Assembly (NCBI GenBank): GCA_022793675.1
Contig: JAAWDH010000041.1
Coordinates: forward strand, 186,001 to 250,000
DNA from: Oscillospiraceae bacterium
GTDB taxonomy: Bacteria; Bacillota; Clostridia; Oscillospirales; Ruminococcaceae
Length of the DNA: 64,000 bases
Direction of reading: 5' to 3'
Both the position numbers and the translations under genes were made by a program. Under the pieces are notes generated by a model. That model made no database searches. It was not told where the DNA came from and saw nothing but the letters and a program-made list of their open reading frames with translations. Positions 1-64,000 of this stretch are shown here, one piece after another; within the stretch, counting starts at the first letter, position 1, and every line of letters begins with the position of its first letter.

Positions 1-772
1 TCGCCATCAGCGTAGAAACCGTGGTGTGGATCGTCCGCCCCAGCGTCTGGTTGATGCTGTCGTTGACCAGTTCAAAGAGGGGCTTGGTCTTGCCGTAAAG
101 CTTCTCATTTTCGCGGATACGGTCGAAAATGACGATGGTGTCGTTGACCGAATAGCCCAGGATGACCAGCACCACCGCCATAAAGTTGTCGTCCAGCGGC
201 ATCCGGAAGATGATAAAGGTCGCAAAAACCATCAGCACATCGTGAATCAGCGCCAGTACCGAGAAGACGCCCGCCGACCAGCCGCCAATGCGCTTAAAGC
301 GCAGAGCGATATAGACAACCATGAACAGCGCGGCAAAAAACACCGCCACCAGGCATTTGAGCAGGAAGTCCTTGCCCATTGTAGGGGAAACGCTGTTGAC
401 TGATACGCTTTGGATGTTGTTATCGGGGAATGTCTCTTGCAGCTTCTGCAAAAGGGCGGCCTGTTCCTCCACTGGGATGCCCTCAGAGCCAGCGAACTCA
501 ATGTTGAAGTTTTCCTCGCCAGTCTGGATGTTCTGCGCGCCGGCGATGGAGATATGCTGGCCGGTTTGGGCTTCGACCGCCTGTTTGAAGGCCTGTTCCG
601 AAACCTCGCCGCTGTAGGAGTAGGAAGCCATGGTGCCGCCGCGGAACTGGATATCAATGCGCACGCCGAAAATAAACATACAGATAAGGGCGATGGCAAA
701 CAGCCCGCCAGAAACCATATAATAGATTTTCCTTGACTTGATATAGTCAAAATTCCAAGTTTTTGGGGCCAT
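1..772 (-). CDS. secF: Protein translocase subunit SecF (3' end beyond window)
   Basis: SecF is a membrane component of the SecDF complex, which uses the proton gradient to pull preproteins through SecYEG. The reading frame from the ATG at 772 begins MAPKTWNFDYIKSRK, then a first membrane segment, an extracytoplasmic domain opening with the family signature RIDIQFRGGT, and later membrane helices containing VILGYSVNDTIVIFDRIREN, the conserved TM4-TM5 signature of SecF. About 257 residues are present; the C-terminal membrane helices lie past the left edge. The start overlaps the secD stop codon in a TAATG arrangement, which suggests translational coupling. Identification is firm. Confidence 0.95.
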   Translation of the reverse strand, partial: MAPKTWNFDYIKSRKIYYMVSGGLFAIALICMFIFGVRIDIQFRGGTMASYSYSGEVSEQAFKQAVEAQTGQHISIAGAQNIQTGEENFNIEFAGSEGIPVEEQAALLQKLQETFPDNNIQSVSVNSVSPTMGKDFLLKCLVAVFFAALFMVVYIALRFKRIGGWSAGVFSVLALIHDVLMVFATFIIFRMPLDDNFMAVVLVILGYSVNDTIVIFDRIRENEKLYGKTKPLFELVNDSINQTLGRTIHTTVSTLMA

Positions 773-2175
773 TATTTATCACCTCCATACAGATAAGGCT
801 TGCGCAGCGGTTTGAAGCGCGAAATGGATTTGAGCATTAGCCGGGAGGCAGTAACGCCAAAGATGAAGTTCAGCACCGCGCCGACCAGCAGCGTATAGCC
901 AAAGGAGTAGATGCTGCCGGCGGTAGAAGGCCCGAACATGAAAAACAGCGGCGTCAACAGCTTGGCAAACAGCGAATCAGGCGGCCCAAACGCGCCCATT
1001 AGGATGATAGCGACGATAATCAGCGTCAGGTTGCCGTCCAAAATTGCTGTAAAGGCCCGCTGGTAACCCAGCGTAATAGCGCCGTCGATGGATTTGCCGG
1101 CGCGGATTTCCTCACGGATACGGGCAGCTGTAATGACGTTTGCGTCAACGCCCATACCGATGGAGAGGATAATACCGGCGATACCCGGCAGGGTCAGCGT
1201 AAAGCTTGGGACAAAGGAGAAGAAGCCCGAAACAGCGGCGATGGAACCGGCAATCTGCCCCAGCAAAGCAATAGCGGCAATAAAACCAGGCAGCCGGAAG
1301 AAGGCGATAATATAGATGGCAATTGCGATATAGGCAATCACGCCCGCCTGGACCATCACGTCGCGTGCGCCCATTCCCATTGTGGGGTTGATGGTGCTGT
1401 AGTTTTCGGTTTGCAGCTTAAAAGGCAGCGCGCCGGAATTGATGCGGTTGGCCAGCGACTGGGCTTCCTCGGCGGTGAAATTGCCGCTGATTGAGGCCTG
1501 CCCATCGGTGATCGGGACGTTGACGTTGGGGTAGGAAATCATGATGTCGTCCATCCAGATAGAGATGCAGCCATTGCCGGCAAGCCTTGTTGTCGCTTCA
1601 GCAAAAGCGGCTTTGCCAGAGTCGTTGAGTTCCAGCGAAACGCCGTAGCGGTCGCTTTCAGAGGCAGCCTGGGCGTTATAGTAGGCCGAAGCGCTCTTGA
1701 CGTCCTTGCCTTCCAGGATGATATTCTCGGCTGTAACGCCGGTAGGCAGCCCAAGCTCGTCCACCTCGCGGCCCTCGCGGAAGGTCAGCAGCGCCGTTTC
1801 GCCCAGCTCCTTAATTGCGGCCTCAGGGTTGAAGTCCGACTCCCCTTCCTTCCAGGGAAAACGGACGATAATACGGTCCTTATCGTAGTCGGTATAGACC
1901 TCGTAGTCGGTGATATGCAAAGACACAAGCCGCGTGGTGATAACTGATTCGGCAGCGTCCATCTGGGCTTCGGTAGCGTCCACCCCGTCCGGCGGGGTAA
2001 AGGTCACGTCGACGCCGCCGCGGATGTCAATCCCCCAGCGGATATCGTTGCCGCCTTTGATATAGGCCGTCGTCTTGTCGCCATAGGTGGTGCTGATGCC
2101 GGTTATTGACACCACCATCAGTGCGACAATCAGAATGGACACAATAAAGAAGACGGGTTTTCCAACTCGTTTCAT
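772..2175 (-). CDS. secD: Protein translocase subunit SecD
   Basis: SecD partners SecF in proton-driven protein export. The 467-residue product has an N-terminal membrane helix (about residues 7-27), the signature DIRGGVDVTF before the periplasm-type P1 region, and a C-terminal membrane domain of about five helices with GMGVDANVITAARIREEI, the conserved TM4 motif. It is shorter than E. coli SecD (615 aa), as is usual for Firmicutes versions. A GGAGG ribosome-binding site lies 8 nt upstream of the ATG. It is the first gene of a secD-secF operon behind the promoter at 2256-2284. Confidence 0.96.
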   Translation of the reverse strand: MKRVGKPVFFIVSILIVALMVVSITGISTTYGDKTTAYIKGGNDIRWGIDIRGGVDVTFTPPDGVDATEAQMDAAESVITTRLVSLHITDYEVYTDYDKDRIIVRFPWKEGESDFNPEAAIKELGETALLTFREGREVDELGLPTGVTAENIILEGKDVKSASAYYNAQAASESDRYGVSLELNDSGKAAFAEATTRLAGNGCISIWMDDIMISYPNVNVPITDGQASISGNFTAEEAQSLANRINSGALPFKLQTENYSTINPTMGMGARDVMVQAGVIAYIAIAIYIIAFFRLPGFIAAIALLGQIAGSIAAVSGFFSFVPSFTLTLPGIAGIILSIGMGVDANVITAARIREEIRAGKSIDGAITLGYQRAFTAILDGNLTLIIVAIILMGAFGPPDSLFAKLLTPLFFMFGPSTAGSIYSFGYTLLVGAVLNFIFGVTASRLMLKSISRFKPLRKPYLYGGDK

Positions 2176-2255
2176 GGAACAATTCCTCCATTACAGATTT
2201 GATAACCGGCAGGCAGCCCTGCTGCGGATGCCGGCAAAATACACTGATAAGGACT

Positions 2256-2284
2256 ATTATAGAGGAATATCAAGGAAAAGTCAA
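2256..2284 (-). promoter_or_regulatory. Sigma-A type promoter of secDF
   Basis: On the minus strand TTGACT and TATAAT are separated by exactly 17 bp, about 80 bp upstream of the secD start. Only the sequence match supports this. Confidence 0.8.
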
Positions 2285-2417
2285 GAATTTTCCAGTCGCT
2301 TTCGGCAGATTCCCTTGAAAATTATCAATGAATATGCTAGAATAAAGATTGCACCGGAGGTGTCCCGCCGTTTTACCGCGCCAAACGGACGGGAGGATCC
2401 GGACAAGCAAAGCTAAG

Positions 2418-2553
2418 AAGGATACGGGGGATACGAAAAGTACGGGTCGCTTTTGAAAAAGCTCCGCAAAACTTTTCATTCGCGTCGGAAATCCAGCAAG
2501 CCGGATTTCTGCTGCGGATAAACATGGCCGGTTCTCTCGCGGTTACGGGTAGG
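2418..2553 (+). repeat. Dispersed intergenic repeat, type B
   Basis: The copy opens with a short array of TACGGG-like units, continues with the head shared by the whole family (GTCGCTTTTGAAAAAGC, then GCAAAACTTTT), and ends in the type B body, which holds a stem-loop with arms GAAATCC and GGATTTC and finishes near CGCGGTTACGGGTAGGT. The body is almost identical to 51145-51214 (plus) and 31902-31980 (minus). The copy lies between the secD promoter region and queT. The rest of the 474-bp gap shows no gene. Confidence 0.85.
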
Positions 2554-2649
2554 TGATTTTAGCACCCCATCGGCAGATAAACCACATCATGTTTTTGCCG
2601 CCAGCCTGTCCATCTTAGCAAATAAAAAAGCGCGGAGAAAGAGGTCGTT

Positions 2650-3228
2650 ATGACTAGAACAAAAACACAGAAAATGGTACAGATTGCCCTAATTGGGGCG
2701 CTGTACACCGTACTGACCCTGGCGGTCGCGCCTATCAGCTTTGGCGCAGTGCAGTTTCGGATAAGCGAAGCGCTGACGCTGCTGCCGCTGTTTTCGCCGG
2801 TGGGCATATGGGGGCTGGCTTTCGGCTGCCTTGTGTCCAACCTGATTGGTTTCTTTACCGGCCTAAACCCTATCGGGCTGATTGACGCGCCAGTCGGGAC
2901 GCTGGCAACGCTGTTGGCGGGGCTTGTCACCTACTACATCGGCCGGCGGGACTTCCACGCCGAGCAGCATAAGGACAGGTTGGCTAAAATGATTTTGGGG
3001 GCGCTGCCGCCCGTCCTCTTCAACGGTGCAATTATCGGATTGGAGCTGACGCTGGTTTTCGGCGGCGAACCAGGACAGAATTTTGCCGCGCTGTACGCTT
3101 TTAACGCCGGGTCGGTCGCTTTTGGAGAGCTAGCGGTCTGCTACACGCTGGGGATGGCGCTGTGCGCGGTACTCTGGCGCAGAGATTTATATAAACGCTG
3201 CTTTGGCGAGACTGGCTGTGTCCACTGA
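2650..3228 (+). CDS. queT: QueT-family queuosine precursor ECF transporter S component
   Basis: This 192-residue membrane protein resembles the QueT family, the substrate-binding S components of energy-coupling-factor transporters thought to import queuosine precursors such as preQ1. About six hydrophobic segments are visible. The N-terminal stretch VQIALIGALYTVLTLAVAP, the FRISEALTLLPLFSPVG motif and the TGLNPIGLIDAPVGT stretch are typical of the family. The shared ECF energising module is not in the window, as expected for group II ECF systems. The ATG follows GGAGAAAGAGG. A preQ1 riboswitch would be expected upstream, but I could not fold one convincingly. Confidence 0.85.
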   Translation: MTRTKTQKMVQIALIGALYTVLTLAVAPISFGAVQFRISEALTLLPLFSPVGIWGLAFGCLVSNLIGFFTGLNPIGLIDAPVGTLATLLAGLVTYYIGRRDFHAEQHKDRLAKMILGALPPVLFNGAIIGLELTLVFGGEPGQNFAALYAFNAGSVAFGELAVCYTLGMALCAVLWRRDLYKRCFGETGCVH

Positions 3229-3258
3229 AGACCTGCAGCAAATCTTTTGCCGCCCTGC

Positions 3259-3298
3259 CGACCCGTCGACCCGTCGACTCGTCGACTCGTCGATTCGC
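3259..3298. repeat. Five tandem 8-bp units (CGACYCGT)
   Basis: Two CGACCCGT units, two CGACTCGT units and one CGATTCGC unit run head to tail 30 bp after the queT stop. The array is reminiscent of the short tandem GTACG-containing arrays at the heads of the dispersed repeats, which also sit just after stop codons. Confidence 0.85.
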
Positions 3299-3379
3299 CA
3301 CCCTGCATCACCTGGCACAAAATATCGGGCAAATACAAACGCTTTCTGATAGAATAAAAGCAGGTAAGGGGGAAACGGC

Positions 3380-4285
3380 ATGGATTGGGTCACCGGCATT
3401 CAGCGAGCAGTCAACTATATCGAAGAGCACCTGACCGAGCAAATCGATTACGAGGCGGCCGCTGCGCAGAGCTTCTGCTCAAGCTATCACTTTCAGCGAG
3501 TATTCAGCATTCTCTGCGGCTTTACAGTAGGCGAATATGTCCGCTGCCGCAGGCTGGCACTGGCTGGGGCGGAATTAGCCGCTGCCGGCGCGAAGGTCAT
3601 CGACGTCGCGCTGAAGTATGGCTACGAAAACCCTGACAGCTTTGCCCGGGCGTTCCAGAAATTCCACGGCATCCTGCCTTCCCAGGCGAGCCGCACCAAT
3701 CTGAAATCCTTTTCCCGCCTTGTCCTAAAATTTTCATTGGAAGGCGGTCATATCATGAACTATCGCATTGAACAGAAACCAACCCTCACCTTTACAGGCA
3801 TCCGCCGGCACTTTACCGGTACAACTGCTCGGCGGGCCGAGCAGGAGAAGGAGTTTTACCTCTCCACCCGGCTTTGTCAGTACGCCCTGCACGGCATGGC
3901 CAGGGACTGCGCCACAAACTACAACATCATGATGAATTTTGACGACGAAGGCTATGATTTTTACATTGCCAGCCTGCTGGATTCCTGGACAACCCAGAAC
4001 CTCAACAAGGTGCTGGGGGCGGAAGACGCCGGCCGCTTTGAGAAAATCACCGTGCCGGCAGCGCTTTACCTCGTCTGCGAAACCGAGCGTACCCGCTATC
4101 CTGTCACGCTCGTCGAGGAACTGCGCCGCCAGGCGGTCAGCGAATGGCTGCCTTCTTCCGGCTATCAGCTGGCGGATGCCCCGGAGCTTTCGGTGCACCA
4201 CTGGTTCTGGGATCCCGATGACCTGTCGGTGGGCCTTGACCGCTATGTCGAGCTGTGGATTCCCATCGTCAGCACCAAAAGCTGA
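3380..4285 (+). CDS. AraC-family regulator with GyrI-like effector-binding domain
   Basis: The 301-residue protein is a transcription factor in the Rob/SoxS-like layout. Residues 1-100 form an AraC double helix-turn-helix (IDYEAAAAQSFCSSYHFQRV and KVIDVALKYGYENPDSFARAF). Residues about 125-300 resemble the GyrI-like or integron-associated effector-binding domain, which binds small hydrophobic or cationic ligands in related regulators. The ATG is preceded by AAGGGGG. The gene is monocistronic, with a terminator at 4309. No neighbouring target is obvious; such proteins often control drug-response or efflux genes elsewhere. Confidence 0.85.
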   Translation: MDWVTGIQRAVNYIEEHLTEQIDYEAAAAQSFCSSYHFQRVFSILCGFTVGEYVRCRRLALAGAELAAAGAKVIDVALKYGYENPDSFARAFQKFHGILPSQASRTNLKSFSRLVLKFSLEGGHIMNYRIEQKPTLTFTGIRRHFTGTTARRAEQEKEFYLSTRLCQYALHGMARDCATNYNIMMNFDDEGYDFYIASLLDSWTTQNLNKVLGAEDAGRFEKITVPAALYLVCETERTRYPVTLVEELRRQAVSEWLPSSGYQLADAPELSVHHWFWDPDDLSVGLDRYVELWIPIVSTKS

Positions 4286-4308
4286 CGCTTCATAGACAAT
4301 GGCGCAGA

Positions 4309-4360
4309 CTGCCCTCTCTGCTGGAAAATTCCGGCAAAGAGGGCAGCGTTTTTTCTTTTT
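4309..4360 (+). terminator. Rho-independent terminator after the AraC/GyrI gene
   Basis: A strong stem formed by CTGCCCTCT and AGAGGGCAG is followed by a run of T with one C, 24 bp after the stop codon. Confidence 0.85.
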
Positions 4361-4389
4361 TTATTCCCAGCTTTTACGAATTGGCTCTT

Positions 4390-5118
4390 CTATATGACCG
4401 TGAGCGCCAGCACCCGCCTGCCGTCTTCGCTGATGCGGCAATCCACAAGCAGACGCTTTCCATCCACCGTCCCCACTGACAGCCGCAGGGAACCGTTGGG
4501 CTGCCAGCCTACCAGCAGAATATCGTCGTCCGGCTCGAAGCCCGCAAACGGAACGTCGTCGCTCAAAGCATCCCGCAGCATCATCCAGGGCCAGTGCTCC
4601 GCCATCGGCTCGTCAAATGGGAGGCAGACCACCTCCATTGGCGCTGCCCAAAAGCAGCCCGCAACCGCCAGCAGGCCCGTTTCGGCGCTATACGACACAT
4701 CTGTCCAGATAAAGGTCTCGTGAAATTTTTCAGAATTTTCCGGCCAGGATTCCTTAGGGAAATACTGGAAAAGAGAAAAATCCGCCAGCGAAAGGACGCT
4801 ATAGCCATAAAGGTCTTGCCGGAAAACCAGGTAGCGCCGACTGTTTTGATGGTGGATCAGCCGATAAAAATCCCCATCGTTGTTGACGCTCTGCCAGCTG
4901 AAGACCTCCCGCCCATTTTTAAACAGCCGGCAGTCACTGCCGTGGACGGCACAGTTTGGCAGCATCGCCTCGTAAAAAACGGTGCGCAGCGTAAATTCCT
5001 CAAACTGCTGCTCAACCGGACGCAGCCCGGCCCTTTCGACGCGGTTTTCCGGCGTGAAGGCTGCAAGGCATCGCTGCCGAAAGGCGAGATAGCTTTCGGT
5101 ATAGGCGGCGTTGGCCAT
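4390..5118 (-). CDS. Protein of unknown function
   Basis: I do not recognise this 242-residue protein. It has no signal peptide or membrane helix, is rich in aromatic residues, and its second half has a repetitive beta-like pattern (for example ILLVGWQPNGSLRLSVGTVD near the end), which could be part of a small beta-propeller or a sandwich. The start chosen is the ATG at 5118, because AAAGGAGGG lies 5-6 nt upstream; an in-frame ATG 45 bp further upstream has no ribosome-binding site. It is the last gene of the minus-strand run from 8170, 85 bp after the second isomerase, so it may be co-transcribed with it. Confidence 0.7.
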   Translation of the reverse strand: MANAAYTESYLAFRQRCLAAFTPENRVERAGLRPVEQQFEEFTLRTVFYEAMLPNCAVHGSDCRLFKNGREVFSWQSVNNDGDFYRLIHHQNSRRYLVFRQDLYGYSVLSLADFSLFQYFPKESWPENSEKFHETFIWTDVSYSAETGLLAVAGCFWAAPMEVVCLPFDEPMAEHWPWMMLRDALSDDVPFAGFEPDDDILLVGWQPNGSLRLSVGTVDGKRLLVDCRISEDGRRVLALTVI

Positions 5119-5203
5119 AAAAGCCCTCCTTTCAAGGGAAAGCTCCCCCATCCGCTCAGACAAATCTGCCCGGACAAGGGAGCTGCAAACTCAGCGTTTA
5201 AGA

Positions 5204-6094
5204 TTATTCGCCGTACACCTCAGCGACATAGCGTTTGAGGTTGGCAAGGCCGATGGAGATGCCTTGGATGCAGTCTTCCATGCCCTCGAATTCAATGGCC
5301 AGGTAGCCGTCGTAACCGCCGGCCTTCAGCGCACGCAGGCACTGCAGCACCGGCACGTCGCCGTGGCCGATAATCGTGCCGCGCAAGTACTTGCCGCCGC
5401 GGGAGGAGAAGAAGCCCTCGCCGGGGTTGGGGGCAGTACCCGGCTTAATGATGAAATCTTTAGCATGGGCATAGAAAGCGTAAGGCGCGCAGCGGCCCAC
5501 CGCCACACCGGGGTCGTCGTCGGCGCAGACAAAGTTGCCCATATCCACCAGAAGGCCGAAGTTTTCGTTAGCCACTGTATTGACCAGTTTTTCAACGCGG
5601 GTGCTCTCCTGGGAGAATTGGCCATGGTTTTCGGTCATGGTTTTGATGCCTTTGGTCTTGGCGTATTCGGTAATTTTGCGGCAGCCGTCGGCCAGCTGGG
5701 CCAGGACATTGTCAAAGCCGCGGTAAAGCCGGGGATTGCCCTCGGCAAAACCGAAAGCTACGTCGTGGCGGATGGTGGGGCAGCCCAGCACTTCAGCCAC
5801 ATCGATCAGGCCCTTAACGCGCTCAATCTCGGCGGGGACATCGCCGGAGCGGTCCTTACCGTTGAGCAGATCGGCGCCGAAGGCAAAGTTGGAAATGGGC
5901 AGGCCCACCCGGTCGCTCTCTGCGCGGAGCTTTTTGGCATATTCCATCTTGTCTTCGCCCTCAGGGAAGACAAACTCGACAAACTCAATGGCGTCAAACC
6001 CCATCTCCTTGGCCTTGGCGATGCACTCGATGGGAGTCAAGCGGCCGTCGCGGATGTACTGCATAAAGCTGTAGACACTGACAGAAATTTTCAT
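5204..6094 (-). CDS. Sugar phosphate isomerase/epimerase (xylose isomerase-like TIM barrel)
   Basis: The 296-residue protein belongs to the AP endonuclease 2/xylose isomerase-like TIM-barrel family, whose members isomerise or epimerise sugars or keto-inositols using a divalent metal. Features are MKISVSVYSF at the start, MGFDAIEFVEF in strand 2, MTENHGQFS (the metal-ligand region), LVDMGNFVCADDDP and a C-terminal YLAIEFEGMED carrying a conserved acidic residue. The ATG follows GAAAGGA. It sits 47 bp after a Gfo/Idh dehydrogenase and in the same operon as another barrel of this family, a combination typical of inositol or unusual-sugar catabolism. The substrate cannot be inferred. Confidence 0.85.
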   Translation of the reverse strand: MKISVSVYSFMQYIRDGRLTPIECIAKAKEMGFDAIEFVEFVFPEGEDKMEYAKKLRAESDRVGLPISNFAFGADLLNGKDRSGDVPAEIERVKGLIDVAEVLGCPTIRHDVAFGFAEGNPRLYRGFDNVLAQLADGCRKITEYAKTKGIKTMTENHGQFSQESTRVEKLVNTVANENFGLLVDMGNFVCADDDPGVAVGRCAPYAFYAHAKDFIIKPGTAPNPGEGFFSSRGGKYLRGTIIGHGDVPVLQCLRALKAGGYDGYLAIEFEGMEDCIQGISIGLANLKRYVAEVYGE

Positions 6095-6141
6095 AATAGA
6101 CCATTCCTTTCAAATTCGGATATCCCTTGGCAGATGTAAAA

Positions 6142-7209
6142 TCAACCGATTACGACCTCATGGCCGGTACGGGCAGATTCATAAATCGCGTCGAGGATCT
6201 CCATCAGGGTGATGCCATCCTCCGCAGGGGAACGGCAGGGAGTACCGTTGATAACGCAGTCGACAAAGTGGTTAATCTCGTTGGCGAAGAGGTTCTCAAA
6301 GCTCAGCGCCGTAGGGATTGCCAGCTGGACATTGGCCATGTAATCGTTAAAGTTGGTGTACATTTCCAATTCGGGATCCAGTTTTGCGCCGGCTTTGGTG
6401 CCAAAGAGCTGGATTTTGCCCTCGTCCTCTTTGAGGTTCAGGGAGAAAGCAGCCTCAATTGCGATGACAGAGCCATTGTCATAGCGGATCATCGCCGTCG
6501 CCAAATCTTCGACATCGAAAATATCGTTGTCAGAACGCCCAGCCGAAACATGGGTCTTAACGCCGCCCTTGACACCAGGGCGGTTGGCCAGCTTATAGAA
6601 AGTCGCGCCGTAAACCGATACCGGTTTCGGGTTGCCGACCAAATAACGGGTCAGGTCGATGACATGAACGCCCAGATCAATCAGCGGGCCGCCAGCCGAA
6701 CGGGACTTGTCCCCGAACCAGCCGCCGGGCGCGCCGTTGCGCCGCAGGTAGGTAGCCTTGCCGTAGTAGATATCGCCGAAATAACCGTTATCAATGTAGT
6801 CCTTGAGGATCCGGCAGTCATTGCCGTAACGGCGGACAAAACCGACCATCAGCAGCTTGCCGTTTTTCTCGGCGGCCGCCTTCATCTCCCTAGCCTCGGC
6901 GGCGTTCGTCGCCATCGGCTTCTCGCAGATGACGTGGCAGCCGGCGTTCAGCGCAGCAATCGTACAGGGCGCGTGCTGGCTGTTCCAGGTGCAGACGCTG
7001 ACAGCGTCGATTTCCGGCAGTTCGCGAAGCATTACGTCTTTATCCGTATAAGTACGGGTTACACCGTATTTTTCCGCCATCATTTTCAGCTGGCCTTCGT
7101 TGATATCGCAGAAAGCGTAAAGCTCAACATCGGGGTTTTTTAAGTAGCTCCGGATATGCTCATTCGAAATATTGCCAGTACCAATGACCGCAACTTTGAT
7201 TTTGCCCAT
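6142..7209 (-). CDS. Gfo/Idh/MocA-family NAD(P)-dependent oxidoreductase
   Basis: The 355-residue cytoplasmic dehydrogenase starts with the Rossmann motif KVAVIGTGNISNEHI, then has the signature CEKPMA (about residues 90-95), whose lysine is catalytic in the family, and a C-terminal alpha/beta domain with GPLIDLGVHVIDLTRYL, in which Asp and His are the usual active-site residues. It probably oxidises a hydroxyl of a sugar or inositol. The ATG at 7209 has GAAAGGACA upstream; a longer frame has no such site. Its place between two sugar isomerases suggests that the three act on one substrate. Confidence 0.92.
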   Translation of the reverse strand: MGKIKVAVIGTGNISNEHIRSYLKNPDVELYAFCDINEGQLKMMAEKYGVTRTYTDKDVMLRELPEIDAVSVCTWNSQHAPCTIAALNAGCHVICEKPMATNAAEAREMKAAAEKNGKLLMVGFVRRYGNDCRILKDYIDNGYFGDIYYGKATYLRRNGAPGGWFGDKSRSAGGPLIDLGVHVIDLTRYLVGNPKPVSVYGATFYKLANRPGVKGGVKTHVSAGRSDNDIFDVEDLATAMIRYDNGSVIAIEAAFSLNLKEDEGKIQLFGTKAGAKLDPELEMYTNFNDYMANVQLAIPTALSFENLFANEINHFVDCVINGTPCRSPAEDGITLMEILDAIYESARTGHEVVIG

Positions 7210-7251
7210 AATTTTCTGTCCTTTCACTGCCGGCCATACCGGCTGACATTT

Positions 7252-7336
7252 TATAATGCAGTAGGGCTTCCTGGCTGCATACATGATTACTTTGGCAAGT
7301 AAGGCTCTCCTTTAAAAAGCGTTGTCGTACTCAGAT
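7252..7336 (-). repeat. Degenerate copy of the dispersed type A repeat inside an operon
   Basis: Read on the minus strand, the segment runs from a TACGACAACGCTTTTT-like head, through AAGGAGAGCC, to a GCCAGGAAGCCCTACTGC-like tail. It parallels the copy at 33097-33222, but with many substitutions and a shortened middle. It fills most of the 121-bp gap between two operon genes. Confidence 0.5.
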
Positions 7337-8170
7337 TCTAGCGCGCAGGAACTGGACAGCGGCGGCAATATCCTTTTCAGGGCTGTCGCCGACCTCGCGT
7401 TCAATCGTCAGGAAACCATGGAAGCCGATCTCGTCCAGCGCCTTGAGGTAATTCTCAAAGTCGACGCCGCCCTCGCCCAGAGGCAGCTCAATAAAGGAGG
7501 GGCTTTGCAGCATCTCGCTTTCAACCAAACCGTAAACTTCTTCGGGATTGCGATAATAGTTGCGCTTGCCGTCCTTGGCATGGGTGTGGACAATATAATC
7601 CCGCAGCGTATAGACCGCCTGCACAGGGTCGTCGCCGGTGACCATAACAAAGTTTGCCGGATCCATATTAACCGCAACGCCGGTAGAATGGAGGCCATCC
7701 AAGAACTGTTTTAGGGTTGCGGCTTCTTCAGGACCAGTCTCAATCGCAAAATGGGCTTTCACCTCGTCGGCATAGCGCGCCAGCTCGCCGCAGGCGTCCT
7801 GCATAATCTTATAGCGGTCATGGCTGGGGTCGGCAGGGACAACGCCGATATGGGTCGTCACAATATCGGTTTCCAGCTCTTTGGCCAGATCCAAAATCCG
7901 CTTGGAACGCTCGATCAGATCGGGGTTTTGGCCCTTATCCCCAAAACCGTGGCCCAGATCGCCGCAAAGCGCGGAAACTACCAGGCCTTCCGATTTAATC
8001 AGGTTCAAAAACTCGCGGCGTTTGCTTCCAACAAGGTTTTCAGGGGACAGGTCGCCGCCGGTGGCGCGTACCTGGATACCAGCCGCCCCAACCTCCTTTG
8101 CTTTTTTCAGCGCCTCGGGGACAGGGAGCCTAAAAGATTCCAGCATCACGCCAATGGAGAAATCGTACAT
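7331..8170 (-). CDS. Sugar phosphate isomerase/epimerase (xylose isomerase-like TIM barrel)
   Basis: The 279-residue protein is a second TIM-barrel isomerase of the AP2Ec family. It shows GAAGIQVRATGG near strand 2, DIVTTHIGVVP, FAIETGPE (the metal-binding Glu), VAVNMDPANFVMVTGDDP, YIVHTHAKDG with the HxH metal ligands, and a C-terminal FLTIEREVGD carrying the last acidic ligand. I chose the ATG at 8170, 10 nt after GAGAGG, over an in-frame TTG at 8179. It is the first gene of the operon that runs to 4390 and is divergent from the AraC regulator at 8378, its likely controller. The pairing with Gfo/Idh points to inositol or rare-sugar conversion. Confidence 0.88.
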   Translation of the reverse strand: MYDFSIGVMLESFRLPVPEALKKAKEVGAAGIQVRATGGDLSPENLVGSKRREFLNLIKSEGLVVSALCGDLGHGFGDKGQNPDLIERSKRILDLAKELETDIVTTHIGVVPADPSHDRYKIMQDACGELARYADEVKAHFAIETGPEEAATLKQFLDGLHSTGVAVNMDPANFVMVTGDDPVQAVYTLRDYIVHTHAKDGKRNYYRNPEEVYGLVESEMLQSPSFIELPLGEGGVDFENYLKALDEIGFHGFLTIEREVGDSPEKDIAAAVQFLRARI

Positions 8171-8221
8171 AAAAATCAAACCTCTCTCTTCTGATATTTG
8201 TCAAAACACCAAAGGCCCGTC

Positions 8222-8244
8222 GACGAAAAGAGAAAATTTTCGTC
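8222..8244. promoter_or_regulatory. Inverted repeat, possible AraC operator
   Basis: Perfect 8-bp arms GACGAAAA and TTTTCGTC, 7 bp apart, lie in the divergent intergenic region between the isomerase operon and the AraC gene. The position fits an operator, but the role is inferred. Confidence 0.5.
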
Positions 8245-8260
8245 TTTTCGTACTATGTCA

Positions 8261-8290
8261 TTGACGGATGCCTTATTTTTATTATATAAT
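8261..8290 (+). promoter_or_regulatory. Promoter of the AraC gene
   Basis: TTGACG and TATAAT with an 18-bp spacer, about 90 bp upstream of the regulator start. Confidence 0.7.
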
Positions 8291-8377
8291 AGAACCGACA
8301 GAAAAGTAAAGGGGGGATTTTGCCCCTTATTGATACGATATTGCTTTTTTTCGAATCAACGCCGCAGGAGACTGATT

Positions 8378-9205
8378 ATGCTGTTATCAACCTATGAGAC
8401 CCATGTCCACCCCGATCCAAACTTTCCCATTATCTTCCATTTGGATACTTGTAAACATAAATCGCCCCTTTTTATCCCCCATTGGCACGAGAGCCTAGAA
8501 CTGTTGTATGTCGTTAAAGGCGAATGCCAGACCAGCAGCAATGGGGCCATCCGTTCAGCCAAGCCCGGAGAGGTGGTAATCTTCAGTTCCAATTGCATCC
8601 ATGCCGCCCGACCGGTAGGGGAAAAAAGCAGCTATTATTGCTTGATTATTGATAAAAACTTTTGCGACAGTTTTGGGGTGCCGATCGGCGAGAAGCAGTT
8701 CGCCCAGGTAGTCGACGACAGCCGCATCCGCAGCTGCTACCAGGCCATCGTCCAGGAAATGGAAGAACAAGGCCCATATTATAAAGAGGAAGTCAAAGCA
8801 CTCTCCTTACAACTGGTCATCGGCTGCTGCCGCTCTTTTTCAGTCACGCCGGGCGGAGACATCGGCAGCGACAGCCGCCGCAGCGAAATGGTCAAGGAGG
8901 CGCTGGGGTACCTGCGCGCCCATTTTGCAGAACCGGTCACGGTGGACCAGCTCTGCACCCACGTCGGTTTCAGCAAATACTATTTCTGCCGCGAATTCAA
9001 AGCACTGACTGGACGGACAGTGGTGGATTATCTGAATTTCCTGCGCTGCGAAAACGCCCGCCGCTTGATGGCCAGCGGTCGCTATAACGTCAGCGAAAGC
9101 GCCGCTATGAGCGGCTTCCACAGCCTTTCTTATTTCTCTAGAGTCTACCGCAAGCAGATCGGGGTGCTGCCATCGGCGGGAGCCGAGCAAAAAAACCTGC
9201 CTTGA
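8378..9205 (+). CDS. AraC-family regulator with N-terminal cupin
   Basis: The 275-residue regulator has an N-terminal cupin-type sugar-sensing domain (IPHWHESLELLYVVKGE, then GEVVIFSSNCIHAARP; the histidines line the binding pocket in this family). A C-terminal AraC double helix-turn-helix follows, with FAEPVTVDQLCTHVGFSKYY and FSRVYRKQIGVLPS. The ATG at 8378 lies 7 nt after CAGGAG; an upstream in-frame start at 8198 has no Shine-Dalgarno sequence. Divergent placement makes the isomerase-dehydrogenase operon at 8170-4390 its most likely target. Confidence 0.9.
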   Translation: MLLSTYETHVHPDPNFPIIFHLDTCKHKSPLFIPHWHESLELLYVVKGECQTSSNGAIRSAKPGEVVIFSSNCIHAARPVGEKSSYYCLIIDKNFCDSFGVPIGEKQFAQVVDDSRIRSCYQAIVQEMEEQGPYYKEEVKALSLQLVIGCCRSFSVTPGGDIGSDSRRSEMVKEALGYLRAHFAEPVTVDQLCTHVGFSKYYFCREFKALTGRTVVDYLNFLRCENARRLMASGRYNVSESAAMSGFHSLSYFSRVYRKQIGVLPSAGAEQKNLP

Positions 9206-9212
9206 TACGTCA

Positions 9213-9249
9213 AAAGGCCCGGAGGGCATTCCCGCCGGGCCTTTGTGCT
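9213..9249 (+). terminator. Terminator between convergent AraC and bactofilin genes
   Basis: The stem AAAGGCCCGG/CCGGGCCTTT lies between two convergent genes. The A and T tracts on both sides could serve both strands. Confidence 0.8.
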
Positions 9250-9256
9250 AAAAAGA

Positions 9257-9769
9257 TCATTTTTCGCTGCTGGACACTTCCGTACTGCTGTGGTTTTCGC
9301 TGAGCTGGAAATTATCCGCAGGGGGGGCGATAACATGGACGGCATGGTCGGCGCTATCGTTTACCATACTGCTGCGTCCATTGAGCCGGCCGCCGGCCTG
9401 TACCACCAGCGAAGGGGTGGTCACATCGCCGTCGACGCTGCCGCCCTTTTCTAAGCAAACCTGATCACGGGCCATCATGTTCCCTTCAACCGAACCGGCT
9501 ACATGGATAATATCCGCCGAAATAGGGCCCTTAATCAAGCCAGTGGGCATAATGACCACTGCGCCTTTGAGGTTGATCTCCCCTTGGACAATCCCCTCAA
9601 TCTGAATGTCGCCCTCTCCACTCAAGGTACCGTTGATGGTCACATTGGCCGCAATCACTGTGCTGGTGTGGGGGGTGGAAACAGCCGGCTCCGGGCTTTC
9701 CTTTTTCTCAGTCACCGTCATCGCTCCTGCCTCCGTCTCTGTCTTTGTCTTGGTGCCAAACAAACCCAT
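9257..9769 (-). CDS. Bactofilin (polymer-forming cytoskeletal protein)
   Basis: Bactofilins form non-polar cytoskeletal filaments from a right-handed beta-helix core and take part in cell shape, stalk or envelope processes. The 170-residue product has a short disordered N terminus (about residues 1-35). The core at about 38-135 shows the repeating pattern INGTLSGEGDIQIEGIVQGE and later GPISADIIHVAGSVEGNM, with a Ser- and Glu-rich tail. The ATG follows GAAAGAGG. It is a single gene with its own promoter at 9879-9907 and a hairpin leader. Confidence 0.92.
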   Translation of the reverse strand: MGLFGTKTKTETEAGAMTVTEKKESPEPAVSTPHTSTVIAANVTINGTLSGEGDIQIEGIVQGEINLKGAVVIMPTGLIKGPISADIIHVAGSVEGNMMARDQVCLEKGGSVDGDVTTPSLVVQAGGRLNGRSSMVNDSADHAVHVIAPPADNFQLSENHSSTEVSSSEK

Positions 9770-9878
9770 AAATAAAACCTCTTTCCTTTATGATGGCCCC
9801 GCCGGACACAGCTGGGAAGCTGGGTGCTGCCCAGCTCCCAGCCGTATCCAGACCGGCTGGCTGTCGGACTATAAAAAC

Positions 9879-9907
9879 AGTTTATCATAAATCGATATGT
9901 TTTTCAA
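9879..9907 (-). promoter_or_regulatory. Promoter of the bactofilin gene
   Basis: TTGAAA and TAAACT with a 17-bp spacer on the minus strand. Between promoter and gene, at about 9810-9845, lies a long GC-rich hairpin (CCCAGCTCCCAGC opposite GCTGGGAAGCTGGG). Confidence 0.65.
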
Positions 9908-10030
9908 GTGTTTCTTGTACTCCAAGGATACTTTCCCGTAAAAAAGTTGCCGTTAGGCTTGCCTTAGAGATGCCAAATATTGGGCCCAAAGAAATTTTTT
10001 GGTTTTTTTTAAAAAGTTTCAGGAAAACCC

Positions 10031-10059
10031 TTGCAATTCCCGAAAAATTTTGCTATAAT
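10031..10059 (+). promoter_or_regulatory. Promoter upstream of the tRNA-Arg region
   Basis: TTGCAA and TATAAT with a 17-bp spacer lie 70 bp upstream of a tRNA-like half gene and 260 bp upstream of the complete tRNA-Arg. Confidence 0.7.
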
Positions 10060-10129
10060 AAGAAAGCGCTGTAAAACAGCAGCAAAGTGCTTGGAAAATT
10101 GGAAAGTTCCTAGTACTGAGATAGCGTGT

Positions 10130-10168
10130 GCATTTATGGCGCAGCTGGATAGTGCGTTCGGCTCCGAC
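10130..10168 (+). pseudogene. 5' half of a tRNA-Arg-like gene (relic)
   Basis: The segment reads as acceptor arm GCATTTA, TG, D-arm GCGC-AGCTGGATA-GTGC, G, anticodon stem TTCGG and loop CTCCGAC (CCG anticodon). After the loop no pairing 3' half follows. The break falls exactly where the 43-bp att repeat of the nearby element begins in the intact tRNA. I infer a half tRNA left by an earlier integration or deletion. Confidence 0.55.
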
Positions 10169-10319
10169 AACTCCGACACAGGACGGCGTAATGCTGAAAA
10201 ATGCCGCAGCGGCGGGCTTTGAGCGTTTCCTGTTTTGTTTAGGAATAGTAGCCTGACCACTATTTGACCACTAAAATTTCATAGCTGGAACCCGTCCGAA
10301 AGGCGGTTTTCATAGAGAT

Positions 10320-10393
10320 GCGTCTGTAGCTCAGTTGGATAGAGTGTTCGGCTCCGACCCGGAAGGTCGCTGGTTCGAATCCAGTCAGGCGCA
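10320..10393 (+). tRNA. tRNA-Arg (anticodon CCG)
   Basis: The cloverleaf folds completely: acceptor GCGTCTG pairs with CAGGCGC (one G-T pair), D-arm GCTC-AGTTGGATA-GAGT, anticodon stem TTCGG/CCGGA around CTCCGAC (anticodon CCG, reading CGG), T-arm with GGTTCGAATCC, discriminator A. CCA is not encoded. From position 10352 onward the 3' part is repeated at 24549-24591, so the tRNA was restored by the incoming element on integration. A terminator follows. Confidence 0.95.
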
Positions 10394-10394
10394 T
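10352..10394 (+). repeat. attL: 43-bp direct repeat in the tRNA-Arg 3' half
   Basis: The 43 bp from CTCCGACCCGG to GGCGCAT are identical to 24549-24591; flanking bases differ on both sides. The repeat covers the anticodon loop to the end of the tRNA, the usual core site for tyrosine recombinases acting on tRNA genes. Confidence 0.93.
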
Positions 10395-10396
10395 GA

Positions 10397-10440
10397 AATC
10401 CCTTGGAATATCATCTGATATTCCAAGGGATTTTGATTTC
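10397..10440 (+). terminator. Terminator after tRNA-Arg at attL
   Basis: The stem ATCCCTTGGAATATCA/TGATATTCCAAGGGAT is followed by TTTTGATTTC. It lies inside the element and so replaces the original chromosomal terminator, which remains at 24598-24627. Confidence 0.8.
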
Positions 10441-10478
10441 TGTGATACGTCAAACGGTTTGAATTTATAAATTTTTTG

Positions 10479-11648
10479 TTAAATCCCAGTTATCTCTTTC
10501 AGCCTTTCCTGAGCCTCACGTTTATTCTTGTCGAAAGCATGACTATAGATATCCAGCGTCGTGCTAGCCTGAGCGTGTCCCAGCAGTCCGGCCACCGTCC
10601 GCACATCGACTCCCTGCGCGATCAGCAGGCTGGCGTTGGTGTGGCGAAGGCTGTGAACGTTCAAGTTTTCTGGCAGGCCATTTTCCCTCAGAATTTTCTT
10701 GAGCCGAAAGGTGAAAGTATTGGGCACCATAGGGTTGCCGTCTTGCTGGCGAAACAGATAATCGTCGGGCAGCAAGGCTCCCTGCCCCAGCTGCTCCTTT
10801 TCCCATTCTGACTCGCTTTGCCAGGCCTTCAGTAGGCTGCAAAGCCCTTCCGACAAATAAACAATTCGATTGCCGGCCTGGGTTTTCGGTTCCTTGACCA
10901 TGATCGGGTAATGCGGAATCTTGACGACGTTTCGCTGGATACGAAGGCTTCGCTGTCTCCAGTTAATGTCACTCCAGCGCAGCCCGCAGGCTTCACCTCG
11001 CCGCATTCCCGTGGCAAGGATCAGCTTGTAATAGACCTCATATTTCATGCTCTCCCCTTCCAATACTTGGATGAGTTTTCTCACCACTTCTTCATCCGCG
11101 ACAGGGCGCTCTTTGGAAGTGCCCTTTTTCTTGTAGGCCCGCCATGCCGGATTGTGGACAAGGTATCCTGCCTCGACAGCGTCGGACAGAATGCTGCAGA
11201 CGCAGGAATGAATACCTTCCACCGTCTTTTCAGCCAGCGGCTCGCCGTTTTTCCAATTCTTTTCCTGGCGCATTTCATCGTAAAACTGTCGTATAATCTC
11301 TTTAGTCAGATCGGCGAGCTTGTAATGTCCAAGTTTTGGCAGAATCCGCCGAATATCCTGCTGATCACGGGTAAAAGTTGACAGAGCCAGCTTTTTCGGT
11401 GCCACCTCCCGCAGCCAGATTTCAGTATATTCGGCAAATGTGATACTTTTGTCGACAGGCGCTGTATGCTTCACCTCCATTTCAAACAGCACAGCCTGCT
11501 CATTGAGCCATTTTTCAGTTTGCTTCGGGGTCAGTCCCTGTGGCGGATGAACCGTTTTCTGGGCAGATTTCAGCCGGTTGCCCTGATAGTCGTACCCTCT
11601 GGAAACAACGATTAAGTAGCTGTTTCCCCTTTTGCGAATCGATGCCAT
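10479..11648 (-). CDS. int: Tyrosine recombinase/integrase (element int, attL-proximal)
   Basis: The 389-residue integrase has an AP2-like arm-binding N terminus (MASIRKRGNSYLIVVSRGYD), a SAM-like core-binding domain (about 65-170) and a catalytic domain with TGMRRGE (Arg near 216), HSLRH (His 332, Arg 335), LLGHAQ and the nucleophile in LDIYSHAF (Tyr 368). It would carry out site-specific insertion and excision at the tRNA-Arg core. The ATG at 11648 is used rather than the open frame further upstream, because AGGAGTGGTC precedes it and the family N-terminal motif begins there. Lying 85 bp from the att core, it is the likeliest enzyme for this integration. Confidence 0.93.
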   Translation of the reverse strand: MASIRKRGNSYLIVVSRGYDYQGNRLKSAQKTVHPPQGLTPKQTEKWLNEQAVLFEMEVKHTAPVDKSITFAEYTEIWLREVAPKKLALSTFTRDQQDIRRILPKLGHYKLADLTKEIIRQFYDEMRQEKNWKNGEPLAEKTVEGIHSCVCSILSDAVEAGYLVHNPAWRAYKKKGTSKERPVADEEVVRKLIQVLEGESMKYEVYYKLILATGMRRGEACGLRWSDINWRQRSLRIQRNVVKIPHYPIMVKEPKTQAGNRIVYLSEGLCSLLKAWQSESEWEKEQLGQGALLPDDYLFRQQDGNPMVPNTFTFRLKKILRENGLPENLNVHSLRHTNASLLIAQGVDVRTVAGLLGHAQASTTLDIYSHAFDKNKREAQERLKEITGI

Positions 11649-11812
11649 TTTGACCACTCCTTTTTGCGCATCGCTACACCAAGGATACCGACATTTGCGC
11701 CGGAAAGCTATCACCAGAACTGACAAAGATTTTGCGCCAAAAGAGCAGAACCGCTGAAATGACAGGATGACGGCAATGACAGGTAATTTCACCCATCATT
11801 GCCTCTATTATT

Positions 11813-12964
11813 TTACATATTCTCCATTTCCGGCAGTAGAAGATCGTTCAGAATCGCCGCTGCCTGCTCCTTGCTCTCATCACGCGGGTGGCAGTAAGTG
11901 CGTTCCAAAAAAGCAGTGTCAGCGTGTCCCAGCAGGTCCGCTGTCACCTGCTTGCTCAAATTATTTTCCAGCAGATAGGTAGCGAAAAAGTGCCGCAAAG
12001 TATGCAGGTGATAGTCGGCAGGGAAACCATTTTGCTGATAGATTCGCCGCAAGCGTCGGGTGAAAGTATCCGGATGGATGGGTGTGCCATTATTTGCAAA
12101 GATATAGCCATCAGGCTGAATGCTGCCATAGCGATGCAGCTGTTCAGAGAGCAGCTCGCCAAGACTGTCAAAAGTTAACAGCGGCAGCACCACCGTTCGG
12201 CTGCGATGGTTTTTTGTGGAACCTTCGATGATACCTTGACCGCTCACGGCGCTTCGAGAACGTTCAACCCAAAGCTGAAAACCAGTATGAAAGCTGTTCC
12301 AGCGCAGCGCGCAAAGCTCGCCGCGGCGCAGGCCGGTTGTCATTGCCAACAGGTAAAAAGAGCGATAAACAGGCGGCTCCTGCAAGATGCATTGCAGCAA
12401 GCGGTCTATTTCATGCTGGCTGGGAATACGCTGCTGCTTTTGCTCCATATGAGGCTTCGCAACCCGGTGGGCAGGATTATAAAGCAAAATATCGTTTCGC
12501 TTAGCATCCTCCAATACTGCCGAAACCGTATCCAAATATTTTTGAACAGTCGCTTCGCAGACAGGCTGACCAGTTTTAGTGGTGCGTTTTCTCAGTTCCT
12601 CGCAAAGTTCTTCTAAATGCAGCGGGCGAATCTGATTGATGGCAAGGCCGCCGATGAGGGGATAGACTACCTCCAACTGCCGAGCATACCCTGCCAATGT
12701 GCTGGGTTTGTAATGTTTCTGCCGCGCCAGCCAGCTATGGGCATATTGCTCAAAAGTTGTGCGCTCGTCCTGTTCAAAGCCATAACGAAAGCGTTTCTCC
12801 AAGCACTCCGCTTCAGCAGCAATATACTGCTGTATACCACGCCTGGGCACACTTTCAGGTACATCAATCGTACAAGATTTCATCCGCTTTTTGCCATCGG
12901 CACGATATCCGTTACAGACCGTAATTTTAAATTTTCTTTCACTTTTTTGCTTAATGCTTGCCAT
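11813..12964 (-). CDS. Second tyrosine recombinase
   Basis: The 383-residue protein is another tyrosine recombinase, only distantly similar to its neighbour. It has an N-terminal DNA-binding region (MASIKQKSERKFKITVCNGY), a core-binding domain (about 68-165) and a catalytic domain with TGLRRGELCALRW, HTLRHFFATYLL, LLGHADTAF and the likely nucleophile in ERTYCHP (Tyr 357). The ATG follows AAAGGAGACA. Tandem recombinases of different type in one island may split excision and integration, or one may come from an older, nested element. Both catalytic sets look complete. Confidence 0.9.
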   Translation of the reverse strand: MASIKQKSERKFKITVCNGYRADGKKRMKSCTIDVPESVPRRGIQQYIAAEAECLEKRFRYGFEQDERTTFEQYAHSWLARQKHYKPSTLAGYARQLEVVYPLIGGLAINQIRPLHLEELCEELRKRTTKTGQPVCEATVQKYLDTVSAVLEDAKRNDILLYNPAHRVAKPHMEQKQQRIPSQHEIDRLLQCILQEPPVYRSFYLLAMTTGLRRGELCALRWNSFHTGFQLWVERSRSAVSGQGIIEGSTKNHRSRTVVLPLLTFDSLGELLSEQLHRYGSIQPDGYIFANNGTPIHPDTFTRRLRRIYQQNGFPADYHLHTLRHFFATYLLENNLSKQVTADLLGHADTAFLERTYCHPRDESKEQAAAILNDLLLPEMENM

Positions 12965-13062
12965 GTTGTCTCCTTTCAGGATGACACGATGACAGCAATG
13001 ACTGATAGTTTTGCTTCTGCAAGTTTCTATGTACCCGTCATTACCGTCATGCTGTCACAAAT

Positions 13063-14019
13063 TTACTGTTGAATCAGGTGCAGTGTTCGATTTTCGCTGG
13101 TTCGGGTGCTGCTGATCTGGATGCCCATTGCTGCCAGCTTGTCCTGCTGTTGACGGAGCTGCTTGCTTAAACTGCTGGAGGTCAAAGAAACCCCTGCCTC
13201 TGCAGAAAGCCTTCGCGCCAGTTCTGTCGCACTGCCCCTGAATTCGTGCTGTCCAGCTAAAAGCTGTGCCACACTGTTAAGCACGATATTTTGCTGGCTG
13301 TCTGAATTTTCCGCAGCCTCCCATCGGCCACCTGAAAAGCTCAGTTCTAGCTCCTGATCTTCCACATCGCGTCCAGTGACAGTCAGCACCGCATTGCTGC
13401 TGCGCCGATCTCTCGCCAGAATCAAGGTGCCGTCAGCGCAGCCGCTCAAACCCGTTGTGCCGGACAGCCGGTTCATCGGATCATCGTCCGGCATCTTCCG
13501 CAGGTGATGAACAGCTAATAAGCAGATTCCGCACTGATCCGCCAAATTTTTCAGCGCCGCCATTTCCTGATAGTCCTGCGCATAAGCATTGCCGCTTCGG
13601 CTGCTGCGAATCTTTTGCAGCGTATCGACGATAACCAGGCGAATGGCCGGTTGCCTCTGTAAGATAGACAACAGTTGTTCCTCAAACCCCGCCCCCAGCG
13701 GTGCAGCTTGTCCGCAGAGATAGAATCCCTTCGGCGCAGAATTTGTTAGCTCCGCTGCTCGACGATGGATTCGATTGCTGCTGTCTTCTAAGCAGAAATA
13801 CAGCACCTCACTTGGCCGAATCTGACAGCCAAGAAAATTTTCGCCGCTGCAGATCGCCAGTCCTAGCTGTAAACACATCCATGACTTGCCGATTTTTGGC
13901 GCACCGCCGAGAATGTAAAGCCCAGGCGTCAGCAACCCTTCGACTAGGTATTGAATGGGCTGCAAGGGTTGAAGAAACAGCTCCTCCAGTGTCACAATTC
14001 TTTCTTTGATTTGATCCAT
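13063..14019 (-). CDS. AAA/RecA-like ATPase (AAA_25, RepA-type)
   Basis: The 318-residue ATPase has a Walker A at GGAPKIGKSW (about residues 38-47), a Walker B at LVIVDTLQKI and an LLAVHHLRK sensor-like strand. This layout is typical of RepA/DnaB-like hexameric ATPases found in integrative elements and plasmids. The C-terminal 80 residues (ATELARRLSAEAGVSLTSS) look like a winged-helix DNA-binding domain. It may help element replication after excision or act as a helicase loader. It lies next to a repeat-rich non-coding region (14190-14860), which fits a replication role. The family assignment is good; the function is inferred. Confidence 0.8.
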   Translation of the reverse strand: MDQIKERIVTLEELFLQPLQPIQYLVEGLLTPGLYILGGAPKIGKSWMCLQLGLAICSGENFLGCQIRPSEVLYFCLEDSSNRIHRRAAELTNSAPKGFYLCGQAAPLGAGFEEQLLSILQRQPAIRLVIVDTLQKIRSSRSGNAYAQDYQEMAALKNLADQCGICLLAVHHLRKMPDDDPMNRLSGTTGLSGCADGTLILARDRRSSNAVLTVTGRDVEDQELELSFSGGRWEAAENSDSQQNIVLNSVAQLLAGQHEFRGSATELARRLSAEAGVSLTSSSLSKQLRQQQDKLAAMGIQISSTRTSENRTLHLIQQ

Positions 14020-14189
14020 TGCATCTCTCCTTTATGCTGCCGCAGCGCCTCGCATTGGCGCCACAGTGGGCTTTTCGTAAAAAATAGGGGTAACCCCTTC
14101 CCGTCGCCTGGACAGTGTTGCTGCACGGGGGCACACAGGCGCAGAAACGCGGCCTCCTCCTTTCGCTGGAATTTGTGCCTCACTATATA

Positions 14190-14860
14190 GCCCAGGAAAA
14201 AGGGCCTTTTCTTTCCCTGAAATTGTAAATTTTTTTATTTTGGTGATTTTTCAGATAGGTACATAAAAATCAAGGATAATAATCGGAATAATACAGTAAA
14301 AATTCAGCCTCTAATTATACAGATAGTCTAATCAGGTTTTTCTGCCTTCCTCACAAAAATCAATCGAATCAATCTGATCGAATCCAATCGTATCAATCTA
14401 ATCTCTGAAAAACAGGAAATGGACGACCGATTGGCCGTCCAAGCAACGTTCTCTCAACAGCTTTGTGGCCCTCTTGGCAATCCTATAGGACGACCAAAAG
14501 CCAATCTTTCTGCTGGAATAAAAAGAAGCAGACGCCCTATTGGACGCCCGCAGATAAGCACATATGTCCTATGCGCATTCTTTCCATAATGCTGAAAATA
14601 TAAGCGTGACGACCGTGACGGCTTAGAGGGGGTGGGGGAAAGTCGTCACGGTCGTCACGCTACGGGGCTTGGGGTCTCCCCAAAATGCAGAGTGGATATC
14701 ACTTTGCTATGCTTGCAGGACGATTCCCTAAACCGTGTTCCTCCATTCTCAAAACCCTCATGAGACTTTACAGTATCGTGCCATTTGACAACTAGAAACA
14801 GCATAAATCGTCAATGCTAAATGTGCAACTTCGTTTCAGATATCTTTACATTAAACATTT
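14190..14860. other. Repeat-rich non-coding region, possible element replication or control region
   Basis: No convincing gene lies in these 670 bp between the ATPase and the end of the defence operon. Contents in order: an AT-rich stretch; a run of ATC-containing near-repeats at 14350-14402 (AATCAATCGAATCAATC and similar); two GGACGACC-containing segments; a perfect 18-bp inverted repeat at 14603-14661; a 34-bp segment at 14695-14728 that recurs outside the element at 26174-26208; then AT-rich sequence into the vsr 3' end. Iteron-like runs beside a RepA-type ATPase suggest an origin, but this is inference. Confidence 0.5.
14603..14661. repeat. Perfect 18-bp inverted repeat with internal direct repeats
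   Basis: Arm AGCGTGACGACCGTGACG (14603-14620) is exactly complementary to 14644-14661, with a 23-bp G-rich spacer. Each arm contains two GTGACG units, and related TGACGG-type units occur at 11767-11782, 12984-13002 and 13036-13060 in the same element. Confidence 0.9.
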
Positions 14861-15286
14861 TTACAGGATGATATTCTTTTTGATTTCAAAAACAAGTGAC
14901 TGAAGCCGTTCATCTCGAACCGCTTTCTTCAATTCACATTCCCACACAATTATTACGTTCCACCCAAGCTCCTTAAGAATTGCTGTATTAGCTTGATCCC
15001 GTTCTGCATTTCGCCGGATTTTAGGTATCCAGTAAGCTTGATTAGAAGATGGCCATACAAACCGAGGACAATTGTGTTTATGCCAAAAGCACCCATTCAC
15101 AAAAATTACTGTCCTATATTTGGGAAGAACAATATCTGGACATCCTGGCAGGCCACGTACATTTTTACGGTATCGAAATCCCTTCGAAAATAAATACTTT
15201 CTTACAATTTCCTCAGGTTTAGAATTCGTACTTCGAATATGAGACATATTTTTGCTGCGAATTTCTTTGGAATGATTATCCGCCAT
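14861..15286 (-). CDS. vsr: Vsr-type DNA mismatch (nicking) endonuclease
   Basis: Vsr endonucleases nick next to T:G mismatches that arise from deamination of 5-methylcytosine and usually accompany a C5 methyltransferase. The 141-residue product keeps the family core LPGCPDIVLPKYRTVIFVNG followed by CFWHKHNC, with Asp51, His69 and His71 at the positions known for the E. coli enzyme. Cysteines and histidines of the structural zinc site are also present (HKHNC and WECELK). It lies 14 bp after the methyltransferase, as the last gene of the operon, and should protect that enzyme's sites from C-to-T mutation. Confidence 0.93.
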   Translation of the reverse strand: MADNHSKEIRSKNMSHIRSTNSKPEEIVRKYLFSKGFRYRKNVRGLPGCPDIVLPKYRTVIFVNGCFWHKHNCPRFVWPSSNQAYWIPKIRRNAERDQANTAILKELGWNVIIVWECELKKAVRDERLQSLVFEIKKNIIL

Positions 15287-15300
15287 AAGCGTTAACCTTT

Positions 15301-16887
15301 CTACATAGCCTCTCGTAATATTTTGGCAAGCTTCTTAGCTATTGATTTTGCCATAATCGGCGGAACTGCATTTCCAACCTGCTGATACTGGCTATCCTTT
15401 GTACCATAAAAAATAAAACTATCTGGGAAAGTTTGAAGCCGCGCTGCCTCACGAATACTGACAGCCCGATCACAAACAGGATGAATCCACATGGATTTCC
15501 GTACATTCACTACAGTACCGCTCGGTTCATCGTAATTAAGTCGAAGATAGATTGTATTTTGTGTACGAGTAATATCTGTATAGGTATTTTCTTTTAATGC
15601 TGCATCAAGTGCATGAAAATTCTGTCCTTGATGCAGCATTCGAAATCGCCGCATAGCAATTTCACCTGTAGCTGTTACAATATGATTCTTAAGAATTTTC
15701 GTATCTCTAAGCATCCCGCCTAATTCACTGATAACTCCGCAGCTTTCCAAAGGAATGCCAACATCATCACCCATATTCACAAAGGGAGGGACTTCTTCCA
15801 GGTCTGCAATTGCATCCCGTACAGTTCTGTAATTTTCCTCTGCAAAGCTGCCCTCAGGAAGTTTTACCTTTTTCGTAATAGTCTTTTTAACTCCCATTAC
15901 TATAAACCGCATTCTTTTTTGGGGCGCACCATAATCTGCAGCGCACAATGTTTTGGCATCAATGTCATAATCCGAACCCAAAATAGCTCTCAAATAATCA
16001 AACACGGCAAAGGACTGAACAATTACCGATAAATCCGCCGAAGCGTCAAACTGATCAACTATCAGCTGGTTGGAATAAATCTCCGCTGCTTTGCTCAGCA
16101 TACGCTGCAGCATAACAGCCAGCTCAATAGACTCCGTAAGCTTTTCAAGTTCCAATTCTCCTGAATAATACTGCATTACTGCATTAAAAGCTCGCCTTGA
16201 TTGTTCCAAAATATAATTGTCGTCCAGTTCCTTTTCTTTATATTCAGAAGCAAATTTAATTAAGCGCCTTTTATATTTATCAAGAGAAGCTTCCATCTTT
16301 TTAATATTTCTTCTTGATTTATAGATTATATTAAGAACGGTATATTGTTCTTCGGGCCAAATATATTCGCGAATTTTAGACTCATCTTTAACAATTTCCA
16401 ATGCTGTTTCAAACATATACTGCTTTTCCAAAAGAACTATTCTGCTTTTTTCCCTAGGAATCTGGTACTGATTGACTCGCTCATCATCCTGCTCACTGCG
16501 ATAAAAGCGATGAATGTCAGAACGCAGCATACTTACATTTTCCATTACAAACGCCTTAGGCTGTAATTCAAGAATGGCTCGGATATACTGTTTTACCAGC
16601 ATATTATTTTGATTAACTGCATGATTCTTCTGACGATTTGCATTTGAAAATCCCTGACACGGCGGGCCGCCGATTACAACATCGATAGGACCATACTTTG
16701 CTTGGATTTCCCTGTAATCCACCGAACAAACATCGCCCTGCACATCGACTCCTTCGTGATTGCGCCGATATGTTTCCTGCATATAAGGATTGTTCTCAAA
16801 TGCTGCTTTAATGACATATTTTCTAGTCTGCAAAAAGCCTAAGCTCAGTCCGCCGGCGCCGGCAAACAGATCTATCACACTGTACAT
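15301..16887 (-). CDS. C5-cytosine DNA methyltransferase with large internal insertion
   Basis: The 528-residue Dcm-like enzyme would methylate cytosine C5 in DNA. Motif I is DLFAGAGGLSLGF (6-18), motif IV GGPPCQGFS with catalytic Cys77, motif VI MENVSML (about 113), motif VIII APQKRMRFIVMG, then the recognition region, motif IX (LNYDEPSGTVV, RLQTFPDSF) and motif X QVGNAVPPIMAKSIA. Between motifs VI and VIII, normally close together, lies a mostly helical insertion of roughly 170 residues rich in charged amino acids. It could be a partner-binding or specificity module. Upstream by 15 bp is the AIPR gene, downstream by 14 bp is vsr. The target site cannot be predicted. Confidence 0.93.
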   Translation of the reverse strand: MYSVIDLFAGAGGLSLGFLQTRKYVIKAAFENNPYMQETYRRNHEGVDVQGDVCSVDYREIQAKYGPIDVVIGGPPCQGFSNANRQKNHAVNQNNMLVKQYIRAILELQPKAFVMENVSMLRSDIHRFYRSEQDDERVNQYQIPREKSRIVLLEKQYMFETALEIVKDESKIREYIWPEEQYTVLNIIYKSRRNIKKMEASLDKYKRRLIKFASEYKEKELDDNYILEQSRRAFNAVMQYYSGELELEKLTESIELAVMLQRMLSKAAEIYSNQLIVDQFDASADLSVIVQSFAVFDYLRAILGSDYDIDAKTLCAADYGAPQKRMRFIVMGVKKTITKKVKLPEGSFAEENYRTVRDAIADLEEVPPFVNMGDDVGIPLESCGVISELGGMLRDTKILKNHIVTATGEIAMRRFRMLHQGQNFHALDAALKENTYTDITRTQNTIYLRLNYDEPSGTVVNVRKSMWIHPVCDRAVSIREAARLQTFPDSFIFYGTKDSQYQQVGNAVPPIMAKSIAKKLAKILREAM

Positions 16888-16902
16888 GATCTCTTCTCCT
16901 GC

Positions 16903-19002
16903 CTACCCTTCCATGCTGAAGCCCTCTGCCTCAGCTCTTTTTAAAAGTGCAAGTAGCCTTCTGCATTGAAAATCAGGCGGATATCTGCCTGTATTTTGAG
17001 CTTTGCAGATAGCCTGCAGTGCGGGACCATCCTTATCCGCAGATATTGTTAAATGATTTTTAACAATAAATTCAGCTAATCGTTTCCACTGATCTGAAGT
17101 GTATTTAGCCGCCTCTATTTGTGCGTTAACATTATTAGTAAGCTGCTGATCTTTTTTGGCAGCTCTCTGAGCTTCCTGATGATCACTGCGTGTAATTAGA
17201 TAGACTGCCAATTCAGCAGAGAGCGGCATTTTAATTGTTTGGACAGTTTCCCAACATTCTGGGCGTTTGCACCATTGGGTGACATTTATAATTTTTCTTT
17301 TTGGATCAGTAATCTTGGAAAACACCAGCTCGGCCAGCTGAAGAAGAGAACTTTGTATTTGCTGAGGAAGGTTTTGCCTGTTCCAAATGGCAAGAAGATC
17401 CAGATCGGATCCAAAGAATTGCTGTTTTATAAGTCTGTGAAATTGTGCCAATGTATAATAAACAACATTGGCACGATAGCCATCTTGATACCACGACTGC
17501 TTTGGAATTTGTTTTTCTAAAAATTGGAACATCAAGATCAATGCCGCAGTTGATTTAAAATACAGCTCATTGAACTGTGTTTCGTCTTTACGCCATTGCT
17601 CATCTATATAATCTGCAAAGGCAGAAAAATTCGTCTGCGCTCCTTTGCTGACTATATGCGGAAATCCGCGCCAAACATTTTGGACTTTTGCCAAATCAGT
17701 TTTCTTAATAACCTGATTTTTGGGATTTTGGAGTTCAAACTGCTTTTTTTTAGCAGAAGTAAGCCGCATTTGTTCTTGAAGATATTGTCCTCTGGCACGT
17801 TCATAAAACCATTTTGTTTCATACTGGGCACCATTCACAGCGGGAGCAAATAAGCGGCGCGAGATTTGCTCCATTTGACGATGAAAAGGATGGGACGCAA
17901 AAAAATCTGCATCGCTGACCTTATTTTGGCTGTTGGAAGACCTTGAAATATCGCGAATGAGTTCATCTGACTCTTCTTGTGACGATTCATCAATCGCTGT
18001 AAGCTTCATCTGTACATAAAGTCTGCTTAAATCAGCCTTATCCCTATACCTGGCATTTGAAACAGAAGCTGTAGTCTGTCCGCCGTTAATAATTTGAAAA
18101 TCCCTCACGAATGTAATAAAGCAGCCATGATCTGTAACAGTGATTTCAACATCCATAGCCGTTGCTGATATGCCATTATTAAATGCAAGAAACATTTCCG
18201 GCCGCTTCAGAATAGTTTCCCGGATCTTTTTGTTCACAGCTACTTTAGTTGATAAAAATGAGCGCACATTGCCTTCCAAGAGTCTGCTGCCGTATTTATC
18301 ATAGATTTCAGCCAGCACTTCGCCTGGAATAACGCCAAGGTAGCTTTTATACTGACTGGACGCAGCAGAACTTGCCTCCAAACATGGAATTCCCTCACCG
18401 CAGTATTGACGGAAATCTATTTCAACAGTTTGGCGGCCCTGATCCGAACAGCAAACGCGGAAGACTCTGTTTATATCCCAAATTTGACCTTCAATAGGAA
18501 TACCTTCATAGTCATCCAGTTCAACAGATTTTACAGACGCACTCAAATCAGCATCTGTAAAAATAAGAAAACGATACTTTCGGATATCTTTTTCTTTTCG
18601 GCGCAGAAAATCAACTAAATCCGCGCAGGAAGTGCTTGGTTCTATTTCCTGATACAGATTGGTTCTTAACGCGGTATTTAAAAAAAGCCGTAGCTGGCCA
18701 AAATTATGCTCGGCAATCGCATTGGTCATTCGCCGTTCTTCATCATTGCCGTCAAAATTTGCAATCGCCAAATTCATGGCGTTATCGAATTCATCATATA
18801 TGTAACCGTCAACACGATACCTGCTGCGCCCTGCCTGCCCAACATAGTATGAAGGAACAAAATCTGACAGCACTTCAGAATCAATTAAAGCAGCAGACAT
18901 TTTATCAACAAACGCTGCACATGAGCCCTCGCCGCTTTCTGCTGCGGCAACTTTAACTTCCTGCAGGAAGCTTTCCTTGAAGTCAAATTCGACAGAATTC
19001 AT
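16903..19002 (-). CDS. AIPR-family (abortive infection phage resistance) protein
   Basis: The 699-residue protein matches the AIPR family, named from lactococcal abortive-infection proteins and common in MORC/Z1 restriction-like operons. The central signature is LLEGNVRSFLSTKVAVNKKI (about 240-259), then FLAFNNGISATA and FQIINGGQTTASV. The N-terminal 200 residues may form a nuclease-like alpha/beta fold; residues 400-690 are mainly helical. The biochemical role is not established; proposals include a nuclease or an effector coupled to modification sensing. It overlaps the upstream PD-(D/E)XK gene by 20 bp, which indicates coupled translation. No frameshift or missing motif is seen. Confidence 0.88.
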   Translation of the reverse strand: MNSVEFDFKESFLQEVKVAAAESGEGSCAAFVDKMSAALIDSEVLSDFVPSYYVGQAGRSRYRVDGYIYDEFDNAMNLAIANFDGNDEERRMTNAIAEHNFGQLRLFLNTALRTNLYQEIEPSTSCADLVDFLRRKEKDIRKYRFLIFTDADLSASVKSVELDDYEGIPIEGQIWDINRVFRVCCSDQGRQTVEIDFRQYCGEGIPCLEASSAASSQYKSYLGVIPGEVLAEIYDKYGSRLLEGNVRSFLSTKVAVNKKIRETILKRPEMFLAFNNGISATAMDVEITVTDHGCFITFVRDFQIINGGQTTASVSNARYRDKADLSRLYVQMKLTAIDESSQEESDELIRDISRSSNSQNKVSDADFFASHPFHRQMEQISRRLFAPAVNGAQYETKWFYERARGQYLQEQMRLTSAKKKQFELQNPKNQVIKKTDLAKVQNVWRGFPHIVSKGAQTNFSAFADYIDEQWRKDETQFNELYFKSTAALILMFQFLEKQIPKQSWYQDGYRANVVYYTLAQFHRLIKQQFFGSDLDLLAIWNRQNLPQQIQSSLLQLAELVFSKITDPKRKIINVTQWCKRPECWETVQTIKMPLSAELAVYLITRSDHQEAQRAAKKDQQLTNNVNAQIEAAKYTSDQWKRLAEFIVKNHLTISADKDGPALQAICKAQNTGRYPPDFQCRRLLALLKRAEAEGFSMEG

Positions 19003-19948
19003 CCGGAGTCCTCCTCTTTTCCCAAGCTGATAAACTTGGCAGGTTTAAGACATAATGCAGATTCACAATTTCTGGTGCCAACGAATTTCGCGTTAAACGC
19101 GGAAACGCATGATCAACGCAGTAAATCTGCTTGGATAAGAATACAAATCTCTGTTCATCATATTCCGGCACATCAATATAGCCTGCACTTCCAAGCTTCA
19201 GCATAAAGCACTCAACAGCAGCGGGCACCATACTGACTGCATTAATTACGACGCGCACCAAGCTATGCAGCGTAAAAGCTCCGGGATATGCGGGGGCGCA
19301 TTTATCAGCTCTCATTACAATAAGCTCGCCAGGCTGTGCATTATCCAGCTGCTCCACAGAAGATATTGTAATTTCCGACGATGATGCTCCTATAGTTTTT
19401 ACCTCGTGCCACCCGTCATCATAAACAAAATCCTGATCTGCGCCTTCCGGGCCGACCCATCCAGCAAGTGCATCCATTGGAGCAAGTCCCCCGTCAATCC
19501 TCTCTTTCAAGTATAAAAGCTCGCCGATGAGACCTTTCTGTGCATTGATTCCAAGCAGCGCAGAGTTTCTGTTCTGAAGCAGCTTAAGCCATGCGGCATA
19601 TCTTTTCATCACCTGAACCAGCGCTTGAGCTTGATCTGTCTCTGCACTGGAAAAGCGAATCATATCTCCGCACATGGTAATAAATACATCTTCCTGCTCT
19701 TGAGCAAGCAGTGTAAAAGACAGGGCATACCTCCCATCCCTGCGCTGCCTGCAGAGAGCTTGGATGCTTTTTGAAGAATCAGCCTTGCCGACCGGATTAT
19801 CACTGACAATAATGATGGATTTTTTCTCTGCCGAAAAATAACCGACATACCATTCCAGCGGATGAGCAATTCCCAGCTGAAGCGAACCGCCCTGATAATA
19901 ATTGATGCTCTCCCACTTGTCCCGCAGCTCCTGTTCATAGTCATTCAT
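18983..19948 (-). CDS. PD-(D/E)XK motif protein (DUF4420-like nuclease)
   Basis: The 321-residue protein resembles the DUF4420 or PD-(D/E)XK motif family. A helix KGLIGELLYL with Glu143 precedes ADQDF (Asp171 and Asp173) and WHEVKT (Glu182, Lys184), giving the E-D-ExK arrangement of a restriction-endonuclease fold. This is the most likely DNA-cutting subunit of the operon. Its start codon overlaps the Z1 stop (TAATG) and its 3' end overlaps the AIPR start, so the three are tightly coupled. Family recognition rests on motif order; DNA cleavage is inferred. Confidence 0.85.
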   Translation of the reverse strand: MNDYEQELRDKWESINYYQGGSLQLGIAHPLEWYVGYFSAEKKSIIIVSDNPVGKADSSKSIQALCRQRRDGRYALSFTLLAQEQEDVFITMCGDMIRFSSAETDQAQALVQVMKRYAAWLKLLQNRNSALLGINAQKGLIGELLYLKERIDGGLAPMDALAGWVGPEGADQDFVYDDGWHEVKTIGASSSEITISSVEQLDNAQPGELIVMRADKCAPAYPGAFTLHSLVRVVINAVSMVPAAVECFMLKLGSAGYIDVPEYDEQRFVFLSKQIYCVDHAFPRLTRNSLAPEIVNLHYVLNLPSLSAWEKRRTPDEFCRI

Positions 19949-22680
19949 TACTCATCCTCCTCCTCTTCCGGATCCATCCAATTAACTAATTCCACAAGGT
20001 TAACCATATAATTTGCAGTTTCCGTTTCTCCTTCTCTTCTTGGAAAACCTACGCCAAGTGCAAATAGGAATAAAGGAACATCCCGATTCTGCGCTCCCGA
20101 ACAATCTGCGTTTATTACATGAAGCATCAAAATCGGCTGTCTGTCTTTTATCAAATAGGCGCTGTCGGGAATATTTTTCTTTTCCGGATGAAGTTCCAGA
20201 AAAGCCTGCTCAGCATCTTTGATCTGCTGAGCTGTCAGTCCTATACTGGTACAGCCGCCGGAACCAACTCTTACTTTCGTTCCAGAAACACTGATCATTT
20301 TAGAATCTGCACTGACTTTTCGGAATTCGGTATGTTCAAGAGGCAGTATTTCGCTGCCGCAGCTCAGCCCTGCAGAATAAGCTCTGCCGCTGCCGGAATT
20401 TATAAGGACAACATCCCAGCCGCCCGGCCACTCATGTCTGTCAATATAGTCAGAGAGGGCTCTGCTGTTAAAATTCAGATGCCAAGGATGTGTCTCAAAT
20501 TCCTGCAGCAGCTGAGCGACAGCCTCCTTGGGGACATGTTTCCAAAAATAATGGCCTTTTGCCCTTTCATCACCTGAGGGCACCCTTTCACCCTTCACGG
20601 CCAAACTGTTTACAAAGGCTTTAAATGCCTTTTCGTTATCTTCAAGGATAGAACGCGCAGCCCGCAGACGAGGAGTCTCAAGGAGCCTGCCTGATACCGA
20701 AATGGGACAGGAGATACTCTGAGCGGTCCGCATCTTATTTCTTGCAGTCACAATAAGCGAGCCTGGATCCTGTCTTACTTTCAGGCCAAACTCTCTTGGG
20801 GTTTGATGGGCATTGTGCATAGCAGCGATCTCGTCTTTCAGCTCATTGACAGCACGAGTAATTTGACTGTACCAATCAATGGCATCCTGAGACAGCCAAA
20901 TTTTTACCAAATCCGCATAATTGGGCCGATATCCAAACCATCTTCCCATTTGAAGCAAGGTATCATACATCTGAGTATTTCTGTAAAAATAGGAAACGCA
21001 AAGCCCCTCCAAAGTTAAACCTCTGGACAAACTATTGCCGCCGACTGCAATTACTCTAAGCCCATCATTTTTATGATTGAAATAATCTAAGCTGCCTGCG
21101 CCGGTTTCCATATTAACAGCACGAACATCAATCGGAGCAATTGCTCTATACAGATACGTACGAAGAATTTCCGGCCAATCAGTTCCCGCTTTAGCAGACA
21201 GATCAAACTTATCCCACACTTCATGCAGTTTGCGAACAGATGTTATTTCTTCTGCTTTTTCCCAATCAAGCTGCGAGTAATTTCGAAGATCCGATTTAAT
21301 CTGATCAAGCCACATATTAAGAATATCTGCTGTCTGATTTTGAACTTTCTTAAGGCGGCTGACGTGCACCATCATAGATCTGTGCTCAGCGGCATCTCCT
21401 CTTCGATCGCGCACTGCATTTACAAGCAGGAAATATTCTGCAGCCTCAATAAGATCATCGGGAAGTTCATTAACAATAAGGTCTTTTTTATGCTTAGGAG
21501 GAAAGATCTCTTCAAGCGCAAAACTGTCAAGAGGCTGAAGCATCTCAAAAAAATCCCCGCCATCTCCGAAAATTCTATCTGCGCCAATATAGTTTGTTGG
21601 AGCAGACAGCGCATAAATAAAATCCGCAGGAAACAGGTCATCGCTTTGACCTGGGTCAATAAAGATATTCGCAAAAGGCGTCGCAGTAATTCCCAAATAA
21701 GTAACCTTGCTGAACTGGCCAAGCAAGCGCCGAATGCAGTCATTAATGGCTGCAGGAGAAGAATCGGGATCTTTGGTATTGACTGACGCATTGTCAGCTT
21801 CATCATCAATTAAAAGCATCGGCAGTTCAATCTGTCCTGCAGCGTTGAGAGTGTTATTATTGGACAGCCATCTAATCAAATTATTTAATATTTTTTTGTT
21901 TTTCTTTACAACAAGAACAACAGGGCAGTTAACATTTTCAATTCCCAAATTATTGCTGCGCAGAACGCCGCTGTCAAAGTCCTTTGTTACAGAGGTGAAG
22001 GCAACTATCTTTTTGTCATGGCCGTAACGTCCAACGCCGACAGGCATATTTTTTATACCCTGCTCTGCTTTTGGGTCCAAATAATACTCGCTTTTCCTTC
22101 CCGTAAACTCCATATCCAAGCGTTCCTGGGTCTGCTTACGAAGATTTTCCTGAATACCAGCCAGGATAATAATAATCCTGTATCCTGTATCAGCCGCTTT
22201 ATTACAGATTGCTGTATAATTAGCAGTCTTTCCGGACTGAACATCGCCAAGCACCAACCCTCTGATGAAAAAATGATCCTCACTGGGATCGCCGCAAAGA
22301 TCAAGGATTTCATCTGATACTTTTCCTAAATTGGCAGTAACGCGAGGATTCCAATGCTTCATTTCCTCAAGATATTTTTTATAACGACTCCAGAAGAAGA
22401 AATCAAAATCTGCTCTTTTGGCAGGAAGCCAGGACTGATGCCCGCTGTTCCTGTCGTTTATGCAGACGCCAATGTCCATCAAAACGACAAGCGTTTGTTT
22501 CAAACGATTCAAAATTTGAGCATATTCATGATCGCTGACTGGCAGAAAAGAACTCATGCTGTTCCTTATAAGATCTGCCTGCTCTCTAAATTCATCTTCT
22601 GTCGGCGGGACATCTTTATACACAGAATTGATGCTCGCAGAAATAATGCGTTCCAGCTGCTCTGCATTTGAATTAGGCAT
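19948..22680 (-). CDS. Z1-domain P-loop ATPase/helicase-like protein
   Basis: The 910-residue protein carries a superfamily-II-like P-loop core and the Z1 domain found in MORC-linked restriction systems. Walker A is LGDVQSGKT (145-153), Walker B LLIDDEADNAS (about 295), and helicase-like motifs follow at LGITATPFAN, GGNSLSRGLTLEG and MGRWFGYRP, with a candidate arginine finger. The Z1 domain fills roughly residues 400-640. It probably remodels or translocates on DNA, driving the nuclease subunit. Its ATG directly follows the stop codon of the MORC-like ATPase gene with no gap. Confidence 0.9.
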   Translation of the reverse strand: MPNSNAEQLERIISASINSVYKDVPPTEDEFREQADLIRNSMSSFLPVSDHEYAQILNRLKQTLVVLMDIGVCINDRNSGHQSWLPAKRADFDFFFWSRYKKYLEEMKHWNPRVTANLGKVSDEILDLCGDPSEDHFFIRGLVLGDVQSGKTANYTAICNKAADTGYRIIIILAGIQENLRKQTQERLDMEFTGRKSEYYLDPKAEQGIKNMPVGVGRYGHDKKIVAFTSVTKDFDSGVLRSNNLGIENVNCPVVLVVKKNKKILNNLIRWLSNNNTLNAAGQIELPMLLIDDEADNASVNTKDPDSSPAAINDCIRRLLGQFSKVTYLGITATPFANIFIDPGQSDDLFPADFIYALSAPTNYIGADRIFGDGGDFFEMLQPLDSFALEEIFPPKHKKDLIVNELPDDLIEAAEYFLLVNAVRDRRGDAAEHRSMMVHVSRLKKVQNQTADILNMWLDQIKSDLRNYSQLDWEKAEEITSVRKLHEVWDKFDLSAKAGTDWPEILRTYLYRAIAPIDVRAVNMETGAGSLDYFNHKNDGLRVIAVGGNSLSRGLTLEGLCVSYFYRNTQMYDTLLQMGRWFGYRPNYADLVKIWLSQDAIDWYSQITRAVNELKDEIAAMHNAHQTPREFGLKVRQDPGSLIVTARNKMRTAQSISCPISVSGRLLETPRLRAARSILEDNEKAFKAFVNSLAVKGERVPSGDERAKGHYFWKHVPKEAVAQLLQEFETHPWHLNFNSRALSDYIDRHEWPGGWDVVLINSGSGRAYSAGLSCGSEILPLEHTEFRKVSADSKMISVSGTKVRVGSGGCTSIGLTAQQIKDAEQAFLELHPEKKNIPDSAYLIKDRQPILMLHVINADCSGAQNRDVPLFLFALGVGFPRREGETETANYMVNLVELVNWMDPEEEEDE

Positions 22681-24138
22681 TTAAAGAACCTCCTTTTTCA
22701 GTTCTGAAACAACCAGCGGATGCTGAGAGAAAGGCTCAATTCCTTCCAAAGCAACAAGGAGAGCCAGCTTTTCTTCAGCTGTTGTCTGTGCAGCAAGCAT
22801 ATTTTTCAAAGCTTCTTTTACCTCCTGCTCATTTTGTTCTTGACCATTCACCAGCTGCTCCTCATTGTTTAAATCTACATATAACTGATTCAAAGGAATC
22901 CCTGTTTCAATTTGCTTTAAAAGCTCATTAAGCATGACAGAGACATTCGGTGCCTGCCTTAGAATCTGCTCAACCATCGGATGCACTCGATTGATCTCAT
23001 AGTAAAAGCCGCCATGGGTATTCTTCATACGATTCCAAATATGCACACTTCTGTCATCAGTTTCTCTTTTGCCGCGAAAAGTCCAGGTGCGTTTGCTTCG
23101 TTCAGCGATTTTCTCAATAATAATTTCCAGGTTTTTTCTCACTTCTGCCGGCGGAAGTGCTGAAGATTTTTTTATATCAAGTGTCCATAAATCGTCCAGC
23201 GTATTGGGAATATCTACCCGAATTCTAGCAAGTTTTGACAAATCGTCCTGCCGTCTCATCCGAAACCAGGTGCCCCAAACAAGAAGGCGCTTATTGCGGT
23301 AGATATAAAAGCCCTGCTGGCGGCGCAGGCCTTCTTTTCCGCCGAGATCCTCTCTTTCCTTTTGAGTCATTTTTGAAATATGCGGCAGAATATAAGCACG
23401 AACGGTAATTTTCTGCCCATGCACAAGCAAAATTTCATCATCCATGGCCTGTGTGCTTTTAGATTCTAAAAATGGATCTGAGGCAGAAATTTTTTGCCCA
23501 TTAATAGAAATTTTGAGCTTTGTGATTCCTTTTTCCCCGCTGAGATATCGGTGAAATACAAGGGAGAGGTGCTCACGGACACTGTCAATCCTTCTTCCCA
23601 TCACCTGCTCAAAATCAGTTTCGCCGGATTTGAGACGATCCAATTTCCGCCAGACGACCAGCGTTCCCGAATCTTGTGCAAGCAAACCATCTATATTCGG
23701 GACGTCATTCATTTCTTCTTTTTCCAGAATAATCAGCGACCACATCCCGGTTTTTGAAACATAGTCTATATCCCACCTGCGTCCTTCAATTTTGTCCGCT
23801 TGTTTTGAAATGACTGTAAGACATCGGCACTGAGAAAGCGATGCAGTCTTTAATCCCAGACCAAAACGTCCTAAATCCTGAGCATCTCTTGCATCGATAG
23901 GATTTCTGCTGCCATACTGCATAGCAGTATTTAACTTATCCGCGTCCATTCCGAAACCATTATCCAAAATAGATATGTATGATTCACCAATAGGAAAGAA
24001 AGAAAGATTTACCATATTGGCACCAGCTGCTATGCTGTTGTCAATGATATCCGCAGCTGCTGTTTCAAGAGAATACCCAATTGCCCGAGTTGATTCTATC
24101 AAAGTTGGAGCATATGGAGGCAAATCCATAGTTTTCAT
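22681..24138 (-). CDS. MORC/MutL-like GHKL ATPase
   Basis: The 485-residue protein has the GHKL ATPase fold of MutL, Hsp90 and MORC: N-box ETAAADIIDNSIAAGA (25-40) with catalytic Glu25 and Asn34, the DNGFGM motif (59-64), and the G2 loop GRFGLGLKTAS (90-100). An S5-like second domain follows, and the C terminus is helical and Glu/Gln-rich (about 415-465), perhaps for dimerisation. In this class, ATP-driven dimerisation is thought to gate DNA handling by the partners. I chose the ATG at 24138, 8 nt after AAAGGGG; a longer frame to 24192 lacks a site. It is the first gene of the six-gene operon behind the promoter at 24259-24287. Confidence 0.9.
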   Translation of the reverse strand: MKTMDLPPYAPTLIESTRAIGYSLETAAADIIDNSIAAGANMVNLSFFPIGESYISILDNGFGMDADKLNTAMQYGSRNPIDARDAQDLGRFGLGLKTASLSQCRCLTVISKQADKIEGRRWDIDYVSKTGMWSLIILEKEEMNDVPNIDGLLAQDSGTLVVWRKLDRLKSGETDFEQVMGRRIDSVREHLSLVFHRYLSGEKGITKLKISINGQKISASDPFLESKSTQAMDDEILLVHGQKITVRAYILPHISKMTQKEREDLGGKEGLRRQQGFYIYRNKRLLVWGTWFRMRRQDDLSKLARIRVDIPNTLDDLWTLDIKKSSALPPAEVRKNLEIIIEKIAERSKRTWTFRGKRETDDRSVHIWNRMKNTHGGFYYEINRVHPMVEQILRQAPNVSVMLNELLKQIETGIPLNQLYVDLNNEEQLVNGQEQNEQEVKEALKNMLAAQTTAEEKLALLVALEGIEPFSQHPLVVSELKKEVL

Positions 24139-24258
24139 GCTCAAACCCCTTTCTGAATTATTTGACGTGATTGCTGAATCACAGGTTTTCACTGCAGCGT
24201 CAGTCTATACCCCTGTGAGTTTTTGCTTATGCTGAGACAAAATCATTCAGACTTTTTT

Positions 24259-24287
24259 ATTATAGCATAGACCGGACAAATTGTCAC
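24259..24287 (-). promoter_or_regulatory. Promoter of the MORC-Z1-AIPR-Dcm-Vsr operon
   Basis: GTGACA and TATAAT with a 17-bp spacer on the minus strand, with TGC before the -10 box. It is about 120 bp upstream of the first start codon. A promoter this close to consensus suggests steady expression. Confidence 0.75.
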
Positions 24288-24548
24288 TAAGCTGCAAGCT
24301 TAGTTTTAAAATTTTTTCGCAGACTCATCGGAATTCAGGCGAAAAAAGAAGAAAAGAGTAATCTATCTTTAACTTAATGGCAATGACTTGATACCCCTTT
24401 GGGCTGACCACTACTTGACCACCATCGCTGCAATCTCGCCAAATTCCTGCTGCTGCGCAGTTTGTGCCTTCTTCATCTCCCCTCCTATTTTGGTCCATAA
24501 CCACTAAAAAGCCCGTCATTAGGCCTTTTTTCATTGTATGCCTGAGTT

Positions 24549-24591
24549 CTCCGACCCGGAAGGTCGCTGGTTCGAATCCAGTCAGGCGCAT
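24549..24591 (+). repeat. attR: 43-bp direct repeat (displaced tRNA-Arg 3' end)
   Basis: Identical to 10352-10394. It is the original 3' half of the tRNA gene, pushed away by integration. Just inside, at 24405-24423, lies CTGACCACTACTTGACCAC, a near copy of 10253-10271 on the other side of the tRNA. Confidence 0.93.
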
Positions 24592-24597
24592 AGAGAA

Positions 24598-24627
24598 ACC
24601 TGAAGTATCAGTATCGATACTTCAGGT
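24598..24627 (+). terminator. Original terminator hairpin of the tRNA-Arg gene
   Basis: A perfect 12-bp stem (ACCTGAAGTATC/GATACTTCAGGT) lies directly after the displaced tRNA end. It marks the ancestral chromosome junction. The following tract is not T-rich, perhaps because an IS inserted there. Confidence 0.6.
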
Positions 24628-24715
24628 CAATCTGTCGAAAAAAGTCCAGTTTTTACTGTGCTTTTTCATTTGAGTATGGTATAATAAAGAAAACATCACA
24701 GAAAAGGTGAAAGCA

Positions 24716-26143
24716 ATGCTGGAAACAGGACAGATGGATCGAGACAATGTGGAAATGGTAAACATCGATATGCTAGTGCCGGAAGATCACCTGTTGAGAA
24801 AAATAGATACAGCAATAGATTTTACAAAAATCTACGAATTTGTAAAAGATCTGTACAGTGAAGATACTGGGAGACCCAGCATCGATCCAGTTGTCTTGTT
24901 TAAAATCGTCCTGATCCAGCATATTTATGGGATCCCTTCCCTAAGGAGAACGCTGGAGAATATTCGGATGAACCTGGCTTATCGCTGGTTTCTAGGGTAT
25001 GGAATAGCAGAGACTATCTCGCATTTTTCAACTGTAAGCTATAATTTCAAGCACCGTTTTAACAGCGGAACGATCGAGTATATATTCAGATGGATTTTGA
25101 AGGAAGCAGCGGAGGCAGGCTATCTGGATACTAAGGCGGCATTTGTGGATGGAACCCACATCAAGGCCAACGCCAATCTAAAGAAACAGATTCGCAAAGA
25201 AGTTCCTAAAGAAGCAAGACGCTATGCGGGAATCTTAATGAAGGAAGTAAACGCCGATCGGGAAGAGCACGGAAAGAAGCCCTTCGATGATGACAATCAT
25301 GGTGAACTGTCCGAGGAAACAAAAACCGTCAGCGAGAGTACGACCGATCCCGACAGTGGTGTTTTCCACAAAGGTGAGCACAAAAAATGCTTTGCTTATG
25401 AAGCGCACACCGCCTGCGATCAGCACAATTTTGTGTTGGATGTGGTTGTAACGCCTGGAAACATCCATGACAGTATTGCCTTCGCCCCTCTCTATAATGA
25501 ACTGACTGCCCACTATCCCCAGCTGAAAACCATCATTGCCGACGCTGCTTACAAAACCCCCCTGGATCTGCAAGAGAATCTTTGACGACGGACGTGTTCT
25601 TTCCACCGCATACAAACGGCCCATGACTAAAAGGGCGGACTGCCCTGGTGGCAGTATGTGTATGACGAATACTATGACCAAGTGATCTGCCCCGAATACC
25701 ATTTGCTGGACTATTCCACAACAACTCGTGAAGGGTACAGGGAGTACAAGAGCAAAGGCTACCTGTGCCGAAGTTGTCCCTCTCTCGATCGGTGTACCTC
25801 CAATGCCAAGTGCGAAAAAACCGTGATGCGGCACATTTGGCAGGAGTACATTGAGATGGCGGAGGATGTATGCCATACGCCGAAGTACAAAGCTCTGTAC
25901 GACTTGCGCAAAGAAACCATTGAACGGGTATTTGCGGATGCCAAAGAGGAACATGGTATGCGCTATACTCTTTACCAAGGCCTCACTCAGGTGACCAACT
26001 GGGTGAAGCTTAAATTTGCTGCTATGAATCTCAAAAAGCTGGCAGTCCGGAAGTGGAAGGAGGGCCTTTATTCCCTCTTTTGTCTGCGCTATAATTTTCT
26101 TTTTGCGAGAATACGAAAAAACGCAAGTTTCGCTTTCGCTTAA
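24716..26143 (+). pseudogene. IS1182-family transposase, disrupted by two compensating frameshifts
   Basis: The N-terminal part (to about 25562) has the family start MVNIDMLVPEDHLLRKID and the DDE core piece AAFVDGTHIKANAN. An extra C in a run of six C near 25560 ends the frame 22 nt later. The second part, from about 25630, returns to the original frame after a missing A in a run near 25627 and continues with CRSCPSLDRCTSN, RKETIERVFADAKEEHGMRY and the final helices. The expected junction (YKTPW-ICKRIFDDGR) is readable only by shifting frame. Both indels lie in homopolymers, so real decay, sequencing error or programmed slippage are all possible. Confidence 0.85.
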
Positions 26144-26153
26144 GCTTGCGTTT
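26119..26153 (+). terminator. Hairpin at the 3' end of the transposase
   Basis: AAACGCAAG pairs with CTTGCGTTT around the stop codon of the transposase; probable terminator. Confidence 0.6.
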
Positions 26154-26173
26154 CTCGACAGGCTGAGCAAAAT

Positions 26174-26208
26174 GATATCATTTTGCTATGCTTACAGGAC
26201 GGTTTCCC
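26174..26208 (+). repeat. Segment homologous to 14695-14728 inside the integrated element
   Basis: Both copies read GATATCA-TTTGCTATGCTT-CAGGACG-TTCCC with three substitutions and one indel. This copy is just outside the IS, in the 265-bp gap before hsdR that otherwise shows no gene. It suggests that a second element related to the first once lay here. Confidence 0.65.
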
Positions 26209-26427
26209 CTCCAAAACGTTTCTCACAAATCTCAAAGATAAATCAGCTCGTTATAGCACAAAAGCCATGTTGATATTATACCTTTGGCGCACGGTTTGTG
26301 CGAGTGGTTTATGCAGGCCTATGGAGATTGGAGTTACCAAAGCCAACCTTTTACTATGCCTTCTCCATAGTCTCAACCTCTGCGGTTAGATAAGGCTGGA
26401 GAAGAACAAAAGGAAAAGCAGCTGGCC

Positions 26428-29223
26428 ATGGAGGCTGAGCAGACCGCTTCTGCTGCAGACACAGTTTCCAGAAATGTTCGCCGCAAGCAGGCAAGCAAAG
26501 CCGCAAGTCAGCGCCAAAAACCGGAAGCTGAAACTCGTTACCTTATTGATCAGCAGCTGCGCCAGGTAGATTGGGAAGCTGACACAGAGGTACTGCGCTA
26601 TTCAAAAGGAACTCGTCCCGCAAAAGGGCGTAATATCGCTATTGCTGAATGGCCCACCGATTCCACAGTTGGTAATCGAGGCCGTGTCGATTATGCCTTC
26701 TTTGTTGGTATGCAATTAGTTGCTATGGTTGAAGCTAAGGCAATCCATAAGGATATCCCCTCTGTTATTGATTACCAGTGCAAGGATTACTCACGCAATA
26801 TCCGCAGCGCTGATAGGACTTATCAAATTGGCACTTGGAACAACTATGGAGTACCTTTCATCTTTGCTACCAATGGCAGGCCCCATCTAGAGCAATATGA
26901 CACCAAAAACGGCATATGGTTTCTGGATTTGAGACAGCCTGATAATGCCCCTAAAGTTCTCAAAGGCTGGATGAGTCCAAATGGAATCATGGAACTGCTT
27001 GACAGGGATATTTCCGCAAGAAATCAAGACTTACGGAAAATGTCTTATGATCTGCTGCGTGACAAAGACGGTTTAAACCTCCGTGAGTATCAAATCAGGG
27101 CCATTGAAGCCGCTGAGAAAGCAATTATCAATGGGCAGTTCAATATTTTGCTTGCCATGGCAACAGGCACAGGAAAGACACGTACCGTTTTGGGTATGAT
27201 TTACCGATTTCTAAAAACAAAACGCTTTCACAGAATTCTTTTCCTTGTGGATCGAACGTCATTGGATGAACAAGCATCTGAAGTATTCAAAGAAGTAAAA
27301 TTAGAAGATTTGATGACTCTTGATGAGATTTACAATATCAAAGGGTTAGATGATAAAGACATAGACGGCGAAACCCGAATTCAAATTGCCACTGTCCAGA
27401 GTATGGTCAAGCGAATCCTGTACAATGACGAAGATACTATGCCTGCTGTCTCTGACTATGATTTGGTTATCGTTGATGAAGCACACCGAGGCTATATTCT
27501 GGATAGGGAAATGGGAGAGGATGAAGTTCTTTACCGTGACCAGCTTGATTACCAAAGCAAATACCGCTGCGTTATAGAATACTTTGACGCTGTGAAAATT
27601 GCGCTGACGGCAACACCAGCACTGCAGACCACGAAAATCTTTGGACAGCCTGTATTCAAATATACATATCGCGAGGCTGTGATTGAAGGGTATCTGGTTG
27701 ATCATGATGCTCCCCATAGATTACTCACAAAATTGAATACAGAAGGTATTCATTATAAACAAGGTGATACTGTTGTACGATATGACCCTGTGACTGGAGA
27801 GGTTACCAACTCCGAACTGCTGGAAGATGAGTTAGACTTTGATGTGGATGACTTCAATCGCCAAGTTATAACAGAGTCATTCAATCGAACGGTTTTAGCA
27901 GAAATCGCTCATGATATTGACCCAGAAAGTCCTGATGTGCAGGGGAAAACGCTAATCTATGCCGTTAATGATAGCCATGCCGACTTGATTGTAAAAATTC
28001 TGAAAGAGATTTACGCAGAAATGGGCGTTGACAATGATGCGATTATGAAAATCACTGGCTCTGTAGGCGGAGGCAACAGGAAGAAAGTACAGGATGCCAT
28101 CAGGCATTTCAAAAATGAACGTTTTCCCGGCATTGCAGTCACGGTAGATTTGCTGACTACGGGTATAGATATTCCTGAAATCACAACATTGGTATTCATG
28201 CGCCGTGTGAAATCCCGTATTCTGTTTGAACAAATGATGGGCCGAGCTACCCGCCTTTGTCCCCAAATCCATAAAACCCACTTTGAGATTTATGACCCTG
28301 TCGGTGTTTACAATTCTTTGGAAGCGGTCAGCACCATGAAACCCGTTGTTGCCGACCCCAGCGCCACATTCGAGCAGCTTTTGGATGACTTGAAAGTTTT
28401 TGAAGACGAACATCAAGTGCAAAACCAGATAGACCAAATTATTGCAAAGCTGCAGCGTCAAAAACGGCATATGGATGCTGAAACGATGAAACATTTTACC
28501 AACATGGCAGGAGGACAAGACCCCACTCAGTTTATTGTTGATATTCAGCAACGCAAGCCAGAGGATGCCAAAAAACATCTGCTTGCCAATACAGAGCTGT
28601 TCAAAATGTTGGAGCAGTTCAGGCCAGACGAACGTCGTTCTGTTGTGATCTCTGACCACGAAGATGAGCTCTTGGAGCATAGCAGAGGCTATGGCGAAAA
28701 CAGTAAGCCAGAAGATTATTTAGACGCATTTTCAGCCTATGTCAAGGCCAATCTGAATGAAATTGCTGCATTGAATATCGTCTGCACAAAACCAAAAAAG
28801 CTGACCCGTGAGGCTTTAAAATCCTTGCGCCTGACGCTGGACAGAGAGGGCTTTACCGCCCAACAGCTTAATACAGCTATTTCTCAGATGACCAGCGAGA
28901 AAATCACTGCAGATATTATCAGCCTAATCCGCCGCTATACTATTGGCTCTGCTTTGATCTCCCACGAAGCTAAAATACGGCAGGCAATGGATAAGCTTAA
29001 AAAGGCACACAATTTCTCAAAGTCGGAACTCAACTGGATTATCAGAGTGGAAAAGTACCTGATGGAAGAATCTGTTCTGAATGTGACTGTATTTGATGAG
29101 GACATCCGCTTTAAAAGCGCAGGCGGCTTTGCGAAAATCAACAAAGTGTTTGGCAATAAACTGGAAAGCATTATTTTGGAACTCAACGAGTATTTGTACG
29201 ATGACGGAGGAAAAATCGCATGA
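26428..29223 (+). CDS. hsdR: Type I restriction enzyme R subunit, N-terminally shortened
   Basis: HsdR is the motor and nuclease subunit of type I restriction enzymes. The 931-residue frame has a coiled, charged N terminus, a PD-(D/E)XK nuclease region (VDYAFFVGMQ, then VEAKA with Glu102 and Lys104), Walker A MATGTGKTRT (about 250), IVDEAHRGY, LTATPALQT, VDLLTTGIDIPE and QMMGRATRL. The family's usual N-terminal domain of about 150 residues is missing: in-frame codons extend upstream only to a stop near 26371, and the residues just before the Met (DKAGEEQKEKQLA) still look like HsdR. The Met has no good ribosome-binding site. The 5' end was probably lost by rearrangement near 26370. It may be non-functional. 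Confidence 0.85.
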   Translation: MEAEQTASAADTVSRNVRRKQASKAASQRQKPEAETRYLIDQQLRQVDWEADTEVLRYSKGTRPAKGRNIAIAEWPTDSTVGNRGRVDYAFFVGMQLVAMVEAKAIHKDIPSVIDYQCKDYSRNIRSADRTYQIGTWNNYGVPFIFATNGRPHLEQYDTKNGIWFLDLRQPDNAPKVLKGWMSPNGIMELLDRDISARNQDLRKMSYDLLRDKDGLNLREYQIRAIEAAEKAIINGQFNILLAMATGTGKTRTVLGMIYRFLKTKRFHRILFLVDRTSLDEQASEVFKEVKLEDLMTLDEIYNIKGLDDKDIDGETRIQIATVQSMVKRILYNDEDTMPAVSDYDLVIVDEAHRGYILDREMGEDEVLYRDQLDYQSKYRCVIEYFDAVKIALTATPALQTTKIFGQPVFKYTYREAVIEGYLVDHDAPHRLLTKLNTEGIHYKQGDTVVRYDPVTGEVTNSELLEDELDFDVDDFNRQVITESFNRTVLAEIAHDIDPESPDVQGKTLIYAVNDSHADLIVKILKEIYAEMGVDNDAIMKITGSVGGGNRKKVQDAIRHFKNERFPGIAVTVDLLTTGIDIPEITTLVFMRRVKSRILFEQMMGRATRLCPQIHKTHFEIYDPVGVYNSLEAVSTMKPVVADPSATFEQLLDDLKVFEDEHQVQNQIDQIIAKLQRQKRHMDAETMKHFTNMAGGQDPTQFIVDIQQRKPEDAKKHLLANTELFKMLEQFRPDERRSVVISDHEDELLEHSRGYGENSKPEDYLDAFSAYVKANLNEIAALNIVCTKPKKLTREALKSLRLTLDREGFTAQQLNTAISQMTSEKITADIISLIRRYTIGSALISHEAKIRQAMDKLKKAHNFSKSELNWIIRVEKYLMEESVLNVTVFDEDIRFKSAGGFAKINKVFGNKLESIILELNEYLYDDGGKIA

Positions 29224-29447
29224 ATCCAAATGAACTTTTTGGTAGCATTGTTTCTGCAATGGTAAATCAAGCTCTTATGAATCAGCAAAGGTATGTGAAT
29301 CCTCTCCCCAGCGATCAACAGGAGGCACAGCAGAAAATGTTGGATGCAATTCATGATTTTCAGGAAAATCAGAAAAAAATCAAGCCAAAATATCAAGCGC
29401 AGGTTTTTGATTCTGTAGTTTTGAAAATTGCCTCTGAAAATGGTTGA
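29220..29447 (+). CDS. Small protein of unknown function between hsdR and hsdM
   Basis: The 75-residue protein begins inside the hsdR stop codon (ATGA overlap), with GGAGG 10 nt upstream, so it is likely translated with hsdR. It is hydrophilic and helical, with no recognisable motif. Small coupled proteins occur in some type I loci; the role is unknown. Confidence 0.65.
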   Translation: MNPNELFGSIVSAMVNQALMNQQRYVNPLPSDQQEAQQKMLDAIHDFQENQKKIKPKYQAQVFDSVVLKIASENG

Positions 29448-29464
29448 TTGAATGAAGGGACACG

Positions 29465-30595
29465 ATGACCACCCAAGAAATTGTCTCCAAACTCTGGAAC
29501 CTTTGCAACGTTCTCCGCGATGACGGCATCACCTATCACCAGTATGTAACAGGGCTGACCTATATTCTCTTTCTAAAAATGGCGAAGGAGACAGGCGCAG
29601 AGAGCCAGATCCCAGAAGCTTATCGTTGGGACAGCCTGACTGCCAAAAGCGGCATTAAGCTGAAAAAATTCTATAAAGAATTGCTGAACCACCTGGGCGA
29701 GAACTGCACAGGCCGTGTACGGGAGATTTATCAAGGCGCTGCCACCAACATCGACGAACCGAAGAACCTCGAAAAAATCATCACCACTATTGATGGATTG
29801 GACTGGTTTTCTGCTCGTGAAGAAGGGCTTGGCAATCTGTATGAAGGGCTTTTGGAGAAAAACGCCAACGAGAAAAAATCGGGTGCGGGACAGTATTTCA
29901 CACCTCGCGTACTGATTGATGTTATAACTCGATTGACAAAGCCTCAGCCTGGCGAGCGCTGCAACGATCCTGCCTGCGGCACGTTCGGTTTTATGATCGC
30001 GGCCCATCAGTATGTTTCTGAACAGACAGACGAATTTTATGACCTTGATGCGGATACTGCTGTTTTTGAACGGACGGAAGCTTTTACAGGTACGGAGCTG
30101 GTGCACGATACCCACCGTTTGGCTCTGATGAATGCCATGCTGCACAACATGGAGGGAACCAACACTTTGGGAGATACCCTGTCCAACTTGGGCAAAAGTA
30201 TGCGGGGCTATAATGTGCTGTTTTTCACCCGCGGCAGAATAGATAAGGGAAACACTCAAGAGGTCTGGTTCTATGATCTGCGCACCAATATGCCCTCTTT
30301 TGGCAAGACAAGCCTGTTGAAGGCAGAGCATTTTGCGGGCTTTGAGGCGGCATTTGAAGCCAATGACTGTCACGCTGTACAGGATGAACGGTGGAGTATG
30401 TTCACCCGTGAGCAAATTGCGGAAAAGGGCAACAGCCTTGACCTGGGATTGATCCGGGATGACTCTGTGGTTGACTATGACGATTTGCCCGACCCGATTG
30501 CAAGCGGCGAGGAAGCCATCGCGCAGCTGGAAGAAGCGGTGGACCTCCTGCACAGCGTGGTGAATGAGCTGAAGATGCTGTCGGAGGTGGAATGA
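29465..30595 (+). CDS. hsdM: Type I DNA methyltransferase M subunit with internal deletion of the catalytic region
   Basis: HsdM methylates adenine N6 for the type I system. The N-terminal helical domain (1-130) and motif I (NDPACGTFGFMIAA, about 164-177) are present, as is the C-terminal part (FFTRGRIDKGNTQEVWFYDL). At about residue 249 the sequence passes directly from NLGKSMRGY to NVLFFTRG. Full-length relatives have well over 100 residues here, including the NPPF/Y catalytic motif IV. No such motif occurs anywhere in the 376 residues (about 480-500 is usual). The frame remains open, so the deletion is in frame, but methylation activity should be lost. It overlaps hsdS by 4 bp. Confidence 0.9.
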   Translation: MTTQEIVSKLWNLCNVLRDDGITYHQYVTGLTYILFLKMAKETGAESQIPEAYRWDSLTAKSGIKLKKFYKELLNHLGENCTGRVREIYQGAATNIDEPKNLEKIITTIDGLDWFSAREEGLGNLYEGLLEKNANEKKSGAGQYFTPRVLIDVITRLTKPQPGERCNDPACGTFGFMIAAHQYVSEQTDEFYDLDADTAVFERTEAFTGTELVHDTHRLALMNAMLHNMEGTNTLGDTLSNLGKSMRGYNVLFFTRGRIDKGNTQEVWFYDLRTNMPSFGKTSLLKAEHFAGFEAAFEANDCHAVQDERWSMFTREQIAEKGNSLDLGLIRDDSVVDYDDLPDPIASGEEAIAQLEEAVDLLHSVVNELKMLSEVE

Positions 30596-31585
30596 TGGCG
30601 AAGAAAAAAGGAGTTCCCGCTAGCCCGTTTGTACCGGAGGAGGAGCAGCCGTATCCGATTCCTGAGAATTGGTGCTGGACTGATATTGAATCTATCAATC
30701 AGTATTCTGGTTTATCCGTTGATCCTATGAAACAACTTAATGCTATCTTCGAGTTATACAGTGTACCGAGTAGTGCTGACGATTATCCAGAAATCATAGC
30801 AGGTTCGGAAATTGGTTCCTCAAAGCAATCAGTTATCAAAAATGATGTCCTGTTATGCAAAATCAACCCTAGAATCAATCGCGTATGGAAAGTCTCACAA
30901 CACACAGATAATGCTTTATTGGCATCTTCAGAATGGATTATTATTCGTAATTCAATAATAAACTCCGATTATCTCATGTTTTGCTTTAGGTCCCAGTATT
31001 TTAGAGAATTCATGTTGTCCAAGGTTTCGGGCGTTGGTGGCTCCCTTATGCGTGCGCAACCCAAGTTTGTAAAAAAATATCCTGTGCCTATTGCACCAAT
31101 AGCAGAACAGTATCGCATTGTCTCCCGCATAGAAAGCCTGTTTGCCAGGCTGGACGAAGCGAAGGAAAAGGTTCAAGCTGTTGTGGATGGCTTTTGAACT
31201 GCAGAAATCTGCCATCCTCCATAAGGCGTTTACGGGAGAGTTGACGGAGCGGTGGAGAAAAGAGCATGGGGTGGGATTGGATAGCTGGGAATATCGCAAA
31301 GTTGGTGATTTTGCAGAAGTCAGAGGCGGAAAAAGATTGCCTAAAGGTCACAGCTTGATAACGGAAAAGACGGCCCACCCCTACTTACGGATTGTCGATT
31401 TTGGAGAAAACTCTATTGACACTTCAGATTTACGCTATATTACAGATGATACATTTGATCAAATTAGTAGATATATTATCAGAAAAGAAGATGTTTATCT
31501 TTCAATTGTTGGAAGTATCGGAAAGGCTGGTGTTATACCAGATGAATTAGATGGCGCTAATTTGACTGAAAATGCAGCATTGTGA
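30592..31585 (+). pseudogene. hsdS: Type I specificity subunit, frameshifted and truncated
   Basis: HsdS carries two target-recognition domains that set the DNA sequence specificity. The first domain and the conserved helix (IAEQYRIVSRIESLFARLDE) are intact to VVDGF at 31194. There a run of four T in place of the expected three shifts the frame; reading resumes in the next frame with ELQKSAILHKAFTGELTERW and a second target domain starting WEYRKVGDFAEVRGGKRLPK. This stops at about 31583, where an IS remnant replaces the rest. A functional protein is unlikely. Confidence 0.88.
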
Positions 31586-31860
31586 GATTGTCAATGATCT
31601 TGGACAGTGAAAGCAGAAAGTTTTCAAGAAGAGAAAGCCAGGAAAGAGAACGCATAGGTCTGGAGTTAGAATGGTAAAGGTAAGAGGAAAGCTGTTTTCT
31701 TAAAGTCATCGAGAGAATAGAAAGAATGGGTTTCATAAAACGCCGCTGGTCTTCACGGTGACTGCGTTCAACTTTGCCGTTGTGTCTGGGAGTATAAGGA
31801 CGAATAGGTTTATGACGGATATTCAGCTGAGCTGCCGTTTGTTCAAAAAGAGTTGGTTTA
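31586..31860 (-). pseudogene. C-terminal remnant of an IS481/IS3-like transposase
   Basis: On the minus strand the sequence reads KPTLFEQTAAQLNIRHKP, then RPYTPRHNGKVERSHREDQ with the last catalytic Glu of the DDE core. After a one-base loss in a T run near 31738 it continues as YETHSFYSLDDFKKQL. The N-terminal two thirds are missing. The IS end beginning TGAGATTGTC at about 31584 interrupts hsdS; the other end was lost where the dispersed repeat begins (about 31900). Confidence 0.8.
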
Positions 31861-31901
31861 TCTCTGGTTTGGGATAAGGATCAAATAGGAGCAGCTGGAA
31901 C

Positions 31902-31980
31902 AGCCTGCCCGTAACCGCGAGCGAACCGGCTATGTCTATCCGCAGCAGAAATCCGGCTTGCTGGATTTCCAACGCGAAAT
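31902..31980 (-). repeat. Dispersed intergenic repeat, type B body
   Basis: Reverse-strand copy of the body also found at 2485-2553 and 51145-51214, including the GAAATCC/GGATTTC stem-loop. The family head is missing here and is replaced by 28-bp tandem units. Confidence 0.85.
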
Positions 31981-32058
31981 TGTCTGCGGAGACTGTGCCC
32001 GCCGCGAATTGTCCTGCGGGCACAGCCTGCCACGAATTGTCTGCGGGCACAGCCCGCC
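31973..32058. repeat. Three tandem units of about 28 bp downstream of thiT
   Basis: Units at about 31973, 32003 and 32031 share the core CGAATTGTCTGCGGGCACAG with small differences. The array runs to the thiT stop codon, whose surroundings (GACCCAGTAGGCGG) match the CTACTGCGTCGA arm of the type A repeats. Confidence 0.75.
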
Positions 32059-32711
32059 TACTGGGTCGAACGCGTTGACAGCTGTTTACCGAGAAAGCGT
32101 CCGGCCAACACGCCGCCGACGGCTGTGAGGATGATCTCCGGTATCATATAAAGGCCATTGTAGATGAAGGAATAGATGATGCTAAGCGTTATGCCGCTGC
32201 AGCGCTCCATAATCCACATCCCCCAGCTGCTCTGCTCGAAAAACCACTCGGCGTAAGAACCGAACAGCACGAATCCCGACACAAAATGGCAGACAAACCG
32301 GCAGCTCAACCCGATTACCGCGCCAACCCCTAGTGCCGAAGACGGCGACTTGGTAAATTTTGCCGCAATCCCGCCTAGGCCGATGCTGGCGAAAGCCAGT
32401 ATGTAGTCCAGGAGCAGGATCCCCGCGAACACCGCCGGACCGTTTTCCCGCACCATTGCCGCCAGCCCCGAAGCACCGCCGCCTGAAATCAGCAGCCCGA
32501 TAAGCCCATGGGCCAGCCCCGCAAAACATCCCCAGCAGACGCCGTATTTGTAGGCAATAATTACCAGCGGCAGCATCGAAAACAGCGTGATAGATCCGCC
32601 GTAAGCCCAAGGCGCTTCAAATTTCAAAAAGGTGCCCAGCAAAATGCCAATCGCCACCAGCAGCCCGCTTTCCACCATCCGCAGGACATTTTTATTCTGT
32701 GTACCCACCAT
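32058..32711 (-). CDS. thiT: Thiamine ECF transporter S component ThiT
   Basis: ThiT binds thiamine in the membrane and works with the shared ECF module for uptake. The 217-residue protein has about six hydrophobic helices and the family features EAPWAYGGSITLFSMLPL and YKYGVCWGCFAGLAHGLIG, where conserved Trp, Tyr and Gly residues shape the thiamine pocket. A TPP riboswitch and promoter lie upstream, confirming the substrate. The ATG follows AAAGGAG. The last residues and stop codon fall in sequence resembling the dispersed repeat. Confidence 0.93.
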   Translation of the reverse strand: MVGTQNKNVLRMVESGLLVAIGILLGTFLKFEAPWAYGGSITLFSMLPLVIIAYKYGVCWGCFAGLAHGLIGLLISGGGASGLAAMVRENGPAVFAGILLLDYILAFASIGLGGIAAKFTKSPSSALGVGAVIGLSCRFVCHFVSGFVLFGSYAEWFFEQSSWGMWIMERCSGITLSIIYSFIYNGLYMIPEIILTAVGGVLAGRFLGKQLSTRSTQ

Positions 32712-32746
32712 AAAGAATCTCCTTTTGCAAACGCCAGGCGAGCGCT

Positions 32747-32775
32747 AAAAAACCGCACGGGATTCCCGCGCGGCT
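32747..32775 (-). terminator. Regulatory terminator of the TPP riboswitch
   Basis: On the minus strand GCCGCGCGGG-AATC-CCGTGCGG is followed by TTTTTT, 40 bp before the thiT start. A GC-rich hairpin (CTGCGGGGGTACCCGCAG) between it and the aptamer may take part in switching. Confidence 0.85.
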
Positions 32776-32821
32776 TCCATCAAACAGAACTCCCTGCGGG
32801 TACCCCCGCAGCAGACACTGT

Positions 32822-32900
32822 TAGATCTTCCTACGCCGGCATTACCCGAACAGGTTCAAAGGGTCGGAACAAGTCCTCTCAGCCCAAGGCTCCCCTGATC
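32822..32900 (-). promoter_or_regulatory. TPP riboswitch (THI element)
   Basis: The minus strand holds the diagnostic conserved pieces in order: GGGGAGCC, GGGCTGAGAGG, GACCCTTTGAACCTGTT, GGGTAATGCCGGCGTAGGAAG. With thiamine pyrophosphate bound, the downstream terminator should form and switch thiT off. Confidence 0.96.
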
Positions 32901-32937
32901 TGTGTATATTCTTTTGTACCAGTCATGACTTTCTTTT

Positions 32938-32966
32938 ATTATATCCCACTTTTCCCTGTTTGTCAA
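32938..32966 (-). promoter_or_regulatory. Promoter of thiT
   Basis: TTGACA and TATAAT with a 17-bp spacer, both boxes perfect, about 40 bp upstream of the aptamer. Confidence 0.88.
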
Positions 32967-33096
32967 CAATTATTTTACTTCCTTTTCGGAAAGATTAACA
33001 GAATGAATAAATGCAATCTTCTTGTCCTACAGTAAATGTATATTTATAAGCTATTTCTCAATGGGTACACAATTCCGAAAAGGGAGTTATTTTAAG

Positions 33097-33222
33097 CCGA
33101 CCCAGTAGGGCTTTATGGCTGCTTACCCAGTGACCCAGGCGATGAAAAGTCTTTGCCGCTTTGCTAAGCTAGGCTTTCCTTCAAAAAGCGACGTATTCCC
33201 GTTCCCCCGTACTTCCGTACCC
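33097..33222 (-). repeat. Dispersed intergenic repeat, type A, partial; overlaps the hydF 3' end
   Basis: On the minus strand it has the GTACGG-type array (inside the hydF coding sequence), the head TCGCTTTTTGAAGGAAAGCCTA with the AGCTTAGC element, AGACTTTTCATCGCC, and a short tail ending near CCCTACTGGG. The central and distal hairpins of the full copies are absent. Confidence 0.85.
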
Positions 33223-34392
33223 CAAAGGCGCGATGCTGCGCGCTAAGATGCCATGGAGATGGGCGATTAGGATGCCGTAGTTGGTAATGGGGATTCCCTG
33301 GTCGGCGGCGCAGGCGAGGCGGTATTTCATCTCCCGTTCGCTGAGCATACAGCCGCCGCAGTGGATAATAAGCTTATAGGGCGAAAGGTCGTCGGGGAAT
33401 TCTGTGCCGGAACAGAAGCAAAACTCCGGCGATTTCTTGGTATGGGCGGCAATCCAACGGGGGATTTTCACAGAACCGATGTCGTCGCACTGGCGATGGT
33501 GGGTGCAGCCCTCGGCAATCAGCACCTTATCGCCGTCCTGGAGGCTGTCCACAGCCGCCGCGCCTTTTATCGCAGTGTCAAGGTTGCCCTTATAACGGGC
33601 AAACAGGATGGAAAACGAAGTCAGCGGCAGGTCGGCGGGGATATCGGCAGCCACCTGCTTGAAGACCTGGCTGTCGGTAATCACCAGCCGCGGGCGCTGG
33701 CCCAAGGCGGCGAGCGCCTTTACCAGCTCCGTTTCGCGGGCAACCACCGCGAAAGCGCCGGCGTCAAGGATATCGCGCAGCGTCTGCTGCTGCGGGAGGA
33801 TCAGCCGCCCTTTGGGCGCGGCCTTATCAATCGGAACCACCATCACTGCCAGGTCGCCTGGCGCAAGCAGGTCGGCGACAATCCGCCCCGACGGCTCCGG
33901 CCGGACAGCCAGATGGGCAATGCGTTCCTTCAGCTCGCGGACGCCTTCGCCGGTAACGGCGCTGGCCAAAAGCGCGCCGTCAGGGATTTTAGGCGACGCA
34001 AGGTCGGATTTGTTGAAAACGACCACATACGCCAGCCCTTTTTGCCGGAAGGCTTCGATCAGCTGCTTGTCCTCCGGCATCAGCCCCAGCGCCGCATCCG
34101 CCACTAGGACGGCAACATCCGTTTTATGAAGCGCCTGCCGGCTTTTCTGTACCCGCAGCGCCCCCAGCTCCCCTTCATCGTCGATACCGGGGGTGTCAAT
34201 TATGACTACCGGCCCCATCGGCAGCAGCTCCATCGTCTTATAGACTGGGTCGGTGGTGGTGCCGCGGACATCGGAGACGATTGCCAGCTGCTGGCCCGTG
34301 ACAGCGTTGACAAGGCTGGATTTGCCGGCATTGCGGCGGCCAAAGAAACCGATGTGTATACGTTCAGCGGCAGGAACAGCATTCATACCCAT
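33181..34392 (-). CDS. hydF: [FeFe]-hydrogenase maturation GTPase HydF
   Basis: HydF is the scaffold on which the di-iron subcluster is assembled before transfer to HydA. The 403-residue product has a GTPase domain (GFFGRRNAGKSSLVNA, RGTTTD, DTPGIDD, NKSD), a dimerisation domain, and a cluster-binding domain with EGCTHHRQCDDIG and IHCGGCM, supplying the CxH and CxxC ligands. The ATG follows GGAGGG. HydE, HydG and hydrogenases are not in the window. The last dozen residues (GYGSTGEREYVAF) and the stop lie in the dispersed repeat. Confidence 0.95.
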   Translation of the reverse strand: MGMNAVPAAERIHIGFFGRRNAGKSSLVNAVTGQQLAIVSDVRGTTTDPVYKTMELLPMGPVVIIDTPGIDDEGELGALRVQKSRQALHKTDVAVLVADAALGLMPEDKQLIEAFRQKGLAYVVVFNKSDLASPKIPDGALLASAVTGEGVRELKERIAHLAVRPEPSGRIVADLLAPGDLAVMVVPIDKAAPKGRLILPQQQTLRDILDAGAFAVVARETELVKALAALGQRPRLVITDSQVFKQVAADIPADLPLTSFSILFARYKGNLDTAIKGAAAVDSLQDGDKVLIAEGCTHHRQCDDIGSVKIPRWIAAHTKKSPEFCFCSGTEFPDDLSPYKLIIHCGGCMLSEREMKYRLACAADQGIPITNYGILIAHLHGILARSIAPLGYGSTGEREYVAF

Positions 34393-34538
34393 AAAAAGCC
34401 CTCCAAATTTTCGCGGTTTTCAATTTATAATTATTATAGCATACTTTTAGGCGAATGAAAAGCGGGGCTGGCAAATTAAATTCTTTTTGCACCAGGGCAA
34501 CAGCATTTAAAAAATGGCAGAATTCCTTTGTAGAATTT

Positions 34539-34640
34539 ATCGACGCAGGAGGCGGTCTTTTGGGGGTAAATAGGCGTCTTGGCGATTAAAAGTTTTGCGG
34601 AGCTTTTTTCAAAAGCGACCCGTATTCTTCGTACTCTTTT
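34539..34640 (-). repeat. Dispersed intergenic repeat, partial copy
   Basis: On the minus strand: GTACGAAGAATACGGG, GTCGCTTTTGAAAAAAGC, GCAAAACTTTTAATCGCC, then a shortened tail reaching CCTGCGTCGAT. It sits between the divergent hydF and thrS promoters. Confidence 0.75.
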
Positions 34641-34681
34641 AGATTTCTAAATGCTGTTGCGCTGTTTTTGCGCAAAAAGGC

Positions 34682-34710
34682 TTGACAATTCCCCTGTTGG
34701 GTGCTATACT
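34682..34710 (+). promoter_or_regulatory. Promoter of thrS
   Basis: TTGACA and TATACT with a 17-bp spacer, just upstream of the T-box leader. Confidence 0.88.
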
Positions 34711-34729
34711 AATAAAAATCTTTTAAACC

Positions 34730-34965
34730 TGCGACAGGGAAGCGGATATCCGCCGCGCTTTTGCCCAGAGAGCTGCCCCACCGGCTGAAAGGGCGGCCAA
34801 AAGCAAGGGTTTCCGATACCGCCCTGGAGAGTGCGGCGAACCGCAACGGACGAAGGCAACGTTACCTGCCTCAACGAGGCCCGCCAAAAAACGGGCGAAT
34901 CTGGGTGGAACCATGGAGCTTATGCCGCTTCATCCCTGTTTTATGCGGGGATGAAGCGTTTTCAT
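34730..34965 (+). promoter_or_regulatory. T-box leader (threonine) of thrS
   Basis: The leader shows the AGAGAG-type stem I element followed by CTGCCCCACCGGCTGAAAGG, a probable ACC (Thr) specifier in CGATACCGCC near 34818, the T-box sequence CTGGGTGGAACC (34902-34913), and a terminator GCTTCATCCC/GGGGATGAAGC followed by GTTTTC (34927-34963). Uncharged tRNA-Thr should stabilise the antiterminator and switch thrS on. The specifier assignment is by position only. Confidence 0.9.
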
Positions 34966-34996
34966 TTTGCTTACAAAAGAAAGGAAGGAAATTATT

Positions 34997-36907
34997 ATGC
35001 CGAATATTACGTTAAAAGACGGCAGCGTCAAAAGCTATGGCGCGCCAATCTCTGCCGCCGACCTCTGCAAAGACCTGAGTATGGGGCTTTACCGCGCAGC
35101 TTGCGCCGCAAAGGTAAACGGCGAGGACTGCGACCTGCGCGCCATGCTGAACAGCGACTGCGCCGTGGAAATCATGACTTTCGACACCCCAGAGGGCAAA
35201 CACGCCTACTGGCACACCTCCGCCCATATCATGGCCCAGGCCATTGCCCACCTGTTCCCCGGCGCAAAATTCGCAATCGGCCCGGCTATTGAGAACGGTT
35301 TCTACTACGATGTCGACCTGCCCCAGGCGCTGACGCCGGAAGATCTGGAAAAGATCGAGGCAGAGATGAAAAAGATCATCAAGGCCGACCTGCCGCTGGA
35401 GCGCTTCGAGCTGCCGGCGGAAGAAGCCGCTAAACTGATGGCAGAAAAAGGCCAGGATTACAAGCTGGAACTGATTGCAGAGCACGCCGGCAAGGGCGAG
35501 AAGATCAGCTTCTACCAGCAGGGCGATTATGTCGACCTCTGCGCCGGGCCGCACCTGATGAAGACGGGCCAGGTCAAGGCTGTCAAGCTGACCAGCTGTA
35601 CCGGCGCATATTGGCGGGCCGACGCCAACAACAAGATGCTGCAGCGGGTGTACGGCATTTCCTTCCCCAAAGCGGCCGAGCTGGAAGAGCACCTGGCAAG
35701 GATTGAGGAAGCGAAAAAGCGCGACCACCGCCGGCTGGGCAAAGAGTTAGAACTGTTTGCTATCCTAGACGAAGGCCCTGGTTTCCCCTTTTTCCTGCCC
35801 AAAGGGCTGACCTTGAAAAATCTGCTGATTGACTATTGGCGGGAAATCCACCGCGCCGCCGGCTACCAGGAAATTGCCACGCCGATCATGTTAAACCGCG
35901 CGCTCTGGGAGCGCAGCGGCCACTGGGGGCATTACAAGGGCAATATGTACACGACGGTGATTGACGAAGAAGATTTTGCCATCAAGCCGATGAACTGCCC
36001 CGGCGGGATGCTGACCTATAAGACGAGGATGCGGTCTTACCGCGATTTGCCGCTGCGGATGGGCGAGCTGGGGCTGGTGCACCGCAACGAACTGTCCGGC
36101 ACGCTTCACGGGTTGATGCGGGCGCGCTGCTTCACCCAGGACGACGCGCACATTTTCATGACGCCCGAGCAGATCAAGGACGAGATCAAAGGCGTGGTGC
36201 GGCTGATTGACAGCGTTTACAAGACGTTTGGGTTCGAGTATCACATTGAGCTTTCGACGATGCCCGAGGACCATATCGGCGAGCTTGAGACCTGGGAGAC
36301 GGCCACAGCCGCCCTGCGGGACGCGGTCGTCGAGCTGGGGTATGATTATGTCGTCAATGAAGGCGACGGCGCGTTCTACGGCCCCAAGCTGGACTTCCAC
36401 CTCAACGACTGCCTGGGCCGCACCTGGCAGTGCGGCACGATCCAGCTGGACTTCCAGATGCCCGAGCGCTTCGAGCTGGAATACACCGGCGCCGACGGCC
36501 AGAAACACCGGCCGGTAATGATCCACCGGGTAGTCTTCGGTTCCATTGAGCGTTTTATCGGCATTTTGATTGAGCATTTCGCTGGGGCTTTCCCACTGTG
36601 GCTCGCGCCCGTACAGGTTAAGGTGCTGCCGATTGCCGAACGCCACCAGGAATACGCCGCCAGCGTCGTCAAACAGCTGGAAGAACAGGGCCTACGGGCC
36701 GAACTGGACGCCCGCAGCGAAAAGATTGGCTACAAAATCCGCGAGGCCCAGTTGGAAAAGGTGCCCTATATGCTGGTACTCGGCGACAAAGAAGCTGAAA
36801 GCGGAACCCTCTCCGTCCGTTCCCGCGCCGAAGGCGATCTAGGCAGCAAGAGCGCCGCAGAGTTTATCGCTGAAGTCCAAGACCTTGTTTCCCGCCGCGC
36901 TTTTTAA
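34997..36907 (+). CDS. thrS: Threonyl-tRNA synthetase
   Basis: The 636-residue class II synthetase charges tRNA-Thr. It has an N-terminal TGS domain (1-60), the editing domain with HTSAHIMAQA (HxxxH type), the catalytic core with MNCPGGM (zinc ligand Cys), motif 2 region HRNELSGTLHGLMRARCFTQ and motif 3 (HRVVFGSIERFIGILIE), then an anticodon-binding domain (APVQVKVLPIAERHQEYA). The start at 34997 follows AAAGGAAGGAA; an in-frame TTG 30 bp upstream lies in the terminator loop. It is controlled by the T-box leader. Confidence 0.98.
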   Translation: MPNITLKDGSVKSYGAPISAADLCKDLSMGLYRAACAAKVNGEDCDLRAMLNSDCAVEIMTFDTPEGKHAYWHTSAHIMAQAIAHLFPGAKFAIGPAIENGFYYDVDLPQALTPEDLEKIEAEMKKIIKADLPLERFELPAEEAAKLMAEKGQDYKLELIAEHAGKGEKISFYQQGDYVDLCAGPHLMKTGQVKAVKLTSCTGAYWRADANNKMLQRVYGISFPKAAELEEHLARIEEAKKRDHRRLGKELELFAILDEGPGFPFFLPKGLTLKNLLIDYWREIHRAAGYQEIATPIMLNRALWERSGHWGHYKGNMYTTVIDEEDFAIKPMNCPGGMLTYKTRMRSYRDLPLRMGELGLVHRNELSGTLHGLMRARCFTQDDAHIFMTPEQIKDEIKGVVRLIDSVYKTFGFEYHIELSTMPEDHIGELETWETATAALRDAVVELGYDYVVNEGDGAFYGPKLDFHLNDCLGRTWQCGTIQLDFQMPERFELEYTGADGQKHRPVMIHRVVFGSIERFIGILIEHFAGAFPLWLAPVQVKVLPIAERHQEYAASVVKQLEEQGLRAELDARSEKIGYKIREAQLEKVPYMLVLGDKEAESGTLSVRSRAEGDLGSKSAAEFIAEVQDLVSRRAF

Positions 36908-37206
36908 GGAGTACGGGGGGTACGAAGGATACGAGGGGTACGGGAGTACGACGCTTTTTGAAAGAAAGCCTAGCTTAGCAAGGCTAAGCTGCAAAAACTT
37001 TTAATCGCCAGGGTACGCATTAGCACAGCTTTGCACGCCTACTGCGTCGATGGCGCAGAACCGAAAGACTTATCGACGCAGTAGATGTTTATGGCTTTGC
37101 ACATAGTTACCCTGGCGATTAAAGTTTTACTCGATTTTTTTCAAAAAATCGCGGGGGCCGGGGGCAGAGCCCCCTGGTCGCCCTCCGCAGAGGGCGAAAT
37201 CCCCTT
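36908..37206 (+). repeat. Dispersed intergenic repeat, type A, full-length reference copy
   Basis: From left to right: an array of five GTACG-containing units; head ACGCTTTTTGAAAGAAAGCC; hairpin AGCTTAGCAAGGCTAAGCT; arm CTTTTAATCGCCAGGGTA; inner arm CTACTGCGTCGAT; loop; ATCGACGCAGTAG; TACCCTGGCGATTAAAG; then three small hairpins, CGATTTTTTTCAAAAAATCG, GGGGGCAGAGCCCCC and TCGCCCTCCGCAGAGGGCGA. The two nested arms make one long inverted repeat. The copy starts right after the thrS stop. Beyond it (37207-37380) are further unrelated hairpins and no gene. Confidence 0.92.
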
Positions 37207-37381
37207 TCCCAAAAAAGGGCAGGAGAGCTCGAGGACCCTCCCGAGGGGTCCTCGTATGGAGCAAAGCTCCATAATACGACAGAACAGAACCTCTCATTCC
37301 TCCGGACAATCCAGTGAATTGTCCGGACATAAGAGGTATAACGCTTTATTTTTACACTAAACCACTTTTCCAATAAATTAA

Positions 37382-37415
37382 GCCGTGCAGCACTCCAGCT
37401 GTACGGCCTTTTTCT
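37382..37415 (+). terminator. Rho-independent terminator, thrS side
   Basis: GCCGTGCAG/CTGTACGGC stem followed by CTTTTTCTTTT, between the convergent thrS and the membrane-anchored protein gene. Confidence 0.8.
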
Positions 37416-37421
37416 TTTATC

Positions 37422-38579
37422 TTACCAAAATAGCGCCAAGTTTTCCAAAGCAAGGGATTCTGCGGCCGCTTCGTCAAAGCTATCAGCGATATACAGGTCG
37501 GCAAGCGCTAACGCGATTTCTGCGCAGCTTGCCCCGCCGTAAGCGGTGACGCTCGCCTTAGCAGCTTTGGGCAGCCCGTCGGCCGCATCCAGATAAGAGG
37601 TCAGCACCCGGCCGTCCTCAAAAGCATACCAGGCGCGCCGGTCGATATCCGACAGCATAAAACGCCGCAGCGTGACAAGCCCCATCGGGCCCTGATAGCG
37701 CAGCGGCTCTGCCGCCGCGATACCATCCACGGTTTCTTGATAAAGCGGCAGGGCGTATTCCTCGCCGCTTCCGTCCAGGCAGCGGGTAAAACCGTCGTAG
37801 CTGGACAGGGAGCCGTGGGTGAAGCCCTGCGCGGCAAGGGTATCGGCGAGATAGTCGGCGATAAAGGCGTTACGCATCCAGCCGAGATCGATAAAACGGC
37901 TGATGCCCTCCGCTTCAGCGTAGGCGAGGTATTCCGCCGATACTGAAAGCTTGGCCTGGCCTTCGCCAAGAAGTTCCAGCGAAACGGCCTTTTCGTCTTG
38001 GGCAAAACGGGCAAGCGCCGCGAACTCTTGACGTAAGGCCGCATTCTGATAGGGGTCGAACTCGGCGGCTTCCGTGTCGTTCTGGCAGAAAAACAGGTCT
38101 CCGTAGCGCTCCGTGATTGGCCCCAGGTAAAGGCGGCGGCTTCCGGATTCTTCTAAGAGCGAAAGGGCTTCGTAGAGCGGGGGGGCGACAGCGAGCGCCT
38201 CGTTCGGATGGGCGTTAAGGCTGGCAATATTGGCGCAGCCTTCAAAAAGGATGCTGCTGTCAAAAAGCTGATAGGCTGTTTCGCAGGCGTCGCTGTAGGC
38301 AAGCTGTAACGCTTTCCGTTCGCTGGACGGCCCCGACATTTTATAGAGAAAGACGAACTCGTCGCCGCAGTTGAGGCCGGCCGAAGCTTTGACCTCGACC
38401 TGCTGCCAGCCGCTCTGCGGCGTCAGCAGCGCCGTCAGCGCATAAGAAAGGGCCGCCGCCCCGCCGGCCAGCAGCAGGATCACTGCCGCCAGCCGCAGGC
38501 CGGTATGCTTTTCAGAAAGGGCGGCCTTTTCCACCGGCTTCGGGGCGTACCGGCGGCGGTCTTTCGCGGTCCGCCCCAA
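37422..38579 (-). CDS. Membrane-anchored protein, possibly ApbE-like; end of the opp operon
   Basis: The 385-residue protein has a basic cytoplasmic N terminus, one membrane helix (about residues 29-52) and an extracytoplasmic domain. I do not recognise it with certainty. The order of segments, including ISRFIDLGWMRNAFIADYLA followed by a glycine/serine turn and later RRAWYAFEDGRVLTSY, is faintly like the FAD:protein FMN transferase (ApbE) fold, but the usual Asp/Gly signatures are not clear. It lies 1 bp after oppF, so it probably works with the peptide transporter. Confidence 0.55.
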   Translation of the reverse strand: MGRTAKDRRRYAPKPVEKAALSEKHTGLRLAAVILLLAGGAAALSYALTALLTPQSGWQQVEVKASAGLNCGDEFVFLYKMSGPSSERKALQLAYSDACETAYQLFDSSILFEGCANIASLNAHPNEALAVAPPLYEALSLLEESGSRRLYLGPITERYGDLFFCQNDTEAAEFDPYQNAALRQEFAALARFAQDEKAVSLELLGEGQAKLSVSAEYLAYAEAEGISRFIDLGWMRNAFIADYLADTLAAQGFTHGSLSSYDGFTRCLDGSGEEYALPLYQETVDGIAAAEPLRYQGPMGLVTLRRFMLSDIDRRAWYAFEDGRVLTSYLDAADGLPKAAKASVTAYGGASCAEIALALADLYIADSFDEAAAESLALENLALFW

Positions 38580-38580
38580 C

Positions 38581-39876
38581 CTAAACCACCGCCATAATCA
38601 GCAGCAGCAGGAATAGCAGAACAATGACGCCAAGGGCGGCAAATCCGGCTATTGCGCCTTTTTTACAGGCTTTGCTGTTGCGGAAATAGTGGAAGTGCTT
38701 AAAGGCCTGCGCGCCGATGATGCCTAGGATGGGCAGGAGGAAGGAGAGCACCATATACCAAAGGCTTCCGGTATCGTGGGCCGGATGCAGCAAAAAGTCC
38801 TCTGAAATTGCGGGGCCTGTTTCGGGCGCGGCGGCAGGCGCTGTATCAGGCGCGCCCGGCTCGGCGATGGTAATAGCCTTCAGCGGCGTCCCCTTCTCGC
38901 GGATAGCGCGATATTCGGCGATTTCCTTGCTGTTGCCGTAGACGTAATGGTCGTGGCCGATGCAGACGAATTCGGGCTTATCCTCCGAATAATCGTGGAT
39001 AGAGGGGTCATAGGTGAAAAGCTGCTTATTTTTTTCCAGCTGAGGGTCGGGGATGGGGATGGCCGAAATCAGCGAATGGGTATAGGGGTGCAGCGGGAAG
39101 TTGAACAGCTCTTCGGCGTCGGCAACCTCGACGATGCGGCCCTTATAGATGACGCCGATGCGGTCGGAGATGAAACGGACGATAGACAGGTCGTGGGCGA
39201 TGAACAGATAGGTGACCTGCTTTTCCTGCTGGAATTTTTTCATCAGGTTGAGCACCTGGGCGCGGATGGAAACGTCAAGCGCCGAAATCGGCTCGTCGGC
39301 CACAACCAGTTCAGGTTCCATAACCATCGCGCGGGCCAGGCCGATACGCTGGCGCTGGCCGCCGGAAAACTCGTGGGGATAGCGGGTCAGATGCTCCGGC
39401 AGCAGCCCGACCTCGCCGATCATCTCCTCCACCTTGCGGACGCGGTCGGCTTCATTTTCAAAGAGGTGGAAGTTATAGAGACCTTCCGAGATGATATAGT
39501 CGACGGTAGCGCGTTCATTCAGGGACGCGGCGGGGTCCTGGAAGACCATCTGGATATTGCGGATAACGTCGCGGTCGAGGGAATGGGGGATTTTTCCGGA
39601 AATGCGCACCCCTTTATAGAGGATTTCGCCGGCGGCCAGCGGGTTAACCCGGATGACGGCCCGCCCGACGGTAGTTTTACCGGAACCCGACTCCCCTACC
39701 AGCGAAAAGGTTTCGCCTTTGTAGATATCGAAGGAGGCGTCCTGCACCGCTTTGACGGCGTTGTCCCCCTTGCCGAAGGTAATGTCGACGTTTTTCAGCG
39801 ACAGCAGGACTTCCCTGCCGCTCTCGTCTACCGGGCCATGCTCCGGCAGGCGGGTGACTTTGGTTTGATTTGCCAT
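38581..39876 (-). CDS. oppF: Oligopeptide ABC transporter ATP-binding protein OppF with C-terminal membrane tail
   Basis: The ATPase powers peptide import with OppD. Residues 20-290 hold Walker [11 protein letters not shown], the Q-loop ([16 protein letters not shown]), the signature [15 protein letters not shown], Walker [13 protein letters not shown] and the C-terminal [18 protein letters not shown] stretch typical of Opp/Dpp ATPases. Unusually, after a Pro/Ala-rich linker (about 345-370) come two hydrophobic segments ([20 protein letters not shown] and [20 protein letters not shown]), which should anchor it in the membrane. Family members of about 320 residues end before this. Confidence 0.93.
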
Positions 39877-39888
39877 TCTGCTGCCCTC

Positions 39889-41640
39889 CTATATGTTAAA
39901 CGCCCGCATCAGCTTCTGGTGGATGTCTTCGATTTCATGGGGCTTGCCGATTTTCGGCGCCCGCGGGTCCAGAAGCCAGGTTTTGGCGAAATGGGTATCG
40001 CTGACCTGGAACATAGGCGGTTCGGCCAGGGTGTCTACCTTCAGGCAATAGGGGTTGCGGGGGGCAAAGGCGTCCCCGGTAATATTGTTGTAGAGCGAAG
40101 GCGGCGTGCCGGTGATGGAATAGAGCTTGGCATTCTTTTCGGCCAGCTGCGGCAGCGAACAGAGCAGCGCCCAGGTATAGGGATGGCGGGGGTCGTAGAA
40201 GATCTCCTCGGCGGTACCCAGCTCGACGATCTGCCCGGCGTAGAGCACCGCGACGCGGTCGGCGATATTGGCCACCACGCCCAGGTCGTGGGTGATGAAG
40301 ACGATGGTGTAGCCGAATTCCTTTTGCAGGTCTTTGATCAGTTTGAGGATCTGGGCCTGGATCGTCACGTCGAGCGCCGTTGTCGGCTCGTCGCAGATGA
40401 GGATTTTCGGCTGGCAGGAAAGGGCAATGGCGATGACGATACGCTGGCGCATCCCGCCGGAATATTGGAAGGGGTAGTCGTCAAAGCGGGCCTCGGCGTT
40501 GGGGATGCCCACCTTGCGCATCAGCTCAAGCGCCCGCCGCCGGGCTTCCGCCTCGGTGCAGTCCTGGTGCTTGAGGATGATGGAGGTGATCTGCTTGCCG
40601 ATGGTAATAATGGGGTTTAAAGAGGTCATCGGGTCCTGGAAGACGGTGGCAATCCGACGGCCGCGGATCTGGCTCCAGTCCTTGGCATACTGGATTTTGG
40701 CGAGGTTCAGGATACAGACGCCGTGGAGGCGCCCGGCATTTTCATCCAGATAGCGCACCCGGAAGACGACGGTATCGAAGACGGCGTTGCGCTGGGCCTC
40801 GTCGTCGAGGTCAACCCCCATCTGCATGGCCTTCTTCATCGCGGCAAGCAGCTTATCGATCAGCTGGAGCCGTTTAGGCAGGCCGTAACGGCCCACAGAC
40901 AGGTAGATTTCCTTGGCAAGGATTTCGTTGCGGGCCGCAGCCTCAGGCGTAACGGCCGCCGAAACTGCCTGGCTATACTGGGCCTTTAAGGCTGCATGGC
41001 GCTCCTGCCAGCTTTTCAGATAAGCGGCGTCGGCACGGGCGGCCTGCCTGCGCGCTTTGGCCAAGGCTTCATTTTCCTTTTTCAGGGCTTTGATCTGCCG
41101 GTCGAAGCGGGCGATTTCCGCCTCGACGGCGCGGAGCTGCCCTTTATCCCTGCCGCTGAAGGTCTGTTTGAGGTTATAGGCGTCGGTGCGCTGGGCGATA
41201 AGGGCTTCGAGCTGCCTGTCGGCCTGCGCCTGCTCGTCGGCAGTCAGGGCGCTGCGCGCCTGCTTCTCGCTTTCCAGCGCCAGCATTTCCTGATAGAGCG
41301 CCGCGCCGGGAAGGAGCCTTGCATACTCGTCAAGCCTTTTCTTGGCCCTGCCAATCAGCTTCCAGGCGAAGGGGGTCAGCCTTACCGCCGTGTCCGCCAG
41401 CTCGTCGTCGTTAAAGATAATATGGCCGTCGCTGATAAAGCCGTTGGAATCAAGCATCCCGGCGAAGGTTTTGGTAAAGACCGATTTGCCCGACCCGGAC
41501 TCGCCGACAATGGCGATGGATTCGTTTTCGTAAATGTCCAGCGAAACGCCGCGGATCGCGGTCAGCACCCGGCCGCGGACCCGGAACCTAACCTTTAGGT
41601 CCTTGATGGACAGCAGTACCTTTTTATTTTCCATAGCCAT
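39889..41640 (-). CDS. oppD: Oligopeptide ABC transporter ATP-binding protein OppD with coiled-coil insertion
   Basis: The 583-residue ATPase has Walker A GESGSGKSVF near residue 45, but the Q-loop (VFQDPMTSLNPIITIGKQ) comes only at about residue 335. In between, about 220 extra residues rich in Ala, Lys, Glu and Gln (for example AEIARFDRQIKALKKENEAL) are likely coiled coil. The signature YSGGMRQRIVIAIAL, Walker B ILICDEPTTALD and the C-terminal peptide-transporter motif with RNPYCLK follow as normal. Usual length is about 330-350. The insertion would project from the nucleotide-binding domain, possibly against the membrane-anchored OppF. Confidence 0.93.
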   Translation of the reverse strand: MAMENKKVLLSIKDLKVRFRVRGRVLTAIRGVSLDIYENESIAIVGESGSGKSVFTKTFAGMLDSNGFISDGHIIFNDDELADTAVRLTPFAWKLIGRAKKRLDEYARLLPGAALYQEMLALESEKQARSALTADEQAQADRQLEALIAQRTDAYNLKQTFSGRDKGQLRAVEAEIARFDRQIKALKKENEALAKARRQAARADAAYLKSWQERHAALKAQYSQAVSAAVTPEAAARNEILAKEIYLSVGRYGLPKRLQLIDKLLAAMKKAMQMGVDLDDEAQRNAVFDTVVFRVRYLDENAGRLHGVCILNLAKIQYAKDWSQIRGRRIATVFQDPMTSLNPIITIGKQITSIILKHQDCTEAEARRRALELMRKVGIPNAEARFDDYPFQYSGGMRQRIVIAIALSCQPKILICDEPTTALDVTIQAQILKLIKDLQKEFGYTIVFITHDLGVVANIADRVAVLYAGQIVELGTAEEIFYDPRHPYTWALLCSLPQLAEKNAKLYSITGTPPSLYNNITGDAFAPRNPYCLKVDTLAEPPMFQVSDTHFAKTWLLDPRAPKIGKPHEIEDIHQKLMRAFNI

Positions 41641-41645
41641 CCCTC

Positions 41646-42614
41646 CTACATATGCGTCCGCGGGTCAGAGGCGTCGCCCAGGTTCTGGCCGACGACATAG
41701 AGCACCACTGTGATAACCGAAGCCACCGCCACTGGGCTCCAGAACTCAAACCCCCAGCCGGGCGTGACCATCGCGCTCTCAGCCTCAAAGATCAGCCGCC
41801 CCAGCGACATCTCCGAAAGCCCCATGCCGATATAGGACAGGAAAACTTCGTAGGAGATATAGGAGGGGATCTCGGTCGCCAGCATTGTGACGATGACCGA
41901 GGTCATAAAGGGAAGGATGTTCTTCATCGCAATTTTTACCGTCGAAGTCCCCAGGCATTTGGAAGCGAGGTTATATTCGCGGTCGCGGATAATGACCACC
42001 TGGGTGCGGATGAAATAGGCAATCCCCAGCCAGCCGGTAATCGTCAGCGCCAGCACCATCGTCCAGAAGCTCGCGGTAAACAGCATGACCATGACCGAGA
42101 TAAAGAGGATATAGGGGACGTTGCCGATGATATTATAGACTTCCATCATCACCGCGTCCACCCGCTTGGAAAATCCCCAGACTGCCCCCACCAGTACCCC
42201 GACCGTCATATTGATGGCCGCGCAGCACAAAGCGAGGGAGATGGAAATCTGCGCGCCGTTCCAGATGGCGTCGAAAGTGGACTGGCCAGAGCCGCCCGTC
42301 CCCAAAACCCAGTGGATATTATAGCCCAGCTGGCCCATGGCCGCCGACGGCGAAAGGTGCTTGGCCTCAGCGTTCATCAGGTTGCCGAAGCGGTCGTATT
42401 CGGTGAGCATCGGATAAAGGTAGGCAAAGGCGACCAGGATGGCCAGCACGACTAAAATCACGATGTTCAGCTTGTTTTTAAAGAAGACCCGGAAAACCGA
42501 CTGCCAGTAGGAATAGCGGGGGGCCGTAATCTTTTCCGATTCCAGGCCGCTGTGGTCCACCGGCGCAAACAGCTCCTCGTCGGTCAGGCCGTAACTGCTC
42601 AAATCAAAATCCAT
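41646..42614 (-). CDS. oppC: Oligopeptide ABC transporter permease OppC
   Basis: The 322-residue inner-membrane permease has an N-terminal cytoplasmic tail, a first membrane helix (NIVILVVLAILVAFAYLYP), an extracytoplasmic loop with GTGGSGQSTFDAIWNGAQIS (the conserved GTDxxGRD-like region), and the transporter domain with the EAA-type loop CLGTSTVKIAMKNILPF. It is 6 bp downstream of oppB and 5 bp upstream of oppD. Confidence 0.95.
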   Translation of the reverse strand: MDFDLSSYGLTDEELFAPVDHSGLESEKITAPRYSYWQSVFRVFFKNKLNIVILVVLAILVAFAYLYPMLTEYDRFGNLMNAEAKHLSPSAAMGQLGYNIHWVLGTGGSGQSTFDAIWNGAQISISLALCCAAINMTVGVLVGAVWGFSKRVDAVMMEVYNIIGNVPYILFISVMVMLFTASFWTMVLALTITGWLGIAYFIRTQVVIIRDREYNLASKCLGTSTVKIAMKNILPFMTSVIVTMLATEIPSYISYEVFLSYIGMGLSEMSLGRLIFEAESAMVTPGWGFEFWSPVAVASVITVVLYVVGQNLGDASDPRTHM

Positions 42615-42620
42615 GCCTCA

Positions 42621-44198
42621 TCACCTATCCTTCGTCGAGAACGAAATCCTCGGGTCCACAGTGGCCATAAGGATGTCGCCCAAAATAATTGATACTACCG
42701 ACAGCACCGCATAGAAAAGGGTGACGCCGACGATAACGCCGTTGTCGTATTTGTTGATGGCCTCAGTAAGGAGGTTGCCGGCGCCCGGCACCACATACAC
42801 GCGCTCGGTGATAATCGCGCCCGTCAGCGCCGAAAGCACCCCGGCCGGGATGCCGTGGACAATCGGGATGGCGGCGTTTTTCAGCACGTGCTTGGAGAAA
42901 ATCTCCCCTTCCGAAAGGCCGCCCGAACGGGCAAACTTGACATAGTCGGCGTTCATCTGGTCAATCATATACCGCCTCAGCCACTTCATCAGGTTGGCCA
43001 CCGACGGCAGCGCCAGCGAAATGATCGGCAGGAGGAACATCAGCTTGCTTGACGACTCCATGTCAAAAGTCGTCGGCAGCCCCAGCCTGCCGCCCACTGC
43101 CTTAAAGAGGAAAATATAGGCCAGCGACGGCACCGCAATGATAAAGACGATATAGACCGTCCCCAGCTTGTCAAAAAGCTTATCCTTCTTGCGGGCCATC
43201 ATAATCCCCAGCGGCACCCCCAGCAGATAGGCCAGCCCAACGGCGATAATGCCGATCGTAAAGGAATAGCCCACCTTGGAAGGGCGGCCCTTGATGATCT
43301 GCACATTGGTGTAGTCGTCGGTAAAACGGGCCTCGTTGACGATATTGCCCACCCGCGAGCCCGGCTGGTAGACCGCCGTATGCAGGTCGTCGGCGCTCTG
43401 TTCGGTCAGCCCTGTCGGGAAGGTGACGGTAGAGAGGACGTAAGAGCCTTGGCTGCGGCTCATCGTATCAAAAACATCGATGCCCCTCGTAACCGAATAG
43501 GAAGTGCCAAGGCTTAAGGTCACGAAATTCTGGTGGATAAAAGGAAACTTATCATCCAAATAGAGCAGATACTTATGCCGGGTACCGTTGCCGATGATGG
43601 CCGGGGACAGCTTTTCGCCGCCGTAGACCGGGTCGTACCAGGTAAAGGTCAGCCCCCGCTCCCCTTCGACGTTGGCGACAGCGTGGATGTTGTCAAAAGT
43701 CAACAGCCCTGAAAAATAGCGCCACATCCGCTTCAAAAGGGAGTGGTCCTTATAGGCGAACAGCTGCTGCTGGCCGCCGTTGGCGAGCTTGCGCCCGTTC
43801 AGCTTAGCGTTGAGGCGGATCACCGTATAGCCCTGGGACTCGTAATGCTCGGTAAATTTCTGCACATACCCGGCGACAAGCTCGCTGTCCTTATCGGCAG
43901 TCCGCCCAATGGCGGCCGCCGCGCCCTGGGTCTCCCCGTCAATTTCGCCGTTTTTGGCCAGCTCCGCCAGATAATCGGCATAGGGCACAAAATCCAAGTA
44001 CCCATATTCCTCCCAACGGCCATAGCAGTAGACCGTCTTCTGGTTGCCGCCCACCTTGCTGTACATCGGGTCCGCCGCAAACACCTGGTCCCGGTCCAGC
44101 AAAGAATAGATCATCACCATGACAATCCCGACCACAACAACAATGGAAACAGCGCCGTGCAGCAGGCGCCGCAGCAAATATTTCCCCATATTGTTCAC
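42621..44198 (-). CDS. oppB: Oligopeptide ABC transporter permease OppB with large extracytoplasmic domain
   Basis: The 525-residue permease begins with the typical helix (YLLRRLLHGAVSIVVVVGIV), but the next membrane helix does not appear until about residue 315 (VGYSFTIGIIAVGLAYLLGV). The roughly 280 residues between lie outside the membrane and have no recognised domain; ordinary OppB proteins have about 70 there. The rest is standard, with the EAA loop FARSGGLSEGEIFSKHVLKN and the final VVSIILGDILMATVDPRI. Together with the enlarged OppA and OppD, this suggests a specialised peptide importer. Confidence 0.93.
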   Translation of the reverse strand: MNNMGKYLLRRLLHGAVSIVVVVGIVMVMIYSLLDRDQVFAADPMYSKVGGNQKTVYCYGRWEEYGYLDFVPYADYLAELAKNGEIDGETQGAAAAIGRTADKDSELVAGYVQKFTEHYESQGYTVIRLNAKLNGRKLANGGQQQLFAYKDHSLLKRMWRYFSGLLTFDNIHAVANVEGERGLTFTWYDPVYGGEKLSPAIIGNGTRHKYLLYLDDKFPFIHQNFVTLSLGTSYSVTRGIDVFDTMSRSQGSYVLSTVTFPTGLTEQSADDLHTAVYQPGSRVGNIVNEARFTDDYTNVQIIKGRPSKVGYSFTIGIIAVGLAYLLGVPLGIMMARKKDKLFDKLGTVYIVFIIAVPSLAYIFLFKAVGGRLGLPTTFDMESSSKLMFLLPIISLALPSVANLMKWLRRYMIDQMNADYVKFARSGGLSEGEIFSKHVLKNAAIPIVHGIPAGVLSALTGAIITERVYVVPGAGNLLTEAINKYDNGVIVGVTLFYAVLSVVSIILGDILMATVDPRISFSTKDR

Positions 44199-44216
44199 AC
44201 CTACTTATAAGCGTAC

Positions 44217-44247
44217 AGGGGAATGGTGAAACGCCATTCCCCTGCTG
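44217..44247 (-). terminator. Hairpin between oppA and oppB (attenuator or mRNA-stabilising)
   Basis: The perfect stem GGGGAATGG/CCATTCCCC lies in the 75-bp gap. On the transcribed (minus) strand no T-run follows, so it probably protects the oppA message or partly attenuates transcription rather than ending it. On the plus strand it is followed by TGCTGCATTTTT. Confidence 0.6.
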
Positions 44248-44273
44248 CATTTTTATTGTTTACAGGTCAGGGA

Positions 44274-46532
44274 TCACCACAGACCATAAGCGATAGACAT
44301 ATAACCCATATCCTCAGGCAGGATCTGGTCAAGGTAGCTGTTGGGGTCGCCCCAGTCGGGAGACCAACCGGAGATAGCAGCCCAGTCAAAGTTCATATCC
44401 GAGCCAAGCTCCGGATTATAGCCGGAACGCCGGTATTCATCAAGGTCGGCGGCAGGGATCAGGTTCATTTGGATCAAGCCGTCAAAAGCGGTATCCATGC
44501 ACTGCTTGAGGACGTTGGCCTGGTTGAGCATATACTCGACGTTGCCGGCGTACATCACGTCAAGCTGGATCGGGTTCTCTTTGGAGACTTCGACGCCAAT
44601 TGCAGCCAGCTCTTCGACAGCCTTTGCCATCTCGGCCTTGGCGTTTTCGACGTTGTACCAGCCGTCAAAACCGGTCGAGGGGTCGTCGGCGCCGGTGGAA
44701 GGATCCCAAACCGTAACAGGGACGCCATCCGCGTCCAGCTGCGCCTGGACGATCTCGCCGTAGTTGGTGCCGGCCGGGAAGGTGGTGGATTTGCCGTTGA
44801 CATCCACCGTCACATCTGTCTCAAGGAAGACAAAGTTGCCGGGGACATAGGTGTTGCGCATATTGGTATACTTCAGGTCGTCGCTTCTGCGCTGCGCGTT
44901 ATACTGGGCACGGTCGACCGCAAAGTTGAAGGCCAGCCGGAAGTGGCGGTTGTTGACGGCAGCGTGGGTACGGGCAGCATCGTCCAGGATCTCGGAGGTG
45001 TAGACCCCCTCGTCAAGGTTGATCTCGTCGGCGCTGCCGTGGGTCTGGGGCGAAACGAGCTTGGTCGGGTCGTTGTAGTTGGCAAACGACTGGCGGTTGA
45101 GGTTGAAAGTGGCAAAGAAAGAGGTGGCGTCGGTAGCAGAAACAAAGCCGTATTCGTCAAACAGGCCGTCCTGCTTGGCAACCTCCAGCGCCGAAGGGTT
45201 CAGGATACCGGCGGAGTCGGTAGTGCCATCCTTGAAGTCGTTATACATCTTAGTGGCGTCGGTGCCTTCCTGATAGAACCAAGTCATGCTCTTCAGGTTG
45301 ATACCGTCCGCGTTCCAATACTGCGGATTCGCCTGGAAAACGATGCTGTTCTTGGCGGTGGAATTGGTCACCAGGTAAGGCCCGCAGTAAGCGATGGTAT
45401 CGGGGCTCTTGCCGTAGTTGTAATCGGTATCTTCGGGGGCATAATCCGCGCCGAACTTGCCGCCCTGGGATTCATAGTAGCTGCGGCTCATCGGGGCAAA
45501 GATGTTGTAGCCCAGCATGGTCATAAAGTAGGAAGTCGGGGCTTCCAGCGTATACTCGACCGTGTAATCGTCTAAAGCCTTGACGCCGACCTGCGAGAAA
45601 TCGGTAATCTCACCGTTCAAATAAGCGCTGGCATTGAGGATCAGGCCGTCCAGCAGGGCTTCCAGCCCGCCGCCGGCGTCTATCAGGTGCTCCATACCGG
45701 CGACAAAGTCGTCCGCCTTCACGTCGGCCACCTTACGGCCCTGAGAGTCAACCCAAGAAACGCCTTCACGCAGATGGAAGGTATAGGTCAGGCCGTCTTC
45801 AGACACGTCGTAGCTTTCAGCCAGCGCGGGCTGAAGCACATTCTCAATGTCATATTCCATCAGGCCGTCAAAGGTGTGAACCAATACTTCCCCGTCAATA
45901 GCCTGAGAACTCGAAAGGACGTCCCAAGTCTCATTGTCGGCAGAATAAATATAATTCAAGTTATCCTTAAGCGTATACTCATGCTCAGCCAGATAACCCC
46001 TGACCCATTCCTCGTAGCCGCCGGTACCCTGCAGCTCGCGGAACTGCTCCTTCATCACGTCGCGGTCTTCGGTCTTGATGATCTCGTTGGTAACCAAAGC
46101 CTGGTGCATACGGCTGGAGTCGTTGCCCCACAGCACCGTACTGATGGTGTAAGGAACAATCTTGTTCATCGTATAGGAGCCGCCCTGGCTGGTCTGGGGC
46201 AGCGACGCGCCGGAAGCGAGCCATTTGCCCTCGGCCAGTGCCATCATCGCATAGCGGGTCGGGATATCGGTTTCGGCCTTAGCCTTCTGGTAAACTTCAT
46301 AAAACTCGCCGAAAGCGTTGTCATAGATGACATTCTGGTCATAAGTGACCGGCGCAAACTCGCCAGGCTCGACCTCGCCGCCTGCAGAGCTGCCATCCTG
46401 GGAGCTGGCGGTGGAGTTGGGGGTGCTGGAGCCAGGGGCTGAACTGCCGCCATTGTTGCTGCCATTGCAGCTGCAAATGCTCAGAACCATCGCTGAAACC
46501 AGCGCCAAGCTAAGGAACTTTTTCTTCATCAT
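44274..46532 (-). CDS. oppA: Oligopeptide ABC transporter substrate-binding lipoprotein OppA
   Basis: The 752-residue extracellular lipoprotein captures peptides for the importer. It has a lipoprotein signal (KKKFLSLALVSAMVLS, Cys22 in ICSC as the likely lipidated residue), a Ser/Gly-rich linker (about 23-50) and the SBP_bac_5 fold with DDFVAGMEHLID, LTYTFHLREGVSW and a late NFDWAAISGWSPDWGDPNSY. Typical family length is about 540-600; extra sequence is in the N-terminal third. The first Met is used, 6 nt after AGGAGG. It is the first gene of the opp operon. Confidence 0.95.
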   Translation of the reverse strand: MMKKKFLSLALVSAMVLSICSCNGSNNGGSSAPGSSTPNSTASSQDGSSAGGEVEPGEFAPVTYDQNVIYDNAFGEFYEVYQKAKAETDIPTRYAMMALAEGKWLASGASLPQTSQGGSYTMNKIVPYTISTVLWGNDSSRMHQALVTNEIIKTEDRDVMKEQFRELQGTGGYEEWVRGYLAEHEYTLKDNLNYIYSADNETWDVLSSSQAIDGEVLVHTFDGLMEYDIENVLQPALAESYDVSEDGLTYTFHLREGVSWVDSQGRKVADVKADDFVAGMEHLIDAGGGLEALLDGLILNASAYLNGEITDFSQVGVKALDDYTVEYTLEAPTSYFMTMLGYNIFAPMSRSYYESQGGKFGADYAPEDTDYNYGKSPDTIAYCGPYLVTNSTAKNSIVFQANPQYWNADGINLKSMTWFYQEGTDATKMYNDFKDGTTDSAGILNPSALEVAKQDGLFDEYGFVSATDATSFFATFNLNRQSFANYNDPTKLVSPQTHGSADEINLDEGVYTSEILDDAARTHAAVNNRHFRLAFNFAVDRAQYNAQRRSDDLKYTNMRNTYVPGNFVFLETDVTVDVNGKSTTFPAGTNYGEIVQAQLDADGVPVTVWDPSTGADDPSTGFDGWYNVENAKAEMAKAVEELAAIGVEVSKENPIQLDVMYAGNVEYMLNQANVLKQCMDTAFDGLIQMNLIPAADLDEYRRSGYNPELGSDMNFDWAAISGWSPDWGDPNSYLDQILPEDMGYMSIAYGLW

Positions 46533-46790
46533 GTATTTCCTCCTGATATAGGAATAATGTAATTGCCCAGCAGGGTGACCGGCCGGACGAGATAAACCTC
46601 ACTGGCCCCTAGAGGGGCCGTCAGGGCTAGACAGAGCTTTATGTTTATTGCGTAGCAATAAACACGAGGGCAGGGGTACCCCTGCCGGCCCTGCATGGCG
46701 CACCGGAAAATTATGCAGCAAAACTGTCTCAAAACCGATGCACACGGGAAGGTGCGTCCCGAATATGAAATTTATCATTAAAAATCCTTC
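46533..46790 (-). promoter_or_regulatory. Long structured 5' leader of oppA
   Basis: About 260 nt separate the promoter from the oppA start. The leader contains several strong hairpins, including GGCAGGGG-TACCCCTGCC and GTTTATTGC-TAC-GCAATAAAC. No known riboswitch class was recognised. Confidence 0.5.
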
Positions 46791-46797
46791 TTAATCC

Positions 46798-46826
46798 AGT
46801 ATACCCGAAAACATAGTATTTGTCAA
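46798..46826 (-). promoter_or_regulatory. Promoter of the opp operon
   Basis: TTGACA and TATACT with a 17-bp spacer on the minus strand. Confidence 0.88.
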
Positions 46827-47045
46827 GACGTGTCGCAGGTGAAAATACAACTGTATTTTCGGGAACGAAAACGGCGTTTTTTATTGATTATATCGGTTGG
46901 AATCCGCCCAAGGGTATGATGTGTCAAAAAGCACGATTTATTCTAGTTTTTTTCGTTGAAATATTATGGAAAATCCAGGGACTGGAATATTTTTCTTTTT
47001 TTGCCCCATACTCCAGCTACCAAGCAATCGAAAGGACGGAACAAC

Positions 47046-47768
47046 ATGAAAGATTGGAAAGCCAAAACCGCCATGCAGCTTCTTACCGCCGCCGCTGCGC
47101 TGGCGATGATCATGGCCTTATGCAGCTGGAAAGCGTTTTTCTCCGGCTGCCAAGCCCTGCAAAAAGACGTACTGCGGCTGCATATCCTCGCCCAGTCGGA
47201 CAGCGCAGACGACCAGCGCCTGAAACTGCTTGTACGGGACAGGATCCTAGAAGGAACCGCAGGCTGGCTTTCCGGCAGCAAGGAGGAAATGATGGCTAAA
47301 ATTGAAGCGCGCCTGCCTGAAATCGAAGCGATGGCAGAGGAAGCGCTGGCCGAAGAGGGCTGCAGCCTGCCGGTGCGGGCCGAGCTTGCGCAGAGCTTTT
47401 TCGACACCCGCACCTACGGCGAAAAAACGATGCCCGCAGGGCGTTATGACGCCCTGCGGGTGGTAATCGGCGAAGGGGAAGGGAAAAACTGGTGGTGCGT
47501 GCTCTACCCGCCGCTGTGCCTGCCGGCAGCCGAAGCGGACGCCCTGCTGGACGAAACCTTCAGCGCAGAGGAACAAGCTGTGCTGGACGGCGGCAATCAA
47601 TTCAAAATACGCTTCTGGACCGTCGAAATGATCGAACAAGCAAAAAACTGGCTTTGTTCTGTAACGGCTACAGGCGATAAATTGGAAGGGGGGATTTCGC
47701 CCTCTGCGGAGGGCGACCAAGGGCTCTGCCCTTTGGAATCCCGCGATTTTTTGAAAAAAATCGAGTAA
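47046..47768 (+). CDS. spoIIR: Stage II sporulation protein R, with repeat-encoded C terminus
   Basis: SpoIIR is secreted from the forespore and signals SpoIIGA to process pro-sigma-E in the mother cell. The 240-residue product has an N-terminal signal/anchor (about residues 8-26), then VLRLHILAQSDSADDQRLKL and VRDRILEG, the conserved start of the family domain, and later GRYDALRVVIGEGEGKNWWC and VLYPPLCLP, a strong signature. The start at 47046 follows AAAGGACGG. The final 26 residues, from about 47688 (GGISPSAEGDQGLCPLESRD onward), are coded by a type A dispersed repeat in reverse orientation, which also supplies the stop. Catalytic or signalling parts seem unaffected. Confidence 0.92.
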   Translation: MKDWKAKTAMQLLTAAAALAMIMALCSWKAFFSGCQALQKDVLRLHILAQSDSADDQRLKLLVRDRILEGTAGWLSGSKEEMMAKIEARLPEIEAMAEEALAEEGCSLPVRAELAQSFFDTRTYGEKTMPAGRYDALRVVIGEGEGKNWWCVLYPPLCLPAAEADALLDETFSAEEQAVLDGGNQFKIRFWTVEMIEQAKNWLCSVTATGDKLEGGISPSAEGDQGLCPLESRDFLKKIE

Positions 47769-47945
47769 AACTTTTTTCGCTAGGGCAACTATGTGCAAAA
47801 CCATAAACACCTACTGCGCCGACAAGCATTCTAGTTCTGCCCATCGACGCAGTAGACGGCTATAGCGGGGTAGACAGGTACCCTCGCGATTAAAAGTTTT
47901 TGCAGCTTAGCTTTGCTAAGCTAGGTTTTCTTTCAAGAAGCGTCG
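47686..47945 (-). repeat. Dispersed intergenic repeat, type A, full-length; overlaps spoIIR
   Basis: Reverse-strand copy with all modules of the 36908 copy in order, from GTACGACGCTTCTTGAAAG near 47945 to the GGGCGAAATCCCCCC end at 47688. It fills the gap between the convergent spoIIR and aroK genes and reaches into spoIIR. Confidence 0.92.
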
Positions 47946-47950
47946 TACCT

Positions 47951-48454
47951 TTAAAGGACAGCCAGCTCAAGATGGCGGTGAACCTTATCCATACAGGCCG
48001 CAAGGTCGATATCGTTGCAGTCGACGATAAAGTCGGCATATTTTTCATAGAGAGGCGCGCGTTCGGCATAAATCTCGGCAAAAGTCTTGTCCCGCGCACC
48101 GGCTATGCCGCGGCTGTTGAAATCCACCAGCCGCTTTTCGGCGTTTTCCAGCGTCAGCGACAGATAGACCACCGCGCCCAGCTCCTTCAGGCGGGCCATT
48201 GCCGCCTCGGAATAGACGGCGCTGCCGCCGGTGGCGACAACCGTGTCCGCGCAGTCCAGCCCGCAGAGCACCGCCTCTTCCGCCCCCATAAAGTACTCCA
48301 GCCCTTTGTAATCAATAATTTCCTGCAGGAGCATCCCCTCCCGCTTCTGGATCAGCAAATCGGTATCTAGAAAAGCGTGGCCCGTCGTTTTGGCCAGCAC
48401 AACGCCAACGGTGCTTTTTCCGCACCCGGGCATCCCGACCAGCACAATATTCAT
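47951..48454 (-). CDS. aroK: Shikimate kinase
   Basis: The enzyme phosphorylates shikimate at the 3-hydroxyl in the chorismate pathway. The 167-residue protein has Walker A GMPGCGKSTVG (7-17), the shikimate-binding DTDLLIQKREG (Asp33-type), the VVATGGSAV motif (Gly pair) and an RAPLYEKYADF lid-region motif with its Arg. The stop is 6 bp from a dispersed repeat. It is located 38 bp downstream of folT and may share its transcript. Confidence 0.92.
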   Translation of the reverse strand: MNIVLVGMPGCGKSTVGVVLAKTTGHAFLDTDLLIQKREGMLLQEIIDYKGLEYFMGAEEAVLCGLDCADTVVATGGSAVYSEAAMARLKELGAVVYLSLTLENAEKRLVDFNSRGIAGARDKTFAEIYAERAPLYEKYADFIVDCNDIDLAACMDKVHRHLELAVL

Positions 48455-48492
48455 GGTGATCTCTCCTTTATGTATCTCTCCGCAGAGAACCC

Positions 48493-49125
48493 TTACGCCG
48501 CCGTCCGGCCCTTCAGATAACGCCCCAGCGCTTTCGCGACAGCCGCCGTCACCACAAAGAGGATCAGCGCCTCAATGGGCAGCAGCGTCAGGTTCTTAAT
48601 CAGCCTAGGGCCAATCAGCGCCATGAACCCTTTGCCGTAAAGCATCGAACTCCACAGCGTCCCCAGCCCGGCATTGACCAGCAGGTTGATCAGCAGCTTG
48701 GAGACAACCGAGCGGGTGACGCCGGGCTTATTCTTGTAAAAGAAAATCCCGTAGAACACCCCGCCGAGGATAGCGTTGAGGGTAAAGCCGAAAAAGAACG
48801 CGCCGCTGGGTTTGAGGATAAACTTGATGATGTCGCCTACGCCGGCGGCTACCCCGCCGGCTACCGGGCCGTAGATCATCCCCAGCAGGGCTGTAGCTAA
48901 GAAAGCCAGCCCAACCTTCAGCTGCGGGGTCAGGGCGACGGAAAACTGGCTCAGGATAATCGAGACAGCAAGCAGCATCGCCATACCGGCAATCGAACGG
49001 ACCGATTTCAGCTCCTTGGCTGATTGGACGAAGTTCCCCGGCTGGGCAGCGAAAAACGCCCGCAGGCGTTCGGGGGCGGCACGGAGGGACGCTCCGGCGC
49101 GGCGGATGGTTTCTTGGATAGACAT
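48493..49125 (-). CDS. folT: Folate ECF transporter S component FolT
   Basis: The 210-residue membrane protein has five or six hydrophobic helices and typical folate-family S component features (SIILSQFSVALTPQLKVGLA, then GDIIKFILKPSGAFFFGFTL). It binds folate and uses the common ECF module for import. A THF riboswitch upstream confirms the substrate class. The ATG follows AAGGAGGTCC. Confidence 0.93.
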   Translation of the reverse strand: MSIQETIRRAGASLRAAPERLRAFFAAQPGNFVQSAKELKSVRSIAGMAMLLAVSIILSQFSVALTPQLKVGLAFLATALLGMIYGPVAGGVAAGVGDIIKFILKPSGAFFFGFTLNAILGGVFYGIFFYKNKPGVTRSVVSKLLINLLVNAGLGTLWSSMLYGKGFMALIGPRLIKNLTLLPIEALILFVVTAAVAKALGRYLKGRTAA

Positions 49126-49190
49126 ATGGCAGGACCTCCTTTATAAAAATTTGCTGTACAAATTCAAAGAGCCTGCCCCTTAAATTTTAA

Positions 49191-49288
49191 CAGCGGGATG
49201 CGGGGGCCAGACCGCAAGCAAGCGCTCTTCGTTCCGGCGGCAACTCCCCGTCCACCGGACACTTAACGCCTGGCCCCCTACTCTGCCA
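49191..49288 (-). promoter_or_regulatory. Tetrahydrofolate (THF) riboswitch
   Basis: The minus strand starts GGCAGAGTAGGGGG and continues with GGCGTTAAGTG, GGGGAGTTGCC, CGGAACGAAGAGCG, GCGGTC and GCATCCCGCTG, the conserved order of THF-I aptamers. It lies directly upstream of folT. Confidence 0.93.
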
Positions 49289-49297
49289 GATACCGTC

Positions 49298-49326
49298 ATT
49301 ATACTCTTTTTTGGCCCGGCAGACAA
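49298..49326 (-). promoter_or_regulatory. Promoter of folT
   Basis: TTGTCT and TATAAT with a 17-bp spacer, directly ahead of the THF aptamer. Confidence 0.75.
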
Positions 49327-49417
49327 CCCATTTTCAGCAAGCTGGCAAAAAATCGGGATTCTCCCTGATATGATTTTCCCCTAGAAAATCTTTCTGGATA
49401 AGATTCACAACCAATAC

Positions 49418-49446
49418 TTGCCTTTTGCCGCCGGATGTCGTACAAT
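49418..49446 (+). promoter_or_regulatory. Promoter of the nucleoside hydrolase gene
   Basis: TTGCCT and TACAAT with a 17-bp spacer, 35 bp upstream of the start codon. Confidence 0.7.
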
Positions 49447-49480
49447 AGAAAAGCAAACAAAACAGCAAAGGAGGCAGACC

Positions 49481-50428
49481 ATGAAAACCATTTTCCCCAA
49501 AATCCCCGACGAAACGCGCCTAACGATGCTCCGATTGCCCGACGGGCCGGTCGACGCGGTGCTGGATACCGACACCTATAACGAAATCGACGACCAGTTC
49601 GCCGTCGCCTACACGCTATTGTCACCGGAAAGGATCCGCCTGAAAGCCATTTACGCCGCACCCTTTTCTAATGAAAACTCCACTGGCCCCAAGGACGGCA
49701 TGGAAAAAAGCTATGAGGAGCTGCAGCGGCTGCTCGCACTGATGGACATCCCAGAAGAAGGGCTGCTGCACAAAGGCTCATCTTGTTTCCTTCCCGACTA
49801 TTTTGACTACGACATCCCGGTAGAAAGTGACGCTGCCCGCGATTTGGTCAAACAGGCCATGGCCCATGACAGCGCCCATCCCCTCTACGTTATGGCAATC
49901 GGCGCGGTTACCAACGTCGTTTCGGCGATGCTGACAGCCCCGGAAATTATTGACCGTATCGTTGTTATCTGGCTTGGCGGCCACGCCCACTATTGGGACA
50001 ATGCGCAGGAATTCAACCTGATGCAGGACCTGGCTGCCTCCCAAGTGCTATTCGACTCCGGCGTACCGTTAATCCAGCTCCCCTGTTTCGGGGTGGTTGA
50101 CCATCTGGTCATGCCGACCGCCGAAACCCAAGCCTATCTCGCTGGCGACGGCGGGCTGGGAGATTTCCTGCATAACCGGGTAACCGCCTGCTTTGCCAAC
50201 CCAAGGGGCAGAAGCCGGGTAATCTGGGACATCTCTGCGCCAGCCATTCTCGCCCAGCCCGAAGCGGTGAAGACCGACCTGCGCCCGACCCCCTGGATCA
50301 GCGACGAGGGCCGCTATAGTTTTGACAGCAGCCGGCCGCTGATGCGCTGCCTTACCCATATCGACCGCGACGCCGTATTCGGCCGCTTTTTCTCATTCTT
50401 CCCCCAAAAAGGAGGCAGCCATGATTGA
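49481..50428 (+). CDS. Nucleoside hydrolase-like protein
   Basis: The 315-residue protein resembles inosine/uridine-preferring nucleoside hydrolases, which split nucleosides into base and ribose. The calcium-binding N-terminal motif appears as LDTDTYNEIDDQFAVAY (DxDxxxxxDD), followed by YVMAIGAVTNVVSAML and IVVIWLGGHAHYWDNAQEFN, the usual substrate-site region. The ATG at 49481 lies 8 nt after AAAGGAGG. It overlaps the next gene by 8 bp. Confidence 0.88.
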   Translation: MKTIFPKIPDETRLTMLRLPDGPVDAVLDTDTYNEIDDQFAVAYTLLSPERIRLKAIYAAPFSNENSTGPKDGMEKSYEELQRLLALMDIPEEGLLHKGSSCFLPDYFDYDIPVESDAARDLVKQAMAHDSAHPLYVMAIGAVTNVVSAMLTAPEIIDRIVVIWLGGHAHYWDNAQEFNLMQDLAASQVLFDSGVPLIQLPCFGVVDHLVMPTAETQAYLAGDGGLGDFLHNRVTACFANPRGRSRVIWDISAPAILAQPEAVKTDLRPTPWISDEGRYSFDSSRPLMRCLTHIDRDAVFGRFFSFFPQKGGSHD

Positions 50429-51095
50429 CGTTAATAGCTGGACAGCATCACTTTTGGAAAAACTCCAAGCCCATTTCGGCAAACGCCTGCTCTTTTTGGG
50501 GCTACAGGGCAGCTACCAGCGGGGCGAGGCCCATGAAGGCAGCGATATCGACATTGTGACCGTGCTGGACAGGCTGGACATCGACGACCTGTCAGCTTAT
50601 AAAAAGGCCATCCGCACCATGCCGGAAGCCGAGCTGGCCTGCGGGTTTATCTGCGGCCTGCCGGAGCTGAAAAACTGGCCAAGATACGACCTTTTCCAGC
50701 TGAAGATGGACACCCGCACCCTTTATGGGGATAAGGCAATACTGCCAGAAGTAACAAAAACCGATATTGCCGACAGCATCTGCATCAGCGCCGCCGCGAT
50801 GCTCCACGAAGTCTGCCACCGGTACCTGTATAGCAAGTCCGGCGCAGAAGGGCTTGCCGGCTGCTACAAGTCCGCCTTTTTCCTATTGCAGGCAAAACAT
50901 TACCTGCAAAGCGGCGCGTATATCCCCAGCAGGCGGGGGCTGGCAGAAGCCCTTGCCGGCCCGGAACGGGAAATTATGGAAAGGGCCGCCGGCTGGAAGG
51001 CCGAAAAAGCCGAACGGGACGCTGCGCCGGAAAAGTGGTTTGCCCTACTCTATGAATTTTTACAGCAGGCTTTAAAGGAATACAGTCGCTTTTGA
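50421..51095 (+). CDS. Nucleotidyltransferase-domain protein
   Basis: The 224-residue protein shows the pol-beta-like nucleotidyltransferase core LQGSYQRGEAHEGSDIDIVT (GS-x9-DxD metal site) near residue 30, followed by a helical region like that of aminoglycoside or kanamycin nucleotidyltransferases. A conserved third acidic residue may lie in RYDLFQLKMD. The substrate is unknown. Translation is coupled to the nucleoside hydrolase. The last residues (EYSRF) and stop lie in a type B repeat. Confidence 0.8.
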   Translation: MIDVNSWTASLLEKLQAHFGKRLLFLGLQGSYQRGEAHEGSDIDIVTVLDRLDIDDLSAYKKAIRTMPEAELACGFICGLPELKNWPRYDLFQLKMDTRTLYGDKAILPEVTKTDIADSICISAAAMLHEVCHRYLYSKSGAEGLAGCYKSAFFLLQAKHYLQSGAYIPSRRGLAEALAGPEREIMERAAGWKAEKAERDAAPEKWFALLYEFLQQALKEYSRF

Positions 51096-51214
51096 AGAAA
51101 GCCCAGCTTAGCAGAGCTAAGCCCGCAAAACTTTTCGTTCGCGTCGGAAATCCAGCAAGCCGGATTTCTGCTGCGGATAAACATAGCCGGTTCTCTCGCG
51201 GTTACGGGCAGGTA
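51083..51214 (+). repeat. Dispersed intergenic repeat, type B, with complete head
   Basis: Head GTCGCTTTTGAAGAAAGCCC with the AGCTTAGCAGAGCTAAGC hairpin (as in type A) joined to the type B body (stem GAAATCC/GGATTTC, end GCGGTTACGGGCAGGT). It shows that the two types share one head. It overlaps the end of the nucleotidyltransferase gene. Confidence 0.9.
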
Positions 51215-51230
51215 ATTCCATATAAAAACG

Positions 51231-51268
51231 ATACGCACTCATTTTTCCTGGTGAGTGCGTATTTCTTT
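51231..51268 (+). terminator. Terminator after the nucleotidyltransferase gene
   Basis: ATACGCACTCA/TGAGTGCGTAT stem followed by TTCTTT, between a forward type B and a reversed type A repeat. Confidence 0.8.
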
Positions 51269-51376
51269 CGACGCAGTAGGCGGCTATGGCTGCTTGCCCA
51301 GGTACCCAGGCGATTAAAAGTCTTTGCTAAGCTTTCTTCAGAAAGCGTCGCACTCCCGTATCCTCCGTACCCCAGC
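51268..51376 (-). repeat. Dispersed intergenic repeat, type A, partial (half copy)
   Basis: On the minus strand: GGGGTACGGAGGATACGGG array, TGCGACGCTTTCTGAAGAAAGC, GACTTTTAATCGCC, GGGTACC and the arm ending CTACTGCGTCGA. The other half beyond the inner arm is missing. Confidence 0.85.
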
Positions 51377-51404
51377 GATTACACAAATTTTTACTGGCAA
51401 ATGG

Positions 51405-51433
51405 TTGACATTTAGGCAAAATTATGATATACT
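51405..51433 (+). promoter_or_regulatory. Promoter P1 upstream of the glycosyltransferase/ABC operon
   Basis: TTGACA and TATACT with a 17-bp spacer. The -10 region (GGCAAAATTATGATATACT) is nearly repeated in P2, 204 bp further on. Confidence 0.85.
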
Positions 51434-51600
51434 ATAATGGTTCATAGATTTTGGCAGGCATAGAAAAATAGTGTTAGAGCTGTCAAAATCCAATACCATA
51501 GAAATAGTTTTTAGTTTTGATGTAGTAGTAGATAAAAGCCCATTTTTTGGCAAATCCACAAAACGCATTCGGTAATCCTGTGTGCCTGCACAAAAAACTT
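51434..51600 (+). ncRNA. Possible small RNA or structured leader between two promoters
   Basis: This AT-rich 165-nt segment after P1 has no open frame of note. It contains an imperfect hairpin (GATTTTGGCAG with CTGTCAAAATC) and ends in GTGCCTGCACAAAAAA. A separate promoter P2 follows, so P1 may drive a short RNA or a long leader. No known RNA family was recognised. Confidence 0.35.
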
Positions 51601-51608
51601 GTCTTTAA

Positions 51609-51637
51609 TTGATAAAATCAGGCAAATATGATATACT
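51609..51637 (+). promoter_or_regulatory. Promoter P2 of the glycosyltransferase/ABC operon
   Basis: TTGATA and TATACT with a 17-bp spacer, 44 bp upstream of the glycosyltransferase start. Confidence 0.8.
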
Positions 51638-51680
51638 ATTCTAATGCCTGGAAACAGGCCTTCCTAATGGAGGTGTCTTT

Positions 51681-53108
51681 ATGACCAAACTTCAAACCCA
51701 CAACTTCCCACTCCCCTTCCTGATTTATGGGGAAAAACCCCGAGCAGAACGGCTTTGCAGCGAAGCATTGTCGCTGGGGATAAAGCCGATATCCATCATC
51801 CTCAACGCGCCGGAGGGCGCGCCGGACTATTGCGGCGTGCCGGCGCTGCCGCAGAAGGCGCTGCTGCCTTATGCCGAGACAGGGGGCGTTGTGATTGTAC
51901 CGGCGTTTTCCTGGCACGGCGCGGCGGAAAACGACCTGCGGGCGCTGGATGAGCGCCTGCCTGCGCTGGCCATGCGGGAAATCGAATTTTTTGCCCGGCT
52001 GGCGATGGCGGCAGAGACGGTTGACCCGCCGGCTGCCCAGACGCCTTGGGCGGGCACGCTGATCGGCACCCAGCTGGGGTTCGTACTAGGCGGCGTCGAA
52101 GCTTGGGCCGCCGACCTTTACAAGCAGCTAAAAGCAGCGGGGACGCCGGTACAGGCCGTCGAAGCGCTGCAAGAAAGCCGCTACCAATACGTCGGCCCGG
52201 CCTTTTACGGCATCGACCCGGCGGACGTGATACCGGTGGGGCAATATGAGCGCTACAGCGACTATGTGCTGGAAATGCTGGCGGTGTTAGCCAAAGCGCC
52301 GCCGAAGGTCTACGTCGACAACGGCAGCTACCGGCTGATGGCGGCGGTATGGCTGGCCAAGAAAAAGCTGGGGCTGCCGATCAAAGTCATTTCTGTCCTG
52401 CACGGCGACGCCGGGATTATCTATGACCGGCTGCGGCTCTTTGACGAAATAATCGACCAGATTGTCGCCGTCAGCGAAATCCCGGCGGCCAGGGCGGCGG
52501 AACTGCTGCCCCACCGGGCTGCGGATATCAGCGTCAAACTGAACATCCCCGCGCCTGCGGCCGCCATCCCTCAGTTTGACGGGAACGGGCCGCTCAAACT
52601 CGCCTATGCCGCCCGGCTGGAGCCGGCCAACAAACGCAGCCTCTGGCTGACGGAGATGATGGACGGCCTGCTTGAACGCGGGGTGGACTTCACACTGGAC
52701 ATTGCCGGCGACGGCGACTGCCGGCAAGCGCTCGCAGAATATATTGAGCGCAAAGGGCTTTCGGAGCGGGTCAGACTGCTGGGGACGCTGCCGCGGGAGG
52801 AAATGGCGGCTTTCTGGGCCGCCCGCGAGGTCTACCTGAATTTCTCCAAAACCGAAGGCGGCCCGCTGACGCTGCTGGAAGCAATGGGGATAGGGCTGGC
52901 CCCAGTGGCAACCGACGCCGGCTGCGGCAAGCGGCTGTTCAGGGACGGGGAAAATTCTATGGTCATCAGCTCCCCGGAAGAGGCCGCCTGCGCCGTCGCA
53001 AAGCTTGCCGCCGACCGGGGGCTGCTGGAAAAAATCCGCCGCAGCGCCCATCAAACATTGCAGCATTTCTACCAGACAGAAGGCCCGCTCGCCGCTGCGT
53101 TCAGATAA
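51681..53108 (+). CDS. GT4-type glycosyltransferase
   Basis: The 475-residue protein has a GT-B layout. Residues 1-125 form a non-standard N-terminal region like a nucleotide-sugar or HAD-type Rossmann fold; from about 130 the acceptor domain follows. The C-terminal donor domain has LKLAYAARLEPANKRSLWLT, LDIAGDGD, RVRLLGTLPREEM and the GT4 motif KTEGGPLTLLEAMGIGLAPV (E-x7-E). It probably transfers a sugar to a glycan or lipid. It is followed after 12 bp by two half-ABC exporters, suggesting joint synthesis and export of a surface glycoconjugate. The start follows GGAGGTG. Confidence 0.88.
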   Translation: MTKLQTHNFPLPFLIYGEKPRAERLCSEALSLGIKPISIILNAPEGAPDYCGVPALPQKALLPYAETGGVVIVPAFSWHGAAENDLRALDERLPALAMREIEFFARLAMAAETVDPPAAQTPWAGTLIGTQLGFVLGGVEAWAADLYKQLKAAGTPVQAVEALQESRYQYVGPAFYGIDPADVIPVGQYERYSDYVLEMLAVLAKAPPKVYVDNGSYRLMAAVWLAKKKLGLPIKVISVLHGDAGIIYDRLRLFDEIIDQIVAVSEIPAARAAELLPHRAADISVKLNIPAPAAAIPQFDGNGPLKLAYAARLEPANKRSLWLTEMMDGLLERGVDFTLDIAGDGDCRQALAEYIERKGLSERVRLLGTLPREEMAAFWAAREVYLNFSKTEGGPLTLLEAMGIGLAPVATDAGCGKRLFRDGENSMVISSPEEAACAVAKLAADRGLLEKIRRSAHQTLQHFYQTEGPLAAAFR

Positions 53109-53120
53109 GGGGGCGGTGTC

Positions 53121-54887
53121 ATGAAGAAAGAAAAGAAGCCTCTTGCATTGAAGCGCCTTTTTATGGACAACAAAAGCTACTGGCCGGGGTTCTGCTGGCT
53201 GATCCTATTGAGCTTATCGTCAGGTTTTTTCAAATCGGGCGCTGCAAGCTTCTTCGGCAGCACTGTCGATTCCGGCATGGCGGGAGCGACTAGCGCCGCA
53301 GTATCGGCGGCGCTGCTGACGCTGCTGATGGTCGGCGCGGACGCGCTGCGGCTGGCAGCCTTCAACCGCGAGACTGGACGTATTTCCGAGCGGATGTTTT
53401 TGGACACCAAAAAGCGCCTTTTTGACCGCATCGCCCGCTGCAAGCTGTCGGCGATGGGGATGCCCAGCGGCGACATCCTCTCCCGCGCCAGCAGCGACCT
53501 GCCCCAGCTCTCCCATTTTGTCTCCAACTCCTTCAGCTGGCTGATCAGCGTCTTTTTCCGGGGGATTGTGGCGCTGGCCTTCTGCCTGACGGTGTCCTGG
53601 CAGCTGTCGCTGGTATATATCATCCTGCTGCCGGTGCTGTTTTTCATCATGAACAAGATCGGCACGCCGATCCAGGCCCTGCAGCGCCAGGCCGCCTCCC
53701 GCAGCGGCAGCGCCTACAGCGTCATGCGGGAAATGCTGGCCAACAACGCCGTCATCAAAGCCTATTCCGCCGAAGGCTACCTTGACAGCCGCTTTGACAA
53801 AGAGGTCGACGCCGGCCGGGCGGCCCTTGACCGTTCGGCAGTCAAAGGGACGCTGCTGTTCCTGACCGCTTACCTATACGACGCCGCGCTGATTGCGGTA
53901 GTATTCCTTTACGGCGGCTACCTGCTGGCCTCCGGGCAGCTGACGGTGGGGCAATTTGTTACCTTCGTCACCCTGTCCGGAAGCGTGCGGGAGGCATTCG
54001 ACCTGATGGAGCGCGGGATGTCGACCTTCCGGATGGCCGAGGCGATGGCCGGACGGGTGTACGAAGTGCTGGATATCCCGGTTGAAAAGGCAGACATAGG
54101 CAGCGCAAAGCCTGACTTTACGGCTGAAACGGTCGTGGAGCTGGAAAACCTCTCTTTTGGCTACAGCAGCGAAAAGCTGGTGCTGGACAACATCAGCCTG
54201 ACCGTCAAACGGGGACAGAAGCTGGGGATTATCGGCCCTTCCGGCTGCGGCAAGAGCACGCTGGTCAATCTGATCTGCGGCCTATACAGCGGCTATGAAG
54301 GCGGGATGCGGCTTTTTGGCCAGGACGCCGGCGAGCTGGGGCTGCAGCAGATCCGCGGGGCCATCGCCATGGTCAGCCAAAACCCCTGCCTGTTCCGGGG
54401 AAGCATCGCTGACAATGTGCGCTGCGGCTGCCTAGACGCCAGCGATGCCCAGGTGGAAAAGGCCCTCAAAGGGGCAAGACTGTGGGATTTTGTTTCGGGG
54501 CTTGAGGACGGAGCTGATACCGATATCGGCGACGCCGGCTCCCGCCTTTCCGGCGGCCAGCGCCAGCGCATCGCCATTGCCCGCGCCCTCTGCCGCGACG
54601 CCGAACTGGTCATCCTTGACGAAGCGGCGTCGGCGCTGGACACAGCGACCGAGCGTGAGATCCAGGAGACGATGGCCGAAGCCTTCGCCGACAAGACGGT
54701 ACTGGTCATTGCCCACCGTTTCAGCTCCCTCAGCAATACCGACAGCGTCTGCTGCCTGGAAAAAGGCCGCATTGCCGAGTATGGGACGATAGCCGAGCTG
54801 ATGTCCCGCGACAGCCGGCTGCGGCGGATGGCCCAGTCGCAGCCGGCAGAGCCCGCCCTTCCGGGAAAGGAGGAACCCCATGAATAA
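53121..54887 (+). CDS. ABC exporter half-transporter (ATPase-permease) 1
   Basis: The 588-residue protein has a six-helix exporter domain (about 20-315) and an ATPase with Walker A GPSGCGKSTLV (about 373), Q-loop AMVSQNPCLF, signature [15 protein letters not shown], Walker B LVILDEAASALD and H-loop IAHRFSSL. No peptidase C39 domain is present. It overlaps the next half-transporter by 8 bp, so the two likely form a heterodimer. Export of a lipid-linked or small molecule made with the upstream glycosyltransferase is a fair guess. Confidence 0.93.
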   Translation: MKKEKKPLALKRLFMDNKSYWPGFCWLILLSLSSGFFKSGAASFFGSTVDSGMAGATSAAVSAALLTLLMVGADALRLAAFNRETGRISERMFLDTKKRLFDRIARCKLSAMGMPSGDILSRASSDLPQLSHFVSNSFSWLISVFFRGIVALAFCLTVSWQLSLVYIILLPVLFFIMNKIGTPIQALQRQAASRSGSAYSVMREMLANNAVIKAYSAEGYLDSRFDKEVDAGRAALDRSAVKGTLLFLTAYLYDAALIAVVFLYGGYLLASGQLTVGQFVTFVTLSGSVREAFDLMERGMSTFRMAEAMAGRVYEVLDIPVEKADIGSAKPDFTAETVVELENLSFGYSSEKLVLDNISLTVKRGQKLGIIGPSGCGKSTLVNLICGLYSGYEGGMRLFGQDAGELGLQQIRGAIAMVSQNPCLFRGSIADNVRCGCLDASDAQVEKALKGARLWDFVSGLEDGADTDIGDAGSRLSGGQRQRIAIARALCRDAELVILDEAASALDTATEREIQETMAEAFADKTVLVIAHRFSSLSNTDSVCCLEKGRIAEYGTIAELMSRDSRLRRMAQSQPAEPALPGKEEPHE

Positions 54888-56580
54888 GAAGATGGATTAT
54901 AAAAAGATCCTGCGCACCACCTGGAAAAGCTTTGGCTATATGAAGGGGAAACGGGTGCTGTTCCTGGTTGGCGGGGTGCTGGCGCTGGGGAAGCTTGTCA
55001 TTTCCTTCCTGATCCCCTACCTTTACGAGCAGCTGATGAACCTGACCAACCAAGGGGCGGACTATGCCGGGATCCTTAAAGAAGTCTGGCCGGTCTTTTT
55101 AGGGCTTATCCTGCTGATCCCCTTTGTCGCCGCCGGCAGCTATTGGCAGCGCTCCGGGGCCAACTGGGCGGTATCGAATATGCAGAAAGCCGTCTTCCGC
55201 CATACGATGCGGATGCCGCTGCAGGCGCTGGAAACCGACCGCGCCGACAAGGTATTGCGGGCGACAGCCAACGTTGAAAGCGCCGCGAGCATCTTTTCGG
55301 GCTATACGATGACCTGGGTCTTCAAATTTATCATCTACTTTTTTGGGGCCTTGGGCGTGCTTTTATTCACCAGCTGGCGCTATGCGCTTTTAGGGCTTGC
55401 GCTGTCCGCGCTGATGTTCTGGCTGGCCACCGGGCTGAACATCCGGCTGCGGCAGCTGGAGCAGCGGGCTTTGGCAGCTGACGCTTCGCTGGGGGCAAAG
55501 CTTTTGGACTTGGTCGGCAACCTGCCGGTCGTCAAGCTTTTCGGCCTGGAAAGCCAGCTTGGCGGGCGCTACGGCGAAGACGGCGAGGAAGCCTACCGCT
55601 GCCGTCTGCAGTACAAAACGATGCAGGGCGTCACTGAAGGTGCGCTGGATTTCCTAGCCTACGGCTCGCAGGCGCTGGCGATTCTTTTAGGGCTTTGGGC
55701 GCTGTGGCCGGCCGGGGATTTTGCCGGGCTGGTATACGCGGCGAGTATGCTCAACCTGATGCTCAGCGGCGTGCGGGAGCTGGGCACAGCGATCATGTTT
55801 ATCCAGAAGATCAACGTCAACGCCAACCGCGTTTATGAACTCCTCGACCAGCCGGAAGAGCCCGGCGCGCTGCCCCAAAGCATCCAGTCCCCCGATTTTT
55901 CCGGCGATGAAGTCGTTGCCTTTAAAGATGTCTGGTTTTCCTACCTGCCGGGCAAACCAGTGCTCCGCGGCGTCAGCTTTACGATCAAGCGCGGCAGCAT
56001 GACGGCCCTGGTCGGCGGCAGCGGCAGCGGAAAATCGACGGTACTAGGGCTGCTGCTGGGCTTCTACAAGCCTGACCGCGGCGAGATTTTCATCGGCGGC
56101 GTGCCGACCTCCGCCCTCAGCCGCGAACAGCTGCGGCGTTGTTTTTCCTACATCCCCCAGGATGCCCAGCTTTCGGCTGGGAGCATCAAGGAAAATGTCC
56201 TCCTCGGGGCGGCGCCGGACGAAGCGCAGTTGGAAAAGGCCCTGCGCGAGGCCGCCCTTACCCTCCCGCCCGATACCCAGGCCGGCGAAGGCGGCGGCAG
56301 CCTCTCCGGCGGCGAACGCCAGCGCGTATCCATTGCCCGCGCCCTCTACCGCGACGCGCCGGTGTTCCTGCTTGACGAAGCGACCTCCGCCCTGGATAAC
56401 GTGACCGAAAAAGCGGTACAGGAAACCATCGAAACGGCCCTTGTCGGCAAGACCCGGATCTGTATCGCCCACCGCCTTAATACCATCGAACAGGCCGACC
56501 AGGTGATCACCCTCTGCCAGGGGGAGGTTACGGGAGTTACGGGAGCTACGGGGGTACGGCGCTTTCTGAAGAAAGCTTAG
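54880..56580 (+). CDS. ABC exporter half-transporter 2, with repeat-encoded C terminus
   Basis: The 566-residue protein has a six-helix domain (about 20-300) and an ATPase with Walker A GGSGSGKSTVL, Q-loop SYIPQDAQLSAGSIKEN, signature LSGGERQRVSIARAL, Walker B VFLLDEATSALD and H-loop IAHRLNTI. Its final residues, VTGVTGATGVRRFLKKA, are coded by the GTTACGGGA-type array and head of a type A repeat, including the stop codon. The native C terminus was probably around LCQGE. Confidence 0.93.
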   Translation: MNKKMDYKKILRTTWKSFGYMKGKRVLFLVGGVLALGKLVISFLIPYLYEQLMNLTNQGADYAGILKEVWPVFLGLILLIPFVAAGSYWQRSGANWAVSNMQKAVFRHTMRMPLQALETDRADKVLRATANVESAASIFSGYTMTWVFKFIIYFFGALGVLLFTSWRYALLGLALSALMFWLATGLNIRLRQLEQRALAADASLGAKLLDLVGNLPVVKLFGLESQLGGRYGEDGEEAYRCRLQYKTMQGVTEGALDFLAYGSQALAILLGLWALWPAGDFAGLVYAASMLNLMLSGVRELGTAIMFIQKINVNANRVYELLDQPEEPGALPQSIQSPDFSGDEVVAFKDVWFSYLPGKPVLRGVSFTIKRGSMTALVGGSGSGKSTVLGLLLGFYKPDRGEIFIGGVPTSALSREQLRRCFSYIPQDAQLSAGSIKENVLLGAAPDEAQLEKALREAALTLPPDTQAGEGGGSLSGGERQRVSIARALYRDAPVFLLDEATSALDNVTEKAVQETIETALVGKTRICIAHRLNTIEQADQVITLCQGEVTGVTGATGVRRFLKKA

Positions 56581-56800
56581 CAAAGACTTTTAATCGCCCG
56601 GGTACTCGCCTGCCCCGCTATAGCCATCTACTGCGTCGATGCGCAAAACCAGAACGATTATCGACGCAGTAGAAATTTATGGCTTTGCACACAGCTGCCC
56701 TAGCGAAAAAAGTTTTACTCGATTTTTTTCAAAAAATCGCGGGATTCCAAAGGGCAGAGCCCTTGGTCGCCCTCCGCAGAGGGCGAAATCCCCTTCCCCG
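56526..56800 (+). repeat. Dispersed intergenic repeat, type A, full-length; overlaps the exporter gene
   Basis: Array of four GTTACGGGA-like units, head GGCGCTTTCTGAAGAAAGC, arms CTACTGCGTCGAT/ATCGACGCAGTAG, then GATTTTTTTCAAAAAATCGC, AAAGGGCAGAGCCCTT and TCGCCCTCCGCAGAGGGCGA. The third hairpin differs in sequence from the 36908 copy, yet keeps its pairing. Confidence 0.92.
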
Positions 56801-56812
56801 ATTCGACAGATC

Positions 56813-56862
56813 AAAAGCCCTGCTGCGTCGACAACAGCTTATCGGCGCGGCAGGGCTTTTTA
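56813..56862. terminator. Bidirectional terminator between convergent genes
   Basis: AAAAGCCCTGC and GCAGGGCTTTTT form a stem with A/T tracts on both sides, between the exporter gene and the CNNM/CBS gene. Confidence 0.8.
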
Positions 56863-56863
56863 T

Positions 56864-58195
56864 TTAAGCTTCAGTAGGTTCGGCGGGCGGTTTCATCCGT
56901 TGCAGCCGCACCTTATCGATCCGGCGCTCATCCATGCCCAGCACCGTAAAACGCCAGCCCTCATGGATAACCTCCGGGGTTTCGTCTTTGTCGGGGATAT
57001 GCCCCAGCCGATGGATTAAAAACCCCCCCAGCGTATCAAGGTCTTCATCTTCCTCCTCAGTGAAATCCAAACCGGTCAGCTTGCCGACCTTTTTCAGCTC
57101 CAGCGTGCCCTCCATAATATAGGTATCATCGGCAACCTGGCGGATCTCCTCCACCTGTTCGTCGTATTCGTCCTCTATCTCGCCGACAATGGATTCAAGC
57201 ACGTCTTCCATGCTGACCAAACCCGCTGTGCCGCCATATTCATCCACGACAACTGCAATATGGGCTTTGCGCTTTTTAAACTCCGCAAACAGCGCGCGGC
57301 ATTTGACCGATTCCGGCACATAGATCACCGGGCGGATAAAGTCGGAAATCTGGAAGTCCTCGGAAGAGTTGCAGCCCACCAAACAGAGCAGGTCTTTGAC
57401 ATAGATAATGCCCAGGATATTGTCCAGGTCCTTTTCGTATACTGGCAGCCGGGACATCCCTTCGTTGATGGCTAGGTAAACTACCTCGCTGATTTTGGCT
57501 TCGCGCTCAACCGCAATGATTTCGGTACGATGGGTCATCACCTCGCCGGCCGTGGTGTCGTCAAACTCAAAAACGTTGTTGATCATTTCCTTCTGGCTTT
57601 CCTCAATGTAGCCCAGCTCGTTGCCGGTATCCACCAGAAGGCGGATTTCCTCCTCGGTCATGGATTCGTCCGCCGGCGCCGCGGCTGCGCCGAACAGCGC
57701 ACCGATCCCGCGGGCTGCCAGCCTGACCAGCAGGCAGAGGGGGGAGAAAACGGCATAGATGACTCTTGCCGGCCCTGCCGCCTGCCAGCCGAAGCTGTCG
57801 GCGAACCGCCCGCCCAAAAGCTGCGGAACGCGCACCGCAAAAATGGCTGTCGCGGTGACAGACGCCAGCATCGCCAGCAGAAACGCCAGCCCGCCGCCAT
57901 ATTTTTCCAGCGAAGCCGTGAGCAGCGGGGCATAAACCCCCTGCTGCCAGACCGTCGCCGCCGTCGCCGCTGCCATCGCCAGCAAAAGCGCCAGCAGGCG
58001 GATGTGATCCATAAAGCCCGACGCGCCGTGAAGCAGCTCATAGAGTTTTTCAGCCTGTTTGTCACCATGGGCCGCGCGGTCCCTGACCGTAACGCTGCCG
58101 ATACCGGTCATCGCCGCAATCGACGCGTAAAGGAACGCTGCAAGCAGCGCTGTTATCATGATAATAGGTAAACACCAACTTCGCCCGTCGTCCAA
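56864..58195 (-). CDS. CNNM/CBS-domain membrane protein (HlyC/CorC family)
   Basis: The 443-residue protein has an N-terminal CNNM-type membrane domain (about 1-185, four hydrophobic helices), a CBS pair with VMTHRTEIIAVEREAKISEV and GIIYVKDLLC, then the CorC_HlyC transporter-associated domain (YIMEGTLELKKVGKLTG). Such proteins have been linked to magnesium or other cation transport. The start is a TTG at 58195, 9 nt after GGTGGAGG; an ATG nearby is in another frame. Confidence 0.9.
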   Translation of the reverse strand: MDDGRSWCLPIIMITALLAAFLYASIAAMTGIGSVTVRDRAAHGDKQAEKLYELLHGASGFMDHIRLLALLLAMAAATAATVWQQGVYAPLLTASLEKYGGGLAFLLAMLASVTATAIFAVRVPQLLGGRFADSFGWQAAGPARVIYAVFSPLCLLVRLAARGIGALFGAAAAPADESMTEEEIRLLVDTGNELGYIEESQKEMINNVFEFDDTTAGEVMTHRTEIIAVEREAKISEVVYLAINEGMSRLPVYEKDLDNILGIIYVKDLLCLVGCNSSEDFQISDFIRPVIYVPESVKCRALFAEFKKRKAHIAVVVDEYGGTAGLVSMEDVLESIVGEIEDEYDEQVEEIRQVADDTYIMEGTLELKKVGKLTGLDFTEEEDEDLDTLGGFLIHRLGHIPDKDETPEVIHEGWRFTVLGMDERRIDKVRLQRMKPPAEPTEA

Positions 58196-58257
58196 AATTC
58201 ATAACCTCCACCATTACGTCAATTTGCCCTTTGCCATAAGGGCACAGATTCCTTTTC

Positions 58258-58286
58258 ATTTTAGCAGTTTCTACGGAAAAAGTCAA
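58258..58286 (-). promoter_or_regulatory. Promoter of the CNNM/CBS gene
   Basis: TTGACT and TAAAAT with a 17-bp spacer, about 60 bp upstream of the TTG start. Confidence 0.75.
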
Positions 58287-58351
58287 CTGCCTGCTTCAAA
58301 ATTTTAAAACGGCGGTTATGGCTGCGCAAACGACGCCCGGACAGGTTATGG

Positions 58352-59500
58352 TTATGCTTTATAGCGTTCAATCATCTGTTCCAGGGTGACCTGTTCCACC
58401 AATGGCGCTTTGCCATAGGAGCCAAACTCGACAATCAGCGTGCCGACGGCCTCTTTGACGCCCCGCTCCACGCAGCCGATAATATCCGCCACGTCGCTGT
58501 CGGGAATATCGCCATACATCAGCGTATCCATAATCGGCGTCAGGAACGCCCGCGGGTCAAAGGCTTCCCGCTTCTGGTCCAGAAGCGCCCAGATGGGGCC
58601 AATGGAGGGAGAAGCCTGCTTTTCGGGGTGCGCGGCAAAATATTCCCGCATATTCCGCGTGGCAGCCAAACGGATGTCGGTGTCAACGTTGATTTTGCCG
58701 ATACCGCAGGGAATGGCCGCCTTCAGCTCTGCGGCAGAGATGCCGTAGGCGTTCTGGATATTGCCGCCCAGCGCGTTGATTTCGTCGACGATATAGCGTG
58801 GGACGGTTGAAGAACCATGGGAAACCAGCACGCCGAAAATGCCTTCGTGGCGCAGGCATTCTTTGACGGCGATAGGGATTTCCCGGCGGAGCTTGACATC
58901 CTTGCCCTTCGCTGCGCCATGCATGGTGCCATAGGAAATGGCCAGGCAGTCTACGCCGGTCTGCTGGAAGAATTTCACAGCGTCCATGGGGTTCGTATAG
59001 GTGGAGGAACCGGAGAAGACGTGGTCTTCAACGCCCGCCAGCACGCCAAGCTCGCCTTCGACGGTGACGCCGCGGGCATGGGCGTATTTGACCACTTCGC
59101 GCGTCAGCTCGACGTTCTTATCAAAAGCCAGCGACGAACCGTCAATCATCACGGAAGTATAGCCGCCGTCCACGGCCGCTTTGACAGAATCGAAATCTTT
59201 GCCGTGGTCGAGGTGCAGCACGATCGGGATTGGGGAATGCTCGCCGTATTTCCTGACGGCGGCGGCAATGTTTTTAGCGCCTTTCTGCTTATCTTCCAGC
59301 GTGGCGTTCATAAAATCGCCGCGCCCGCCCATAAAACCGTTGGCCAGGTCTGCACCCTGCAAGATCGCGGCAGAACGGAACATCTCATGGACTTCAATAA
59401 CGGCTTTGGCCTGCGCGACGGCATTGACGTTAAAAGCGCCTTGGGCAAAACCATAGCGGTCGGTAGCCTCCAACAGGGGGCGGAGAGGGACTAATGGCAT
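58352..59500 (-). CDS. Class II fructose/tagatose-bisphosphate aldolase
   Basis: The zinc enzyme cleaves ketose bisphosphates to DHAP and an aldehyde. The 382-residue protein has YGFAQGAFNVNAVAQAKAVI, PIVLHLDHGKDFDSVKAAVD (catalytic Asp and zinc His), GGYTSVMIDGSSL, VEGELGVLAG, LAISYGTMHGAAKG (zinc His) and KINVDTDIRLAATRN. It is longer than GatY/KbaY (about 285) because of extra C-terminal residues. Placement next to a NagB-like deaminase and a glycan-related lipoprotein suggests tagatose- or fructose-bisphosphate from amino-sugar catabolism. Confidence 0.9.
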   Translation of the reverse strand: MPLVPLRPLLEATDRYGFAQGAFNVNAVAQAKAVIEVHEMFRSAAILQGADLANGFMGGRGDFMNATLEDKQKGAKNIAAAVRKYGEHSPIPIVLHLDHGKDFDSVKAAVDGGYTSVMIDGSSLAFDKNVELTREVVKYAHARGVTVEGELGVLAGVEDHVFSGSSTYTNPMDAVKFFQQTGVDCLAISYGTMHGAAKGKDVKLRREIPIAVKECLRHEGIFGVLVSHGSSTVPRYIVDEINALGGNIQNAYGISAAELKAAIPCGIGKINVDTDIRLAATRNMREYFAAHPEKQASPSIGPIWALLDQKREAFDPRAFLTPIMDTLMYGDIPDSDVADIIGCVERGVKEAVGTLIVEFGSYGKAPLVEQVTLEQMIERYKA

Positions 59501-59533
59501 GGTAATTTCTCCTTTCCAGTCTGAAGTTGCCGC

Positions 59534-60358
59534 TTAGTGCTCGGGCAGATTGGCGACAAATTCGGTGATGGTGATGCGGGTGTCGGGATGGCGCTGCAGC
59601 AGGGACACTGGGAAACGGGCGGTTTCCTCGCCATGGCAGGCCTGGCGGACGACAGCGCGGTGCCAGTCCCTAAAGCAGCCCAGCCGGATTTTCTTTGCGG
59701 CGTAAATCTCGGCAAAGCCGATGGTGATACAGTATTTGGGCATGGCGTCAATCGCGCCGTTCAAAGCGCCGATGGCGTTGGCGGTACGGGTTTCGCTGCT
59801 GATGGGCAGCACCCGGGTGGACAGTGCCCTGAAATCATCGGGGGCAAGGCTGCCATCGGCCTCGTTAAAGGCTACATGGCCGTTGATGCCAATACCGCCG
59901 AAGCAGATGTCCACGCCGCCCAGCTCTTCAATCAGCCGGCCGATCCGTCCAGGATCGGCGGGGTCGGGGAAAACCCGCTGGCTTTCGGGCATGACGAGCG
60001 CCGGGTTGATCTGGCCGTAGACCGATTGGGCCATAAAGCCGCGGAAACTCAGCGGGTCGCTTGGGTCGATCCACTGCTTATCGTCGGTCAGGTATTCGTC
60101 CATATTGATGAACCAGGTATCTTTCAGCGAGAGGTCCCGTTCGTTGACCATCCGGACAAAATAGGGATACTGGCCGGTAGGGCCGACTGGGCAGATAAAG
60201 ACGGTCTTTTTGCCGGCGGCGTTGTTCTGGGCAACTGTATCGGCCATTTCCCGGGCCATCCCCTGGAACACCTCTTCATTGTCGGAGAGGATGACCAGCG
60301 GGATTTTCGGGTTTTCAAGCAGCGTTTTACGGTCGTAAGTAAAATAGGTGGGGGTCAT
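59534..60358 (-). CDS. Glucosamine-6-phosphate deaminase-like (NagB/SugarP isomerase family)
   Basis: The 274-residue protein resembles NagB and relatives, which convert glucosamine-6-phosphate to fructose-6-phosphate. TVFICPVGPTGQYPYFVRMV is the phosphate-loop region, WFINMDEYL holds the catalytic Asp, and GIGINGHVAFNEAD is the family signature with the active-site His. NagB usually reads GGIGxDGHIAFNEP; here Asp is replaced by Asn (GINGH), so substrate or mechanism may differ slightly. It is the middle gene of the catabolic run 64000-58352. Confidence 0.88.
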   Translation of the reverse strand: MTPTYFTYDRKTLLENPKIPLVILSDNEEVFQGMAREMADTVAQNNAAGKKTVFICPVGPTGQYPYFVRMVNERDLSLKDTWFINMDEYLTDDKQWIDPSDPLSFRGFMAQSVYGQINPALVMPESQRVFPDPADPGRIGRLIEELGGVDICFGGIGINGHVAFNEADGSLAPDDFRALSTRVLPISSETRTANAIGALNGAIDAMPKYCITIGFAEIYAAKKIRLGCFRDWHRAVVRQACHGEETARFPVSLLQRHPDTRITITEFVANLPEH

Positions 60359-60415
60359 AAGCTTCGTCCTTTCATTTGGTTCAGTTTATGTTTCCCGGGC
60401 GCAGGGAGGGCAAGG

Positions 60416-62323
60416 TCAGCAGCCTCGGAACAGACTGTTTCGGGCAATAACCTCGATGCGGAAAACGTCCATCGCCTGTTGGACGGCATTTTCATGGCTC
60501 CAGAGGAAATCCAAGAATTCCTGCCAGTGGGCATAGCCTGCCGCAGCGTCATTTTTAGCGCAGCAGATTAAGGCTTTGGCATAGTGGGTCAGATACTGGT
60601 CAAATAGCCGCAGATGTTTAAAGGAAACAGCTTCGCAGCCGTTGGCGGGAGAAGCCGACTCGGCAAGCGCGCGGGCCTTCTGAGCAAGCGGCAGGGCGGC
60701 CTCCATCCGTTTTGCCAAGTCGGGCCGGTCGGCGGGCTCGCCGCGGAACCAGAAATCGGTGTCAAAGCAGCTGGAAACCTCTTCCAGCAGCGCCTGCACC
60801 TCGCCGCCCTTTTCGCCGTAGGCGGCAGCAAAATATTCGCCGGCAATCTGGCCGTAGGTAAGACTGCTGTCCCAGAGCTTCAGCGCCAGCATATAACCAG
60901 GCAGGCCGGTGGGATAGGAAGCCCGCAGCTCCTGACAGCTGAGGATACCGTTAAGCCCCAGCCGCGAAAGCTCGCTGACGTCGCGGTCGATGATTTTGGC
61001 GATGGCGCAGTAGCCGGGGTCGCCGTAATGGGCGCGGCCCATGTAATAATCAAAGTCGAAGCTGTCGGGGGTGAAGCCGTCGCCTTGCAGCTTATCCTGC
61101 CAGGCCTTGAGGCAGGCGAGGTTTTCCTCAATCGAGCGGGGGATCGGCGTTTTGTTCAGCTCATAAGGCGGGGGCGGGCTGCCGGCCTTAAAGTCGGCAA
61201 AGGACTGGCTGAAGGGCCGGGAAATCGGCGCAAACATCAGCACAAAGCGGTCGTGGTTCTCAAGCGTCTCGCTGACTGGCGGGAACAGCAGGTCGAAGTA
61301 GAGCAAAAAGACGATACGGGTGTCGATGCCTTCCTCGGTGAGGCGGCGGTCCAGCTCGTTTAATAGCAGCAGGTACCAGTCGGTCGGGGATTTTTGGCGG
61401 CAGTTCTCGCACTCGCAGAAGGAGTGGATGGAATCGGCCAGCCAGAGGTTCAGGTAGCGAACGCCGGGATGGGCTTTTAAGTAACCGACGGCGTAATCGC
61501 AGATTTTCTGGCGGGCAACGGGGTTTGAATAGCAAAGGTTGGTGATGGAGGGGACGCTGTGGAACAGCCCCCGCTCGCCGTCGACCATCGCCAGCAGCGC
61601 CCGGTTCTCGTCGGAGATCTCGATCTCCACCGCGTCCCAGCCTCGGCCCTCAATCCCCAGCGGCTCGCAGGTCCAGCCATGCCCCACCGAATGATGGAGG
61701 ATGGAACGTAGGGCGATAGCGTCCCAGATCTGCTCCTCATAGCGGCCAAGCAGGGCGGCGTCAACCTCCTCGGCGTCCAGGTAGGGGTTGCGGTTATGGC
61801 TGTACCAGTTTTTGAGGAAGTTGCTGATGCTCATAAATTGGGTGAAAAAGCTGTTGTAGCCCACCTTGGGCAGCCATTCGATAAAGTCCAGCACATTCTC
61901 CACCGAATCGCCCCCTTCGATGACCGCGCCGCGGTGGCGGAAGGAAGCGGTTTCGCGCAGGGAAAGGGTGATCTGGGCGGAAGGAAGGGCGGGCACTGTC
62001 TCGCCGCCCGCGCCCGGGCGCAGGAAACGGCAGCCCAGCCCCCGCAGCGCCCGATAAACGCCGATCAAAAGGGCGCGGGGGTTGGTGGCAAAGATGCTGC
62101 CGCAGCCCTTTTCAAGGGCAATTTCGACAGCGTCGTCCAGCGCCGGGTCGGCGACGGAAAAACGTTCCGGCGCTGTTTCCAGGCGGATTGCCGGCAACTC
62201 TGCCGGGACATTTTTGGTAAAGACCCCGTAAATCCCGCCGGTCATTTTTTCCAGGTACCGGGCCAGCTCCCGCCCAGCATAAAGCGCCGTGGGATGGGAA
62301 GGGGCGATAAGGATAGCAGTCAT
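60416..62323 (-). CDS. DUF4838-family, glycoside hydrolase-like protein
   Basis: The 635-residue protein begins with an alpha-glucuronidase/GH20-like N-terminal domain (YAGRELARYLEKMTGG, about 13-28), followed by a DUF4838-type TIM-barrel region (YLNLWLADSIHSFCECENCR, FDFDYYMGRAHYGDPG). No signal peptide is visible. Members are thought to act on glycans, often with sugar ABC transporters. The ATG at 62323 was chosen because GAGAGG lies 8 nt upstream; an ATG 15 bp further upstream overlaps that site. Confidence 0.78.
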   Translation of the reverse strand: MTAILIAPSHPTALYAGRELARYLEKMTGGIYGVFTKNVPAELPAIRLETAPERFSVADPALDDAVEIALEKGCGSIFATNPRALLIGVYRALRGLGCRFLRPGAGGETVPALPSAQITLSLRETASFRHRGAVIEGGDSVENVLDFIEWLPKVGYNSFFTQFMSISNFLKNWYSHNRNPYLDAEEVDAALLGRYEEQIWDAIALRSILHHSVGHGWTCEPLGIEGRGWDAVEIEISDENRALLAMVDGERGLFHSVPSITNLCYSNPVARQKICDYAVGYLKAHPGVRYLNLWLADSIHSFCECENCRQKSPTDWYLLLLNELDRRLTEEGIDTRIVFLLYFDLLFPPVSETLENHDRFVLMFAPISRPFSQSFADFKAGSPPPPYELNKTPIPRSIEENLACLKAWQDKLQGDGFTPDSFDFDYYMGRAHYGDPGYCAIAKIIDRDVSELSRLGLNGILSCQELRASYPTGLPGYMLALKLWDSSLTYGQIAGEYFAAAYGEKGGEVQALLEEVSSCFDTDFWFRGEPADRPDLAKRMEAALPLAQKARALAESASPANGCEAVSFKHLRLFDQYLTHYAKALICCAKNDAAAGYAHWQEFLDFLWSHENAVQQAMDVFRIEVIARNSLFRGC

Positions 62324-62365
62324 AGATAAACCTCTCATATTGATCGTAAATTCCGGGCCAGGCTG

Positions 62366-62406
62366 CCAAAAACCCCGCCCGAAAACCAGAGCGAGCGGGG
62401 TTTGGC
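62366..62406 (-). terminator. Terminator after the solute-binding protein gene
   Basis: On the minus strand ACCCCGC/GCGGGGT is followed by TTTTTGG. An outer stem (CCAGGCTGCC/GGCAGCCTGG) flanks it. It may lower expression of the downstream catabolic genes relative to the binding protein. Confidence 0.75.
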
Positions 62407-62468
62407 GTCTAGCCTTTACGCGAGGCAGCCTGGCGCCAAAACAGCTTCAGGCTGGCGTTTTAACAATA

Positions 62469-64000
62469 TTATTTGCCGTAGTAACGGTCGGTGGCATCCT
62501 GGTAAATCTGGACATAGCGTTCCACGCCCATGGTTTCCAGCTGGGCCAGATAGCCTTCCCATTCGGATTCGATGTCGCCCTGGTTGGTGACCCAGCGGGC
62601 CTGCTGCTGCAAAACGTAATCCTGGAGGGCGGTCTGCAGGGTGGAAAGCTCCTTGCTCTCGTCGTCGGTAAAGAGGACGGGCGGGATGCTCTCTTTGGTC
62701 AGGTAGTCGGCGCTGGATTCCATATAGCTGATCTTCCTGGCCACGTCGGGGGCGGGCTTCAGGGTCGCGTAGAGGTCGGCGGGGATATAGGCAGGGAAGT
62801 TGGCGGGCGCGCCTTTGAAGCGGTAATCGTCCTGGCTCATGCCCTCGGGAGCGATAGCGAACTCGTATTCATAGGCGGCGTCGGTGGATTCAAGCAGCTG
62901 CTGGCCAAAGGTGCCATAGGTGTTCTGCAGCGAATATTCGGGCAGCAGGTTCAAGTCCAGCCAGTAAATCAGCCGTTCGGGGTTCTTGCAGTTTTTGGAG
63001 ATTACCGAGGTGGCGCGGCCGGCGATGGGGTTGTTGTTGTAGCGGTAGACGCGGCCGCCGTCGCCGTTGACGTTCTCCAGCGGCTGGCAGTAGCTGTAAT
63101 CGGGCACACGGTCGGCGCCGACCACGTTGTCGATCAAAAAGGCGAATAGCGAACCAAGCATGACGGGGTCAGACTTGCCCTTGGCAAACAGCATCGAACG
63201 GTCCTGGGTAAAGCCTTCCACATCCAGCAGCCCCTGGTCGTAAAGCTTTGCAATCCACTTGGTGCCTTCTTTCCAGGCATCGTTGTTGGCGGTGAAGTAG
63301 ACCTGGCCGTCTTTGATGTCGAGGCGGTTGGTCTGGTCGCTGGTGCCAAAGGGGAGATAGAGAGAATAAAGGCCGAAATACTGGTGGTTCTGGATAAAGG
63401 TGAAGGGGATCTCATCGGCTTCGCCGTTGCCGTTGGGGTCTTTGGTTTTGAAAGCAACCAGCATCGCCTCAAATTCTTCAACAGTGTTGGGCATTTCCAG
63501 CTCGCAGGCGTCCAGCCACTTGTTGTTGATATACAAGTCGCTGTAAGCGCCCTCGTAGGGCTTTTCATGCCAGAAAGCCAGGCTGTAGTAGTGGCCGTCG
63601 CTCAAGGTCATGAAGGAGCGGACGTTCTCGTCGTCGGCCATGATCTGGTTCATGTTAGGGGTGTATTCAGTATAGTCGTCCAGCGCCAGGAACAGCTTGG
63701 TATTGCGCTGGATATCGGTATCGCCGAGGATGCCCAACATCACGTCAGGCACGTCGCCGGTAGAAAGGGCCAGGTTCTTTTTCTCAGTCAGGGAGGCATC
63801 GGGGACCAGCTCCCAGGTGATATCGATATTGGCCGCAGCGTTGACTTCATTGACAATATCCATATCTTTAAAGTCGGCGTGCTGGGGGCGGAAACCCGCC
63901 ATAGCGGTGTAGGTGAGCTTCTCGGACAGGTCAAGCGGCGCGCCGTCTGTGCCGCTTGCAGAAGAATCGCCGCCGGAGGAAGCCGCCGAGGAAGTAGGGG
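62469..64000 (-). CDS. Sugar ABC transporter solute-binding lipoprotein (N terminus beyond window)
   Basis: The frame is open to the right edge, with at least 510 residues present. The sequence at the edge is a Ser/Gly/Ala-rich linker (SSAASSGGDSSASGTDGAPL), as found just after the lipidated Cys of Gram-positive binding proteins. The body has TYTAMAGFRPQHADFKDM, DIVNEVNAAANIDITWELVP and YYSLAFWHEKPYEGAYSDLY, typical of family 1 extracellular binding proteins of the large LplA-like type. It is probably a glycan-derived oligosaccharide receptor. The signal peptide and the transporter permeases lie outside the window. Confidence 0.88.
   Translation of the reverse strand, partial: PTSSAASSGGDSSASGTDGAPLDLSEKLTYTAMAGFRPQHADFKDMDIVNEVNAAANIDITWELVPDASLTEKKNLALSTGDVPDVMLGILGDTDIQRNTKLFLALDDYTEYTPNMNQIMADDENVRSFMTLSDGHYYSLAFWHEKPYEGAYSDLYINNKWLDACELEMPNTVEEFEAMLVAFKTKDPNGNGEADEIPFTFIQNHQYFGLYSLYLPFGTSDQTNRLDIKDGQVYFTANNDAWKEGTKWIAKLYDQGLLDVEGFTQDRSMLFAKGKSDPVMLGSLFAFLIDNVVGADRVPDYSYCQPLENVNGDGGRVYRYNNNPIAGRATSVISKNCKNPERLIYWLDLNLLPEYSLQNTYGTFGQQLLESTDAAYEYEFAIAPEGMSQDDYRFKGAPANFPAYIPADLYATLKPAPDVARKISYMESSADYLTKESIPPVLFTDDESKELSTLQTALQDYVLQQQARWVTNQGDIESEWEGYLAQLETMGVERYVQIYQDATDRYYGK

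Follow-up and report, generated by a model that had tools for sequence, protein, structure and literature searches.

The 64,000-nucleotide stretch of Oscillospiraceae DNA analysed here (the window) contains a mobile element that carries a probable six-gene restriction-modification operon (Table 1), and the six co-directed genes, judged from their sequences, likely constitute one multi-part restriction-modification system directed against foreign DNA. The core of this operon resembles that of Mza (mzaABCDE), a system reportedly described by Gao et al. in 2020. Taken with its relatives, the operon leads us to a tentative reading, to which we give somewhat less than an even chance: Mza would be the restriction half of a 5-methylcytosine (5mC) restriction-modification system whose modification and repair half in E. 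coli is the chromosomal 'orphan' Dcm-Vsr pair, acting at CCWGG, and the window operon would be the equivalent machine in self-contained form, with GCWGC as its site.

Table 1 Features of the mobile element and its operon (positions in the window)
Feature	Position	Strand	Evidence or remark
tRNA-Arg (CCG), integration target of the element	10319..10394	+	ARAGORN
Left attachment repeat (3' part of tRNA-Arg)	10352..10394	+	43-bp exact direct repeat with 24549-24591
Tyrosine integrase adjoining the tRNA	10479..11792	-	Pfam Phage_integrase 3.1e-33
Second tyrosine integrase	11813..12964	-	Pfam Phage_integrase 2.6e-23
AAA_25/RepA-like ATPase of the element	13063..14019	-	Pfam AAA_25 4.6e-25
Second terminator-like hairpin downstream of the operon	14420..14441	-	
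Terminator-like hairpin downstream of the operon	14528..14551	-	
Vsr mismatch endonuclease, 141 aa	14861..15286	-	TIGR00632 151.8 bits, cut-off 97.85
C5-cytosine DNA methyltransferase, 528 aa, TRD ~332-476, TRD type 0	15301..16887	-	Pfam DNA_methylase 1.4e-59
AIPR protein, 699 aa, AIPR_N domain 31-182	16903..19002	-	Pfam AIPR 3.3e-101, AIPR_N 6.6e-37; MzaE-like
DUF4420 protein, putative PD-(D/E)XK nuclease, 321 aa	18983..19948	-	Pfam DUF4420 2.5e-54
Prokaryotic MORC GHKL-S5 ATPase, 485 aa	22681..24138	-	Pfam HATPase_c_3 2.6e-30 (ORF run from 24192)
Promoter-like site GTGACA-17-TATAAT, extended -10	24259..24287	-	
Right attachment repeat	24549..24591	+	43-bp exact direct repeat, partner of 10352..10394

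The two integrases lie in tandem (10479-12964) and adjoin the tRNA gene. An IS1182-family transposase in two frames, a DUF772/DDE_Tnp_1 part and a DDE_Tnp_1_6 part, adjoins the right attachment repeat (24707-26143). Past that repeat, positions 26428-30595 hold a type I restriction gene (EcoEI_R_C, ResIII; 931 aa) and an HsdM-like gene (376 aa); the next ORF (30592-31197) has no Pfam match.

The operon described in the first-pass annotation is real, with six co-directed minus-strand genes behind the promoter-like site, and profile searches recovered these of the families it had proposed (HATPase_c_3, DUF4420, AIPR and DNA_methylase in Pfam, Vsr as TIGR00632). Its restriction-modification interpretation is supported in part. 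Its further claim that every catalytic motif is present stands for E-D-ExK of DUF4420, C77 of the methylase (within GGPPCQGFS) and D51/H69/H71 of Vsr. In MORC, Asp replaces the catalytic Glu. The MORC S5 motif GhXhhpXXRhl is found as GFYIYRNKRLL at residue 294, and E143, D173, E182 and K184 of DUF4420 are invariant among 58 sequences. The structure model of DUF4420 has a pLDDT of 93.9; its VIA matches span residues 1-116 only, and Foldseek returned no match below 0.001. Residues 1-115 of this model show a low-Z likeness to type III secretion chaperones and ARPC2 (best 5.6), which may reflect a common arrangement only. In the AIPR model the N-terminal domain adopts a PD-(D/E)XK-like fold, but its catalytic (D/E)xK is absent, the strand reading L-x-I-A-D-Y; D65 is found in 89%, and the window protein has N82. 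The available part of PMC3506569 assigns AIPR an N-terminal HEPN domain; the model shows otherwise. The window Vsr matches E. coli Vsr (1cw0, 3.4e-32), and its catalytic and zinc residues D51, C66, H69, H71, C73 and C117 are all present and mostly conserved; position 64 is Asn rather than the His of E. coli.

A C5-methylase lies near the core in all 63 sufficiently covered loci. The same is true of the stretches from 18 other gammaproteobacterial genomes with an MzaC-like gene (18/18, with Vsr in 16/18), of which four (L136 and L204-L206) showed neither MORC nor AIPR. With a methylase as their nearly constant companion, Mza-type systems are more aptly classed as restriction-modification than as defence that acts alone. 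Among 82 non-redundant loci, the methylase target-recognition domains (TRDs) fall into type 0 (50 loci, with the window's), type 1 (23 loci) and six small types, and the hypervariable TRD that we expected was not seen. No core subunit showed a clear specificity swap alongside the methylase; covariation with the methylase TRD gave partial correlations too weak to name a specificity subunit. In one locus (L057, Cohnella), two or three ORFs represent each of MORC, AIPR, methylase and Vsr.

The methylase might itself be the target reader of the restriction complex, the core then lacking any specificity for sequence and depending for its recruitment or licensing on the C5-methylase with which it is paired. 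We consider this unlikely, at roughly one chance in five: the methylase gene varies in placement, being found upstream, downstream or in inverted orientation, and a stoichiometric subunit would not usually do so; of the core proteins, DUF4420 evolves fastest (a median pair identity of 0.29 versus 0.43-0.45, 87 complete loci), as expected of a site reader; and in CglI, as far as the available account goes, the R protein binds the site.

Methylated cytosine deaminates to T; a stretch of DNA constantly linked to a methylase is therefore expected to be depleted of that enzyme's target and enriched in its C-to-T products. We measured this footprint in the operon coding sequences, taking as references both synonymously codon-shuffled versions and the genes that flank each locus, with bootstrapping over loci; seven sets of loci were covered. 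From the genomes with an MzaC match we took 6 of 13 and 12 of 16, the omitted ones being G015, which was already included, G102, where the match sits on a broken end, and the remaining weak matches. L203 and L136, whose methylases fall outside type 1, were then removed from the 18 loci taken, and L204-L206 were kept though they had no MORC or AIPR hit. The resulting 16 replication loci share ancestry: a single class-wide draw supplied 5 of them and a single family the other 11. The CCWGG product exceeded the site in 22/23 and 15/16 type-1 loci, compared with 40/50 type-0 loci. In the discovery set, CCWGG at C2 ranked 18 of 520 or 9 of 246, with RCCWGGY at C3 first in the latter. By depletion relative to the flank alone, CCWGG ranked 3 of 49 and 2 of 35 in the two type-1 sets, with CGSCG above it in both and GCGC above it in the first. 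CGSCG/CGNCG also scored steadily in type-1 loci, at a smaller size (0.30-0.36), and when type 1 was contrasted with type 0, GCSGC ranked first in both sets.

The type-0 loci as a whole gave no clear site: GCWGC ranked 131 of 313 in the 50 loci under a stricter rule, 82 of 203 in the 34 loci whose TRDs are closest to the window's, and 178 of 210 in the subset with Vsr, which includes the window; the split by Vsr was made only after the whole set had given no clear site. The Listeria sites took in GCSGC too. At CCWGG the type-0 flanks were as low as the operon (0.69 versus 0.73). GATC and CGWCG were depleted in type-0 operon coding sequence relative to flanks. Erasure of the footprint by Vsr would fit type 0; it does not fit type 1, in which most loci have Vsr (20/23 and 14/16) and the footprint is strong. 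In the E. coli Mza operon CCWGG is not depleted (25 versus 22.9 expected). C-to-T footprints in methylase-linked DNA offer an easy first guess at 5mC specificity. Here they yield a candidate site for this family, for which the sources available give targets only in scattered cases.

In the tentative reading given at the outset, a methylase-Vsr pair of their own would accompany the cores nearest that of E. coli, the footprint in their operon DNA falling exactly on CCWGG; the linked copy would have been lost, or never needed, in E. coli because Dcm-Vsr already marks the same site, and Dcm would be retained because it confers immunity to a mobile restriction system. Over at least 80% of their length, mzaABCDE were found in 55 of 5426 E. 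coli genomes and dcm-vsr in 5307, with dcm-vsr about 66 kb from mzaA in M19. We examined four of the 55 mza islands (M19, G1/2 and ET358 over the entire interval between tRNA-Leu and yecA; 600055 starting within the island); none has an annotated C5-methylase or Vsr, and a profile search of the M19 and G1/2 stretches found neither. Modification could also come from a type I restriction-modification M subunit, which three of the four islands encode. An IS421 transposase splits mzaB in G1/2 (L168, 5840-8730), and IS421 lies inside the mza match in several other E. coli records. None of the 18 other gammaproteobacterial genomes has a Dcm over the family cut-off, the match in G063 reaching 361 bits against 710; L132 combines an MzaA-like sigma factor with a linked methylase-Vsr pair. 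A viral contig (L098, 13937-15211) carries a Mza-like core with Vsr and a Dcm-family methylase 36.6% identical to E. coli Dcm over residues 80-452. Together with the E. coli distribution and the linked methylases of relatives, this makes it plausible that Dcm-Vsr is the modification half for Mza. We found no publication proposing this link in the literature searched, which excludes preprints and most subscription papers. The available text of PMC12369378 (2025) describes Dcm's role in cellular functions as less well characterised than Dam's and EcoRII as the cognate enzyme of Dcm, absent from K-12. The comparison of relatives suggests a possible purpose for the 'orphan' Dcm of E. coli and opens a direct test of the purpose of Dcm-Vsr.

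Abortive infection, in which the core would sense a phage product and kill the cell via AIPR or DUF4420 with methylase and Vsr as passengers or regulators, strikes us as improbable: AIPR is named after it and matches AbiU, and the four E. coli islands indicate that a core can exist with no C5-methylase nearby, but the methylase accompanies every sufficiently covered locus and all 18 further stretches, dcm-vsr is in nearly all E. coli, and AIPR_N lacks the usual catalytic lysine. Type IV-like restriction, the cutting of modified rather than unmodified foreign DNA, is very improbable: although AIPR_N resembles the nuclease domains of AspBHI (titled modification-dependent) and MspJI (also modification-dependent) among others, the likeness is limited to the nuclease fold, FokI scores equally high, and a resident 5mC methylase would make the cell's own DNA a target.

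The operon of the window is ordinary as a kind and well preserved as an example; the prediction of this kind dates from 2008, and its second discovery from 2022. Its assignment to the MORC operons of Iyer, Abhiman and Aravind (2008) holds: the 'third type' in the available text (PMC2292703) has, like the window, a MORC with GhXhhpXXRhl, an SF2 ATPase with a C-terminal DThhQXuRhFG domain, a restriction-endonuclease-fold nuclease with E-D-ExK, and AIPR, with a cytosine methylase and Vsr frequent. All features compared agree, and that text describes neither a target site nor a tRNA element. Also among the closest known systems is the one that Miller et al. described in 2022 as putatively defensive (PMC9523054), probably in its type II form, although that source ties DNA repair endonucleases to type I. 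The NTP-dependent CglI and NgoAVII systems, by contrast, are described with three genes, without MORC or AIPR, and with a phospholipase-D-type nuclease, rather than a PD-(D/E)XK one, bearing a B3 site-binding domain; no such Pfam family was found among the six window proteins. As in E. coli Dcm-Vsr, a C5-methylase is followed by Vsr, homologous over residues 2-128, but the methylase is not Dcm-like (23 bits against a cut-off of 710). With Mza the window shares homologues of MzaB, C, D and E in the same order, 27-38% identical to the E. coli subunits and far below the NCBIfam equivalog cut-offs (375/850, 521/1500, 100/420 and 335/1050 bits, respectively). The MzaA sigma factor encoded beside mzaB had nine matches in the window's own genome, all below cut-off and none on its contig. 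The window operon differs from the four E. coli Mza islands in having its own methylase and Vsr.
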